DNA of 64,000 nt, taken from Hanleya hanleyi (taxonomy: Eukaryota > Mollusca > Polyplacophora > Lepidopleurida > Hanleyidae). A program made the translations under genes and the position numbers. This document shows positions 1 to 64,000 of this stretch, piece by piece (position 1 is the first letter of the stretch; the number at the start of each line of letters is the position of its first letter). Below the pieces are notes generated by a model. The model was given only the letters and a program-made list of their open reading frames with translations, was not told the DNA's origin and searched no databases. The stretch spans positions 96,615 to 160,614 of the forward strand of contig JAVTVY010036984.1 in assembly GCA_036873755.1 (NCBI GenBank), given 5' to 3'.

Positions 1-792
1 AATATGTAGATGTTTGGAGAACAACTCTCATGTCTGATAGACGATATGCAGGAAGACACACAAAACCCCCAAAACCAGCAATGTTATATTTAATATCACA
101 ACAGAAGCGCAAATTTCTCAGAGATGTAGAACTGATAACTGAGCAGTAACACCACTGCACCACTACAGTATAATAGAAAAGTTGAAAATATTTCAAAACA
201 ATTATATATCAGAGATCAATTGTTTCTAGACATATTACTGATGAAAATCAGAGAAAAAACGATCAAATATTATTCAAGGAGGAAAAAAGATGTAAAAAAG
301 AAAATGGAAGAAAATATCCAAAGTACCAAGGAAGAAAAAATGTATACATAAAAGCAGCAAAATTGAAGAGTTAAGTATAGCTAAAACGAATTGGAGGAGA
401 CGAGGAAAAAAGAATTGAGGGCGTAATGGCAAGAACAAAGGCGCGCTTGTTGGATGCGGGGAAAAAACTACTAAATATTTTCAGGGCTAGAGGAGAGAAA
501 TTATACGAATGAAGTAATAATAAAGCTGACCCTAGACGATGGTAGCGATATACGTACATGTGATATGAAAAGTATGTTAAATGCTCAGACAGATTTTTAC
601 AGTGACTTGTATGCAAAACAATTTGAGTCACATGCGGATGTAGCTGATTTCTTGAAAAATATCGATCTAAACAGGTTGAGTGATATACAATCGAATAAAT
701 TAGAAAGATTAATAAGAAACAACGAATTAAAAAATATGAAATCCGTTTACACGGATTCTCGATTGAATTTTACAAACTATTTTAGACAATAA
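1..792 (+). pseudogene. Fragment of a LINE open reading frame 2 (L1/Tx1-like)
   Basis: The only readable frame is 565-792 (75 aa). It contains FYSDLYAKQFESHADVADFL followed by a short helix-rich stretch. This resembles the linker between endonuclease and reverse transcriptase in L1/Tx1-type LINE proteins (family recollection, not searched). The A-rich plus-strand sequence upstream (about 240-550) looks like the decayed lysine-rich part of the same reading frame. No catalytic endonuclease or RT motif survives in the window and the left end is cut by the window edge. It is best read as a relic inserted in, or flanking, the first repeat unit. Confidence 0.45.
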
Positions 793-1844
793 ACACATGC
801 TAAATCGAGAGGCGGAGGAGGATGTGCATTCCAAAGTGTCTCACCGTCGTATAGCTTAGGTTGCCCCGAAACAGTCATCCAAGATGACGTATGCATGTCT
901 TGCCTAGTTACGCCCGCACAATATTCGATCAGATTTTTTTAAATGAGATCCATTTTCACTCGCAAAATCAGACATGAATTAAATTTGCATAACTTTAGAG
1001 TACAACAATTAGCTTTCCACAGTTGTGGTATGTCGCTGCAGAATATTTCGTGATTACAGCGTAAATATAAAATAATTTTCCTTTTTCCAGATTTTCGACT
1101 CAATTGACCTTGGTTCATGACATCAAAACTAGTATTCTTCTTCGTCCCATGGACCTTCACATTTGACCTTAAAACAAATTGAGTTGTTCTTGCTCCATGA
1201 GCAAGGTTTACCCAAAGACTGATGCCAATGAATGACCTGAAACAGGAGATTTTCCTGTAGTTTTCGCAGACTCTACTTTAGGAAACAACTCGGAAATTTA
1301 TGTGGTTAATAATACGATAATTATATAGAACATCCTAATGTCTTGCTTGTATTATTGAAAACCGTTCGCTGCTTTTGTCTTACAAGATATTATCTTTTAT
1401 TTATCTATTTTGCTCTCATACCTGTCTGGGATATGGAGCTGTATAGTGTGAAGTCAATAAGGTACTTCAATAGTTGTGTGCGTCATATAAGGAAACGTCA
1501 GCTCTTTACAGTTTCTAGAATAAACTAGTGTCTATCATGTATGTACACATCTAGATATCTAGCCGTTTTTGAAACACACTACATGCATGGTTTGTCATTT
1601 GTCTGCTTCACAGACCATAATAGATAACGTTAACGTCAACTGTTGAGTTATTGGAATAAACAACTGCAATGGCGTTAACTATTCAGTTATTTGAATAAAC
1701 TATTTTTAACATAGTTCACGTAAGCTGTTTAATTTTCGGAATAAATTTTATTATACTATTATATAGGTGACGCCAAGTTTACATTTTTTGAAAAGAAAGA
1801 ATTTTGTATCTTAGAGAACTTGATTAAAATTGGATCGTTCGAGC

Positions 1845-1996
1845 GGTAATTGATCCCACTCAAATTTGAATTAATATTTCACCCAAGACAGTAAACCTCA
1901 CTCAATTAGGCCTGAATTTCACTCCACTTGAGTGAAAATCAACTCAATTTTGAGTTGGATGAATTTCTCCATGTAATTGAGTGAAATATATATCTG
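1845..1996. repeat. Short inverted-motif cluster, possible decayed MITE
   Basis: TCACTCAA and its complement TTGAGTGA recur several times in both orientations within 150 bp, so the stretch can fold back on itself. No target duplication could be recognised and I find no second copy in the window. Confidence 0.3.
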
Positions 1997-4795
1997 ATAT
2001 TAGATCTGAGATCAAGGGCCGGGTTTCCGTGTCTGTGCTTGAGCTTTCACATACAATTCTGGATTTGCAGATCTGGTTTTAGTAAGATTGTTAAATATTT
2101 TAGAATATTAAGGAATGTCCCGATCTGTCATTATGAGCGACAACTGACTATTGGAGAGAGAGAAAAAGAGAGAGAATTAAGTGTTAACTAGTTCAGCAAT
2201 ATTTCTGCTATATAGCGACTGACTATTGGATGATAAATCTACTGCAATTATTTAGACCCAGGAAGTTCTGGGTTGAAACTTCATCAGTTCCGAGTTCAAA
2301 GTAACTGTAGGCCACATATTTTAGGTATTTATGACACCATCACAAGATTGCATTCTGAAAATTCGTGTTCTGTCTAAAAGTTCTGTTCGCAAAAGATGCG
2401 ATTACTCTACGCTGGGGCTCACAATAACGCTCCATTCCAATACCGCCACTTAATATAATGCATTCTCACCCAGAGAGAAACCAAGACATTGTTCGGTCAG
2501 GATTAGAGCATTCACCAAATCTACCCTTGGAACTCGGTCATACAGTGGCGTCTAGATTCCTTATTTTATTCTTTACAGCGAATCTACTCGGTAGATGGAA
2601 AAATCATAGAAATCCAGAAATACGGAGGATGCAATTTCAGCTCCCAAAGAGGAATCGGGAACGATATGTCATGAACCATCTGTCGACTACTTTTCGTACG
2701 GTCACGTCTAAGACGATGTTAAGCCATTTTAGTTCTCTGTTTCTTCTACTAGAGAGCTAATGGTGATTATATATAAACGTGCGAGATATGGCAACATGGT
2801 ACAGTCCGGAACACAAATCTGAAACGGACACGGTGAACCTTAACAAAAGAAAACTCCTGGAAGGAATTCAAAATCCGGTTCTTATTCTTGCCATATTTCT
2901 GGCAATTTCATTTCAGGAGGTTGCTAAAGTTCATCGGGGTAAAAGTGAATATGACCGGCAACACGAATAGCTAAGTAAAGAGGAGGAACGGGTCGATAGC
3001 CCAATAGTTTGCCGTCGCTCGACCACGCCATTCATAAACAAGAGCCTTATGGGCTTCAAAATACCCCAATATAATTGACCTATAGAGGTCAACAATCAAT
3101 AGGCTTCTTCTCTGCCATCAGAATCCACATCTCTGAACTGTACTTGTAGCATAGACACAACAATTTTCATTCATTTACAGATTTTTCAATCAGTGACCTT
3201 GAATAGGTCAAAATGAATAGGGTTCCTCTTTGACCCATATGTAAGGTATTGGTGTCAATCCTAATGAATCCATGACCTGAAACTGAAGATATCGCACTGA
3301 CAATTAAACAGAACTTGGACGGATGGACGGAAATCGCCATCGCATTATATGCCCTTCATCTTGTGACGGGAGTATCAAAATTGTTTGCGGTAATGATGCC
3401 AATCCAAAAGGTTGAAGTGGGATTTTTGTTTTGCTGATTTTTCAATGGTCTGGATCGCCTTCAAATTCTTAACAACTAACATTTTCGGAGTAGGCCTACA
3501 TAAAACCGTGCATGTAGATAAAAGTAAATGAGGCAGACGCATATAATTATGGATGGCCTCCTAGGCATCCGATTGGTTAAGTGCTATTGTATGTGGTGCC
3601 GTATTTAGTCTTGGCAGCAAAATATGAAATCTACAACGGTAATATGTTTCATATACCCCACTGTCATGGACACCGCCCCCCGCGAAGCCGCAGGTGTTTG
3701 ACTCAAATTCTCGTCTGCTTTTGTATACACACAAGAAAATCGGAAAAAGACGTTTCGCATTTCACACAGAAGTTCAAGTTATTAAAAAGAGAGCTAATAT
3801 CATTCCCAACAACACCCAAAAAGCAAACAGGCAAGCTGCAGCAAAACTGAAATCTTATCTGCAAGACAAGGGACAGAATACAGAATTTGAAAGGAGGGAA
3901 CCGGAGAGTTTAGCGGAGATACTGGGTCACAGGATGGTGCAATGTATAAAACTAACAGTCCTGAGAGCTTCCGATATGCTTTAGAGGACTGTAACTATAC
4001 TATGTTTATAGTAAAACGCATTTAATATTCGCTTCCAGATGTGTTAACACCGGACACGCGCGATCACATTGGACGTAGCACCCTTCATCTTTAACGCGAG
4101 TGGTTTCCCTAAATGTATATCACGTTCATATACATTATTCACTGCGACAGACATTATGATATTTATCTTAGATCGTAACAACCTAATATGATCGTACCTA
4201 TCTGAATTCGCATTGAATTTCCTGTCTTGGATGTCCGGAAGCTCAGTACCTGTACTATTTACATCGTCCGCACGTGTCTGGTTAAATATCGCAAGATATT
4301 CACTTGCATCAATCCAATGCCTAATACTAGTACAGAGCCAATTAGCTGCAACCGTGGCGTTATTCCTTGCGAGCTCACCAAGTGGACTTTCATAGTAACA
4401 TGGAATTGACAATTTATATTGGTGTTCAACAAATGAACACCGAGCTCACTGAACAGAAAATCTCTTTGATCTCGGCGTGGGTAATATTATCTGTCAAACC
4501 AAAATTCAGACTGGTCGGCTATCGATATCCAGATGAAACAGCCTCGGGAAAAGGACGTTATCTGAAAGCGTATTAATGCATTTTGATGCATGTGCAACAA
4601 TAATAGCCCCTCCCACACACACACTTGCACTGCATTTCCTTGTTTGGAGTTCCAGTGACAGAAGCCTTGACATATGTAGGCCTACCTAAACTTTTGGCAC
4701 AACCCATACCTTAAAATTAGAGATGAAGAACTAATAGAGAAATTAATAGACAGCCAGACGGCTCAAAATCGATGTTTCTTCTGTGCTAACAGTTG

Positions 4796-4799
4796 ATAT
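4796..4799. repeat. Target duplication (ATAT), left side of gypsy element
   Basis: ATAT precedes the LTR TG terminus here and recurs after the CA terminus at 17803-17806. The uninterrupted sister sequences at about 23741-23760 and 39300-39320 carry a single copy in CAGTTGATATATACCTG, which confirms the boundary. Confidence 0.85.
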
Positions 4800-6816
4800 T
4801 GTAATTTATGTGACGTGTTCAAGACGTAAACGTGAAGATATAATACCTAGGGTTATGACCTGATACCAGTGTAGATGTCTCTGTGACCTCTACGTATAAT
4901 AAAAGTAACGATTTTTGGGTCTGAGTTGCCGAATAGTTGTCACAGGTTAACCAAACCAGTAATATGCAGCTATTGACTTCTTTAATGGTAAGTGGTTAGA
5001 GCTATTTTTGCTGGTGCATAACAGCCCGATATCTGAGATGATGATGATGGATTACCGCCCTTGATCAGGCAATCTTTTGTACACTCGCTCTGCACAACAT
5101 CAACGTTTACACTCCTGATCTCGGAAAGCAAGACCTGTTTGTTGTACTAGATTCCTTAGAGTATCCCATTGGTAGGACCCAATTCCATATATAGGGTACC
5201 AGTACCAGGTAAATGATCGGTAGGTATTTCCTGTATTCAGATGCTGATGAACCAGTACATTCCTTCGGTTGATGGAGTTGTCATTTATTTGCATACTAAT
5301 TTGTTGTGACAAGTCGTGGACTGCCCGATGAGGAGGACTGATGAGGAGGACCCATCACTATCAACTTATCACTTTCTCAAGTTTCTTTCCATGATACAGT
5401 ACGGTTACATGTAACAACTCCCAAGTCATGAATAAAGTGTAACAAAATCAACTGTCTTTATTCTTTTGTTATAGCATGCCCTAAATTTCAATATATCGCA
5501 GTAATAACCACAGTAATATGGTATGGATATCCTATGCTAGGCAGTGATTCCTTCCATGGTGTGCAGCTTGTTTAATAATACCACATAGCCTTGCATACAT
5601 GGGTGAGAGAGGCAGTATGAGGTAACATTGCTTCAGGTTGTAGCCCCATAAGACCCACTATGATTGCCTGTATATATCCCATTCACGATACATACTAGTA
5701 TATAGGCCACATGTTATTCTTATGGGCCATATATAATTCCATATATCATTTATTGCTGTAATATGGCTCGTAATGGGTAAATTCCAGGACCCATGTTAAA
5801 TGGTCCATCCGTACCTGAAGAGAACTGAGAGCAAACTGACTGACACTGCCTCTCTGCACCCGTATTTATAAACAAAAGTCATGTGACATCCGTTATCCAA
5901 TCAAAAGCGAGAAGCTTCGCCTAGGCGAAAACTGAGTGGAACTACTTCAAAATTTAACATCAATTATATAATTAACCAACAGGTAATGAGAGGAGCTTAT
6001 AGCAAATATAAGGAGCGTTTTTCTCATAGATTTGCCAGATACATTTAATATTTACAAGAAAAGTCACAATAAAAACCGCTCCGATCGTTTTGACATTTAG
6101 CAACACGGTAGCTACAGATAGTGGTGAGCCATACTGTTCATGCAAGTTCTTTCACTGTTTACATATAGACATATGATTTAATTCTGTGGCTCCCATAGTG
6201 CACCGAAGAGCGTTTTTACTGTAGAATATCATACCATAAAAATTATACTTACTTCAGTCCATTTAACGAAGTGTTATAGCAAAGTTGACAGCAGTCGAAA
6301 TTTCCGTACAGTTCCCGCTACGCGAGTAGGGGAAAACCACAAAAAATAGTGCATGCATTTTCTGCTGCAAACTTACAATTTCCATGTCATATAATTCCAC
6401 ATTAATTATAAAATACAAGAGAACATATAGTTACAGTAAAATATGTCCATAAACACAGAGCTTGATGCTCAAACACAAAAATATAACACTGGGGTCATCA
6501 TGACCGTAAACTTGTCGAAGGTCTGACAGACCGGCAAAAACAACATGGCCACACGGGCGAGGGGAAGGCGGAATCGAACAGTTTATACCACAGCAGTTTG
6601 AGAGATCAAATACAGGCACTATATACAAAGTCACATCAGGTATTTAAATTGTAAATTGTCCAATTCGGGAAGTCACAATCAAGGTAGTTTTATGTCTCTA
6701 TTAGCAGTTATTTTAACACACGCGAAGAGCACAAGTTGCAACAACAACAACAGCATGCAATTCAAGAATGTGTATGGAAGTGTCAATCAACACAGATTTC
6801 AGTCGCACATATTACA
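4800..6816 (-). repeat. 3' LTR of the gypsy element (left copy)
   Basis: The 2017-bp repeat starts TGTAATTTATG and ends CACATATTACA, with 6-bp inverted termini. It is nearly identical to 15741-17802 and is the 3' LTR because the coding strand is minus. It holds no gene; short ORFs at 5100-5312 and 6431-6634 recur in the other LTR only because the LTRs are copies. Confidence 0.95.
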
Positions 6817-6830
6817 CTCCCCACAACTTA
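6817..6830 (-). other. Polypurine tract next to the 3' LTR
   Basis: On the minus strand the bases directly before the LTR read GTTGTGGGGAG, a short purine run in the position expected for plus-strand DNA priming. Confidence 0.6.
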
Positions 6831-7231
6831 ATTTCAAGGAACTCTCCCGAGTTCCGCCACCTACATTACATGTACATTTAGAGTTCAAATATAGATAATT
6901 GTGCGACAATATTAATGTCCAAGCAAACGTCCCAGGATATAGGCATAATTTAAAATGTTCCACAGTCTGATATATACATGTGTGAAGATCCATGTTATTC
7001 TACGTTTCCACACGGATGAATGTCACAATGAGGATGGTAGTACTTTGGTAAGTATCCAGGTGAGTAAATGAGTATCCATATGTACATGTAGTTCAATATA
7101 ATGGTAAATCCAGTCAAAGAATATGTAGATCCAACACGGTATGTGTTCACCGAATTAATAAAGATCCACACAGTATATTTCCACTTAAATTCCCTAATAT
7201 GTGTTTTCAATAAATCCACAGGTGACCCACA

Positions 7232-8464
7232 TCAGCGTTCCAGCCGCATTCCAACTGGGAGGGTATTGAGGGTATTGATGTGATGGTCGACTTCGGTGTT
7301 TCTTTCTAATCTGGACCTATCCTCAAAAAGTGCCACAATTTGCTCCTCTCCATTCACATGTTTTCCTAGGGCAATCAGTGTTAGGAGCTTGTAAATATTT
7401 AGTCGAACCTTGCGCAGGACTGATGGGCTATCAGGATCTGATCTGACACATCCCACTGCGGTGCCGGGCAAGGCGAAGATGTTGTACAAATCCAATATGT
7501 CTGCCAGGTCAGTAGATGTTGCATCATGTTGCTCCTCATGCAAGTCCAGCGCAAGGCTCCCCCACTTTATTTTCTTCGTTTCAGCCTCCATTTTCTTCCA
7601 GCTGGCTGGCGGCCATGACCTCGTACTGTGGCCCACCTCTACATTCATCACCGCATCCTCGTCCCATGCTCTACGGGCTGGTGGTAACAACGGCATACAC
7701 CCATATTCCAGAACTTTCAGTGCTCTGTGTTGTAAGTCTGTTTTTCCACGAGGCTGTGGTTTATCTTTGGACGTTAATGGGGCCTTGTCAGTAACCAGCT
7801 CACATGTAGAATTTATCCTCACTGGGTGGAGGGTGAGGTCCAGAGGAACATCAACTACTGGCACTGATGCGGGACTGATGGGTTCTGTGGCAGGTAGTGG
7901 AATACGAGCAGGTAGGGAGACGACAACATCCCTCATCTCAACAACTCTCTCGTCTTGTACAGGAGTGGCTGTGGCATGAGCAGGTGTGATAACAGACTTA
8001 GGCGCTGATACAGCAACAAGCTCCATAGGTGTCAGCCGGCCATCCTCACAATCACCATACAATATGGGATGGTTTGGGGTACTTGTAGTCAAGAGCTGAT
8101 CTGGAGGTTGACTACTAGGATGGGTGATGTCATGTGATGGGCCGTAGGTTGGAACTGGCAGATTAATAGATAGAAAAGATGGCTTACTCCATCGCCTCAC
8201 CCACATAATATATCGGCGGTCTATATTCAATGCCGTCGACAGTGCTCTCATAGCTGATGTCTCGGTAATCACCATTCCCTCACCCGTAGGTACATCCACT
8301 GCAGTTGTAATGGACCACATCTTTCTGGTTATGGCTGCCGTTGTCCGATCATCGTCTAGAATACCATGCCCTAGTTGTGTCTTATAGTATTCTCCGTCCT
8401 TAGAGAATGCCCACACCTGAAAACCTTCAGTAGGCACCATGTTTATTTTTGTCTGGATCGCCAC
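7232..8464 (-). CDS. Extra ORF between pol and 3' LTR, unknown function (410 aa)
   Basis: This is a long intact frame in the place where some gypsy elements carry env, but I see no signal peptide, membrane segment or furin-type site, so an envelope call is not supported. The N-terminal 100 residues (MVPTEGFQVWAFSKDGEYYKT, then RRYIMWVRRW) look globular. Residues about 110-240 are proline- and threonine-rich and probably disordered. The C-terminal 130 residues are helical and charged (IYKLLTLIALGKHVNGEEQI). I do not recognise a family. It ends about 400 bp before the LTR. A start at the second methionine (residue 9) is also possible. Intactness next to a broken pol is notable. Confidence 0.6.
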   Translation of the reverse strand: MAIQTKINMVPTEGFQVWAFSKDGEYYKTQLGHGILDDDRTTAAITRKMWSITTAVDVPTGEGMVITETSAMRALSTALNIDRRYIMWVRRWSKPSFLSINLPVPTYGPSHDITHPSSQPPDQLLTTSTPNHPILYGDCEDGRLTPMELVAVSAPKSVITPAHATATPVQDERVVEMRDVVVSLPARIPLPATEPISPASVPVVDVPLDLTLHPVRINSTCELVTDKAPLTSKDKPQPRGKTDLQHRALKVLEYGCMPLLPPARRAWDEDAVMNVEVGHSTRSWPPASWKKMEAETKKIKWGSLALDLHEEQHDATSTDLADILDLYNIFALPGTAVGCVRSDPDSPSVLRKVRLNIYKLLTLIALGKHVNGEEQIVALFEDRSRLERNTEVDHHINTLNTLPVGMRLER

Positions 8465-8950
8465 CGCGTAGCGGTGTCGACCAGACTATGCTGCCACTCA
8501 CGAAATTTATGCAAATGTGTACGTGCACTATAATGCGGTGACCCTGGGTTAACCTGTATCAATCCGCCAGTGATTTTCACTGTGTTGAGTCTTATATCAG
8601 GGTATTAACCAGAAAATGAAGAAAAAAACAGTCGTAATCGTTTCATGTGAACTAGAAATAAAACGAAATCTGAATTTGAGTGTATTTCATATTCATTTCT
8701 TCGCCCAGGGATTGCTTAAATCCGTGGACTATTTTTTGTTCTTTGGTTCCGGGCGATCGGCTCAAACCCGGTTCTCAGCGCCCACCAGGCGATAACTCAT
8801 GCCAGCACTGTGCTGTCACCGTAGACTGTTGTAAATGTAAATTGATGACCTGGTAATATGGTAAGCTGCCCGCCTCGTGTTTGCAGGCTGTGCGCTTTTT
8901 GCATCTGTCTGAGTTTGCGGTAAGTCAGATTACTTATAATATATATGTCT
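8465..8950. other. Non-coding stretch in the gypsy internal region
   Basis: No ORF, repeat or clear signal is seen on either strand. It separates the 410-aa ORF from the inverted-repeat element at 8951. Confidence 0.5.
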
Positions 8951-9517
8951 GGTGTTTATAGTTCGTAATTTGTTTGTTGACAACGATAGCGTTGGAGAGA
9001 CAATTTGTGCGAAAATCCCTGTTAATGTTGCTGTACGATCATACGTTGCAAATCTTGTTCCTTGGTCCGACTGTCGCACTTGACAGGTTCAGGTTCTGGG
9101 ATTATGAAGACACCAGTTTTCAACACTCGTACGTTCTTTCCCGTGAAGTCGGCGTTCGTTACTATTTTAATGTGTACGCATACTGCATGGAATATATTTC
9201 CAGAGGAGATATGTGTCGAAGCAACAACAATAGTATTTACATTTTTCTCGTCTTGTGAACTTGACCGGATCCTGCCCACTGCAAATTTATGTATTATGTA
9301 CTCTGCTCTCCGAATATAATTTAGTTTCAAAAAGTTTGAACAACAGCAAAACTTTTCGAAAGTGGAAACAACAGAATTTGTCAGGTACCGCTTTCGAAAA
9401 GTTCTGTTGTTGGTGATGTTCAAACTTTTTCAAAGTAAATTATATACGCAATGATCGTACAGCAACAACAACAGGAATTTTCGTACGTTGTCAACAAACA
9501 AATTTACTATAAACACC
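8951..9517. mobile_element. MITE-like inverted-repeat element inside the retrotransposon
   Basis: The left end GGTGTTTATAGT and right end ACTATAAACACC are inverted copies, and homology continues inward for about 100 bp on each side (TTTGTTTGTTGACAACG, then TGCTGTACGATCAT). A second, nested inverted repeat occupies 9316-9445 around AGTTTGAACA and TGTTCAAACT. ORFs on both strands here are palindrome artefacts. I could not define a target duplication with confidence, so it may be a captured foldback rather than a recent MITE. Confidence 0.6.
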
Positions 9518-9868
9518 ATGCAGGCATATTTAAGTAATGGGGACTTAACAAACTCATGCAGCTCTTGCAAATATCTGTGCTACACAAATAAAAACACATT
9601 AATAAAACTATCCAGTCTCCTCGCCGATTTGTCACAATAAAATTACATGAATTATGAAAATCTGTTCGCAAAAACTGGTAGAAGACATTGACGTAGACGA
9701 TCCACTTTTAACCATATTACTGTAGATAGTTTCTTGCTACCATGAAGACCTAGCATATTTCTAAATGAACCGCCTTCACAAATTCACTTCCTTGAAGACT
9801 AAACTGTGTTCCAGTTGTGATTTCCCAAACAGACTCGTCCACAAATTGGAGAAAATCTCCACATTTAT

Positions 9869-10489
9869 TCATACATCTGCTATCGACTGAAACATGCCAG
9901 CTGAAACGTTTTGAAACTTTAAATCCATTATTGGCGATCCAGACATCAGTACTTTGAGTACTTTCATTACAACGGTTAATTCTAGGCGCATGGCAGGCCT
10001 GGTTGGACTGTAAGTGGATTTCGGAGAGTCTCTTCTTGGCCTCTTGGCGATAGGCTCCTCCTTAGAAACTGGGGATTCCACCACTTCCTTAAGTTGACTC
10101 CACCCTTTCTCCCATTCCAACATGGACCGAGAAGGATGGGGACACAATTTAACCCACTCGCGAATCATTCTTTTTGCTTCAAGAGACTCTGGTGAGTTAC
10201 GTCGAGGAGATGGAAATAATGGACTGTAATCTTCTGGATCTAATGTCAGCCAGAAGCCATTTCTCTCACCAAAGAAGCCCGCTGGTAGCCGATGATGTGC
10301 ACTCCGGTGCTTCTCCCTAAAATGTGTTAACAGGTCAACCGTACGCCGTTCTTTTCTCTCCTTATCAACACACAAAGGACAGATAATCTTGAGTTTCTCA
10401 TGCGTCACTGACTGCAAATGCTCTTTAAGAGTATTCTTTGTTCTGAAATCCAGGTCACAGTATGTACATTTGAAGCTGTTAGAAACCAT
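9869..10489 (-). CDS. Two-finger C2H2 zinc-finger protein carried by the retrotransposon (206 aa)
   Basis: Finger 1 is C8-x2-C11-x12-H24-x5-H30. Finger 2 is C37-x2-C40-x15-H56-x4-H61. They are followed by about 140 residues with a basic cluster (AKRPRR near residue 150) that could act as a nuclear signal. The ORF lies between the integrase end and the 410-aa ORF on the coding strand. Ty3/gypsy elements do not normally have a separate C2H2 ORF here, so it may be a captured host gene or an accessory nucleic-acid-binding protein. The ATG at 10489 opens the frame just before the first finger, which supports the start. The function is not known to me. Confidence 0.65.
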   Translation of the reverse strand: MVSNSFKCTYCDLDFRTKNTLKEHLQSVTHEKLKIICPLCVDKERKERRTVDLLTHFREKHRSAHHRLPAGFFGERNGFWLTLDPEDYSPLFPSPRRNSPESLEAKRMIREWVKLCPHPSRSMLEWEKGWSQLKEVVESPVSKEEPIAKRPRRDSPKSTYSPTRPAMRLELTVVMKVLKVLMSGSPIMDLKFQNVSAGMFQSIADV

Positions 10490-10934
10490 TCTGCAAGTAC
10501 AAAAAGCAAGTCATATAGTTGTCATGCCATAGTCATGCATAAGACCACACCAATATTACCCCCAGGTAAGTATGTTCAGTATTATTTCTCGCTACACTGC
10601 ACTTCATGTTAGGAATCCTGAATACTATAGGGTTTCCCTAAATCCAACATTAGGGATATTAGCTACCCGTTCATCAGTTAGAAAGATTTCGGACTTATTT
10701 GCACCAAGCAAATGACCCTCCAAAATGTACTTCCCCAAAAAGTACTTTGTATGCAATATACCATGCATGTCAGACCTAGGTTGGCCAGACCCACTCTGAC
10801 CCTACATAACTGTAGTCACCCCCAAGGTTCTGCAGTTCCTCAGATATATGCTACCCATTAGATCAACCTCCAATCTTCCATTACCCCTACTGATTCACTG
10901 TTGCTACCTGTTTCCACTATAGTAATTCATACCC
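10490..10934. other. Non-coding spacer between integrase and zinc-finger ORF
   Basis: This C-rich plus strand has no long frame. It may hold a subgenomic promoter or splice acceptor for the downstream ORFs, but I see no convincing signal. Confidence 0.4.
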
Positions 10935-11351
10935 CTATTTAGTCCTCGAATTCAGTTGTCTACCCCAAGTTGGAGTTTTCTCTCCCTTGTACTCCATTAG
11001 GCGATCGATATGAAATGCTATGGGCTGCTGTCTAGGCGTTTTCTTCACCAGGTAAGTCAGATCATCAATTTTCTTTATGACGACATAAGGTCCTTTCCAT
11101 CGTGAGGTAAGTTTTGAACATACGCCTATTTTCCTTACAGGGTAGTATAACCACACAGCTTGCCCTGCTTTGAATGCCCGTTTCTTGGACTTTGTGTCGT
11201 AATGTTTCTTCTGATATTCTGCTTTCTTTTTCAGCACCACCCGGGCTATTTCATGTGCCCTCTGTAGACTTCGATGAAGCTGCGCCGCATACCGTTCTGG
11301 ATCAACCTGATGATCATCCTGCGGTGTCTGTACAATGGCTTGAAGAGGCAT
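10935..11351 (-). pseudogene. pol: Integrase C-terminal domain of gypsy pol
   Basis: The frame (138 aa) carries the integrase tail: helical linker EYQKKHYDTKSKKRAFKAGQ, then a GPY/F-like module with WKGPYVVIKKIDDLTYLV. It is a different frame from the upstream integrase core, which ends at 11447, so about 100 bp in between contain at least one frameshift. In an intact element this is one polyprotein. Confidence 0.8.
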
Positions 11352-11446
11352 GACTACCTCTCTCCCAAAACACCATCATATTGGGTGACTTCTTTGTACT
11401 AGCATGTTCCGATGCTCTATATGCCATCATAACCTGTGGGAGAAAT

Positions 11447-13276
11447 TCATCCCAACGACGTTGCTCTTTCTCGCAATACATAGCTCGTCAGCATATCTCC
11501 CACAGTCCGATTAAATCTTTCAACGGTCCCATTTGCTTGAGGCCGCATGCTGGTTGTCTGTGCTTTTTCAATTTGTAGAAGTTGACACACTTCCTTGAAG
11601 AGGTTGGACAAAACGTTTGTCCCACGGTCTGAATAAACCTGTAAGGGTGTGCCAAACCTACATATGAAGTTGTCCACCAAGGCCTTAGCTACGGTTACAG
11701 CCTCCTGATCTGGCATTGGGACAGCTTCCGTCCATTTCGTGAATCCATCCACAATTACCAGTAGATGTCTGTTACCACTATTTGTTACTGGCAGATTTGC
11801 CAGAATGTCCAAAGATACCCTCTCCATGGGTTCACCAACAAGGTACTGACCCAATGGTGCTCGCCCAACATTTCTGGGTGTTTTCCTAGCAGTACACTTG
11901 TCGCATTTAATACAGTATTCCTCTGCATCATGTTTCATGTTAGGCCAGTAGAAGGCCTGTCCAATTCGGCTTAACATCTTATCCACCTTAAGATGACCAG
12001 CAGTGGGAATGTCGTGACAATATTTGAGTACGTCCGCTCTGTGTGGCTGAGGAACTATCAACTGATATAGGGTCTTCCCATTATCATTCATCCAATAACG
12101 ATGTAACATGCCTCCGACCATCTTCAGACGGTCCCATTGACGCCAAAGCGTTTTGACAGAACTAGATAGGTGTGATATCATGGACCATTTGGGTCGATCT
12201 TTTCCTTCTTCCAGAGGAATCAAAATGGGCCCAATATTGCTGTCTTCTATCTGCTTTTGTCTCACTTCACTTGCCTTCCACCCATCAAGTATGGCCATTG
12301 TGTCCTTAAGTCCACCAATCATTGGTTTTTGGCTCCTTGTGACCACCATAGCTTGTCCTACATTACTGGCGCTAGTAGTTTCATCATCAGATTTAATGCT
12401 ATCGTCGGTCACGTGACATGGATTTTCCTCCATTTCCTCATTGATTTGTTGTTGTTTGGTACACACTTTATATGGCCTCCTAGACAGTGCATCCGCATTC
12501 GCGTGACTGCGCCCTGCTCTGTGTGTTACTTCTAAGTCATAGGTGCCTAATATTTCCAGCCATCTGGCTGTCTGACCAGTTGGCGGTTTGAGGTTTTTCA
12601 TCCAGCTCACAGCTGCGTTATCCGTTCTCAGTAAGATTTTCTGCCCATATAGGTATGGATGGAATTGTTTGAGTGCTGACACGACGGCGAGAAGTTCTTT
12701 TCTCGTGACACAATAGACACGTTCGTGCTTATTTAAGGATCGACTCATGTACGCTATGACTCGCTCTTTCCCGTCATGTTCCTGAGACAATACTGCTCCT
12801 GTTGCCAAATTGCTAGCATCAGTGTCCACGATGAATGGTTTATTTGGAACTGGATATGCGAGAACTGGTGGAGTTGATAATGCTTCCTTAAGTTTGTTGA
12901 AGGATTGTTCACACTCAGCATTCCAGTTAAATTTAGCTGCCTTTTCCGTAAGTTTGTGGAGTGGCCTCGCCATTTCAGCAAACTGACATACAAAGCGGCG
13001 ATAATACGAGCATAATCCTAAAAAGCTTCTGACTTGCTTTACATTTTGAGGTTGGGGCCACTCTTGTACTGCAGACAGTTTATCGGGGTCAGTTTGGACT
13101 CCATCATGGGAAACAATATGCCCGAGAAATTTGGTTGAAAGTTGAAATAGAATACACTTGGAGGGTTTCAGCTTTAAATTGGCTTCCTTTAGCCTTTGTA
13201 AGACCCGCTCTAATCTCTCCAAAGCTTGGGTGAAAGTATCGCTCGGGATTAAAATATCATCGATGTAAAGAATCAA
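11447..13276 (-). pseudogene. pol: gypsy pol: RT end, RNase H and integrase core
   Basis: The 609-aa frame starts inside the RT palm at the catalytic YIDD (residues 4-7), continues through the RT thumb (FLGHIVS, SFLGLCSYYRRF), then RNase H with DTDASN and TDNAA, and ADALSRR at its end. The integrase follows: zinc-binding H-x6-H and C-x2-C (CHDIPTAGHL, then CIKCDKC), and catalytic residues in SLDILANLP, YSDRGTNV and PQANGTVERFNR. The order RT-RNase H-IN defines Ty3/gypsy. The frame is offset from the upstream RT half with a 4-nt overlap at 13273-13276, and it stops before the integrase C-terminal domain. So the copy is coding-defective unless these are sequencing indels. Confidence 0.9.
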
Positions 13277-13863
13277 TTCCTCCCACGAAGGACGTCCTCC
13301 ATTAGTCTTTCGAAGGTGGAGGGAGCATTTGCCAAACCAAATGGCATGACAGTAAAATTAAACAAGCCTTGTCCCTTCGAAAACGCTGTCTTTTGCTTGT
13401 CGTCTTCATCCAAAGGGATTTGCCAAAAACCTGTCTGTAGGTCGATCGAGCTAAACCATCTAGCTCCGGAGAGAGAATCCAAACATTCATCGATCCTAGG
13501 CAGAGGATATGCATCTTCTTTAGTCACTGCGTTAACCCTTCTAAAATCACAGCAGAATCTGGTAGAACCATCTTTCTTTGTACAGAGTACTATAGGCGAA
13601 GCCCAGGCACTGGTTGATGGTTCAATAACACCGCGTTCCCTCATTTTCTCAATCTCCTCTTTCTCAATGGCATGTTTTCCTAATGGGAGTCGCCTGAGCG
13701 GTTGCCTTATCGGCGCTGTATTTCCGGTATTTATCTTATGTTTTACTCTGTTAGTACAGCCAAGATCACTTGATGATTTCGCAAATACCGATTGATACTT
13801 GATCAGGAGTTTTGCTAGCTGACTTTGTTCAGAAGTAGATAGATGAGTGGAACTTCGAGCCAT
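13273..13863 (-). pseudogene. pol: gypsy pol: N-terminal half of reverse transcriptase
   Basis: The 196-aa frame contains the RT fingers and first palm motifs: QPLRRLPLGKHAIEKEEIEKM, ASPIVLCTKKDGSTRFCCDF, DAYPLPRID, and the catalytic aspartate in SSIDLQTGFWQI, then FTVMPFGLANAPSTFERLM. It breaks a few residues before YIDD, where the frame changes into the 11447-13276 segment. The protease frame upstream overlaps its 5' end (13815-13863) in another frame. Confidence 0.9.
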
Positions 13864-14648
13864 ACGGTCCTGTAAATGCTCTGGTAAAGTTTCACTCTGA
13901 GTAGATTGATCAGCCTCACTGGTTGCTGCACAATGTGACCCACAACCTCGTAAAGAGATTCACACGTCCCAAGTCTCATTCCCGGATATAGGGTAACATC
14001 CTCCCTATTATGATTGATAAGCTGTAATGACAAGTCTGATGACCTTGTATCCACTATCCCATTCACCAATCGGACAAATTCTGCTGTGACTTTGTCTTTT
14101 AGCAAATCTACAGAGGGTTCAACTATTCCAGAAGTAGCCAAACATTCACTCTTAGGTACGAGTACAGGTATCCATCCCACAGAATTTCCTGGTACTGTAG
14201 TAGTATGCCTGACTTGGACAAGGCAGCTCATCTGGGCCTCTCCACCAATCCAACATGGTATGGAATTTCCTTCTATGTCTAATTCTAACCACTTGTAATC
14301 GATCCTCGATACATGTCGTAATAGGAAATCTTGGCCCAGTATCGCTGGTACAGTTATATCACAAACTACCATTTTGTGTGTGTACCTTTTGCTTCCCAAT
14401 CGTATACCGATATCAGCTGCACCATACAGATTCAATCTTTCTCCGTTAGCTCCCTGGATACTGCCTGACATAATCTGTAGCTCAGGACGTGATTCCGCTG
14501 GTATGCTGTTAAAGACTTCTGACGATAGCAGCGTCTTAGTGGATCCACTGTCAACCAGTAAGTGTACTGATTCACTCAGTCCATCTATGATAGAGGACAC
14601 GAATAAGCCATTATTCCATTTGTCAATTTTATCGCCACGTTGACCCAT
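13815..14648 (-). pseudogene. pro: gypsy protease region
   Basis: The retroviral-type aspartic protease is identified by the active-site motif LLVDSGSTKTLLS (residues about 31-43) and the second-lobe motif AILGQDFL. The active Asp-Ser-Gly is intact. The frame then runs about 150 residues through the protease-RT linker and ends out of frame with RT. No zinc knuckle lies between gag and protease. gag is in a different frame upstream, so expression would need frameshifting or the copy has an indel near 14750. Confidence 0.85.
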
Positions 14649-14758
14649 TCGTATAGTGCTTCTTTGTCCGCTAGATGCATTATTTTCATCACTCTCTTTA
14701 ACAATAGATTCTTCTAAACTGTTCGATTCAGGCCTCTCCCCACCCGTCTTCCTCCGGC

Positions 14759-15613
14759 CTACAAGTGAGACGGGTTCGCGTTTCCCACCCTAACTGCTAA
14801 CATTTTCTTTCTTTCTTTTTCTCCAACTAGTGCCTCGTAACGTTCAATAACGTCGATCGCATCAGAGACTGTCCTACAGGATTTATCAAAGCATCTACAT
14901 TTCATTTCCACTGAGACGCTCTTATATAACTGATTGAGCGCCAAAGCCTCTTGTGCTCGAACCCCGAGGAGTGGATATGCTTTCTGCGCCATTTGTCGTA
15001 AGTCGTCACCTAGTGCGGCCACAGATTCATCGACTTGACGAACCCTCCCCTCTAATTTAGTGACCCATTTGTTTTGTTGGCGACTGCTACCAAACCGTTC
15101 TTCTAGTCGGATAGCCAAAATAGGAAAGCTACGTTTTTCATCCTCTGTGAGCCCAATATAAAAAGTTCTGGCTGGGCCTCTCAGACTCGCAGCCAGAGCT
15201 AATACTTTTTCACGTGGCGTCCATAGCCCAAGTTCAGCGCAGTCCATAAAATGTGAGTAATACTCTTCCCAGTCATGTTTCCCGTCATATGGATCAGGCT
15301 TCATCTTTATTACTGTACTACGTTCACCACCCCTCCCTGGTGCATAGTCACCGTGACTGTTATTTGACCAAAAGTCACGTGGATGTGCCATTTCAGGTGC
15401 AGCTCGTCTATTACCACCGGCATGACCAGGGCGCCTATTAGGAACTGTGCGTTCATCTATCTTTCCCTCCCCAATAGTGTCAGCATTATCGCCACCCTCA
15501 GATTGTACTGAATCCTGATATTCGTCGTCCGACGAATCAGGAACTTCCTTAGCAGCCTGATTTGTATTATCCCTTTGCTGTATCGTTACCTCTAAGTCTG
15601 GACTGTCAGCCAT
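14759..15613 (-). CDS. gag: gypsy Gag capsid-like protein (284 aa)
   Basis: The first ORF after the 5' LTR on the coding strand. The N-terminal 100 residues are acidic and low-complexity. A capsid-like helical core starts near residue 103 (MKPDPYDGKHDWEEYYSHF) and continues through LAASLRGPARTFYIGL and LEERFGSSRQQN, the pattern of retrotransposon gag in the Ty3/gypsy group. No CCHC zinc knuckle is visible, which is common in some lineages but may also reflect the frame break after VGNANPSHL. The start ATG lies about 110 nt from the primer-binding site, a normal leader length. Confidence 0.85.
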   Translation of the reverse strand: MADSPDLEVTIQQRDNTNQAAKEVPDSSDDEYQDSVQSEGGDNADTIGEGKIDERTVPNRRPGHAGGNRRAAPEMAHPRDFWSNNSHGDYAPGRGGERSTVIKMKPDPYDGKHDWEEYYSHFMDCAELGLWTPREKVLALAASLRGPARTFYIGLTEDEKRSFPILAIRLEERFGSSRQQNKWVTKLEGRVRQVDESVAALGDDLRQMAQKAYPLLGVRAQEALALNQLYKSVSVEMKCRCFDKSCRTVSDAIDVIERYEALVGEKERKKMLAVRVGNANPSHL

Positions 15614-15721
15614 AATATAAATTGCCTCAATAATACAATGAAAGAAATGTTTCCAAGGTTACGCTAGATATTTCACCCTGTCTTGATGGTTCGTATCACT
15701 GAATACTAAATTTTTATTAGT

Positions 15722-15739
15722 ATCCCACCGCTGCCACCA
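15722..15739 (-). other. Primer-binding site, matches tRNA-Leu 3' end
   Basis: On the minus strand the 18 bases TGGTGGCAGCGGTGGGAT begin one base after the LTR terminus. Their complement ends ...CCGCTGCCA-CCA, the 3' end known for animal tRNA-Leu (AAG/UAG type). Position and sequence fit a minus-strand DNA primer site and confirm that 15741-17802 is the 5' LTR. Confidence 0.85.
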
Positions 15740-15740
15740 T

Positions 15741-17802
15741 TGTAATTTTTGTGACGTGTTCAAGACGTAAACGTGAAGATATAATACCTAGGGTTATGAT
15801 CTGATACCAGTGTAGATGTCTCTGTGACCTCTACGTATAATAAAAGTAACGATTTTTGGGTCTGAGTTGCCGAATAGTTGTCACAGGTTAACCGAACCAG
15901 TAATATGCAGCTATTGACTTCTTTAATGGTAAGTGGTTAGAGCTATTTTTGCTGGTGCATAACAGCCCGATATCTGAGATGATGATGATGGATTACCTCC
16001 CTTGATCAGGCAATCTTTTGTACACTCGCTCTGCACAACATCAACGTTTACACTCCTGATCTCGGAAAGCAAGACCTGTTTGTTGTACTAGATTCCTTAG
16101 AGTATCCCATTGGAAGGACCCAATTTCATATATAGGGTACCAGTACCAGGTAAATGATCGGTAGGTATTTCCTGTATTCAGATGCTGATGAACCAGTACA
16201 TTCCTTCGGTTGATGGAGTTGTCATTTATTTGCATACTAATTTGTTGTGACAAGTCATGGGCTGCCCGATGAGGAGGACTGATGAGGAGGACCCATCACT
16301 ATCAACTTATCACTTTCTCAAGTTTCTTTCCATGATACAGTACGGTTACATGTAACAACTCCCAAGTCATGAATAAAGTGTAACAAAATCAACTGTCTTT
16401 ATTCTTTTGTTATAGCATGCCCTAAATTTCAATATATCGCAGTAATAACCACAGTAATATGGTATGGATATCCTATGCTAGGCAGTGATTCCTTCCATGG
16501 TGAGCAGCTTGTTTAATAATACCACATAGCCTTGCATACATGGGTGAGAGAGGCAGTATGAGGTAACATTGCTTCAGGTTGTAGCCCCATAAGACCCACT
16601 ATGATTGCCTGTATATATCCCATTCACGATACATACTAGTATATAGGCCACATGTTATTCTTATGGGCCATATATAATTCCATATATCATTTATTGCTGT
16701 AATATGGTTCGTAATGGGTAAATTCCAGGACCCATGTTAAATGGTCCATCCGTACCTGAAGAGAACTGAGAGCAAACTGACTGACACTGATTTGATTGAT
16801 TGATTGATTGAAAAATTTCAATCAGACTGACACTGCCTCTCTGCACCCGTATTTATAAACAAAAGTCATGTGACATCCGTTATCCAATCAAAAGCGAGAA
16901 GCTTCGCCTAGGCGAAAACTGAGTGGAACTACTTCAAAATTTAACATCAATTATATAATTAACCAACAGCTAATGAGAGGAGCTTATAGCAAATATAAGG
17001 AGCGTTTTTCTCATAGATTTGCCAGATACATTTAATATTTACAAGAAAAGTCACAATAAAAACCGCTCCGACCGTTTTGACATTTAGCAACACGGTAGCT
17101 ACAGATAGTGGTGAGCCATACTGTTCATGCAAGTTCTTTCACTGTTTACATATAGACATATGATTTAATTCTGTGGCTCCCATAGTGCACCGAAGAGCGT
17201 TTTTACTGTAGAATATCATACCATAAAAATTATACTTACTTCAGTCCATTTAACGAAGTGTTATAGCAAAGTTGACAGCAGTCGAAATTTCCGTACATTT
17301 CCGCTACGCGAGTAGGGAAAAACCACAAAAAATAGTGCATGCATTTTCTGCTGCAAACTTACAATTTCCATGTCATATAATTCCACATTAATTATAAAAT
17401 ACAAGAGAACATATAGTTACAGTAAAATATGTCCATAAACACAGAGCTTGATGCTCAAACACAAAAATATAACACTGGGGTCATCATGACCGTAAACTTG
17501 TCGAAGGTCTGACAGACCGGCAAAAACAACATGGCCACACGGGCGAGGGGAAGGCGGAATCGAACAGTTTATACCACAGCAGTTTGAGAGATCAAATACA
17601 GGCACTATATACAAAGTCACATCAGGTATTTAAATTGTAAATTGTCCAATTCGGGAAGTCACAATCAAGGTAGTTTTATGTCTCTATTAGCAGTTATTTT
17701 AACACACGCGAAGAGCACAAGTTGCAACAACAACAACAGCATGCAATTCAAGAATGTGTATGGAAGTGTCAATCAACACAGATTTCAGTCGCACATATTA
17801 CA
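15741..17802 (-). repeat. 5' LTR of the gypsy element (right copy)
   Basis: The 2062-bp repeat is collinear with 4800-6816. It differs by scattered substitutions and an insertion at 16790-16835 that the other LTR lacks. At 2 kb it is much longer than usual gypsy LTRs of 0.2-1 kb. Confidence 0.95.
16790..16835. mobile_element. Tiny retroposed insertion with 11-bp target duplication
   Basis: A 35-bp insert containing (GATT)n repeats is flanked by GACTGACACTG on both sides (16779-16789 and 16825-16835). The left LTR carries this 11-mer once (near 5830), so this is a post-integration event. It looks like an extremely 5'-truncated LINE or SINE tail. Confidence 0.65.
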
Positions 17803-18310
17803 ATATATACCTGAAATTTGATCACATTATACAGCTCTGAATTATAATGTATAGCACGGACATCAATACTGGTGTTCCGACCGCGGTGATCTTTATCTTT
17901 AACCTTCTGATCTCCAAACAACTGATCGCCACACAACAGGACTCTTCCGTGTCCCAGTGGTGGGCCTATGGTATACTCAAAGTTTGGTACCATTCATATT
18001 ACAGAGACATCAAACAATAACAGAGAGAGCAAGCCAGACATCAAAATCAGTAGGCTTAAGTTCTCCTTTGCCATGCCTGTAGCCAAGAAGCATTTACAGA
18101 CTTGAGGTGTACCCCTGAAATTTAGGTGTAGTCGAGGTGTATAGTGTACACCTCATTTTTTGAATGGCTTTCCCCAAAACACGTCATGGACTTCCCCAAA
18201 ATGAATATTTTTAATGGCGGTACAGAATTTTTTTTCCATTTTAGTTATACCTCAAGAACACCTCAGCTACACCTCGCTGCGGGGTACACCTCATTGAGGT
18301 ATACCTGAGG
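17803..18310. repeat. End of first tandem unit, resumed after the gypsy element
   Basis: The sequence picks up exactly where 4799 stopped, as judged by 23751 onward and 39310 onward. It holds no gene and contains most of the AGGTGTA array described separately. Confidence 0.85.
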
Positions 18311-18415
18311 TGTATTTGAGGTGCTAATTTGCATATTAGGATACTCCTCAAGTACATCTAATCTATACCTCTTCTTTTCCTCATAATATTTGTGGGTACA
18401 CCTCAACTACACCTG
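18095..18415. repeat. AGGTGTA/TACACCT half-site array, copy 1
   Basis: About fifteen AGGTGT or ACACCT words occur in both orientations within 320 bp, several as palindromic pairs around GTAC. The same array recurs at 24010-24222 (continuing at 32788-32890) and 39585-39920. Confidence 0.75.
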
Positions 18416-21400
18416 AATGCAGTAAGGGAGGGTTCAGGGAGTTCAGGCGCAAGCCCACGTTTGGAAAAAATATTTGTTTTTACGCAAATGTCAGATGGGA
18501 GGATGAAAAGTCGATCACCAGTTGCATATGTAATATAATTAGGTTTCTGACTTTAAAATTCCTGGCATGATCTTTCATGATCTGAATAAAAGAATAAAAA
18601 AAAAATCTTTCTTGAGATCCCGTGTCTACAAGAAAGATGGACAAACGCACAGATGATGCAGATGGCGACAATACCGTTGTGTGAGGTGTAAAGAGTGGGG
18701 GAAAAAACTGGCTACAGCACTGTAAGATATGGTAACGGTGTACCTGAAGATTTAACACATTCCACATCTGTGAAAACTTATCCCCAAGTTATACGATGGA
18801 CATATCAATTTTCAATAAATTTCTGGTTTTTAAACCAGCGAATTGGACCATAGATATTTTGAGCTCGAAGTGAATTGATTTCTTCATTTCTTCATTACGT
18901 AAGGTACCCAAAGATGGTTTGGTTTGGTTTGGTACGACACAGAAAACGAAAGTTGAGAAAGAATACATTTCTTATCATGAGTTAAGTCGCCCACACCAGA
19001 ATGCATTATAAATACCACAAGACTCCCTGTGAGCATCATGCACCGTGTTAATCAAACATGGTATGTTTATTGTGTTATCAATCTGTCAACAGATGACACA
19101 CATATACAAGCATGTATGTAGATAGATAGAAATATCTTATTCACAAGGCAAGATAAGTAGGGTATCATGTTAGGTATAAGATAAAATCCCTCTGATCTCG
19201 GCGTGGGTGATACTAGCTGTCAAACCAAAATTCTGGTCGACTATCGATATCTAAATGAAACATCTTTGGAAAAATGGATGTTATCGCCCACAATACTAAT
19301 ATTCCAGGACAAACAGACTCGGGCAAAATGTGCCGAGAATTGATTTGACTGGGTTCGCGCAGATGTGAATAGACAGCGGCGGAGAAGGGTTATTTCATTA
19401 AAAGGTTTCAAAAAACGCGTTATTGTCCCTATTCCACCGAGAGTTAATTTCCGCTGGTGGGATTAAAATGCCTCTTTTATTGTGAGAATTTCAGCGCACA
19501 ATCACCGTTTAAATCAAGCTAGTTTTCTGTAAGACAGAAAAAAGGAACATAAAGTAGAATAACCTAATTGCCAACAATATTTCCTTTTGCAATTTTTTAT
19601 GAGCGTGGCAAGGGAATTGCATGATTTACTCTTTTCGACTTCGGCGATTAGATTAGCTTGACAGCGGTTTCATAGAATCGTTCATTGTCATCAAATCCGT
19701 TACTTACATCCTGTTCTATGAAATTTTAATTCCCTGGCGGTAAGATTTCCGACACCGTATAATTTTGTTAACAATTCAGTTGAAATAAACGAACGCTCCA
19801 AAACGAATTATATATTATCTGAAAGCTGTTCACTTAGGGAATTAGAATTTACGGACAATTTTGTTCTTGTTTTAATTACAACGGAATTACTTGAGCTTAG
19901 CTTGAGAGGTTTGTAAACAGTTACACTTTTCAGATTCCTATATATAGTTTCAAAATAATTAAGCGTTCCTCATTGTTTTTAATTTCGCCCTGGAAATGAT
20001 TTTATGATCGTTCAAAGTTCTAGAATTCGGAAAAAATCCTGAAAACGCGATACCTTCAACTACGTTGGAAAAGCATGGATAATTTTGAAACGGCGAAATA
20101 ATGAGCCACGCTTTTCAGTTTTACAGATGTATTGTGTCTAAACTTCATGACTAAACTCTCAAATAGCATAGGAGTTATAAGCAGGCCAATCCAAGCAAAA
20201 ACTACCTTAGAGGGATAGTCAATTTATGCCCGGTAATTTCCTGAACAGTCTCCGCGTCAATCAAAGCGTCACTGAAATACATCATGCAATGCAATGTCAG
20301 TACATTCAGATATAATATCACGGAATATTATATCTGAATTCAACCCTATATAAATCCCGCGCGAATTTGAAACTACTATTGTTAGCCAATCAGGTGGATA
20401 GCTTGTCGAAAGAATTTCAAAATCACGCCCACAGTAATTACACACGATAGCACGTGGTCTAATGTATAAAAATTATCATGAAACAGTATCCAAATATGGC
20501 CTCATTTCCAGACAGTGTGAGTGGAAAACCTAAAAGATCAAAGCGTTTACTCCCGCCGAAAAGTCTGGCTTGTTAGGGGTAAAAAATATAAAAAAGATTG
20601 TGCCGTGCGAAGACGTTAATCTCCGTGAAGTAAACGTCAGTGTCAGAGAGAAAAGGTAGAAATGATCGTGATTGGCTTATTATGGGGTCTCGTAGAATAT
20701 CGGCTAACATTTCGCACGAAGTTTTCGTAGCGTTACGTCTTGGTTTAGGCTACCTAGATTGCATGTAATGGTAAATGTCGTACGAAGAAGGCCTTCCGAT
20801 TAATGACTCGGAAATTCTTGGACAACGGCGGAATATTGAATGTCGGATCCAGCAACCTCAGCCTTGCACGGAGATTTAAAAAAAAAAGAGAAAGAGAAAG
20901 CAAGCAAGACTCGATTTCTTTCTTGTAAGTACTGATATATTTAACAGGACAAGGATATAGATATAGGATATAGAACTGATCACTTAGCAGTAAGATTGAA
21001 ATGCAGCTTTACGCATACAGAGAGAGCGGAGGGGGTATTGGAAATTGAATTACTCTCTTTTGAAAGAAATTCAATATTTAGAATTAAAGAATTTCCGCGA
21101 TTGTGAAATAATTTAGAATACTAAACAATGTGTCGAACCGTCATGATGAAAGATAACTGTCTATTGGATGATAGCTGTTGGCAACATATTTGTGGTATTC
21201 AAAATACAGTTTTAGTTTCCACCATGCATCCTAAGGTTGCATTCTGAACAAAAATATCCCCATATCACGTTCGTCGTCTGTCTTTTAATAGGTTCTGTTC
21301 GCAAAACAAGTGATTACTCTACTCTTGGGCCCACAATAACGCTCCCTTCGAATATCCACATTTCTTTCAATGCATTCTCACCAGAGAGAAACTACGATAG

Positions 21401-24009
21401 TTCCTGATATCAAAAGTAAACGATATAGCTCTAGGCCAAATAAAGCCGTTCAATGCTTCAACTGTTCCAAGACACTGTTTCGTCAGTATCCGAGCATTCA
21501 CAAATTCTATCCCTGGAACTCGGTCATGCAGTAGCATATAGATTCGATATTTTAATCTTGAAAGCGAATCTACTCAGTAGATGGGGAAATCTTAGAAATT
21601 CAGAAAGACGGAGAAAGCAATTTCAGCTCTCAAAAAGGAATCGAGACCGACAGGTCATGCACCATCTGTCGGCTACTTTTCGAACTTCGAACGATCACGT
21701 CTTAGACGATGTTAAACCATTTTCGTTGTCTCTTTGCTCTGCTGCAAGCTAATGGTGATTATATATATAGACGTGCGATATATGGCGATATGATATAGTC
21801 CGGAACACGGATCTGACACGGACCCGGTGAACATTATCAAAAGAAAACCCCTGGAAGGAAGTCAAAACCCGGAGCTATTCTTGCCATATATCTGGCATTT
21901 TCATTTCAAGAAGTTGCCAAAGTTCATCGGTGTAAAAGGTAATATGATTGGCAACACGAATAACCAACTGAATAGCAGGAGGGGACAATGGTCCAATTAT
22001 TGCCGTCGCTCGACCAGGCCATTCATAAACAAGAGCCTCATGGGCTTCAGTATGCGTCAACATAATTGGCACATAGGGTCAAAATCAATTGGCTTCATCT
22101 TTGCCATCACAATCTCTGAACCGTACCTATAGCATGAACACCACAATTACCAATGATTTACAGATTTTTTCAATCACTGACCTTGAACTTTGACCGCAAA
22201 TGAATAGGGTTCCTCAATGACACAACGGTAAGGTATTGGCGGGTCAATCCATTGGTGTCAGTCCTAATGAATCCATGACCTAAAACTGGGTGTATAACAA
22301 CTGTTTCCGGTAACTGTACCAAACCAAAATTTTAGAGTTGGCCCCTTCTTTTGCTGAATTTTCAATGGTCTGGATCTCCTTCAAATTCTTACGAATGAAT
22401 ATTTTCGGAGTTGAAATACATAACACCGTACATATAATTATGGGTGGCCTTAAAACCTACTTCGTCATTGGTGGATCAATCTCAGCCTGATACCGTGCAA
22501 GTCAGAAAAAGATTACAAACGAATAGATTAATCATTCGGCTTACAATAATTTAAAAATTACGTCCCTTCCAAAAACAAAGTAGCTATATAATTGATGGGT
22601 ATTACGGTAGGGTGGGAAAACCATGTTTGAATGCACATCTATTATTTCCAAAAAAGCAGCGCCAGGAACGCATGAACGATATAAAACACCAAACTTAAAC
22701 TTTATCATTAATAACAATCTAAACCTCCACGCGATCGTGCTAATATAACCTAGGTAATACTAGGCTATACACAAGACAACTTCTTATACGTCATCAATAG
22801 AGCAAAATATGATAGGCTTCCATCAATAAATGCAACTTTCCGTTTTTGACCCACCATAAAAATAGAACAGCAACGGAAAAACCTTGGTTGGAGTAATGGC
22901 CAATTTCCACTATAGTTAACCCCTGGACAATGCTGTCTGGCCCATGTGTCAGCGACACTGGTACACACCATGTGGGCCACCGTGATCTTCGTGTTGTCCT
23001 CTTGATCTCTCCCCTGTTTTTCAACTATTGATAACTGGTGTAAATATGGTAATATGGATAAAATATTCCCTCCATTCTAAGAAAGGATCAACAAGCTTAC
23101 ATTTATGAGAACCCTGGCAACTTCAGGTCGAAATATGCCAGTTATCCTCAGTTGAAAAACTCGCTCCATGTTATAAACATAGGGGAAAGATCAAAAGAAC
23201 AACCCGAAGCTCACGGTAGCCCACATGCTACACACCAGTGTTGCCGATACCGGGCAATACAATATTTCTCATGGATTAACTTGAACTATAGTGGGAATTG
23301 GCCATCAGAAGCTGCAGATGTTGATTGCAAAACACAATGCCCCTGTCCTCCACTACCCAACATCTGTAAAGTTAAAAGCACTTTGAAGTCGAGTTTATTA
23401 TAAAAAATTACTACTAAAGGTATAGCTTAGAGACCAGAGCCCATGGGCTTCATGATTGGACAGGACCAGATCTGAGAGTGTATTAATGCATTTTAATGTG
23501 CAACAATAATAGCCCCTCCCACACACACCCTTGCACTGCATTGTCTGGTTTGGGGTTCCAGTAACAGCGGACTTGACATTTGAGCATAACATCTTCCTTC
23601 CCTCCAATATTAAGGTATCCATACATGTAGGCCTACCTAAACTTTTGGCACAACTCATACCTTAAAATTAGAGATGAAGAACTAATAGAGAAATTAATAG
23701 AAAGCCAGACGGTTCAAAATCGATGTTTCTTCTGTGCTAACAGTTGATATATACCTGAAGGTTGATCGTATTCTGCAGCTCCGAATAAGAGTGTATGGCA
23801 GGGACATCAGTACTACTGGTGTTCAGACCGCGGTCATCTTCACCATTGACCTTCTGAGCTCCACAAAATAGATCTCTTTCGTGTCCCAGTGGTGGACCTA
23901 CGGTGTACTTTAAGAGACATCAAACGGTAACAGATAGAGAGCTAGCCAAACATCAAAATCAGTAGGCTTTATGTTCTCCTTTGCTATGCCTGTAGCCAAG
24001 AAGCTCTTA

Positions 24010-24222
24010 CAGACTTGAGGTGTACCCCTCAAATTTAGGTGTAGTCGAGGTGTAGCTGATGTGTACACCTCATTTTTAAAATAAATATTTTAATGGAGGT
24101 ACAGAATAAATTTTCCTTTTAGTTATACCTGAAGTACACCTCAGCTACATCTCGCTGCGGGGTACACCTCATTGAGGTATACACCTCACTGAAGTATACC
24201 TGAGGTGTATTTGAGGTGTTAA
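24010..24222. repeat. AGGTGTA/TACACCT array, copy 2, interrupted by the LINE
   Basis: Same motif array as 18095-18415. The LINE inserted within it, duplicating TTGAGGTGTTAA. Confidence 0.7.
24211..24222. repeat. 12-bp target duplication, left side of LINE
   Basis: TTGAGGTGTTAA occurs here and at 32788-32799. Sister units at about 18322 and 39823 have a single related copy (GAGGTGCTAATTTGC), which confirms the insertion. Confidence 0.85.
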
Positions 24223-24978
24223 ATGGGGCCCGGATGTAGAGAGATTGGGAGTCGGACGTGTTTTCACTTCGCCCCGAGAAACTTGTTTAATTCTGCGGAT
24301 TTCAGCTGATCTTAGCTCTGATTTTTGTGTAATATATTTTGTGAATACTTTTGGCAAATACCTGTGGTGAAAGTTTGGAATTATTTCTCAGTTTTTTTGC
24401 TGTTCAGGGCGTTTTTCTGACTTAGTCAGTTTGGCCTGGTTTGGGAAGGTAGAGAGCTGCCAATACTATCGTCTCGGTCTTTGTGACTGAGACGGTGGGC
24501 GGATTGTTTTCTGTCTCTTTCCTTTTCTCACTGTTTGCTCGCTGTTTGTGGATATTTCGTATTCTACTGGTGTAATATATTTCCTTGTTGTTTGGCTTGG
24601 TTTGAAGTTGGTTCGTTTTTCGTTCAGTTTAGCTTGGGTCGATTTGCACATGTTCGTGTATATTGAGCTGGACTAAATACATGCACATAGTAAAGGTGTA
24701 GGCTGTAGGCTGACCTTCAGAATACAGGTTTCGCGAGTCCAGCAATCGGTCAGGCTAGAACTGGGCTATTGTTTAGCCTGCACCTGCGGTTCACTGGAAG
24801 AGAGAGTGTATTGTCGTACTATTGATATATATAGTATTCACCTTTGGAGTGAGGCTCCCTCGGGGGTAGTAAATGTTTACTCCGTGGGAAGGCTCACTGT
24901 TGGGGTTTGTGCGTGTTACTATTTGTAGTTTGTAGTTGTATGGAGATTCCCTAGTGGGACTTTGGTTTTTTTTTCACT

Positions 24979-26457
24979 ATGGCCTCCAGAAAGTTTGATA
25001 GGTCACTGAGCCTAAAACTTCAAGGTCTAGAGAAAGCTAATGCGATTGATATATATCGCGCATTAAAAGACACTGTTGGATCAGGACGGTCAGTCCTTAA
25101 AGGTCTAGTACAGGTATCAAATACCCTGTGGAACGTCACACTAGCAAATGAAATTGCCAAAACTCGCCTAGTGCTGGAAGGTATTCGCGTTGGAGATCAG
25201 CGTGGCCATTTTGAGGAAATAGATCCAGGGAAATTGCTAGTAAAGATGAAAGGACCATGCGATTTCCCAGATTCTGCGATCAGAAGTGCTTTTGAGTTTT
25301 ATGGGGATGTTCTCTCTGTACAAAAGGAGTTCTATTCGTTTGGATGTCGAAATTCAAACGTACTCTTCCTTCTTCTATTTTAGTTGGAGGTATGAGACTT
25401 CCTGTATGGTATAACGGTCAGGTAAAAACATGTTATACTTGTGGATCAGAAGATCACATGAACACGAGGTGTACTTTGAAAAATAAATGCCTGATTTGTC
25501 ATCAGGAAGGACACTTTAAAAAAACCTGCCCAAAAGCCAAACAGGTTTCTGGAGATACCGTAGCTAACGGGGGAAAGGATGATTCCTCTGGTCCTCGCCC
25601 TGTTCCGCCCGCAGAAGTCCGAGGAGGACTTAGCGCCGAGGCTGTCCAGCGGAAAAAAACAGCAAGCTTTGGACTTATGGAAGACTGTAGGACCTGACGG
25701 CAAACCTATCAAACGTCATCAGGAGATAATTGCCGAAGGGAGCAACGAGAAAACCTCAAACCACTACGAGCCTCTCGGTGACGAGATGGAGGAAGGTTGT
25801 GGTTCGGAAGATGAAGATATCAGTGATAGTGAGGTTTGCAATGGTGTAGAAGCCGAGCCAGGAGATCAGAAGTCAGGTGATCAGAAGTCTGATTCTGATC
25901 AGACTGAAAGTGTTGACAACACATTGTCTCCAGGAGATGTTGAATTAAAGGATGACAACTTACCGGATACTGGCCGTGTGTCGGCTCCGGATACACCTGT
26001 ACAGTCTGTGGATTCCTTCATTAATCCTATTCACTCTGGTGTAGACGTAAACTTTACACCGAATGAGGAAGTCATGAATGAATTCACAGAGGAAGAAAGT
26101 AATCAACAGTCTTGTAGTAATGAAACTACCTTGAATCAGGAAAAAGAGGAGAAAGAGAATTCCCTAGATAGCAGAACAGGCAAAGAGCCTAAAATAGTCG
26201 ATACTACCTCGACTCCTACCAACGAGTCATCCATGCTTTCTGATGAGGAGTATGTAGAGTGTTCTGATCGTCCGTTAAAATGCGAGACTTCCTTAAATCA
26301 AAGGTCGAAGGACTTGTTGGGACAAGAGAGAGAGAAAGAAATTTATAAGAAGAAAAGTAAAAAAGATGAGAGAGAACAAATGAAAAATAAAAAGAAAGGT
26401 AAACGAGAGATCCTGAAGGATCTTGGCGCCCACCATTGTCCGATAATTGTAAGCTAA
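24979..26457 (+). pseudogene. LINE ORF1 (RNA-binding, CCHC), frameshifted
   Basis: Three overlapping frames together make one ORF1. 24979-25383 encodes an N-terminal fold with KLLVKMKGPCDFPDSAIRSAFEFYGDV, an RRM-like pattern. 25344-25697 carries two CCHC knuckles at its residues 30-43 (CYTCGSEDHMNTRC) and 49-62 (CLICHQEGHFKKTC). 25579-26457 is an acidic, low-complexity C-terminal region ending in a lysine-rich tail. The frame changes near 25340 and again between about 25640 and 25690. The protein would coat LINE RNA. No other use is suggested. Confidence 0.75.
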
Positions 26458-27011
26458 TGACTAGAGGATCTTTTTGTCCATTGTTACTAAGAACAAACGA
26501 TTGATTTGTAATTTTGTTTACAGAATTTCGAATCTGAGCGAAAAAGAACGAAAAAGGCCACTGAAAAACACCAAGATAAAATCTAAGTTTCAGGAGTTTC
26601 AAGATTTCTAGAAACTGTACTTATGTCGGTTGTTATAATACAAGAGAAATGAGCAAAGTTAGTCTGAAAGTGAATGTACATGTACGGAGGATCCTTCGCC
26701 TTTGTTTTGTAGTATTTTTTTATTTATTTTTTTGCACGTGTCATCATTGGGTACTGGAAGCGAAGACCAATCTCTTTGACACTTTGGCATGAGCTATGAA
26801 ACATACTTAAGATTTTATAATTAGGAACGAATGCTAATTCTGTTCTGTTTATAGGGCTATTTTGAGATATCTCTTTTAAGATACCATGCTCGAAAATAGT
26901 AAGATGGTACAATACTTAATACTGAAGGGATCCGGTCCGCGCAGTAATGTTGAAACTTCGAAAGTGCCTGAATCCTGATTATCTCCCTTGGATCGAAACA
27001 TGCAGTAGTCT
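26458..27011. other. Spacer after LINE ORF1
   Basis: The sequence is AT-rich and non-coding. The first 150 bp still look like LINE inter-ORF sequence. From there to 27012 I see no feature. Confidence 0.4.
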
Positions 27012-27299
27012 ACAGTTGTCGAGTTGTGACGTTGAGTCACAAGAGTGACGTTCCTTCATGTAGCCGACCCGCCGGCAGACGAAAGGGTGGAGCAGTTCAC
27101 TTGCTACTGCATGGACTGAAGAAAGCTGATTTAAAATTTGAAGAAACACATTTTAATTCCGAATTATTTGAACTCCTTGATATGGAAGGTGAAGGTATGG
27201 ATATTCTCTATAGTCAATATATAGAATATGCCCCACCGTTTGATCCGCCGACTCTTGTGATGCAACGTCACAACTCGAGAATACCGAATTAATTTGAAG

Positions 27300-29130
27300 C
27301 GTAACTTGGATTTTCGAATCGGACCAAAAAAGGTATCTTGCACTACTAGGCCCCATGTGGGACCTGTGTACCAAATTTCAGAAAGATCCATGAAATATTT
27401 CCTGAGAATTCACGGTAACAATGTTTCAATGGGAAATTCAAGATGGCCGCCTTGTGGCCATATTGGATTTTCGATTCGGACCGAAAAAGGTATCTTGCAC
27501 AACTAGACCATAAGGGGAACCTGTGTACCAAATTTGAGAAAGATCCATGCAGTACTTCTTGAGAAATAACGATAACAAATTTGCATGGGAAAATCCAAGA
27601 TGGCCGCCTGTTGGCCATATTGAATTTTCGAATCGGACCAGAAAAGGTATCTTGCACAATTGGACCACAAGGGGAACCTGTGTATCAAATTTGAGAAAGA
27701 TCCATGAGGTACTTCCTGAGAAATCACGATAACAAATTTGCATGGGAAAATCCAAGATGGCCGCCTGTTGGCCATATTGAATTTTCGAATCGGACCAGAA
27801 AAGATATCTTGCACAATTGGACTACAAGGGGAACCTGTGTATCAAATTTGAGAAAGATCCAGGCAGTACTTCCTGAGAAATCATGATAACAAAATTTCAT
27901 GGGGAAGTCTAAGATGGCCGCCTGGTGACCATATTGGATTTTCGATTCGGACCGAAAAAGGCATCTTGCATATCGAGACCCTAAGGGGAACCTGTGTACC
28001 AAAATTGAGAAAGATCCATGCAGTAGTTCCTGAGAAATGACGATAAAGTTTCATGGGGAAATCCAAGATGGCTGCCTGGTGGCCATACTGGATTTTCAAA
28101 TCGTACCAAGAAAGGTATCTTGCACAACTAGATCTCAAGGGGAACCTGTGTACCAAATTTGAGAAAGATCCATGCAGTACTTCCTGAGAAATGACGATAA
28201 AGTTTCATGGGGAAATCCAATATAGCTGCCTGGTGGCCATATTGGTTTTTCGAATCGGACCGAAAAAGGTATCTTGCACAACTAGACCCCAAGGGGAACC
28301 TGTGTACCAAATTTTAGAAAGATCCATGCAGTAGTTCCTGAGAAATCGCGATAACAAGGTTTCATGGAGAAATCCAAGATGGCTGCCTTGTGGCCATATT
28401 TTATTTTCGATTCGGACCGAAAAAAGGTATCTTGCACAACCCCAAGGAGAACCTGTGTACCACATTTGAGAAAGATCCATACAGTACTTCCTGAGAAATG
28501 ACGATAACAAAGTTTCACGGAGAAATCCAAGATGGCTGCCTGGTGGCCATATTGGATTTTCGAATCGGACCAGAAAAGGTATGTTGCACAACTAGACCCA
28601 AGGGAAACCTGTGTACCAAATTTGAGAAAGATCCATGCAGTAGTTCCGGAGAAATGGCGATAACAAGGTTTCATGGGGAAATCCAAGATGGCTGCCTGGT
28701 GGCCATATTGGATTTTCGAATCGGACCAAAAAAGGTATCTTGCACAACTAGACCCCAAGGGGAACCTGTGTACCAAATTTGAGAAAGATCCATGCAGTAG
28801 TTCCTGAGAAATGGCGATAACAAGGTTTCATGGGGAAATCCAAGATGGCTGCCTGGTGGCCATATTGGATTTTCGAATCGGACCAGAAAAGGTATCTTGC
28901 ACAACTAGACCCCAAGGGGAACCTGTGTACCAAATTTGAGAAAAATCCATGCAGTAGTTCCTGAGAAATCGCGATAACAAGGTTTCATGGGGAAATCCAA
29001 GATGGCTGCCTGGTGGCCATATTGGATTTTCGAATCGGACCAAAAAAGGTTTCTTGCACAACTAGACCCCAAGGGGAACCTGTGTACCAAATTTGAGAAA
29101 GATCCATGCAGTTGTTCCTGAGAAATCGCG
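27300..29130. repeat. Tandem repeat, unit about 157 bp, about twelve copies
   Basis: Each unit contains CTTGCACAACTAGACC, GGAACCTGTGTACCAAAT, GAGAAAGATCCATGCAGT, AATCCAAGATGGCTGCC and GGCCATATTGGATTTTCGA. Copies are most alike toward the right end (28500-29100) and most diverged at the left, as expected of an array growing by unequal exchange. Several copies carry small deletions, for example 28040 and 28430. Overlapping minus-strand ORFs repeat the same peptide and are not genes. Confidence 0.9.
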
Positions 29131-29145
29131 ATAACAAGAATTGTT

Positions 29146-29205
29146 TACGGACGGACTGACGGACGGACGACGGACGACGGACGGACGGACGACGGACCAC
29201 GGACG
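29146..29205. repeat. (GGAC/GACG)n simple-sequence stretch
   Basis: GGACGGAC and GACGGACGACGG words are repeated without other content, between the 157-bp array and the terminal hairpin. Confidence 0.8.
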
Positions 29206-29346
29206 AAAAGCGATTTGAACAGCCCACCATCTGGTGATGGTGGGCTAAAAAGAATTACCCAAAATAAAACGCTAACATACGCTAAGTTAACCTTATATAT
29301 CTTGGCTTGGGCAGTTTTGTATTTTATTTCTCTATACAGACTAAAA

Positions 29347-32300
29347 ATGGCTCAGTCACCAACTATCATTCAGTGGAATTGCAGAGGAGTTCGGCCAAAT
29401 TTGAATGAACTCCAATTATTAACTCAAGATTATGAACCATCAGCTTTTTGTCTCAACGAGACCTTTCTGAAGAAAGCAGATAAAGATAAATTTAAATTTC
29501 GCCAATACACACCTTATCATTCCTACGCTTTAGACGAAAATGGAAAAGCTACAGGCGGCTCTTCAATATTGGTTAAAATGGGTGTTTTACACAGTCCTGT
29601 TGATTTAGTGACAGATTTACAAGCTGTAGCAGTTCGTATTACCTTGAATTCTGTTTTCGCATTATGCACAGTGTACATACCTTCTTCTGGTAGTCTTCGG
29701 CTTATTGAACTTCAAGATCTTTACGATCAGCACCCGAAACCTTGTTTAATGATGGGTGATATTAACGGTCGTAATATCCTCTGGGATAATGAAGACAATT
29801 GTAAAGGTAAAATTCTTGAAAATTTTATTTCAAATAATTCTTTGTGTATTTTTAATGATGGTTCTTATACACATTTGTCCTCAGCTCATGGAACCTATTC
29901 AGCATTAGATATCTCACTTTGCGACCTGCCTATTCTTGAAGAATTTTCCTGGTCGGTTCATGATGACCTTTGTGGAAGTGATCACTTTCCCACTATCCTA
30001 AAAGCTGTTCATTCAGCTGATGACCCTCATTCCACAAGGTTTAATTTCAAGAAAGCAAACTGGCCCGAGTTTGAAAAGCTTTGTTCACAAAAACTACAAG
30101 CAGTCTCCTTCTCTGATGTTCCAGATCCTATACAGTTATTCTCAGATATGCTGATAGAAATTGCCAACCAAACCATTCCCACATCTTCAGGAGTTTCACA
30201 TATTAAGAAACCTTGGTTTAATGATCACTGCAAAGAAGCAAGGAAAAGTAGGAAGAAGGCTGAACGATATTTCCACCGACATCCTCATCCTGAAAATTTG
30301 AAAGATCTCAGACTTACAAGAGCTAAAGTTCGTAGAACCATGAAACAGAATAAACGTGATTCTTGGAGAAATTATGTTTCTAAGATAAATAGTCATACTC
30401 CTATAACAAAAGTTTGCAATATGATCCAAAGAATAATAGGTAAAAGCTTCAAGCCCAGCGTTCATCATCTCAACGATGGAAACCAGGTGATTACTGACAG
30501 AGTAGAAATTGCAAATAAATTAGGAGAAACAATTTCTAAAAATAGAAATCCTATTACGCATATTCAATAGACTTTGGTATAGAGAAGACTTTCCTCCGTC
30601 ATGGCACAATGCCATAGTTATACCAGTACCAAAGCCTGGTCGTGACCATACAGATCCTGGCAATTATCGCCCGATTTCGCCGACTAGCTGTGTCTGTAAA
30701 ATAATGGAACGCATGATAAATGATCGCCTTGTTTTGTACCTGGAAACTGAAAAAAACCCTTACTGATATTCAAGCTGGTTTCCGCAAAAATAGAAGTAGC
30801 ATTGATCATTTAGTCAGATTAGATTCGTATGTTAAGAATGCTTTCGCCAAGAACGAACATGTGGTTTCTATCTTTTTTGATTTAGAAAAAGCCTACGATA
30901 CTACATGGAAATACGGGATTCTTAAAGATCTTCAAAATATGGGATTAAAAGGCTGTTTACCCGTTTTTATTTCCAACTTTTTGAATGATAGACAATTCCA
31001 AATTCGTTTGGGTACAACTATGTATTATAATTTTGATCCAAGACCAGGGTGTCCCACAGGGCAGTATTTTGTCTACTACTCTGTTTAGTATCAAGATCAG
31101 CAGCTTGGCTGCAGTTCTGAATAAATCAATTGATAGCTCACTTTTTGTAGACGATTTCAATATATCGTGAGTGGGAAAAGTATACACAGTATTACAACTT
31201 TGTCTAAACAGAATTCAGAAATGGTGTCTAGAAAATGGCTTCAAGTTCTCCAGAGCTAGGACAAATTGTATACACTATTGCAGAAAATATTTCCAGCACA
31301 AAGATCCAGAACTTAAATTAGACGGAACTGAAATCAAAGTAGTAAAAGAGGTCAAATTTCTAGGCATATTGTTTGATCAACGACTAACATTCAAATCACA
31401 TATAAATTGCTTAAAAGCCAAATGTACCAAAGCTCTAGATTTGTTGAAAGTAGTTGGCAGCTATAAGTGGTGGGGAGATCAGCAAACTCTCCTCCATTTA
31501 TATCGATCACTTGTTCGTTCCAAACTCGATTATGGTTCTATTGTTTACAATGGTGCAAGCAAGTCAAACTTGGCAAAGCTAGATCCTATTCTCCATCAAG
31601 GACTAAGACTTTGCTTCGGTGCGTTCAGAACATCACCTAAAGAAAGCTTGTATGTCGAAGCGGATGAATTTCTTTTAGAACTTCGGAGAATTAAATTAAC
31701 GCTGCAATATATCACAAAACTGCGTTCGAACCACTCAAATCCTGCATATGACTGTGTTTTCAACCCTCAGTACGCAGATTTCTATTCAAAGAAACCCTCG
31801 ATTATTCCACCTCTTGGAATCCGTATGAAGCCACACCTTGTAGCAGCTGGTATTAAAGTTAGTCAAATTTTACCTAACGAGTTCTTGCCAACTCCACCAT
31901 GGCAGTTAGCCACGCCAGAGGTGGATATTTCACTGACTAAATATAAAAAAGCAGACACGAGCCAGCTCGTGTATACACAAGAATTTGGTCTACTGAGAGA
32001 GAAATACAGATCACATCAGGCTATTTATACGGATGATTCTAAAGATGGTGAGAGAGTAGCATGTGCTACTATCTTTAGTTCCAAAACTAAAACGTATCGT
32101 CTGCCAGGTATAAGTTCCATATTTACTGCAGAAGCAAAAGCTCTATTATCAGCTTTAGAAAGTATTGGATCCACTAGAAGGAAAAAATATGTCATATTCT
32201 CAGATTCACTGTCATGCCTTAAAGCAATTAAAAGTGGAAATTCAACTCATCCCACCATCTTGAAAATTCTACAATTATATGACACCAGATTTGATCAACA

Positions 32301-32660
32301 GATAGATATTGTGTTTTGTTGGGTTGACGTTGACATCAAAGGCAATACTGAAGCTGATAGATTGGCTAAGGCAGCTCTAGATGCAGTCATAAACGTTTCG
32401 ACCAGGCCATGATTAGACGATGTAGGATCGGTCACACACGATTAATTCGTGAATATTTACTAAAACAGGAGCCGATTCCAAGGTATATACCTTGCCATGA
32501 AGATCTCACGGTGAAACATATTCTCATAGACTGCATAGATTTTAAGATTGTAAGACATACTTTTTATCGAGCAGCTACGCTGGAAGATCTTTTTAGCAGA
32601 GTGAAAGAGGATTGTATTTTAGGTTATTTGAGAGAGATTGGTTTGTTGCACAAATTTTAA
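29347..32660 (+). pseudogene. LINE ORF2: endonuclease, reverse transcriptase, RNase H
   Basis: The start ATG at 29347 precedes QSPTIIQWNCRG. APE-type endonuclease motifs: QWNCRG, LNETFL, MGDINGR and GSDHFP. The frame stops at 30570 and resumes near 30571-30750 in the RT (PGNYRPISPTS); a segment of the RT N-terminus seems deleted between them. RT palm: FFDLEKAYDTTW, PQGSIL and FVDD, with an in-frame TGA right after FVDDFNIS (31168-31170). RNase H lies at 31171-32412 (YTDDSK, AEAKALL, SDSLSC, GNTEADRLAK), and a cysteine/histidine tail at 32409-32660 (CHEDLTVKHILIDC). It has multiple lesions and is a dead copy. Confidence 0.85.
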
Positions 32661-32787
32661 TGCTTGTACCTGTTTTAACGCATTAGTTTACCGAGTTTTT
32701 GAATTGATTACTTAGAATTTTGCTTGATCGTCGCTATATAGCTGAAATATTGCTGAATGTTAAACCTTAATCCTCTCTCCTCTTTCC

Positions 32788-35700
32788 TTGAGGTGTTAAT
32801 TTGCATATTAGGATACTCCTCAAGTACACCTAAACTATACCTCTTCTATACCTCATAATACTTGAAGGTACATCTCAACTACACTTGAATGCAGTAAGGG
32901 AGGGTTCAGGGAGTTCAGGCGCAAGCCCACGTTTGGAAAAATATTTTTTACGCAAATGTCAGAATGGAGAGAATCACCTTATGTGCCCCTTTTCCTCACA
33001 AGCAAACCCTCTGATTTTGTTTTTTATTTTATTAAATTTTGAAGCAAAATAGCCCAATTTGCCTTAATAACCATCGGCTATCAAATATTGTCTATCCTCA
33101 GCAAACATGCATTGCATGATATGTATTTTTTAAAAACTTTGACATCTTTTTGTGGTCTAGAAGGATTGGCCGTCATTCTCTCATACAAGAAATACATAGG
33201 ATGTTGAGCCATCTCAACAGCTTTTGCCAAGGCCTCAATGGATGGCAAAATTTTACGCAGTTTCTTGTAGAGTGGGACCGAATTTCTAGCTCTAGGCCTA
33301 AATATACTTTCCTATACAGACGTTCCTCCGGAACACAAGTGATTTGATCTTGGAAAAATAGACCAAGGCCAGTCATCTCCAACAGGTTTTTGTTCTGTTC
33401 TTACTTAACTGCATGTGAAACATGAATTCTGAAATCTTTCGTCTAAGATATTAGAAGGTATAGAATTTGACCCTTAGAAGATAAGTCGAGGTCCGTCATA
33501 CTCAATAGACTTCAGGTACATCATCACTTGCATATGTGATAAGAATTTGTACAATGTTCATATAATCCTTCATGAAATATCACCAAATGTATATACAGTA
33601 TTAATTTGGAAAGCCCAGCTATATCTCTTCATGTTATACCATAGTAAACCGTACTTGACAAAATAGGTCGAGGTCAGTCAACTGGGATAGGCTTCTAGTC
33701 GATCACCAGTTACATATGTAATATGAATTTGGAGACTCCAGCTTTATTCTTTCAAAAAAAATAGGAACTACCAGAATTTGACCTTGATAAATAGGTCAAG
33801 GTCGATCATTTTCTATAGGTTTCTGGCTTTAAAATTCCAGGCATGATCTTTCTTGAGATCCCGTGTCTACAAAAAAGATGGACAGACGCACAGATGATGC
33901 AGATGGCGACAATACCCTTCGAGCAAAATTGTCTGAGGTGTTCAGAGTGAAAAAACACCGGCTACAGTTCACTGTAAGACATGAATTTGAGGTAACGGTG
34001 TACGTGTATTTAACACATTCCATATCTGTGAACTTAGTTATACGATGGACAATATCAATTTTCAATAAATTCCTGGTTTTTAAACCAGCGACTTGGACCA
34101 TTGATATTTTGACCTCGAAGTAAATTGGTTTCTTCATTTCTTCACAGGTATGGTATCCAACGATTGTTTGGTTTGGTACGACACAGAAAACAAAAGTTAA
34201 GAAAGAATACACTTCTTATCATGAGTTGAGTTAATCTGAATCACCAACACCAGAATGCATTATAAATATCATAAGAATCCATGTGAGCTTCATCCACTAT
34301 GTTAATCAAACATATATATGTATATTCATTCTGTTATCAGTCTGTCAACAGCCGACGCACATATATGAGCATGTATGTAGATAGATAAAATATCTTATTC
34401 ACAAGGCACGATCAATAGGGTAGCATGTCAGATATAAGATAAAATCCCTCTGATCTCGGAGTGGGTGATGCCAGCTGTCAAATCAAAATTCTGGTCGATT
34501 ATCCATATCTAAATGAAACAGCTTCAGGAAAAAAGGATGTCATCGCCCACAATACTGATATTCAAGGACAAACAGACTGTCAAAAACAAAATGTGCCGAG
34601 AATTGATTTGACTGGGTTCGCGCAGATGTAAATGGACAGTGGCGGAGAAGGGTTATTTCCTTAAAAGGTTGCAAAAAACGCGGTATTGTCCCTATTCGAC
34701 CGAGCCGCGGTATTGTCCCTATTCGACCGAGAGTTAATTTCCGCTGGTGGGATTAAAATGCCTCTTTTATTGTGAGAATATCAGCACACAAATCACCGTT
34801 TAAATCAAGCTAGTTTTCTGTAAGACAGAAAAAAGGAACATGAAGTGGAATAACCTAATTGCCAACAATATTTCCTTTTGCAATGTTTGATGAGCGTGGC
34901 AAGGAATTGTATGATTTACTCTTTTCGATTTCGTCGATTAGATTAGCTTGACAGCGGTTGCATAGAATCGTTCATTGTCATCGAATCCGTTGCTTATATT
35001 CTGTTCTATGAAATTTTAATTCCCTGGCGGTAAGATTCCCAACACTGTATAATTCAGCTGAAATAAACGAACGCTGCAAACCCGAATTATATATTTTCTG
35101 AAAGCTGCTCACTTGGGGAATTAGAATTTACGGACAATTTTGTTCTTCTTTTAATACTACAGAATTACTTGAGCTGAGCTTGAGAGGTTTGTAAACATTT
35201 AGACTTTTCAGATTCCTATATACAGTTTGAAAGGATTAAGCGTTCCCCATTCTTTTTAATTCCGCCCTGGAAATGATTTTATGATCGTTCAAAGTTCTAA
35301 AATTCCAAAAAAAATCCTGAAAACGCGATACTTTCAACTATATTGTAAAAGCATGCACGGATAATTTTGAAGCGGCGAAATAATGAACCACGCTTTTCCA
35401 GTTTTACAAATGTATTGTGTCCAAACTTCATGATTAAACTCTCATATAGCATAGGAGTTTTTAGAAGGCCAATCCGAGAAAAAACTACCCAGGACCGATT
35501 TTCTTCAATTTATGCCCGGTAGTTTCCCAGTCACAAGCGTCTCTGAGATACATCATGGAATGCTAACTATTGTACGAAAAAGGCCTTCCGCTTATTGACT
35601 CGGAAATTATGGTGGTACCGTACGTTTCGTAACTTGTGTCTAATTCCGCTTAACCCGGGGCTAGGGGCCGTATGAACTCATATACTTCAAGATCCTCATG

Positions 35701-38700
35701 GTGCTCATATGAACAGCCGCAATCAAAGCGTGACTGAGATACATCATTCTCTAGGCGACGACCTTACAACGATTATTATGGATTAAGAATACTGATCAGC
35801 GATACGGATTTTATATTTTTGGAACACCATGATGTCTTGTCGGCATCATTGAAAACTGTTGACCGCTTCTCTCTTGAAGGAAACTAGCCCATGTTTATGT
35901 ATACTATGAATGTCTTTTTGAATTTGGTGCTAATACTGTTATATGGAATAGGTCTTTGGATTATGAACGCGGATATTCTTTAATGGACGACGGCTGAATT
36001 ATGAATGGCGGACTAAACGCTTGTAATTCTTGGACAACGGCTGAATATTGAATGTCGGATTTGATGCCGGCAACTTCAACCTTGCTTGAAGACGCGAAAA
36101 CCCGAGAAAGCAAGCAAGACTCGACTTCTTTCTAGTAAGTATAGTGATATATTTAACATGACAAGGGAATAGATATAGGATATAGAACTGATCACTTAGC
36201 AGTAAGATTGAAATATAGCTTTACGCGTACAGAGAGAGGGGAGGGGGTATTGGAAATTGAATTACTCTCTTTTGAAAGAAATTCAATATTTAGAAACGGC
36301 ACATCAACAAGGTATGCTTACTGTTGTGTGCATGTTTTGACTTGCACGAAATTACGAGCGTCTAGTCTATTCAATATTCAGCCGTCGACCATTAAAGAAT
36401 TTCCGAGCCCATAATCCAAAGACCTAATTCATACAATAGATTCAGCTCTAAATTAAAAGAATAAATCATAGTATACAAAGAAATAGGCTAGTTTTCTGCG
36501 AGAGAAACGGCCAATGCCCATAACAATATTCACTGGTCCATGTGGAGTAAGGAGTAAAAAGAACGCTTCCCATCTGTGATTTCGCTGAACGACAAGAAGA
36601 TGGGGAGCGTTTCTCTTAGATCTAGTTTTAATCAGATTAGAATATTAAACAAGGTCTCGAACAGTCATGATGAAAGATAGCTGTCTATTGGATGATAGAT
36701 AGGGTGCATGTATTCAAACGAAAGAATTTCTGGGGTTGAAACTTTATTCACTGCTCAGAGTAGCTGTTCGCAGCATATTTGTGGTATTCAAAATACAGTT
36801 TTAGTTTCCATCATGCATTTCAAGGTTGCATTCTGAACAAAAATATCCGCATATCACGTTCGTCACGTTCGTCGTCTGTCTAAAGGTTCTGTTCGCAAAA
36901 CAAGTGATTACTCTACTCTTGGGCCCATAATAAAGCTCCCTTCGAATATCCACATTTCTTTTAATGCATTCTCAACAGAGCGAAACTACGATAGTTCCTG
37001 ATATCAAAAGAAAACGATATAGCTCTAGGCCAAATAAAGCCGTTCAATTCTTCAACTGTTCCAAGACACTGTTCGGTCAGGATCCGAGCATTCACCAATT
37101 CTATCCTTGGAACTCGGTCATGCAGTGGCATATAGATTCGATATTTTATTCTTGAAGGCTAATCTACTCAGTAGATGGGGAAATCTTAGAAATTCAGAAA
37201 GGCGGAGGAAGCAATTTCAGCTCTCAAAAAGGAATCGAGACCGACAGGTCATGCACCATCTGTCTGCTACTTTTCGAACAATCACGTCTTAGACGATGTT
37301 AAACCATTTTCGTTGTCTGTTTACTCTGCTGCAAAGGTAATGGCGATTATATATATAGACGTGCGATATATGGCGATATGATATAGTCCGGGACACGGAT
37401 CTGACACGGACCCGGTGAACATTATCAAAAGAAAACGCCTGGAAGGAAGTCGAAACCCGGAGCTATTCTTGCCATCTATCTGGCATTTTCATTTCAAGAA
37501 GTTGCCAAAGTTCATCGGTGTAAAAGGTAACATGAATGGCAACACGAATAGCCAACTGTATAGCTGGAGGGGTCAATAGTCCTATTTTTGCCGTCGCTCG
37601 ACCACACCATTCATAAACAAGAGCCTCATGGGCTTCAGTATGCGTCAATATAATTGGGACATAGGAGTAAAAATCAATTGGCTTCATCTTTGCCGTCACA
37701 ATCTACATCTCTGACCCGTACATATAGCATGAACACCTCAATTTTCAATGACTTACATATTTTTCAATCAGAGACCTTGCACTTTGACCTCCAATGAATA
37801 AAGTTCCTCATTTACACAAGGGTAAGATATTGGTGGGTCAATCCATTGGTGTCAGTCCTAATGAATCTATGACCTGAAACTGGAAATATCGCATTGACGA
37901 CAGATGGACGGAAATCGCCCTCATCATATATGACGGGCGTATAAAAACTGATTCCGGTAAGTGTACCAAAATTTTAGAGTTGGCCCCTTTCTTTACCTGA
38001 ATTTCCAGTGGTCTGGATCTCCTTCAAATTCTTACCAATGAATATTTTCGGAGTTGGAATACATAACACCGTACATGTAGATAAAAGTAAATCTGGAAGA
38101 CACATATAATTATGGGTGGCCTCAAACCTACTTCGTCAATGGTGGATCAATCTCAATATGATACCGTGCAAGCCAGGAAAAGATTACAAACGAATAGGTT
38201 AATCATACAGATAACAGTAATTTATAAATTACGCCTCTTCCAAAAAACAAAGTAGTTATATAATTGATGGGTATCACTGCAGGTTGGGAAAAAATTATTT
38301 CCAAAAAAAAGCAAAGTGCCGTCTACGAGGTCTTGCGAAAGAAACAATAGAACGTTGTAGAATAAATCACCCAATGCCAGGAACTCATGAACGATATAAA
38401 ACATCAAATTTAAATTTTATCATTGATAACAATGCTTAACCCTCCAGGTGATCGTGCTAATACAACCTGGTAATAATAGGCTATAATCAAGACAACTTCT
38501 TATATGACATCAATATAACACGATACGATAAGCTTCCATCAATAAATGCAACTTTCCGTTTTTGACCCAGCATAAAAATAGGGCAGCAACGGAAAAACCT
38601 TGGTTCGAGTAATGGCCAATTTCCACTATAGTTAACCCCTGGACAATGCTGTCTGGCCCAGGTGTCGGCGACACTGGTGCACACCATGTGGGTCACTGTA

Positions 38701-39956
38701 ATCTTCATGTTGTCCTCTTGATCTCTCCTCTATTTTTTCAACTATTGATAACTGGTGTAAATATGGTAATATGGATAAAATATTCCCACCATTCCAAGGA
38801 AGGATCAACAAGCTTACATTTAAGAGAACCCTGGCAACCTCAGGTCGAAATATACCATTTATCATCAGTTGAAAAACTCGCTCCATGTTATAAACATAGG
38901 GGAGAGATCAAGAGAACAACCCGAAGCTCGCGGTGGCCCACGTGGAGCGCACTGCGGCAAAAAACATTGCCCAGGGATTAACTTGAACTATAGTGGGAAT
39001 TGGCCATCAGAAGCTGCAGAGGTTGCTTGTAAAACACAATGCCCAATCCCACACACACACACGCACACACACACGCATACACAAACTTGCACAGTATTGC
39101 CTTGTTTGGGTTCCAGTGGCAGTGGCCTTGACATTTGAGCATAAAATCAACATCTTCCTTCCCTCCAGTATTAAGGTATGCCTATATATAGACCTATCTA
39201 AACTTTGGGCACAACCCATGCCTTAAAAGTAGAGATGGAGAACTAATAGAGAAATTAAAAGACAGTCAAACGGCTCAAAATCGATGTTTTTTCTGTGCTA
39301 ACAGTTGATATATACCTGCAGGTTGATCGCATTCTACAGCTCTGAATAAGAGTGTACGGCACGGACATCAATACTGGTGTCCAGATCTCGGTAATCTTTA
39401 CCTTTGACCTTCTGATCTCCACATAATATTTCTCTTCCGTGTCCCAGTGGTGGGCCTACGGTATACTCAAAGTTTGGTACCATTCATATTGCAGAGACGT
39501 CAAACGGTAACAGACAGAGAGCTAGCCAGACATCAAGATCAGTAAACTTAAGTTCTCCTGTAGCCAAGAAGCCTTTACAGACTCGAGGTGTACCCCTCAA
39601 ATTTAGGTGTAGTCTTGGTGTAGCTGAGGTGTACACCTCATTCCTTTGAATCACCTCCTCAAAATACACGTCATGGACTTTCCCAAATTGAATATTTTTC
39701 AATGGAGGTACAGAATAAATTTCCCATTTTAGTTATATCTCAAGTACACCTCAGCTACATCTTACTGCGGGGTACACCTCATTGAAGTATACACCCCACT
39801 AAGGTATACCTGAGTTGTACTTGAGGTGCTGGTTTGCATATTAGGATACTCCTCAAGTATACCTAAACTTCTTTACCTCATAATAGTTGAAGGTACACTT
39901 CAACTACACCTGAAATCAGTAATAGTCCGTGAGCTACTAGGGGGCACCTTGCACCT
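32788..39956. repeat. Third tandem unit (about 7 kb)
   Basis: This is the longest copy and holds no gene. It has the AGGTGTA array remainder (32788-32890), an AGGTCA-rich block not kept in unit 2 (32990-33840), TTTTAAACCAGCG near 34080, the intact target GTATGTAGATAGATA near 34374-34387, a short local duplication CGGTATTGTCCCTATTCGACCG at 34681-34730, then the same landmarks as unit 2. A (CA)n run lies at 39051-39086. Confidence 0.85.
39585..39920. repeat. AGGTGTA/TACACCT array, copy 3
   Basis: Third occurrence of the half-site array, immediately left of the foldback element. Confidence 0.7.
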
Positions 39957-42900
39957 CCCCTCCCCCACCCACTACAGAGCGAAACTATGTTGTTATGTAC
40001 TTTAGAAAATGTCAAATAAGAAACAAATTGTTAACAGTCGATAAACTGAGACTCACTACCCCTTTAATCAGTCTGAAATTACCCTCAGTGTTAAAAACTA
40101 CAATTTTTGTGACAATAGGGTTAGGGTTACAAGAATAGTCTTATCTTCCATAATGTTTATAATGATGGTCACATGTTATTCAGCATTGATTGCTGCATCA
40201 AATATTTACAAGATACTAATACTATTTGTTGGGTATGGCGTCACACAGGGACCATGCATACAACAGTAGGAGTAGTAGCGAAAGCGGGCGTTTTCGGGTG
40301 CGTGAGGGTGTGTTTGAGCGATTGAGGGACCATTCTTGGACCGAATGCGTCGTGTGAGGTGTCAAAGTGAAGCCCTCGGTGTGTAGACCACGACTTGAGG
40401 GATGTCCACCTCGTCTTTTACGGCATGGTGACGTCATCAGTAGGAGTAGGAGCCAAAGTGAGCATTTTCGGGGTGTGAAGGAAGGTGTTTGGGGTAGAGA
40501 TGGACCATCTGTGGTCCAAATGAACCATGTGGGGTGTCATCTTGTAGCTCTCTGCATGTAGACGACGAATGGTATAGTTTTTGTTGGAAATCGCATCGTG
40601 CTACCATTGCGCAGTTGGGCAGTAGTAACGAAAGATATCATTTTGGGCGTGGGCAATGACATGTTTTGGCAATCAAGGGACCCATGTTTGGTCCAAATGG
40701 ACAGGTTGGGGTATCCTAGTAAAGCTTTCGTGGGGTAGAGTCAGACAGGCGTGTCTTTTATTGGAAGTCGCGCCAATCTGCGCATGCGCAGTTGGGGTGT
40801 AGTAAGTAAAGTGGTCATTCTTGAAATGCGCAGGTGTATATTCGAGAGATTCGAGGTTCTATATCTCATCCGAAGATGGAGTGTAGGATGTCATCTTGAA
40901 GCTCTCATGGTGTAGACCACGACTTGAGGGGTTTCCATGTCATCTGTGGCATAATTGGTGAAGTCATCAGTACGAGTTGTAACGAAAGCGGCCATTTTAG
41001 GGGTGCGTAGGGGTGTGTTTGAGAGACTGAGGGACCATTCTTGGTCCGAATGGGACGTGTGGGTTATCATATCGAAGCTTTCGTGGGACAACGTCCGACA
41101 GGTCTGGTGTGTCGTGGAAGTAGGGAATATGGCTAGTATGCGCAAACAGGAAATAGTGGAAAAGGGGCAATGGAATGGAATTTTAGCCTCGAGGTGGATC
41201 ATCCGTTGTCCGAATGAGTCGTGTGTGGTTTCGTAGTGAAGGGCTCGTGGGGTAACGTCGGATTAGACTGGTGTGTAGCCTAGTATCATCGTTCTGCGCA
41301 TGCGCAGTGTAGAGCTCTTATCCAATCAGAAGCCGCCATTTGAGAAACTACAGAGCTCGGAACTGTGGGATGGATTGATTGAGAGCTCGGAGCTCTTGAA
41401 GTTGGAGCTCTTGGCGCTCGGAGCTCTTGGAGTCAGAGCTTGAAGCTCTTGGAGCTCCGAGCTCGGAAGTGTAGTCATCGCACGCATTCGCACGCACCTG
41501 TGGTTCATCCTGTACCCTATAGCCCGTAGGGCATAGCGTACACCAGGGTGGACCACAGGTGCGTGCGCATGCGTGCAATGACGTCACTTCCGAGCTCCGA
41601 ACTCCAAGAGCTCCAAGCTCGGACTCCAAGAGCTCCGACTTCAAGAGTTCCGAGCGCCAAGAGCTCCGACTTCAAGAGCTGCGAGAGCTCTCAATCGATC
41701 CATCCCACGACTCCAAGAGCTCCGAGCTCTCAATCGATCCATCCCACAGCTCAGAGTTTCTCAAATGGGCCCTTTACTACGAGACCCATTCGGACCACGG
41801 ATGGTCCACCTCCAGGCTAAAATTCCATTCAAGTGCCCCTTTTCCACAATTTCCTGTCTGCGCATGCACGCCATATCCCTTACTTCCACGACACGCCAAA
41901 CCAGCCACACGCTGTCCCACGAAAGCTTCAATATGATACCCCATACGTCCCATTCGGACCAAGAATGGTCCCTCAGTCTCTCAAACACACCCCTACGCAC
42001 CCCTAAATGACCGCTTTCGCTACCACTCGTACTGATGACGTCACCAATGACGCCACAGATGACATGGAAATCCCTCAAATCGTAGTCTACACCACGAGAG
42101 CTTCAAAATGACACCATACACCCCATCTTTGGATGAGATATAGAACCTCAATCTCTCAAATATACCCCTGCGCACCTCAAGAATGACCACTTTATTTACT
42201 ACACCCCAACTGCGCATGCGAAGATTGGCGCGACTTCCAATAAAAGACACGCCAGTCTGATTTTACCTCACGAAAGCTTCACTAGGATACCCCAAATATG
42301 GGTCCCTTGATTGCCCAAACATGTCATTGCTCACGCCCAAAATGATATATTTCGTTACTACTGCCCAACTGCGTATGAGTAATACGATGCGACTTCCAAC
42401 AAAAATCATACCAATCGTCGTCTACATGCAGAGAGCTACAAGATGACACCCCACACGGTCCATTTGGACCACAGATGGTCCATCTCTACCCCAAACACAT
42501 TCCTTCACACCCGCAAAATGCCCACTTTGGCTACTACTCCTACTGATGCCGTCATCAATGACGTGGACATCCCTCAAGTCGTGGTCTACACGCCGAGCGC
42601 TTCACTTAGACATCTCAGACGACGCATTCGGACCAAGAATGATCCCTCAATCGCTCAAACACACCCTCACGCACCCCCCAAAACGCCCTCTTTCTCTACT
42701 ACTCCTACTGTTGTATGTATGGTCCCTGTGTGAGGTCATACCCAACAAATAGTAATAGTATCTTGTAAATATTTAATGCAGCAATCAATGCTGAATAATA
42801 TGTGACTATCTCCCTAGTATAATCCGTGGCATGTCCTACTCCTCCTCTCATTATAAAGATTGGATAATAATTATGGAAGATAAGACTATTCTTGTAACCC

Positions 42901-43061
42901 TAACCCTATTGTCACAAAAATTGTAGTTTTTAACACAGGGGGTAATTTCAAAGTGATTAAAGGGGTAGTGAGTCCCAGCTTATCGACTGTTAACAAGTTG
43001 TTTCTTATTTGACATGTCCTAAGGTACATAAAAAACATAGTTTCCCTCTGTAGTTGGGGGG
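39957..43061. mobile_element. Foldback element, 3.1 kb, nearly all palindrome
   Basis: The left arm (about 39957-41527) and right arm (about 41528-43061) are reverse complements along nearly their whole length. Outer matches: ACTACAGAGCGAAACTATG at 39971 with the complement near 43035-43053, and AATAGGGTTAGGGTTACAAG near 40120 with its complement near 42890-42912. The centre is at about 41525-41531 around AGCCCGTAGGGC. Arms hold several divergent repeats of a unit with GGGACCATTCTTGG. No transposase ORF is present. Host sequence seems lost at the insertion, so no target duplication could be set. Confidence 0.8.
41340..41770. repeat. GAGCTC-rich core of the foldback element
   Basis: Many GAGCTC, GAGCTCTTGGAGCTC and related words lie on both sides of the palindrome centre, producing mirrored serine/glutamate-rich ORFs that are not genes. 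Confidence 0.75.
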
Positions 43062-43395
43062 TTTGATAGATTGACGGACATTCTCTCATACAAGAAATAT
43101 GTCAAGGTCGATCATTTTCACTAGGTTTCTGACTTTAATTTTCGGTCTACAGAACGATTCGGTTTTGGTTTTATCTGACTTGGAGTTGTGTCCACTTGGT
43201 GGCTTCTTAAGATCCCGTGTCTACAAGAAAGATGGGCAGAAGCACAGATGATTCAGATGGCGACAATACCCTTCGAGCAAAATGTTTGAGGTGTACAGAG
43301 TGAAAAAAAAAACTGCCTACAGTTCACTGTAAGACATGAATTTGAGGTAACGGTTTACCTGAAAATTTAACACATTCCACATCTGTGAACTTCTC

Positions 43396-43805
43396 CGACC
43401 CCTCATGTAAGACCCCTCCCCCTAACACAAAATTCAACAAACACTTTTTTGTGGTGGTGTCGTACGGTACATGACGACGAACGCTCTATTGACAATCACT
43501 TTGGGGACTCTAACCCCACACATTCTACACGGGGACTCTAACCCCACACATTCTACACGGGGACTCTAACCCCACACATATTTCGGGGGACTCTAACCCC
43601 ATATATATTTCAGCATATATTTCCATGGTGCTTGAATTAAGCGTTCGTTGTAGCATCGACGTGTACCGTAGACGAGAATGGTTAAACAGAGACTCTCTCT
43701 CCCTTATAAAACACATAAGGCGCTCGACTGAACACAGTTCACAGTCGGAGCTATACTCACGTCTTACACCTCATGGAGAAAGAAGTTTCCTTTTAAAGGA
43801 AACTA
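43396..43805. mobile_element. Private insertion of about 410 bp, type unknown
   Basis: Units 2 and 3 read straight through here (compare 18765-18790 and 34030). The insert has an imperfect inverted repeat (TACGGTACATGACGACGAACG near 43464 and complement near 43640-43675) around the hairpin repeats. It ends with the palindrome GTTTCCTTTTAAAGGAAAC (43787-43805). It could be a MITE or solo LTR. Confidence 0.5.
43501..43612. repeat. Four tandem copies of a GGGG-hairpin repeat
   Basis: GGGGACTCTAACCCC is repeated four times at about 30-bp spacing, joined by ACACATTCTACAC or AT-rich variants. Each copy can fold into a 4-bp GC stem. Confidence 0.85.
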
Positions 43806-44156
43806 TATTTATCCCCGAGTTATACGATGGAGATATCAATTTTCAATGAATTTCTGGTTTTAAACCAGCGACTCTGACCATTAATATCTTGACCTCGAAG
43901 TACATGGGTTTCTTCATAACTCCATCGGTAAGGTACCCAAAGATGGTTTGGTCTGGTACGACACAGAAAACAAAAGTTAAGATAGAATACACTTCTTGAG
44001 TTGAGTTAATCTGAATCGCCCACACCAAAATGCATTATAAATACCACAAGACTCCATGTGAGCTTCATCTACCATGTTAATCAAATATGGTATGTTTAGT
44101 CTGTTATCAGTCTGTCAACAGATGACACACACATACAAGCATGTACACAATGTATG

Positions 44157-44162
44157 TAGATA
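44157..44162. repeat. 6-bp target duplication (TAGATA), left
   Basis: TAGATA is repeated at 60102-60107. The uninterrupted targets at 19119-19124 and 34378-34383 hold it once in GTATGTAGATAGATA. A 6-bp duplication is the hallmark of Polinton/Maverick integration. Confidence 0.9.
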
Positions 44163-44202
44163 AGTAGTAGGGAAAGAGCTTTGAAGGGCCAATGCGCTTC
44201 AC

Positions 44203-44214
44203 TGCGCATGCGCA
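44203..44214. promoter_or_regulatory. NRF1-type palindrome at left tip
   Basis: TGCGCATGCGCA is the consensus site of NRF1 in animals. A mirror copy lies at 60050-60061. Confidence 0.6.
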
Positions 44215-45612
44215 GAAATTATTTTGTGGGCGTGGCTATGTGTGTGCGCATGCGTGAGTTTATGCAAATGAGTGGGCGTGGCCTTTTATGCAAATGAGGT
44301 CATTGGGTGCATTGGGTATATTCAAGATGGCGGCTTGTTTTTTCTAGGTTAGGGGTGGTCGGCTTCAAGATGGCGGCCCATTGCACTTGTTTCGGTCCTC
44401 ATTTGCATATTTTCAAGATGGCGGCTTGTTTTTTCTAGGTTAGGGGTGGTCGGCTTCAAGATGGCGGCTTGTTTTTGTAGGTGCGTACACGTGGTTTTAT
44501 GCAAATGAGGTCATTGGGTGCATTGGGTATATTCAAGATGGCGGCTTGTTTTTTCTAGGTTAGGGGTGGTCGGCTTCAAGATGGCGGCCCATTGCACTTG
44601 TTTCGGTCCTCATTTGCATATTTTCAAGATGGCGGCTTGTTTTTTCTAGGTTAGGGGTGGTCGGATTCAAGATGGCGGCTTGTTTTTGTAGGTGCGTACA
44701 CTTGCACTTGTTTCGCGCCTCATTTGCCTATTTTCAAGATGGCGGCCTGTTTTTTCTAGGTTAGGGGTGGTCGGATTCAAGATGGCGGCCTGTTTTTGGT
44801 AGGGCGGTCAATTGTACTTGTTTTCGCTCGTCCTCATTTGCATATTTGCAAGATGGCGGCCTGTTTTTTGTAGGTTAGGGGTGGTCGGATTCAAGATGGC
44901 GGCCTGTTGTTCCCCTGAAAATATGCAAATGAGGTCATTGGGTGCATTGGGTATATTCAAGATGGCGGCTTGTTTTTTCTAGGTTAGGGGTGGTCGGCTT
45001 CAAGATGGCGGCCCATTGCACTTGTTTCGGTCCTCATTTGCATATTTTCAAGATGGCGGCTTGTTTTTTCTAGGTTAGGGGTGGTCGGATTCAAGATGGC
45101 GGCTTGTTTTTGTAGGTGCGTACACGTGCACTTGTTTCGGTCTTCATTTGCATATTTTCAAGATGGCGGCCTGTTTTTTCTAGGTTAGGGGTGGTCGGAT
45201 TCAAGATGGCGGCCTGTTTTTGTAGGTGCGGTCAATTGCACTTGTTTCGCTCCTCCTCATTTGCATATTTTCAAGATGGCGGCCTGTTTTTTCTAGGTTA
45301 GGGGTGGTCGGATTCAAGATGGCGGCCTGTTGTCCCCCTGAAAATATGCAAATGAGGTCTCTGGGTTTTTCCCCACTGTTTTCAAGATGGCGGCCTGTTT
45401 TTTGTAGGTTAGGGGTGGTTGGTTTCAAGATGGCGGCCTTGTTGTCCCTGAAAATATGCAAATGAGGTCTTTGGGGTCGTTTTCAAGAGGGTGGTTTGTG
45501 TGTGTGTGGTCGTGTTCAAGATGGCGGCTTGTTTTTTGTGTGTGAGGGGTGGTCGTTTTTCAAGATGGCGGCCTGTGATCCGCTGAAAATATGCAAATGA
45601 GGTTCAATGGGC

Positions 45613-45619
45613 TATAAAA
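45613..45619 (+). promoter_or_regulatory. TATA box for the CARD-PC4-like gene
   Basis: GGGCTATAAAAGGAG is a textbook TATA context at the inner end of the left TIR, 157 bp before the ATG at 45770. Its inverted copy serves PolB at 59084-59090. Confidence 0.8.
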
Positions 45620-45769
45620 GGAGTCCATTTTTAGGGAAAGGTCAGTATTCAATGCATTACTCTGCGTACTACTGGGACTTACTTGACTTGACCAGCCTGC
45701 CTGTCTCTCTCTGTCAGCCTGCCTGCTTGCTTCACCTCTAGCTACCCAGCCAGCCACCCAGCTATAGTC

Positions 45770-46951
45770 ATGACGTCATCATCATTATTTTTAGCGAGGC
45801 TTGACAAGCACCGTCTTCGTTTCATGGATGAGATGAAGCATGTGGATGAATTATGTGATTTCCTTATGGCGGAGGAAAACCTACTCCTGGAACAGAGTGT
45901 CGAAGAAATCATGGCGGAGAAAACCCCTTCAGCCCAAAACACAGCCCTCATCCATGTGGTACGGCAATTTACCTACTATGGATTTCTAGCCTTCGTGGAG
46001 GCGTTGAATATCACGGGAAATGCTGAACTAGCACATTTACTTGAAGCCGACGACGACGTTATACAAGATGAAGAGATCTTAGTGATGGACACTACCCGTA
46101 CAGCCAGCAAACGTACGCACACTACCCCAGAGAGTACTACATCTGCTAAACGCGCTGGCCGCCCCAAACGTCCCCGTTTAACACCGTTAGTAATACCAGT
46201 GATTGAGGCGCCAGTCGTAGTACCCCAGCAAGTGCCTGTGAAACAACAACTTCCTATGTCTGTCCAGGAGATCAACAATCTGATCGAAGCGGCTCACCAG
46301 ACAGCCCACAAGAACATTTGGGAGCTTTCACCTTATTTGACGGTGAGTGTCAAAGACGAAGAAGTGCATTTTAATTCAGCGGGGTTTAATGACAGACCTG
46401 GTAAACATATTACCCTGAACTTGGACACCTGGCAAAAACTGGAGGCCCTTGATTACGCCATTGATGCGATTATTCGTGACCAGGCGGGTAACGAAGCGAA
46501 ATTACATGTGGCTGACGACATCTATGTGAGTTGTGCTTATTTCAATGACCAGCTCCTCGTTCATATTCGAAAATGGCGAAAACGCTTAGATACGCAAGAG
46601 CTGGTGGCTTGTCCTCAAGGTGTCACATTGAAATTAACAGCGTGGCGGGAGTTGCAGAGTCTTGCCAGTACAATTAGGCAAACTCTGACCTACCAGGTGT
46701 CGACCTATATAGCTGAGAAGTACATCGAGACAGTCCTGCAGCTCATCAGACCTCACCTGAACACTCTGGTGGCCTCATACGCGGACCTCACTGAAGCACT
46801 ACAGGCTGTGACCGAGATGGAAATTATGCTGGCAGTGGTAGCGGCTTGTCCTTCCAAAATTCCACGTGAAGAGGTTGTGACGTACATCTATACCCACCAA
46901 GGACAGAAAGATGATGATGAATTCAAACAAGTCTTGTTGAAGAACTATTGA
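45770..46951 (+). CDS. CARD domain protein with two PC4-like modules (393 aa)
   Basis: Residues about 8-95 read as a six-helix CARD: LDKHRLRFMDEMKHVDELCDFL, then EEIMAEKTPSAQN and GFLAFVEALNITGNAELAHLLE, matching the family pattern (known fold for caspase/NF-kB/RIG-I-type adaptor assembly). A basic linker (KRAGRPKRPR, about 127-136) is a likely nuclear signal. Two modules then resemble the ssDNA-binding PC4/Sub1 fold: about 184-240 (YLTVSVKDEEVHFN, ending PGKHITLNLDTWQKLEAL) and about 248-310 (DIYVSCAYFNDQLLVHIRKW, ending GVTLKLTAWRELQSL). A helical C-terminal region follows. It is first gene inside the left TIR with its own TATA; poly(A) signal at 47096. Likely role (inference): DNA or transcription cofactor that can also engage host CARD signalling. 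The domain calls rest on pattern reading only. Confidence 0.8.
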   Translation: MTSSSLFLARLDKHRLRFMDEMKHVDELCDFLMAEENLLLEQSVEEIMAEKTPSAQNTALIHVVRQFTYYGFLAFVEALNITGNAELAHLLEADDDVIQDEEILVMDTTRTASKRTHTTPESTTSAKRAGRPKRPRLTPLVIPVIEAPVVVPQQVPVKQQLPMSVQEINNLIEAAHQTAHKNIWELSPYLTVSVKDEEVHFNSAGFNDRPGKHITLNLDTWQKLEALDYAIDAIIRDQAGNEAKLHVADDIYVSCAYFNDQLLVHIRKWRKRLDTQELVACPQGVTLKLTAWRELQSLASTIRQTLTYQVSTYIAEKYIETVLQLIRPHLNTLVASYADLTEALQAVTEMEIMLAVVAACPSKIPREEVVTYIYTHQGQKDDDEFKQVLLKNY

Positions 46952-47095
46952 GAACAAGGAAAACATGTATTGATCTGGAGACATTGTATTACAAAAATTC
47001 AGAGTTTTTTTTTTTTCACTGTTAATTGTATTTAAAATTCAATACTTACATATAATTGGTATTAAATTCAATTGTGAATACGTTCATTGTGTGTT

Positions 47096-47101
47096 AATAA
47101 A
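47096..47101 (+). terminator. Poly(A) signal AATAAA after the CARD-PC4-like gene
   Basis: AATAAA lies 145 bp past the stop codon, in an AT-rich 3' region. Confidence 0.65.
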
Positions 47102-47159
47102 AAAATATGTAGAAAATTGAAAAAAATGTGTTCTTTTTTCCTTTTTAATAGTCAAATAG

Positions 47160-48110
47160 CTCCAAAAACGTCTATTTCCATTCTTGCGCATGCGCAGAAT
47201 GCTGATAGTTCAACCCACACCAGTCCATCAGATGGCCCTTCATCTCACCTTCACATTGATACCTCACTCGACCCCATCGGGCCACTAGGAGCGCCCCTAA
47301 CACCAAAAAGGTTATTTTGCAGTTCGATAGCAAAACCTGGTGTGCGAGGATTATTTTTATTTTGCAGGTAGTGGGTCGAGTGAGGTGTCAAATTGAAGCT
47401 GACGTGAAATGTTTCAGATTGATACCTCACTCGACCCCATTGGACCACTAGGGGCGCCTCTAACTCCAAAAAGGTGTTTTGAAGATTACGCATGCGCAGA
47501 ATGCTGATAGTTCAACCCACACCCAGTCTATCAGATGCGCCTTCACGTTACCTTCAATTTGATACCTCATTCGACCCGATTGCACCATTAGGGACGCCTC
47601 TAACCTCAAACAGGCTATTTTTGAAGATTGATATTTTTCATATTATCTTCGCGCATGCGCAGAATTACCCTAATTCAAGCCCACACCCAGTCTATCAGAT
47701 GCTCCTTCACGTCACCTTCAATTTGATACCTCACTCGACCCGATTAGTCCACTAGGCACGCCTCTAACGCCAAAAAGGTTATTTTGCACATCGATATCAA
47801 CATCTGGTGTACGAAGTTTGTTTTTGTTTTTTTTTTTTTTTTATTTTGGCGGTAGTGGATCGAGTGAGGTATCCAATTGAAGCTGACGTGAAATGCTTCA
47901 CAATGATACCGGACTCGACCCGATTGGTCCACTAGGGGCACCTCTAAAGGTATTTTGAAGATTGATGTTGATTGATGTTGATATTGATGTTTGGCGTTAG
48001 GGCAGCCCCTAGTGGTCCAATCGGGTCGAGTGAGGTATCAATGTGAAGCATTTCACGTCAGCTTCAATTGGATACCTCACTCGATCCACTACCGCCAAAA
48101 TAAAAATTTT
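47160..48110. repeat. Cluster of degenerate direct and inverted repeats
   Basis: A unit containing GATACCTCACTCGACCCGAT, CCACTAGGGGCGCCTCTAAC and CAAAAAGGTTATTTTG occurs at least five times forward (about 47255, 47420, 47555, 47725, 47905) and once inverted (about 47990-48050). Three copies are preceded by a CGCATGCGCAGAAT palindrome (47183, 47485, 47648). ORFs in this stretch translate the repeat. It lies between convergent genes. Confidence 0.85.
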
Positions 48111-48214
48111 TGACCTTGTGTACGAAATTTTTTTTTGGAAAAAAAAATTTATTTTTTTTTGGGAAAAAAAGCATGATTGGAGCTGATGTTAAGTTGGTGT
48201 GCTTATGAAAGAAG

Positions 48215-48253
48215 TTTCTCTTTCGGAAAGATGGGTTGGCCCTGAAAAGGGCC
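48215..48253 (-). terminator. Histone-type 3' end: stem-loop plus purine element
   Basis: On the minus strand, 24 nt after the RING stop codon, GGCCCTTTTCAGGGCC (48253-48238) has a 6-bp stem and 4-nt loop, is preceded by CAAA and followed by AACCCA. This matches the replication-dependent histone mRNA stem-loop. Thirteen bases later comes GAAAGAGAAA (48224-48215), in the place of the histone downstream element that pairs with U7 snRNA. Confidence 0.75.
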
Positions 48254-48277
48254 TTTGATAGTGTGATACGACACACT

Positions 48278-48970
48278 TTAAGCGCGGAATATTCGCTTCA
48301 CGCCTCCTACATGTTTTCGACATATGGGACATCTTATCTTGAAATGCACCTCTCCGGCGTCAACGCATCGGCATAGGGCTCCTTCACACGTCAGTTGGAT
48401 CCAGCAATCCTTGCACATACACAAATGTCCACAGGGTAGAACCGCGTATAAGCTTTCTTCATTCGTGCAGATGCTACATTGTTTGATTTTTTCTTCATTA
48501 TGTCGTAGTTTCTTTTGTCTGGCAATTTCCTCTTCCAATCCCGTCATTGTGGTCTCCATTCCCAACATCGCTCCCCTCATGTCGATAATTTGTTCGTTGA
48601 GGCGTGATATTTCATCTGTGTGTCGGCATCGTGCTCTTGTTTCAGTGTCTGCAGTCGAAGTGGTGGTTGATGGAGGTCTAGTAGTTAACCATACACTGGC
48701 TAGTTCTCTATCACGGGTGTCGTCCTGGTTATCTTCTTGTTGTATGTCCTCCTCCATTCTGTTGTTGTTGTCTTGTTCACTTCCCCCGAGTTCTTCTTCT
48801 TCTGTACTTATTACCCTCGTTACATCTTCAAGAACGCGTTGAAAACTGGAGACAATAGTCAGTCTGCCATCTTCTTCCCGGGTAATTATCTCGCTATGTT
48901 CTTCTTCTGTACCCCTATTCCTTGGATCTCTAGGTTGATGGGTAAATAAGGCTCGTCGTCTTAAACTCAT
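48278..48970 (-). CDS. Acidic coiled-coil protein with C-terminal RING finger (230 aa)
   Basis: The C3HC4 RING is complete: C165-x2-C168-x11-C180-x-H182-x3-C186-x2-C189-x24-C214-x2-C217, close to the C-terminus as in IAP-type E3 ligases. Residues about 118-163 form a predicted coiled coil (ISRLNEQIIDMRGAM, then LEEEIARQKKLRH). The N-terminal 115 residues are acidic and low-complexity. The likely role is a ubiquitin E3 ligase acting on host factors (family knowledge plus inference). The start ATG is only about 33 bp downstream of the TATA box at 49003-49011, so the 5' UTR is very short. The gene has an unusual histone-like 3' end and a paralogue at 49841-50609 with identical cysteine spacing through the first six ligands. 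Confidence 0.85.
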   Translation of the reverse strand: MSLRRRALFTHQPRDPRNRGTEEEHSEIITREEDGRLTIVSSFQRVLEDVTRVISTEEEELGGSEQDNNNRMEEDIQQEDNQDDTRDRELASVWLTTRPPSTTTSTADTETRARCRHTDEISRLNEQIIDMRGAMLGMETTMTGLEEEIARQKKLRHNEEKIKQCSICTNEESLYAVLPCGHLCMCKDCWIQLTCEGALCRCVDAGEVHFKIRCPICRKHVGGVKRIFRA

Positions 48971-49002
48971 GATGTGTAGTTAATAAATGTGAACAATACA
49001 CG

Positions 49003-49011
49003 TTATTTATA
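49003..49011 (-). promoter_or_regulatory. TATA box for the first RING gene
   Basis: On the minus strand TATAAATAA precedes the ATG by about 33 bp. Confidence 0.65.
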
Positions 49012-49014
49012 GTC

Positions 49015-49320
49015 GGCTGTGTGTGTGTGTGTTTCAAGATGGCGGCTTGTTTTTTGTATGTTAGGGGTAGTCGGTTTTCAAGATGGTGGTCAAGGTCAAT
49101 TTCACTTTCCCGATCCCCAACATTCCACTTTCCCGATCCCCAGCCTTCATTTGCATATTTTCAAGATGTCGGCCTGTTTTTTGTAGGTTAGGGGTAGTCG
49201 GTTTTCAAGATGGCGGCCTGTTATTCCCTGAAAATATGCAAATGAGGTCTTTGGATTTTTGCCAAAATGATGGCTTGTTGGTAGCAGGTGTGTTTCAAAA
49301 TGGCGGCGGGTGTGACTGAG
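49015..49320. promoter_or_regulatory. Internal copy of the YY1/octamer array
   Basis: It carries AAGATGGCGGC (several, some mutated), ATTTGCATATTTTC, GTTAGGGGTAGTCGG and ATGCAAATGAGG in the order used in the TIRs. It sits directly upstream of the RING gene TATA, and 500 bp upstream of the next plus-strand gene, so it may act as a bidirectional enhancer. Confidence 0.7.
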
Positions 49321-49790
49321 TGCAAAATCGGACGGCCTGAGTGCAAGATAGATTGATCTACTGTATAGAGAGCTGTGTCACCATAGCCCAAGCATTAAAA
49401 TTACCTATTATTTTTTCGATAAATCTTTATAATTTTTAGGGCACTATTATAAGAGTAACCCATAGTTTACACGTAATTTTTTTAATCAGGAAAATCAATT
49501 TATTTTTCCATGTACCTGGGTTTTTCATACTAACTTACACGAACCTTACGGGTTTAAAATCACTAAAATTAATAAATAACCGCCTAGTGTAACGTTAGAC
49601 TGTTAAAAAAATTTAATACTATACACTCAAATTGCCGCAGTTCAACTTCCAATAAAAATATGGGTGTGTTCATAATTATTATAAAATGACAAGCTGTTTA
49701 AAATTGGAAAACAAACACAGATATTTTGTCGTAAAAAAAATATAGCCTATAGCTAGAGTGTTGTCTCGCTGACGTCCGCGTCTTTTACCC
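49321..49790. other. AT-rich spacer
   Basis: No ORF or repeat is seen. Long A/T runs only. Confidence 0.5.
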
Positions 49791-49797
49791 TATAAAT
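49791..49797 (+). promoter_or_regulatory. TATA box for the second RING gene
   Basis: CTATAAATAGC lies 44-50 bp before the ATG at 49841, the same short spacing as the other internal genes. Confidence 0.7.
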
Positions 49798-49840
49798 AGC
49801 TCTCAGAATTTTTTAATTATTCACACTTGACGACCCAGTC

Positions 49841-50479
49841 ATGGAGCCACTACTCTGTACTGAACTTATGAGTATTGATACAGCAGACTTGTTGCCAAAT
49901 GATGAGAATCAACTCCTGCCCGGTATAATTAATTTGGAAGAAGACGACCCGTGGATAGCGGAAATCATGAAGGAAATATTTCTACCTTCACCACCCCGGA
50001 ATAATCCTGCAACTATTACTACAGATCTTGCAGCAACAACGAGTCACGACCTTGCAGCCCCATCCGATGTTAATCCAGCTGAAAAAATGGACCAGATTGA
50101 CAGCCTGCTAGCAACGCTGTTGAAACAGGACAACAACACGGTACAAGAGACTACACCAGAGAAAGACTCAAGAAAAACAGAAGAAGACCAAGATTTGAAG
50201 AGGGTAGACGATGCAAGACAAAACAAAGAAAGGCTACAACAGCGGAAACAAAGAAAGGCTACAACACCCAACCGAATAACAGGGGAGAAGATCAAGAAAA
50301 TAGTGCCCAAAAAAAAAAATGCACTACCACGACGCCGCGAATTATGTCTGGGCCATTACAACTTCAACATTAGGATGCTACACCGAACGAAAAAGCGCAT
50401 TATATATTCACTGTGTGGAATGCGCGAACCCGTTTGCAAAGTACGCGGTCGGACCATGTGGACACCAGGGACTTTGTGA
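49841..50479 (+). CDS. Acidic N-terminal part of second RING gene (frame ends in another frame)
   Basis: The first about 155 residues are credible protein: an acidic start (INLEEDDPWIAEIMKEIF), a helical charged stretch (DQIDSLLATLL) and a lysine/arginine-rich segment ending at the A11 run (50309-50319). After the run this frame gives an improbable basic tail and stops at 50479, while the adjacent +1 frame carries an intact RING. The most likely reading is one gene whose two parts are offset by a single base at the homopolymer, by sequencing error, mutation or slippage. By layout (acidic head, C-terminal RING) it parallels 48278-48970. Confidence 0.65.
   Translation: MEPLLCTELMSIDTADLLPNDENQLLPGIINLEEDDPWIAEIMKEIFLPSPPRNNPATITTDLAATTSHDLAAPSDVNPAEKMDQIDSLLATLLKQDNNTVQETTPEKDSRKTEEDQDLKRVDDARQNKERLQQRKQRKATTPNRITGEKIKKIVPKKKNALPRRRELCLGHYNFNIRMLHRTKKRIIYSLCGMREPVCKVRGRTMWTPGTL
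50309..50319 (+). other. A11 homopolymer at the frame change
   Basis: Eleven consecutive A residues lie exactly where the acidic frame and the RING frame diverge by one base. Runs of this length promote polymerase slippage and are also common sequencing-error sites. Confidence 0.8.
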
Positions 50480-50609
50480 AATTTGCATTCACCGTCGAGC
50501 CGGGATATCCGCCTGTATACCGTTCCACAACACACCCGTACAGTGTCAATTACTATATGTAACCTGTCCTGTCTGTAATGATAGGATATCGGCCCAATCA
50601 ACGGAGTAA
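50319..50609 (+). CDS. C-terminal RING finger of second RING gene (96 aa)
   Basis: It has a complete C3HC4 RING: C32-x2-C35-x11-C47-x-H49-x3-C53-x2-C56-x26-C83-x2-C86, ending ten residues before the stop. Spacing equals that of the 48278-48970 protein except for two residues in the last loop, so the two are paralogues. The ATG at the end of the A11 run is probably internal rather than a true start. Predicted ubiquitin ligase activity is from the family. A histone-like stem-loop follows 28 nt after the stop. Confidence 0.75.
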   Translation: MHYHDAANYVWAITTSTLGCYTERKSALYIHCVECANPFAKYAVGPCGHQGLCEICIHRRAGISACIPFHNTPVQCQLLYVTCPVCNDRISAQSTE

Positions 50610-50636
50610 ATGGCTATATTTACTACAGATTCCAAA

Positions 50637-50674
50637 GGTTTTTTTAAAAACCACCCATGTTTTCCGAAAGGGAA
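50637..50674 (+). terminator. Histone-type 3' end of second RING gene
   Basis: GGTTTTTTTAAAAACC (50637-50652) forms a 6-bp stem with TTTA loop, preceded by CCAAA and followed by ACCCA, fitting the histone consensus position by position. A purine run GAAAGGGAA (50666-50674) follows 13 bases later as the U7-type element. An AATAAA at 50732 could be a backup signal. Confidence 0.8.
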
Positions 50675-50726
50675 CTTCTAACAAATGCACAAAAAAATTA
50701 ACACGAGAATGACAGCCCTGTGTTCG

Positions 50727-50943
50727 TTGAAAATAAATTCCCCACGCTTATGAAAATAGATTTTTTCCCGCATACCGGGGTTTAAAAATTTTTATAAAGT
50801 CCGTTATATACCCGCGGACTGTAATATTAAATTAATGGACATAACCCCACGCTTATCAAAATAAATTTTCCTACCCCTTCATACCGGGTTTTAAAACAAT
50901 TTTTAAAGTCCCTTATCCCTGGGATTATGTAATATTAAATTAA
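50727..50943. repeat. Tandem duplication of about 110 bp
   Basis: AATAAATT, CCCCACGCTTAT, ATACCGGG-TTTAAAA, TTTTTAAAGTCC and GTAATATTAAATTAATG occur twice in the same order. It is non-coding. Confidence 0.75.
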
Positions 50944-51231
50944 TGAAGGGGGGGTAGAGAAAAAAGAAAATAAATCCTCTGTGTATATATAAAGAGATTC
51001 GTTCTGACAAGAACGGTTGGATAATAGGCCAGGGGTTGTATTTTTGGGTGAATGCAGTTTGCTAAGAAAAGAGGGAAAATGTGGGACATTCTGTGCTTTT
51101 AATTGATGTGCCCAAGTTAGAAAAAAGCATCCTCTTTCGAAAGGAATTTTTTATTTTTTTTTATTTTTTTGTCCTCACAAGGACAGTTTATTATTTTAAC
51201 GTCTTTTATTGACGGTAAGTAGCCTACGTTC
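50944..51231. other. Non-coding stretch downstream of two convergent genes
   Basis: It contains a weaker stem-loop on the minus strand (TGTCCTTGTGAGGACA, 51185-51170) and a purine-rich CGAAAGAGGA (51141-51132) after the 192-aa gene, loosely like the RING gene 3' ends, plus TTTATT (minus AATAAA) at 51187-51192. Confidence 0.4.
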
Positions 51232-51810
51232 CTAAAGTGGGTTATCGCTGCTGGAGTATCCATTGGCTTGCCGGGAGTAAAGATGTTGCATTACTGCTCT
51301 GTCATCAGTATATTCATCTTCTTCTTCTTCACTGCTCGTCGTCGTCATGATTTGTGACCCGTCTAAAAAATTCACCGGGGCGCTGATGGTTGTGTTCGCA
51401 GGTTCCGGGAAATGCGGAGTTGGTAGGTCTAGAAGAGGGAAGGGTGGGCTCGGCGATGGCGGTTGTAAGGGGTGCACCATGAGCACCGGGGGCGGTGTGG
51501 TGGGCCTGGCCTGATTCATTACGGTTGACAACAAATGAAACCATCCCGGCTCGTCTATGGTACTCCTTGCGGCATTTAATAAAGTTCGTACATTTTCGGC
51601 GGTGGTCGTCTGCTGTCTGTTCCCATCCCAGCCCCGCAGCATGGCCCGCCAGCCCGTGAACTCTCTTCGCCAGAATTCTTTGATATCACGCTTCATGCGT
51701 CGTTGTTTATCACGGGATAAATACGGAAGATCCTCTTCGTCATCTCCCTCTATCCAACGGTTCGGTCTTCTTCTGTTTCTGGATGGTCGTGGCACTCTAG
51801 TGGTCGACAT
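51232..51810 (-). CDS. Proline-rich acidic protein, unknown (192 aa)
   Basis: The N-terminus is basic (RVPRPSRNRRRPNRW). Residues about 28-90 are helical with two tryptophan-rich patches (FWRREFTGWRAMLRGW, then EPGWFHLLSTVM). Then comes a proline-rich segment (about 104-135) and an acidic serine-rich tail (SSEEEEDEYTDD). No membrane segment or catalytic motif is seen and I do not recognise a family. The frame is intact with a TATA-like GCATAAATAC at 51877-51868, about 60 bp upstream. A DNA- or capsid-binding role cannot be judged from sequence. Confidence 0.65.
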   Translation of the reverse strand: MSTTRVPRPSRNRRRPNRWIEGDDEEDLPYLSRDKQRRMKRDIKEFWRREFTGWRAMLRGWDGNRQQTTTAENVRTLLNAARSTIDEPGWFHLLSTVMNQARPTTPPPVLMVHPLQPPSPSPPFPLLDLPTPHFPEPANTTISAPVNFLDGSQIMTTTSSEEEEDEYTDDRAVMQHLYSRQANGYSSSDNPL

Positions 51811-51867
51811 CTTGATTGCTTGAATTACGTCAAAAAATTTGTGATGAAATTATTCCAGATGGGCGAG

Positions 51868-51877
51868 TATTTATGCA
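51868..51877 (-). promoter_or_regulatory. TATA-like box for the 192-aa gene
   Basis: GCATAAATAC on the minus strand, 58 bp before the ATG. Confidence 0.5.
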
Positions 51878-52188
51878 CATCGCGCGGACGTGTGCGATAG
51901 CAATCGAGATGGCGAGGTAGAAAAAATTCTATAAACTCTGGGTTGTGTTTCTTTTGAATTTATAAACGGTTCTTAGTGTACAATAACTGTCAGTCCCCCG
52001 TAGAATTTTTAGTTCTAATTCTTCTCAAATAAATCAAGGGCTCGTATTAAAAATTTCAACCGTCTAGCTCTTGTCTACGTCATGAATTTTAATTTTTAGT
52101 GGGTTTTGGAGCCGGTACGAAAATACAGAAAACCCGGCCCATTAAAAAATAATTCATTTTCTGCATTAAAAATAGCGCCAGTCTATCC

Positions 52189-52525
52189 CTGATTACTCGA
52201 TACGCGTGCCCTGAAAATTCCAGTCCGTTTCGTTCGTAAGAAGTGTAGAAAAATGAATAAAACAGAGCCTGGGTTGACGGTCAGAGAACACAAACGAAGC
52301 AATTTTTCCAAAGTCACGCGCTGTGTAAAATGACAGCTCTAGAGGTTTCGTATTAATAATACTAGCCAACGTTAAAATGATTTTCTTCGTTAAAAATATA
52401 AGAAGTCGTTCAGTTATCACTCGATACGTGTGTCCTGAAAATTCCAGATCGTTTCGTTCATGAGAACTGTAGAAAAATGAACAAAACAGGGCCTGGATTT
52501 ACGGTGCGAGAGCATATTCTAGGCC
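52189..52525. repeat. Two direct repeats of about 100 bp, 235 bp apart
   Basis: ACTCGATACG-GT, CCTGAAAATTCCAG, GTTTCGTTC and GTAGAAAAATGAA-AAAAC occur at 52197-52295 and again at 52428-52520. The rest of 51878-52930 is AT-rich with no gene that I can support. Confidence 0.75.
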
Positions 52526-52934
52526 GGCCCGCTTGAATATTGAGGTCAAAAACAGAGTTGCGTCCCTGTTCATTATTCGAGTCAACCAAACTCCTCTCCT
52601 CATGTTTTTCGGTCGTTCAAAATGCAGTTTGTCACTGCAGAGTTTTGCCCCCTTATTACGTTTGGGAGGTAAGAGTTATCCTTTTATTTGCTCCTGATTT
52701 GACTATTTTTACAGCGGCGGTAGGCCTGGTTTGGATAATGATGAGCCCTTGATATTCGAAGTTAACCATGATAATGTATTATTTTTTATCTTCGTATGAG
52801 TCCAGACTATTAATTGATGCACTCGGGGTGCGTCTAAAAAATTAATTGCCGTGTCAAATTAAATTTCCCAGGGATATTTTTTTATTTTAACCCCCAGGCC
52901 AGATAGGGTTAACAATGAAAAATATAGAATCGCT

Positions 52935-52941
52935 CTATATA
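52935..52941 (+). promoter_or_regulatory. TATA box for the PC4-like repeat protein
   Basis: CTATATA lies 38-44 bp before the ATG chosen at 52979. Confidence 0.5.
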
Positions 52942-52978
52942 CATGTGTGTGGGGTTAATATTTTTATCATTGTTCAGT

Positions 52979-53662
52979 ATGGCATCGCCGGGCAAAGAGC
53001 TCGCGTTCTTTCAAGTCACGTCTAAGGTGCTTCTTATTGTATATCAACATGAATTACACCTTATCGAAGAGCACCCGATCGAAGTGAAATTAATTTTAAG
53101 CCTGGACGGGTGGAGACAATTGACACGTGTCTTACAATCCAAAGAACCCGAAGTCGATTTTATGCCTGTCGGTGTGAATGTGTATCTACGGCGGAGTAGA
53201 GAAGTTTCATTTTTTCCCCGGTTAGAGGAGTGTGGCGGTCACGGGATTGTGCTTTGGCCAGCATTATGGGCGGCGCTGAAAACTGTCATTACAGACGTGG
53301 ACGATGTACTCTATCCGCACACTCAATCGATCATGACTCGTACCCTCACCTCGGGGTGTACCCTAATAATATATTCAGATCGCATCGATCTCATTGATGA
53401 TGATTCCCGTTGCTGGGGTTCACCTGAGCCCGCCCGTGTGACATTATCTTCCGAAGGCTGGACGACCTTGAAACGCGTGTTATTCGGTGATTTGAATGGC
53501 GATGGCATTTACCTGGATCACGATGTATACATTTTTCGCGGCCCTTATTTCGCCCGATTAATCTCTCTCAAACGAGGCGGCAACAAAACCAGAAAGAAAG
53601 AGATAATTATAGTCTCCTGCTTTCATTATCCTGTGATCATGTCATTGAAGATGTCCACATGA
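52979..53662 (+). CDS. Protein of repeated PC4-like modules (227 aa)
   Basis: The start is placed at the second ATG (52979), which follows the TATA box by the usual short distance; an upstream in-frame ATG at 52943 would add a hydrophobic 12 residues and falls on the TATA box. Three modules repeat a strand-rich half followed by an amphipathic helix with tryptophan: ending LILSLDGWRQLTRVL, GIVLWPALWAALKTVI and VTLSSEGWTTLKRVL, with a fourth strand half near the C-terminus (IYLDHDVYIFRG). The helix signature matches the two PC4-like modules of the 45770 gene (ITLNLDTWQKL, VTLKLTAWREL). PC4/Sub1 proteins bind single-stranded DNA, so a replication accessory role is plausible (inference). Confidence 0.65.
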   Translation: MASPGKELAFFQVTSKVLLIVYQHELHLIEEHPIEVKLILSLDGWRQLTRVLQSKEPEVDFMPVGVNVYLRRSREVSFFPRLEECGGHGIVLWPALWAALKTVITDVDDVLYPHTQSIMTRTLTSGCTLIIYSDRIDLIDDDSRCWGSPEPARVTLSSEGWTTLKRVLFGDLNGDGIYLDHDVYIFRGPYFARLISLKRGGNKTRKKEIIIVSCFHYPVIMSLKMST

Positions 53663-53994
53663 ACATCTACAATATAAGCTTAGCTGTGATACAAACCATA
53701 CAGGGATCTTCCTTGGTTCTTGTGCTGTTTTAGAAATATACAGCCATCTATTTGTCCGTGAGGTCATACTTCTTGTCAGTATGGCCGCATCGTTTTCCAC
53801 CACCCCTTTAATGTCGCGTTCAACTGTTGCCTGTAAATGGCGATACTCTGCTGGTGGGCGTTTCGCCCCCGAGGCATGCCCTCTCTACAAATCATTGTGA
53901 TTGTAGTTTGGTGACTTGTAAACGTGGTGGAGAATGAAGCGCACTGGTCAGCATCGAACACCACATGTATTTATTCTGAACGAGAATATGCATT
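53663..53994. other. Spacer containing a decayed duplicate of 54167-54315
   Basis: 53684-53830 aligns with 54167-54315 (GATACAAACCAT, GGTTCTTGTG-TGTTT-AGAAATAT, TTGTCAGTA-GCCG-CATCGTTTTC). The upstream copy has no open frame of note. Confidence 0.7.
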
Positions 53995-54003
53995 CTATAA
54001 ATA
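53995..54003 (+). promoter_or_regulatory. TATA-like box before the small ORF
   Basis: CTATAAATACA about 70 bp before 54070. Confidence 0.45.
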
Positions 54004-54069
54004 CACCCCCCCCTTGGGCCGCTATATCTATCTGGCAGTCACAAAGTTCATCATTGTCCAGCAGATGAC

Positions 54070-54564
54070 ATGATATGGCTATTATATCATCGCTCTGAAA
54101 TATTTGTATCTAATACCGCTCAAGCCAATGCTAGGGTTCGTGTGGTCATGTCGTACAAATGCGGCGTGGCTGAGATACAAACCATCACAGGGATCCCATT
54201 TGGTTCTTGTGATGTTTCAGAAATATGCAGTAATCATATTTGTCTGTGTGGTCATATCAATTATTGTCAGTACGCCGGCATCGTTTTCGACCAACCTTTT
54301 AATGTTGCGGTTAATTGGACATACCTCGGTTTAGGTCTGAAATTCTACAATTTTGGCGAGTTTATCCGAAGATGGATCCGTGAAGATATCCAAACATGTG
54401 TGGTCCAAACCGTCACCTATCACTCTCAAAATTCTCCCAAAATATTCGCGGGTGCAGACAATATGGCAAGCCGTTTTGGTATTTATTCCTTTATTTTTGA
54501 TATCAAAAATTCTTTTTTTGATATCAAAAATAAATGTGCGCCGTTTTGGTATTTAATCGGATAA
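54070..54564 (+). CDS. Small ORF of doubtful status (164 aa)
   Basis: The frame has a cysteine-rich middle (SCDVSEICSNHICLCGHINYC) and an aromatic segment (FDQPFNVAVNWTYLGLGLKFYNF). It runs into the palindromic TTGATATCAA repeats at its 3' end, which would encode a repetitive tail (FIFDIKNSFFDIKNK). Part of the DNA is duplicated upstream without an open frame, arguing that this may not be coding. Support is a TATA-like box and its placement in a gene-sized gap. I do not recognise it. Confidence 0.35.
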   Translation: MIWLLYHRSEIFVSNTAQANARVRVVMSYKCGVAEIQTITGIPFGSCDVSEICSNHICLCGHINYCQYAGIVFDQPFNVAVNWTYLGLGLKFYNFGEFIRRWIREDIQTCVVQTVTYHSQNSPKIFAGADNMASRFGIYSFIFDIKNSFFDIKNKCAPFWYLIG

Positions 54565-54642
54565 TTGTTGATATCAAAAATATTATTTTTGATATCAACA
54601 ATTCTATTTTTGATATCAAAAATTCTTTTTTTGATATCAAAA
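54494..54642. repeat. Cluster of TTTTTGATATCAAAAA palindromes
   Basis: TTGATATCAA occurs six times in about 150 bp, each flanked by T and A runs that extend the palindrome (near 54495, 54518, 54570, 54590, 54612, 54634). A duplicated GCGCCGTTTTGGTATTTA lies among them. It is located between the last plus-strand ORF and the convergent poly(A) signals. Confidence 0.9.
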
Positions 54643-54773
54643 TCGGGATGTCCTCGTCTATGACTGGACGGCCTCTCGTTTTAATGTGCATGCTCCATTT
54701 CTCTGGTTAACTTAATGTACTGTGCGCGCATCTTGTTTTATTATTGTTATGACGTTATATTGTTCTGACGTTG

Positions 54774-54779
54774 AATAAA
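54774..54779 (+). terminator. Poly(A) signal, plus strand
   Basis: AATAAA near 54774, facing the PolB signal 40 bp away. It closes the plus-strand transcription units. Confidence 0.6.
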
Positions 54780-54820
54780 ATTGATGAAAAAAACACAATA
54801 ATGGGTTTTGACTTTCTCTT

Positions 54821-54826
54821 TTTATT
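54821..54826 (-). terminator. Poly(A) signal for PolB, minus strand
   Basis: TTTATT on the plus strand is AATAAA on the minus strand. It lies beyond the tRNA, so the tRNA would be inside the PolB 3' UTR. Confidence 0.55.
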
Positions 54827-54925
54827 TAAGTCAACAAGCAAGGATTAGACTATACAAATAGAATACAGGGTACAAATAGTAGAGGTATGTACACATAGAA
54901 TAGTAGTAGTATATACAAAAAAGTT

Positions 54926-55010
54926 TGTCAGAAGTAGGATTCGAACCTACGCAGGGTATCACCCCACCAGTACTTAGGACTGGCGCCTTAGACCACTCGG
55001 CCATTCTGAC
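54926..55010 (-). tRNA. tRNA-Leu (anticodon UAA)
   Basis: The cloverleaf is complete: acceptor stem GTCAGAA/TTCTGAC with A73, D arm GCC...GGC, anticodon stem CCAGT/ACTGG, long variable arm with GGG/CCC stem (class II, as in Leu), T arm GTAGG-TTCGAAT-CCTAC. Internal promoters are intact: A box TGGCCGAGTGGTCTAAGGC, B box GGTTCGAATCC, and a T6 Pol III terminator follows at 54922-54917. The anticodon loop is CCTAAGT, giving UAA and C at position 33 instead of the near-universal U. It lies 46 bp beyond the PolB stop on the same strand. Confidence 0.9.
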
Positions 55011-55056
55011 TTTTACAGTTTTATAACTCGTGTATCCACAGTTAATGTTCCACATT

Positions 55057-56004
55057 TTACAAGTCCAAGTAGGTAGTGCTCACACCGTCGGCCAATACTT
55101 TTCGTTTGGGATAAAAGAAAGTAAAGGCGTCTCTTTGCTGGATATAGGTCCGCATCTGGTGGTCGACGACCCGGAATCCTCGGTTAGTGCCACTCGCACT
55201 GGCCTGGCTTTGCAATACACCCAGGTAGAGCTCTTTGTCTATGTTGGGATCGCGCCGGCTCACTCCTTTGCAGCTAAACTTATCCTCTCCACCGTCAGTT
55301 CCTCCGTAACAGTAGTAGGTCTTGGAGGAGAGCGCAATCATAGCATCTCCGCTCCACTCCAGCTTGAAGAGCCCCGGTGTCCGCTTGTCGTACGTGTAGT
55401 GATCGCGTCGGGGTAGCCACTGGTCCCGCTCCGCCTCATATTGTGCCCGTAACTCGGGTTTAACGAGTGACTCCCAGTCCGGATGGGAAACGGCCATGTA
55501 GGCCGAATCTGTGTCCATCTCCATGAGTTGCCAGTCTGAGGGATCAAAATACACACCCATAAAATCATAGATGAATTCCAGCATCCTCAGCTTGGCCACC
55601 TGGTAGACCATACATCCAATCTGGAGCGGTAGGTTATAGGTGATAGTCTTCTTGGCTGACGTCACTTCGTAGGTGTCGTCATCAATCACCTCCACGGATC
55701 GATAGAGAGGAGAATTCACTTTTTTGCGAGCTTGGGTAGTCGTACAAATGTTCACGTTGACGTGTTTATCCTGGTTGGTTACCGTTTTTCCATAATAACC
55801 ATTCCCAGTCAATTTCCAAGATTCAGCGATAATAGCCTGACTCGGGAATTCATCACCTTGACGACGAGCCTTCGTCACGAGGTCGGCGTTCTCGGCAAAA
55901 CAAGCCTCAGCCACGTACTGGATCACCTGATAGATTTGAGTAATTTCCAAACCGTGTTTCATATACCACTGCAGTAAGGGGGTGCCCAGCAAGATTTTCT
56001 GCGC
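55057..56004 (-). CDS. polB: PolB C-terminal part: palm motifs B and C, thumb
   Basis: This is in the same frame as the upstream part, separated only by the TGA at 56007-56005. The 311 residues from 55992 include motif B (KLTGNGYYGKTV, about residues 60-71) and catalytic motif C (MEMDTDSAYM, about 157-166, with DTDS), followed by conserved palm/thumb sequence (DKFSCKGVS). No methionine codon lies at its beginning, so it is not a separate gene. Expression depends on read-through, or the copy is inactivated. The rest of the sequence shows no decay. Confidence 0.85.
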   Translation of the reverse strand, partial: AQKILLGTPLLQWYMKHGLEITQIYQVIQYVAEACFAENADLVTKARRQGDEFPSQAIIAESWKLTGNGYYGKTVTNQDKHVNVNICTTTQARKKVNSPLYRSVEVIDDDTYEVTSAKKTITYNLPLQIGCMVYQVAKLRMLEFIYDFMGVYFDPSDWQLMEMDTDSAYMAVSHPDWESLVKPELRAQYEAERDQWLPRRDHYTYDKRTPGLFKLEWSGDAMIALSSKTYYCYGGTDGGEDKFSCKGVSRRDPNIDKELYLGVLQSQASASGTNRGFRVVDHQMRTYIQQRDAFTFFYPKRKVLADGVSTTYLDL

Positions 56005-58971
56005 TCACATACTGCCAATCAACATGCGGCGAGGTTTAGACAAACACTCGTGTTGCTCCGCATAGGCGCTCATGGTCTCTCCAATGTCAGCCCGACCCAC
56101 CAGCGTGTTCTTGAAGATAGGCGGACACTGGGCGAAGAGGGGCTTGAGAGTGTCGGGAACATGCAAATCACATTCTACAAAGCCGTAGAGCTGACCCGAA
56201 CGAATGGCGTCCAACATCTGGGGTAGACTGAGAAGTCGCCGACGACTCAAGGGATATTCACGTTCTTTTAAGAACCGTTGTAAATGAGGTAGGGCCTGGC
56301 ACATGGTGTGGAATTCACACTCCCACATCTCTATGAGATGGAATCCTCGCTCTTTGACATAATCACCGTTGATCACTACTTCTTCCCGTAATTCTTGTGC
56401 CGATTTTCCACGTCGCTCATTGAAGCGGCCCGCACTAAAATGACATTCGTGGCCGTGCCAGTAACACCCGTAAAACTGGAATACAGTCGGTGTGCCTTGG
56501 ACAAGGGCAAACCCATCGACGGGAAGTCGGCGATCTCCTACCCGCTTCTCCGTGGCGTTGGTCTGATGACGTATATAAATGGCCCGTCTATACGCTTCCC
56601 AATCTAACCACTGGTCGGCGAGATGTTTATAGGGCGTCCGTTCAGGTGTAAAATGCCGACCTTCTGCCCACCAACGTGTATAATGTCCACTGGGCATAGG
56701 TTGGGCGAGCGACCACAGGTACAAGGCATTGGCGTCAAATCCGATGATTTTGGCACAGGGTTTTCCACTAGGGAGAGTCGTCACATCCTTCTCATGGTAG
56801 CGGTGGAAAATAAGACTGGGACCACCCACAATGTTCCGCTTCAGACATTCATGCATGTCTGCATCTTTTTTTTGAATCAGCGAGAAGTAGGTTGGACAGT
56901 CTTGAAAAAGATGGCGAAGCGCCAGACCCGGTAAACTTAAACACTCTTTGAAGATGTCGATGTGCATTTGGCGACAAAAGAGTTGCACCATTTTCTCGGC
57001 CGCTTCCAGGAAAGGAACCACATCTAGGTTGTTATACCATATGAGGAAATCTCGCAACGTCTGCATATGTTCAGCGTTCCATACCTGCTGGAGTTCGATG
57101 TAGGTGGTCTCGGACAGAGCTTCCCCTTTCAGGTCATTGTAAAACGCTTCCCGGGGTGGTAACTGGGTGTCTTCTAAGCGATCCAGGCTCGTCATATAGG
57201 AGTAAGGAAAGTAACCTTTCATCTGGGTACAGTTATAGGCTTTCACCCACTGCGCATAGCTACAATTAGGTGCCAGGTAATTGCGTATATCGAGGAAACG
57301 AAGTGATGTGGTAGTGAGGGCCATATGGTTGTTGATCTTCTTGATGACCGACTTCAGGGTATCGGAGTGCGCCAAGTAAGGGTAGAGAAATTCCTTGACC
57401 ATGTTCAAATCGTATCGTCCCGAATTGAAGCCGAGCACCGGTAACTGACCTAAGTATTGAAGGAACCGTAACTTCAATTTCTGCGCATAAGGTTTAGGTA
57501 AAGGGACATGCTGCGGAGGCTGGGACTGCTGGGACTGCTGGGACTCGGCCTCGGACTGGGACTCTTCATCGTCGCTGAAGGCTACACCCGGTTCAGGAAT
57601 GCGATCGTCCAGCTGGGTGAGTACGTCGTCGAACTTGGTCACCAACAATGCCGTACTGGCCGCACTGACTTGCTCTAAATACTCCATCATACGGGTGATC
57701 AACTCATGGGATTCTCCCGTGGACACGAAACACACCGGTGCAGCGTCATAGCCAGGTACGTTGGATGAAATGCTGACACTGAGGGGAATATGGCGCTGTG
57801 TCCACTGCGTTTTAGCCGAAAACAAGTCCATGGGCTCCAACAGGGCCTCAAAATCATAGCATGCCCGGTAGGGAAAATAACGGTCCTCTTCCGGTATGAT
57901 GATACCCTCATCGGCCAGTTCCTGGAAAATAGTAGGTGTATTATGATACACTCCACCCGGATAGACTCGCTTGACACTGTTGTCACAGATTTTCTCGTGG
58001 CGAAGTAAGTTGTAAGACTTTTTAAACACACAATGGCATTGGGCACAACTGAAAGACTGAGCGTACAGGCTCATATTGGTAATGAGCGAAAAATGACTCA
58101 CGCCATTGTCATCGAACACATTCACTTTCATCGTAGCAGCATACCGTTCTGTAGATCGACGAACCAATTCAGCCACATAGGTATCGTCCTCCTCGCGTCG
58201 TAATCGATAAACAAAGATATTAATATCGAACAGTGTTTCTACATCATCCAAATTCTTAAAGGGGACTCCACGGAAGTGCCGCTTATCCATGTCTTGATGC
58301 TCTAAATACGCTTCCCAATAGCCATCGGTCATTGTGTCACAAGTCTTGGGGTCACACTCGTCCAGATGCACGGCCAAACACCGAAACAGACATTTCCGGT
58401 CTTTGTAGGGTCCATTTTTTCCTGCTGTTAATGCATACAGGCCTTGTCGACGAAGCAACCACGGGGGGAGTTGTACAGGAGCACCGATCGGATGATCTCG
58501 CATTTTCGTGACGAAAAATGTAACGTTAGTGACCATTTCCACAAGCCATTGTGTATTGGGGCGTTGCAGACGGGCCCACTCCAACGGGTCTAATGTAGTG
58601 AGTTGCTCGACCACTGGCTCCAGAGAAATCTCATCCGTGATGGTGAACGGCTGGTCAAACACATACGAATTGTTACTGGGATAGAAATACCGCAGTTGGT
58701 CTGTCTGTTTATGCCGTAAGATATAGCCAAATGTGACATTCAACTTATAGGCTGTCACCTGATCTTTGAAAATGTTCTCGGCATATGTAGTGAGATACGT
58801 GAGGTCCTCCAGCCGAAAATTGTATAAGTCCAAAAGACGACGATCACGGTGAAAACAATGGCGTATGGTAGGCCAGTGTCGTTGATAAATGCCCCTGACA
58901 CGTGCATCTTCAGGCAAGACTTCAACCGGAGGTGCGGCTGGATCGAAGGGAAAATCTGCTCCACGTCTCAT
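56005..58971 (-). CDS. polB: Family B DNA polymerase, N-terminal and exonuclease part, through motif A
   Basis: This is a protein-primed-type PolB (DNA_pol_B_2 group). I chose the ATG at 58971; the open frame runs 10 codons further upstream without ATG. Numbering from the upstream frame end at 59001: an OTU-like Cys/His segment (about 190-310, CLFRCLAVH and NGVSHFSLI); a C2H2-type finger (C319, C322, H335, C339); exonuclease motifs I (YDFEALL, D383/E385), II (FNSGRYD, 525-531), III (YNNLD, 656-660); motif A (FDANALYLW, D756). Between motifs A and B lies FYGCYWHGHECHF ... GFHLIEMWECEF, resembling Vsr-type endonucleases. It copies the element from its ends, probably using a terminal protein (family knowledge). 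It ends at TGA 56007-56005. Confidence 0.9.
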   Translation of the reverse strand: MRRGADFPFDPAAPPVEVLPEDARVRGIYQRHWPTIRHCFHRDRRLLDLYNFRLEDLTYLTTYAENIFKDQVTAYKLNVTFGYILRHKQTDQLRYFYPSNNSYVFDQPFTITDEISLEPVVEQLTTLDPLEWARLQRPNTQWLVEMVTNVTFFVTKMRDHPIGAPVQLPPWLLRRQGLYALTAGKNGPYKDRKCLFRCLAVHLDECDPKTCDTMTDGYWEAYLEHQDMDKRHFRGVPFKNLDDVETLFDINIFVYRLRREEDDTYVAELVRRSTERYAATMKVNVFDDNGVSHFSLITNMSLYAQSFSCAQCHCVFKKSYNLLRHEKICDNSVKRVYPGGVYHNTPTIFQELADEGIIIPEEDRYFPYRACYDFEALLEPMDLFSAKTQWTQRHIPLSVSISSNVPGYDAAPVCFVSTGESHELITRMMEYLEQVSAASTALLVTKFDDVLTQLDDRIPEPGVAFSDDEESQSEAESQQSQQSQPPQHVPLPKPYAQKLKLRFLQYLGQLPVLGFNSGRYDLNMVKEFLYPYLAHSDTLKSVIKKINNHMALTTTSLRFLDIRNYLAPNCSYAQWVKAYNCTQMKGYFPYSYMTSLDRLEDTQLPPREAFYNDLKGEALSETTYIELQQVWNAEHMQTLRDFLIWYNNLDVVPFLEAAEKMVQLFCRQMHIDIFKECLSLPGLALRHLFQDCPTYFSLIQKKDADMHECLKRNIVGGPSLIFHRYHEKDVTTLPSGKPCAKIIGFDANALYLWSLAQPMPSGHYTRWWAEGRHFTPERTPYKHLADQWLDWEAYRRAIYIRHQTNATEKRVGDRRLPVDGFALVQGTPTVFQFYGCYWHGHECHFSAGRFNERRGKSAQELREEVVINGDYVKERGFHLIEMWECEFHTMCQALPHLQRFLKEREYPLSRRRLLSLPQMLDAIRSGQLYGFVECDLHVPDTLKPLFAQCPPIFKNTLVGRADIGETMSAYAEQHECLSKPRRMLIGSM

Positions 58972-59083
58972 GCTTTTCGTCTCATACAAGCGGATAGGCA
59001 AGCAAGGCAGGCAGGCAGGCAGGCAGGCAGAGACAGGTCAGGTAAGTCAGATTGAATACACCCTCACCCTAAAAATGGACTCC

Positions 59084-59090
59084 TTTTATA
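59084..59090 (-). promoter_or_regulatory. TATA box for PolB
   Basis: On the minus strand GGGCTATAAAAGGAG, identical to the left TIR core promoter, 113 bp before the ATG at 58971. Confidence 0.8.
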
Positions 59091-60049
59091 GCCCATTGAA
59101 CCTCATTTGCATATTTTCAGCGGATCAATCCTCACACACAAAAAACAAGCCGCCATCTTGAACACGACCACACACACACACACACAAACAAACCTCCCTC
59201 TTGAAAACGACCCCAAAGACCTCATTTGCATATTTTCAGGGACAACAAGGCCGCCATCTTGAAACCAACCACCCCTAACCTACAAAAAACAGGCCGCCAT
59301 CTTGAAAACAGTGGGGAAAAACCCAGAGACCTCATTTGCATATTTTCAGGGGAACAACAGGCCGCCATCTTGAATCCGACCACCCCTAACCTACAAAAAA
59401 CAGGCCGCCATCTTGAAAATATGCAAATGAGGACGAGCGAAAACAAGTACAATTGACCGCCCTACCAAAAACAGGCCGCCATCTTGAATCCGACCACCCC
59501 TAACCTAGAAAAAACAGGCCGCCATCTTGAAAATAGGCAAATGAAGACCGAAACAAGTGCACGTGTACGCACCTACAAAAACAAGCCGCCATCTTGAATC
59601 CGACCACCCCTAACCTAGAAAAAACAAGCCGCCATCTTGAAAATATGCAAATGAGGACCGAAACAAGTGCAATGGGCCGCCATCTTGAAGCCGACCACCC
59701 CTAACCTAGAAAAAACAAGCCGCCATCTTGAATATACCCAATGCACCCAATGACCTCATTTGCATAAAACCACGTGTACGCACCTACAAAAACAAGCCGC
59801 CATCTTGAAGCCGACCACCCCTAACCTAGAAAAAACAAGCCGCCATCTTGAAAATATGCAAATGAGGACCGAAACAAGTGCAATGGGCCGCCATCTTGAA
59901 GCCGACCACCCCTAACCTAGAAAAAACAAGCCGCCATCTTGAATATACCCAATGCACCCAATGACCTCATTTGCATAAAAGGCCACGCCCACTCATTTGC
60001 ATAAACTCACGCATGCGCACACACATAGCCACGCCCACAAAATAATTTC

Positions 60050-60061
60050 TGCGCATGCGCA
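60050..60061. promoter_or_regulatory. NRF1-type palindrome at right tip
   Basis: TGCGCATGCGCA, mirror of 44203-44214. Confidence 0.6.
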
Positions 60062-60101
60062 GTGAAGCGCATTGGCCCTTCAAAGCTCTTTCCCTACTAC
60101 T

Positions 60102-60107
60102 TAGATA
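60102..60107. repeat. 6-bp target duplication (TAGATA), right
   Basis: Pairs with 44157-44162. Confidence 0.9.
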
Positions 60108-62298
60108 GATAAAAATATCTTATTCACAAGGCACGATCAGTAGGGCACCATGTCCGGTATAAGATCAAATCCCTCTGATCTCAGCGTGGGTGATACTAAA
60201 GCCGTCAAACCAAAATTCTGGTCGACTATCGATATCTTAATGAAACAGCTTCGGGGAAAAGGATGTTATCGCCCACAATACTGATATTCCAGGACAAACG
60301 GACCCACGCAAAATGTGTCGAGAATTGATTTGACTGGATTCGCGCAGATATAAATAGACAACGGCGGGGACGGGTTATTTCATTAAATGGTATTGTCCCT
60401 ATTCGACCGAGATTTAATTTCCGCTGATGGGATAGACAAGCTTCTTTTATTGTGACAATTTCAGCGTTTAAATCAAGCTAGTTTTCTGTAAGACAGGAAA
60501 AAAGAACATGAAGTGAAATAACATCATTGCCAACAATATTTCCTTTTGCAATGTTTTATAAGCTTTTCGATTCCGTCGATTAGATTAGCTTGACAGCGGT
60601 TGCATAGAATCGTTCATTGTCATCAGATCCGTTGCTTATATTCTGTTCTATGAAATTTTAATTCCCTGGCGGTAAGATTTCCGCCACCGTATAATTTTGT
60701 TAGCAATTCAGTTGAAATAAACGAACGCTCCAAAACGATTTATATATTTTCTGAAAGCTGTTCACTTAGGGAATTAGAATTTACGGACAACTTTGTTCTT
60801 CTTTTAATATAACGAAATTACTTGAGCTGAGCTTGAGAAGTTTGTAAACATTTAGACTTTTCACATTCCTATATATAGTTTGAAAGGATTAAGCGTTCCT
60901 CATTCTTTTCAATTCCGCCCTGGAAATGATTTTATGATCGTTCAAAGTTCTAAAATTCCAAAAAATCCTGAAAACGCGATACTTTCAACTACATTGTAAA
61001 AGCATGGATAATTTTGAAACGGCGAAATAATGAGCCACGCTTTTTTCAGTTTTACAGATGTATTGCGTCCAAACTTCATAACTAAACTCTGAAATAGCAT
61101 AGGAATTATTAGACGGCCAACCCGAGCAGAAACTACCGAAGAGGGATGTTCTTCAATTTATGCCCGGTAATTTCCTGAACAGTCTCCGCGTCAATCAAAG
61201 TGTCACTGAAATACATCATGCAATGCAATGTCAGTAAATTCAGATATAATATCACGGAATATTGTATCTGAATTCAGCCCTACATAAATCCCGTGCGAAT
61301 TTGAAACTACTATTATTAGCCAATCAGGTGGATAGCTTGTCGAAAGAATTCAAAATCACCCCCGCAGTAATTACACACTGTAGCACGTGGTTTAATATAT
61401 AGAAATTATCGTGAAACAGTATCCAAATATGGCATCATTTCCAGACAGTGTGCGTGAAAAACCGAAAAGATCAATGAGTTTACTCCCGCCGAAAAGTCTG
61501 GCTTTGTTAGGGGTAGAAAATATAATAAGATTGTGCCGTGCGAAGATGTTAATCTCCGTGAAGTAAACGTCAATCATTGTCAGAGAGAAAAGGTAGAATT
61601 GGCCGTGATTGGCTTATTATGGGATCTCGTAGAATATCGGCGAACATTTTGCACGAAGTTTTCATAGCGTTACGTCTAGATGGTATACCTCTGATTTACC
61701 ATCTTGGTTTACCTAGATTGCATGCAATGGTAACTTTCGTACGAAAAAGGCCTCCCGATTATTGACTCGGAAATTTTCGGACAACGGCTGAATATTGAAT
61801 GTCGGGTCCGATGCCTGCAACTTCAGCCATGCATGGAGATGAAAAAAAACCCTCGAGAAAGCAAGCAAGACTCGATTTTCTTTCTTGTAAGGAACTGATC
61901 ACTATAAGCAGTAAAACTGAAATGTAGTTTTACGCATACAGAGAGAGGGGGAGGGGTATTGGAAATAAAAGAAATTCAATATTCGGAAACGGCACATCAA
62001 CAAGGTATACTTACTGTTGTGTGCAAGTTTCGCGATCTGCCCTGCAGTAGTTTTTGGAGAAAACCAAGAAACCAAGTTAAAAGACACACAGGAGTACAGA
62101 CGGGCAGGCAGACGAATTTACAATTCAATATTCAGCCGTCGACCATTAAAGAATTCCAGCGCTCATAATCCAAAGACCTGATTCATATAATAGATTTAGC
62201 TCCAAATTAAGAGAATAAATCATTGTATACAAAAGTCGGCTAGTTTCCTGCAAGAGAGAAGCGGTCAATGCCCATAACCGTACTCCTTAGCTCATATG

Positions 62299-62543
62299 GT
62301 ACTCTCTAAAATAATTAGATTGAAATTCAATCTATCAGATTGAAATTAGTGACCAATCTTTTCTTGGATTGAAAATATTCAATCTAATAGAATGAAAACG
62401 ATAAAATGAATCTGTTGTAGACAGAAAATTCAATCGAATAGATTGAAATTTTCAATCTAATATATGAAATATTCAATCGAATAGATTGGTCACTAATTCC
62501 AATCTGATAGGTTGAATTTTCAATCTAATTATTTTAGAGAGTA
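62299..62543. mobile_element. MITE of about 245 bp, TA target (Tc1/mariner-type candidate)
   Basis: TACTCTCTAAAATAATTAG at the left is matched by CTAATTATTTTAGAGAGTA at the right, and inversion continues inward for about 60 bp (TTAGTGACCAATC/GATTGGTCACTAA). The outer TA is a likely target duplication. Unit 3 lacks this insert near 36530. No coding capacity. Confidence 0.8.
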
Positions 62544-63246
62544 TTCCCACCTGAAATGCCGCTGAACGACAAGAAGATGGCAAGCGTTTCTTTTTTAGAT
62601 CTAGTTTTAATCAGATTGTGAAAGAATTTGGAACATTAAACAATGTGTCGAACCGTGATGATGAAAGATAACTGTCTATTGGATGATAGAGCAGCTGTTG
62701 GCAACATATTTGTGGTATTCAAAATACAATCTTAGTTTCCACCATGCATTCCAAGGTTGTGTAACGGTTAACCGTTGTGTAGAGAACAGTTTGAATCCGC
62801 AGGGTGATATGAATGGAATGTGGCGAACGACCTTGACACGTATCTTCCGTGGCGAACAAGGCAGTGTATGGAAATGGATTCCACCGTATTTCTCGCTTAC
62901 CAGAGCAAGATAGGAGTTGCCGTTTACGTGGAATATTCTCTACGGGTTCTAGATTGGGATGCCATTCTAGTTTGTGGACTATGAACTGTAATTTCGCTGT
63001 GAGAGACGATAATTCATTGTGGGCGAAACGTCTCCGTCCGTGAGGAAGCCTCCTGTGAGGACTTTTTGGGTCTGGAGAGTGCACACCCTATTTAAACTCG
63101 AGCTGACCTTCCAACCGGGTTCAGACCAGAAAGACAGCTCTAGGGAAAGCACGCACAGGTACAGCCTGAATTGTTGATTTTGGCACACCGCAAATGTAAT
63201 TGTTTTGGCCTGGGAGTCTAAAAGATTATAGATCCTGTAGCGAGTA

Positions 63247-63430
63247 CAACCTGTGGAAAACACGGAAAACCAATGCGAATTGGTCGGCTTGCATTTTCAG
63301 TGTGGGAACGTGTTTGTGCGGTGTACTATAGTCTAGTACAACCTGTGAAAAACACACAGTACCAATGCGAATTTGCCGGCTTGCATTTTCAGTGTGGAAA
63401 CGTGTTTGCGCGGTGTACTATAGTATAGGG
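63247..63430. repeat. Tandem duplication of about 90 bp
   Basis: ACAACCTGTG-AAAACAC, CCAATGCGAATT, CGGCTTGCATTTTCAGTGTG, AACGTGTTTG-GCGGTGTAC and TATAGT occur twice in order. Confidence 0.85.
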
Positions 63431-63836
63431 AACACGACAGAGTGGGAAAACCGACTGGCGTGTTTATTATAGGCTGGGGGTATTCTATAAGACTGTAACA
63501 TGACATGTATTGCCGCGTAGCACATTCCGGTAATTAACATGATCAGACATCAGTGTAGAATAAGGACATAGGTCATTACCAGTAGATTGTATGATATCGG
63601 CACTGTTTTACTGTACAACCCGGGCACTGGGACGTGGGCAGTATCATTTATGTGTCGGTGTTATCGGTCGTGAAGCGGTATATGACGATAACTAGGGATT
63701 CCCTCCATCCTCAGAAAATATATGCAACTGTACTATATATACGGGGATAATAGAGCAAATCCTCCTACCGTTATTCGACGGCGTATCGTGCAACCCGCAG
63801 ACGGTCGTATCGACGCTGTACGTGGGCGATAAAGAT

Positions 63837-63985
63837 CACAGATATTACGGCCAGTACAGCAAAGGCAAGATACAGTACAGGCGGGCTTCGTTTTACCGGT
63901 GTAAAAGAGAGCACAGATATTACGGCCAGTACAGCCAAGACAAGATACGGTGCAGGCGGGCTTCGTTTTACCGGTGTAAAAGAGA
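63837..63985. repeat. Tandem duplication of about 74 bp
   Basis: CACAGATATTACGGCCAGTA, CAAGATAC, CAGGCGGGCTTCGTTTTACC and GGTGTAAAAGAGA occur twice, running toward the window edge. Confidence 0.85.
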
Positions 63986-64000
63986 TAACAAAGCTTACAG

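What the first reader, a model, noticed from the sequence alone, without database searches (positions are those of the whole stretch)
48211..48278. RING gene of a Polinton-like element ends in a canonical histone-mRNA stem-loop and U7-type element
Seen: 24 nt after the stop, minus strand, a 6-bp stem/4-nt loop GGCCCTTTTCAGGGCC in CAAA...AACCCA context, then GAAAGAGAAA 13 nt later. Known: this pair (SLBP stem-loop plus histone downstream element) directs U7-dependent, non-polyadenylated 3' ends of replication-dependent histone mRNAs. Inference: the element couples expression of this gene to S phase, which fits an element replicating with its own polymerase. I know of no description of this in Polintons.
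Basis: partly seen in the sequence, partly recalled or inferred. Interest (0 to 1): 0.9.

Follow-up and report, generated by a model that had tools for sequence, protein, structure and literature searches.

The report
Histone-style mRNA ends on Polinton genes
Two neighbouring RING-finger genes of a virus-like jumping element end in the same RNA signal that the host animal's own histone genes carry, so their messages are predicted to be cut without a poly(A) tail and to be used mainly while cells copy their DNA.

Summary
The element (44163-60101) has Maverick-type ends, a 6-bp target duplication and a PolB gene; no integrase, ATPase, protease or capsid gene was found in it. It is Polinton-derived. 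It carries two divergent RING genes, and each ends in a histone stem-loop, ACCCA and a U7-type downstream element (Rfam Histone3: 33.1 bits at 48212-48258 minus, 37.8 at 50632-50677 plus; cut-off 34).

In the unnamed 2.48-Gb host genome each gene has at least 150 scored matches. Of the copies fetched, 20 of 20 RING1 and 106 of 110 RING2 have a fully paired stem; the other four RING2 hairpins are altered. Stem pairs 3-5 differ between gene types with pairing kept. The core CGAAAGRG lies 12 nt after the loop in 20/20 RING1 and 109/110 RING2 copies, and in 17 of 20 host core-histone 3' ends.

These are very probably working copies of the host's histone signal. SLBP/U7 processing and S-phase restriction follow by inference and were not tested: there were no RNA data, and the host U7 RNA was not identified.

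The parts
44163..60101 (.). whole element: Polinton/Maverick-derived, 15.9 kb, 6-bp target duplication TAGATA, ends AGTAGTAGGG//CCCTACTACT
   Evidence: ends and duplication; inverted arms; end motif as described for Mavericks in PMC8097293 (passages)
44163..45515 (+). left terminal inverted repeat with tandem AAGATGGCGGC / ATGCAAAT units
59172..60101 (-). right terminal inverted repeat
48278..48970 (-). RING1 gene, 230 aa, intact open frame, C-terminal RING closest in PDB to IAP RINGs
48238..48253 (-). histone-type stem-loop of RING1 (GGCCCT UUUC AGGGCC), 24 nt after the stop
48232..48236 (-). ACCCA, after which cleavage is predicted
   Evidence: ACCCA precedes the cleavage site in mouse H2a (PMC7026596, passages)
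48215..48224 (-). downstream element GAAAGAGAAA with purine core AAAGAG
   Evidence: same core as mouse H2a HDE and as host histones
49004..49011 (-). TATAAATA, starting 41 nt upstream of the RING1 ATG
49841..50609 (+). RING2 gene; in this copy the frame breaks (open 49841-50479 and 50319-50609, RING in the second piece)
   Evidence: pieces searched apart
50637..50652 (+). histone-type stem-loop of RING2 (GGUUUU UUUA AAAACC), 27 nt after the stop
50653..50657 (+). ACCCA, predicted cleavage site
50666..50674 (+). downstream element GAAAGGGAA
49791..49798 (+). TATAAATA, starting 50 nt upstream of the RING2 ATG
55057..58971 (-). protein-primed-type DNA polymerase B gene, one in-frame stop in this copy
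45770..46951 (+). CARD + PC4-like gene of the same element
51232..51810 (-). 192-aa ORF of the same element, unknown function; AWTAAA motifs from 22 nt after its stop, no stem-loop match

Best explanation
Both RING-finger genes of this Polinton-derived element end in a six-pair stem-loop, ACCCA and a CGAAAGRG element 12 nt past the loop, the same signal at the same spacing as most of the host's own histone genes examined, and it likely makes the host's SLBP and U7 snRNP cut these RNAs after ACCCA into messages without a poly(A) tail that are stable mainly in S phase. Shown: the signal itself; its presence in over 100 copies and in several divergent RING lineages of one genome; paired stem changes between gene types; likeness to the host histone signal; TATA motifs 41 and 50 nt upstream of the ATGs. 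Inferred: SLBP binding, U7 pairing, cleavage, lack of poly(A) and S-phase limitation, all from the known histone pathway. Also inferred: that the RING proteins are E3 ligases needed while the element's own polymerase copies its DNA in replicating cells, and that the 3' end was captured from a host histone gene and then kept by selection.
For: Two matches in 64 kb, each 24-27 nt after a RING gene on its own strand, 0.01 expected. Host copies: RING1 20 of 20 fetched fully paired; RING2 106 of 110 fetched fully paired, 104 with the identical 16-mer; on a motif-and-pairing score 108 of 110 reach 11-13 while 2200 shuffles reach at most 10. Of 68 fetched among 74 listed host Histone3 matches, 37 end RING genes. 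Stem pairs vary on both sides: RING1 pair 4 is C-G in 20 and U-A in 9 of 29; RING2 pairs 3-5 are U-A in 109-111 and C-G in 7-9 of 120 rows. CGAAAGRG starts 12 nt after the loop in 109 of 110 RING2, 20 of 20 RING1, 34 of 37 further RING copies and 17 of 20 host core-histone ends; 0.13% of the window's 40-nt stretches hold it at all. Between the window's two RING genes (RING domains 26% identical) the best DNA match is ACCCA plus downstream element, ahead of any coding stretch.
Against: No RNA or protein data. RING1's Rfam score is 33.1, under the curated 34, and the RING2 segment folds no better than shuffles (z = 0.77). Poly(A) signals lie 125 and 123 nt after the two stops. Within the RING2 subfamily the stem hardly varies and the flanks are also well conserved (0.81-0.96, against 0.97 for stem-loop and downstream element), so conservation inside that subfamily is weak proof by itself. 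L182 and L183 have a C-A mismatch at pair 4, and 4 of 110 RING2 copies have an altered hairpin. The host U7 RNA was not found. The one Polinton contig from elsewhere that could be read (L005, partial) has no such signal.
Confidence: 0.82

Rival explanations
1. A captured histone 3' end that is only carried along: the RING genes once recombined with a histone gene, and today the messages are polyadenylated at the AWTAAA sites about 125 nt after the stops.
For: AWTAAA lies 125 and 123 nt after the stops. The 3' element is very like host histone ends. Flanks in the RING2 subfamily are also conserved.
Against: The RING2 stem differs at three pairs between subfamilies and still pairs; RING1 differs at pair 4 on both sides. 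The core stays 12 nt after the loop across copies 72-100% identical and across divergent RING lineages. ACCCA plus downstream element is the best conserved DNA between the two RING genes.
Confidence: 0.1
2. Both modes are used: histone-type processing in S phase, with the downstream poly(A) site as a fallback outside S phase or when the histone machinery is limiting. This is a variant of the main reading, so the odds overlap.
For: Stem-loop and poly(A) signals are both present at both genes. Overlap of histone and polyadenylation signals in human histone pre-mRNA is the subject of PMC9756948 (seen only in a search listing).
Against: AATAAA-like words are common by chance in A/T-rich flanks; no test was possible.
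Confidence: 0.4
3. The hairpin acts as something other than an SLBP/U7 signal, for example as a DNA or RNA element of element replication or as a transcription pause site.
For: The element carries a protein-primed-type polymerase gene, and inverted repeats matter in such systems in general (recalled).
Against: It lies just after stop codons in sense orientation and resembles the host histone signal in stem, loop, downstream element and spacing.
Confidence: 0.03
4. Chance hairpin.
For: The 21-base pattern finds 4 stretches in the viral contig collection, none with an Rfam Histone3 match at E 0.01, so chance matches exist in large collections.
Against: Two matches in one element, over 100 copies, matching downstream elements.
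Confidence: 0.005

Closest known systems
3' ends of replication-dependent histone genes (Rfam RF00032; SLBP, U7 snRNP, FLASH, CPSF73)
   Same: Six-pair stem, four-base loop, A-rich 5' side, ACCCA, purine-rich downstream element with AAAGRG core; same distance as in 17 of 20 core-histone ends of this host.
   Different: The genes are not histones but RING-finger genes of a mobile element; RING2 uses an all-U/A inner stem seen in none of the 20 core-histone stretches examined.
Polinton/Maverick elements
   Same: Protein-primed-type PolB (nearest named relatives include amphioxus, sea cucumbers, a starfish, a sea anemone and a coral), long inverted ends, (AGT)2//(ACT)2 termini, 6-bp target duplication (PMC8097293 passages).
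   Different: No integrase, ATPase, protease or capsid gene found with the proteins of one other Polinton as probes; two histone-ended RING genes and a CARD-PC4 gene instead. Polintons without MCP, PRO and ATPase are described (PMC4028283 passages).
RING E3 ligases of DNA viruses and IAP proteins
   Same: C-terminal RING with all eight metal ligands; nearest PDB sequences are BIRC3, XIAP, BIRC2.
   Different: No BIR domain reported by Pfam at E 0.1; N-terminal part without known family; no relative in the protein collection at E 1e-3.

Membership tests
Histone 3' stem-loop (RF00032) | covariance-model score at or above the curated 34 bits | tested here: inconclusive
   RING2 37.8 met; RING1 33.1 just under; of the 37 RING genes fetched from the host Histone3 list 35 are above the cut-off, L182 and L183 at 30.4
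Histone 3' stem-loop (RF00032) | stem kept by compensatory change | tested here: met
   RING1 pair 4 C-G/U-A; RING2 pairs 3-5 U-A/C-G; exceptions L182, L183 (C-A) and 4 altered RING2 copies
SLBP/U7 histone 3'-end signal | purine-rich downstream element at fixed distance, matching the host's histone genes | tested here: met
   CGAAAGRG 12 nt after the loop: 109/110, 20/20, 34/37 element copies, 17/20 host core-histone ends
SLBP/U7 histone 3'-end signal | complementarity to the host U7 snRNA 5' end | tested here: inconclusive
   best RF00066 match 27.1 bits, cut-off 34; U7-like pattern only with a mismatch, 35 places against 16 for the reversed pattern
SLBP/U7 histone 3'-end signal | non-polyadenylated RNA ending after ACCCA, S-phase limited | not testable with these tools
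   no RNA data
Polinton/Maverick | protein-primed-type family B polymerase | tested here: met
   41% identity over 1368 aligned positions with the PolB of L005
Polinton/Maverick | inverted ends with AGT repeats and 6-bp target duplication | tested here: met
Polinton/Maverick | integrase, ATPase, protease, major and minor capsid genes | tested here: not met
   tblastn with ten ORFs of L005 finds PolB only inside the element (the one integrase hit, at 11.5-11.8 kb, lies in the Gypsy-type ORF). 0 of 96 contigs listed for the major capsid protein are among the contigs listed for RING1, RING2 or CARD-PC4 (lists capped). Far-diverged genes could be missed. Filed therefore as Polinton-derived, not as a complete Polinton
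RING E3 ligase | RING metal ligands | tested here: met
   PF13920 32.7 bits (cut-off 27) in RING1; 23.4 in the RING2 piece, under the cut-off but with all eight ligands by eye (and sequence)
RING E3 ligase | ubiquitin ligase activity | not testable with these tools
   no assay

The most novel reading that the evidence does not exclude
A whole lineage of Polinton-derived elements has taken over the host's histone expression programme for a divergent pair of E3-ligase genes: octamer- and TATA-bearing promoter at one end, SLBP/U7 3' end at the other, so that the pair is switched on only in cells that are copying DNA, when the element's own polymerase can be used; the 3' signal was captured from a host histone gene and has since evolved by paired changes.
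Probability: 0.55. Interest if true: 0.93.

Novelty: new variant of a known kind. Interest (0 to 1): 0.87.

Why it matters
Histone-type 3' ends are thought of as the mark of replication-dependent histone mRNAs. Here a mobile DNA element appears to use the same host pathway for its own regulatory genes. If so, a DNA parasite has a ready sensor of S phase without coding for one, and poly(A)-selected RNA data would miss transcripts of such elements. With about 150 scored matches per gene in one genome, the claim can be tested in RNA libraries made without poly(A) selection. The U/A inner stem of RING2 is also a natural test of which stem bases SLBP really needs.

Tried and rejected
Chance hairpin: rejected. 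Relatives in virus collections: PolB, RING1 and a PolB alignment found none in IMG/VR. The stem-loop pattern found 4 stretches there, none with an Rfam Histone3 match; a first pattern was one base short and so meaningless. RING1 has no relative in the large protein collection at E 1e-3. A scan of bacterial and archaeal genomes gave one Polinton contig (L005, filed under a tubeworm symbiont, taken here as host DNA): ATPase-, integrase- and protease-type genes are supported by Pfam, the capsid labels are mine from length and order, and there is no Rfam match of any family at E 1 in its 11.8 kb. The contig is partial, so this says only that the signal is not universal. Host U7: not identified. 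Host species: not identified; a LINE protein search gave few named hits, among them a fish and a mussel. PolB copies in the host could not be counted because the machine did not answer. Within-family conservation of RING2 3' ends was looked at as evidence and found weak by itself, as nearby flanks are also conserved. PHROGs gave nothing useful. Two U7 papers were not held; a survey of animal viruses (PMC11071296, passages for six terms) has no occurrence of 'stem-loop'.

Full report
What was reported and whether it is there. On the minus strand the RING ORF stops at 48280-48278. After 24 nt comes GGCCCTTTTCAGGGCC (48253-48238) in CAAA...AACCCA context, and 13 nt later GAAAGAGAAA (48224-48215). 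Rfam Histone3 scores 33.1 bits there (curated cut-off 34; E = 3.8e-6 for 24 kb against all families). A second Histone3 match, 37.8 bits, lies at 50632-50677 on the plus strand. The strict pattern occurs only at these two places in 64 kb, with 0.01 expected and 0 of 100 shuffles reaching two. Relaxed searches list no other Histone3 match in the window.

The element. Inverted arms of about 0.9-1.4 kb bound a 15.9-kb unit, 44163-60101. Its ends are AGTAGTAGGG and CCCTACTACT and it is flanked by the 6-bp duplication TAGATA. This is the Maverick end motif (AGT)2//(ACT)2 with a 6-bp target duplication, as described in PMC8097293 (passages). The minus-strand gene at 58971-55057 is a PolB of this group: Pfam DNA_pol_B_2 is above its cut-off, and the nearest named relatives include amphioxus, sea cucumbers, a starfish, a sea anemone and a coral. 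In this copy it has one in-frame stop between the two listed ORFs. tblastn with ten ORFs of another Polinton contig (L005) finds only PolB inside the element. Polintons that lack the capsid, protease and ATPase genes are described (PMC4028283 passages).

The two RING genes. RING1 (48970-48278, minus) is an intact 230-aa frame with a C-terminal RING (PF13920, 32.7 bits), closest in the PDB to IAP RINGs. RING2 (49841-50609, plus) is broken into two overlapping frames in this copy; the second piece holds a RING. The RING domains are 26% identical over 62 positions. Both genes have CTATAAATA shortly before the ATG: the TATAWA motif starts 41 nt (RING1) and 50 nt (RING2) upstream. Comparing the two genes with flanks at DNA level, the best local match is the stretch from ACCCA through the downstream element (40 columns, 80% identity, E = 0.001), ahead of any coding stretch (next 0.049).

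Copies in the host genome. The window's genome is 2.48 Gb in 52,793 contigs, unnamed. RING2: 150 matches listed, a capped list, 100% to 72% identity. I fetched 110 of them: 30 loci, one of which is the window's own copy, and 80 further stretches; 40 were left out. In all 110 the best hairpin starts 25-29 nt after the stop. In 104 it is the same 16-mer, 2 have one G-U pair, and 4 (L038, L069, L091, L113) are altered by a shift or mismatch. On a score of pairing and motif letters 108 of 110 reach 11-13, against at most 10 in 2200 base shuffles of the same 150 nt. RING1: 155 matches reported, those listed 100% to 76% identical. 20 3' flanks were fetched across that range; 20 of 20 have a fully paired stem, 18 with the identical 16-mer, one with a loop change and one with a U-G pair. 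78 contigs stand in both lists (144 and 145 contigs), and on these there are 78 divergent pairs within 3 kb, with 932-1490 bp between the RING1 match and the RING2 piece. The CARD-PC4 gene (105 matches on 103 contigs) shares 50 contigs with RING1 and 52 with RING2; 38 contigs hold all three.

Divergent relatives and covariation. The host's own Histone3 list has 74 matches; only 75 of 360,901 candidates were scored, so it is a lower bound. I fetched 68 of 74. 37 follow RING genes (28 RING1-type, 9 RING2-type). 26 follow a multi-copy gene of about 107-127 aa without known family, and 3 more have the same 3' sequence without a readable frame. 1 follows histone H1 and 1 a DDE transposase fragment. 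With the window genes and the RING2 copies added, stem pair 4 of RING1 is C-G in 20 and U-A in 9 of 29. RING2 pairs 3, 4 and 5 are U-A in 109, 111 and 111 and C-G in 9, 7 and 9 of 120 rows, in which the window's own copy stands twice (as window and as L014); L182 and L183 have C-A at pair 4. On a tree of 45 RING domains the stem type changes 6 times by parsimony, including changes to the two imperfect types. The variable pairs thus change mostly on both sides, as expected of a selected RNA stem.

Likeness to the host histone signal. I fetched 20 3' ends of core-histone (PF00125) matches. 19 of 20 have the hairpin, 13 with GGCCCTTTTCAGGGCC and two (L193, L201) with one mismatched pair, and CGAAAGRG after it; L208 has neither in the stretch read. 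CGAAAGRG begins 12 nt after the loop in 17 of these 20 (11 and 13 nt in one each, absent in L208). It does so in 109 of 110 RING2 copies (absent in L090), 20 of 20 RING1 copies and 34 of 37 RING genes of the Histone3 list (11 nt in two, absent in L009). Only 0.13% of 40-nt stretches of the window contain it. Several histone ends continue in the same words as the element (for example L195 ccgaaagggaacttctaac...gcacaaa against the RING2 3' end). The purine core AAAGAG is the same that pairs with U7 in mouse, where ACCCA precedes the cleavage site (PMC7026596 passages). That the element's signal was captured from a host histone gene is my inference from this likeness.

What it most likely does. 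From the established histone pathway (named above; not tested here): SLBP binds the stem-loop, U7 snRNP pairs with the downstream element, CPSF73 cuts after ACCCA, and the message has no poly(A) tail and is translated and kept mainly in S phase. The RING1 promoter region also holds two ATGCAAAT octamers and two AAGATGGCGGC motifs; the octamer occurs 8 times outside the element too, the second motif nowhere outside it. I recall the octamer as the histone H2B promoter element and AAGATGGCGGC as a YY1-type site; neither label comes from a call. A pair of likely E3 ligases expressed only when the cell copies DNA would suit an element with its own polymerase.

Evidence against and limits. RING1 scores just under the Rfam cut-off. 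The RING2 3' segment does not fold better than shuffles (z = 0.77), while the RING1 segment does (z = -5.45). Poly(A) signals lie 125 and 123 nt after the stops, so a mixed mode is quite possible. A second hairpin over the RING1 downstream element could mask its U7 site. The RING2 subfamily is recent enough that its flanks are conserved too: mean pairwise identity 0.97 for stem-loop and downstream element, 0.81-0.96 for flanking blocks, 0.82 at third codon positions, over 98-99 distinct copies. The host U7 was not identified. None of the 96 contigs listed for the Polinton major capsid protein is among the contigs listed for the three element genes, so these elements look capsid-less, but the lists are capped and the probe is distant.

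Literature. Full-text search for 'histone stem-loop' with 'Polinton' gave 0 papers. Among the papers listed in wider searches (listings only, most of them cut at 12-30 of many) I saw no title or abstract start that describes a histone-type 3' end on genes of Polintons or other mobile elements. The library holds open-licence papers only. Verdict: the finding is real, conserved and stronger than reported. The mechanism is inferred with high probability, and the S-phase consequence is untested.

Noticed in passing
44163-45515, 59172-60101 and 49036-49246: 41 copies of AAGATGGCGGC in the window, all inside the element (39 in the terminal regions, 2 before RING1), 0.016 expected; 22 ATGCAAAT octamers in the terminal regions and 2 before RING1.
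   Followed up: partly
54926-55010, minus strand: A complete tRNA-Leu(TAA) gene between PolB and the rest of the element.
   Followed up: no
45770-46951, plus strand: A gene joining a CARD domain to a PC4-like domain, at 89-100% identity in 105 listed host matches.
   Followed up: partly
L006, L010, L011, L127, L128, L130-L132, L134, L135, L142, L144-L149, L152-L155, L160-L164, L190: A second multi-copy gene (about 107-127 aa, no Pfam family) also ends in a histone stem-loop; 15 of 26 have the CGAAAGRG core. Two copies 4.4 kb apart were read on one contig, where 7 Histone3 matches are listed in all. Not a histone by Pfam; identity unknown.
   Followed up: partly
L165: A histone-type stem-loop follows a DDE_Tnp_4 (Harbinger-type) transposase fragment; single case.
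   Followed up: no
48260-48277, minus strand: A further hairpin AGTGTG/CACACT directly after the RING1 stop; the whole RING1 3' segment folds far better than shuffles (z = -5.45).
   Followed up: no
L005: An 11.8-kb contig filed under a tubeworm symbiont genome carries Polinton PolB, ATPase-, integrase- and protease-type genes and probable capsid genes; probably animal DNA in a bacterial assembly.
   Followed up: partly
40002-43022: A large imperfect palindrome of about 3 kb just left of the element.
   Followed up: no
G000 (host genome): 96 listed matches to the probable major capsid protein of L005 (52-56% identity), 95 of them without a stop inside, on contigs other than those listed for the RING elements: two kinds of Polinton may live side by side, one perhaps supplying capsids to the other.
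   Followed up: partly
52943-53662, plus strand: ORF with a stretch that looks by eye like the PC4-like part of the CARD-PC4 gene; no Pfam match.
   Followed up: no
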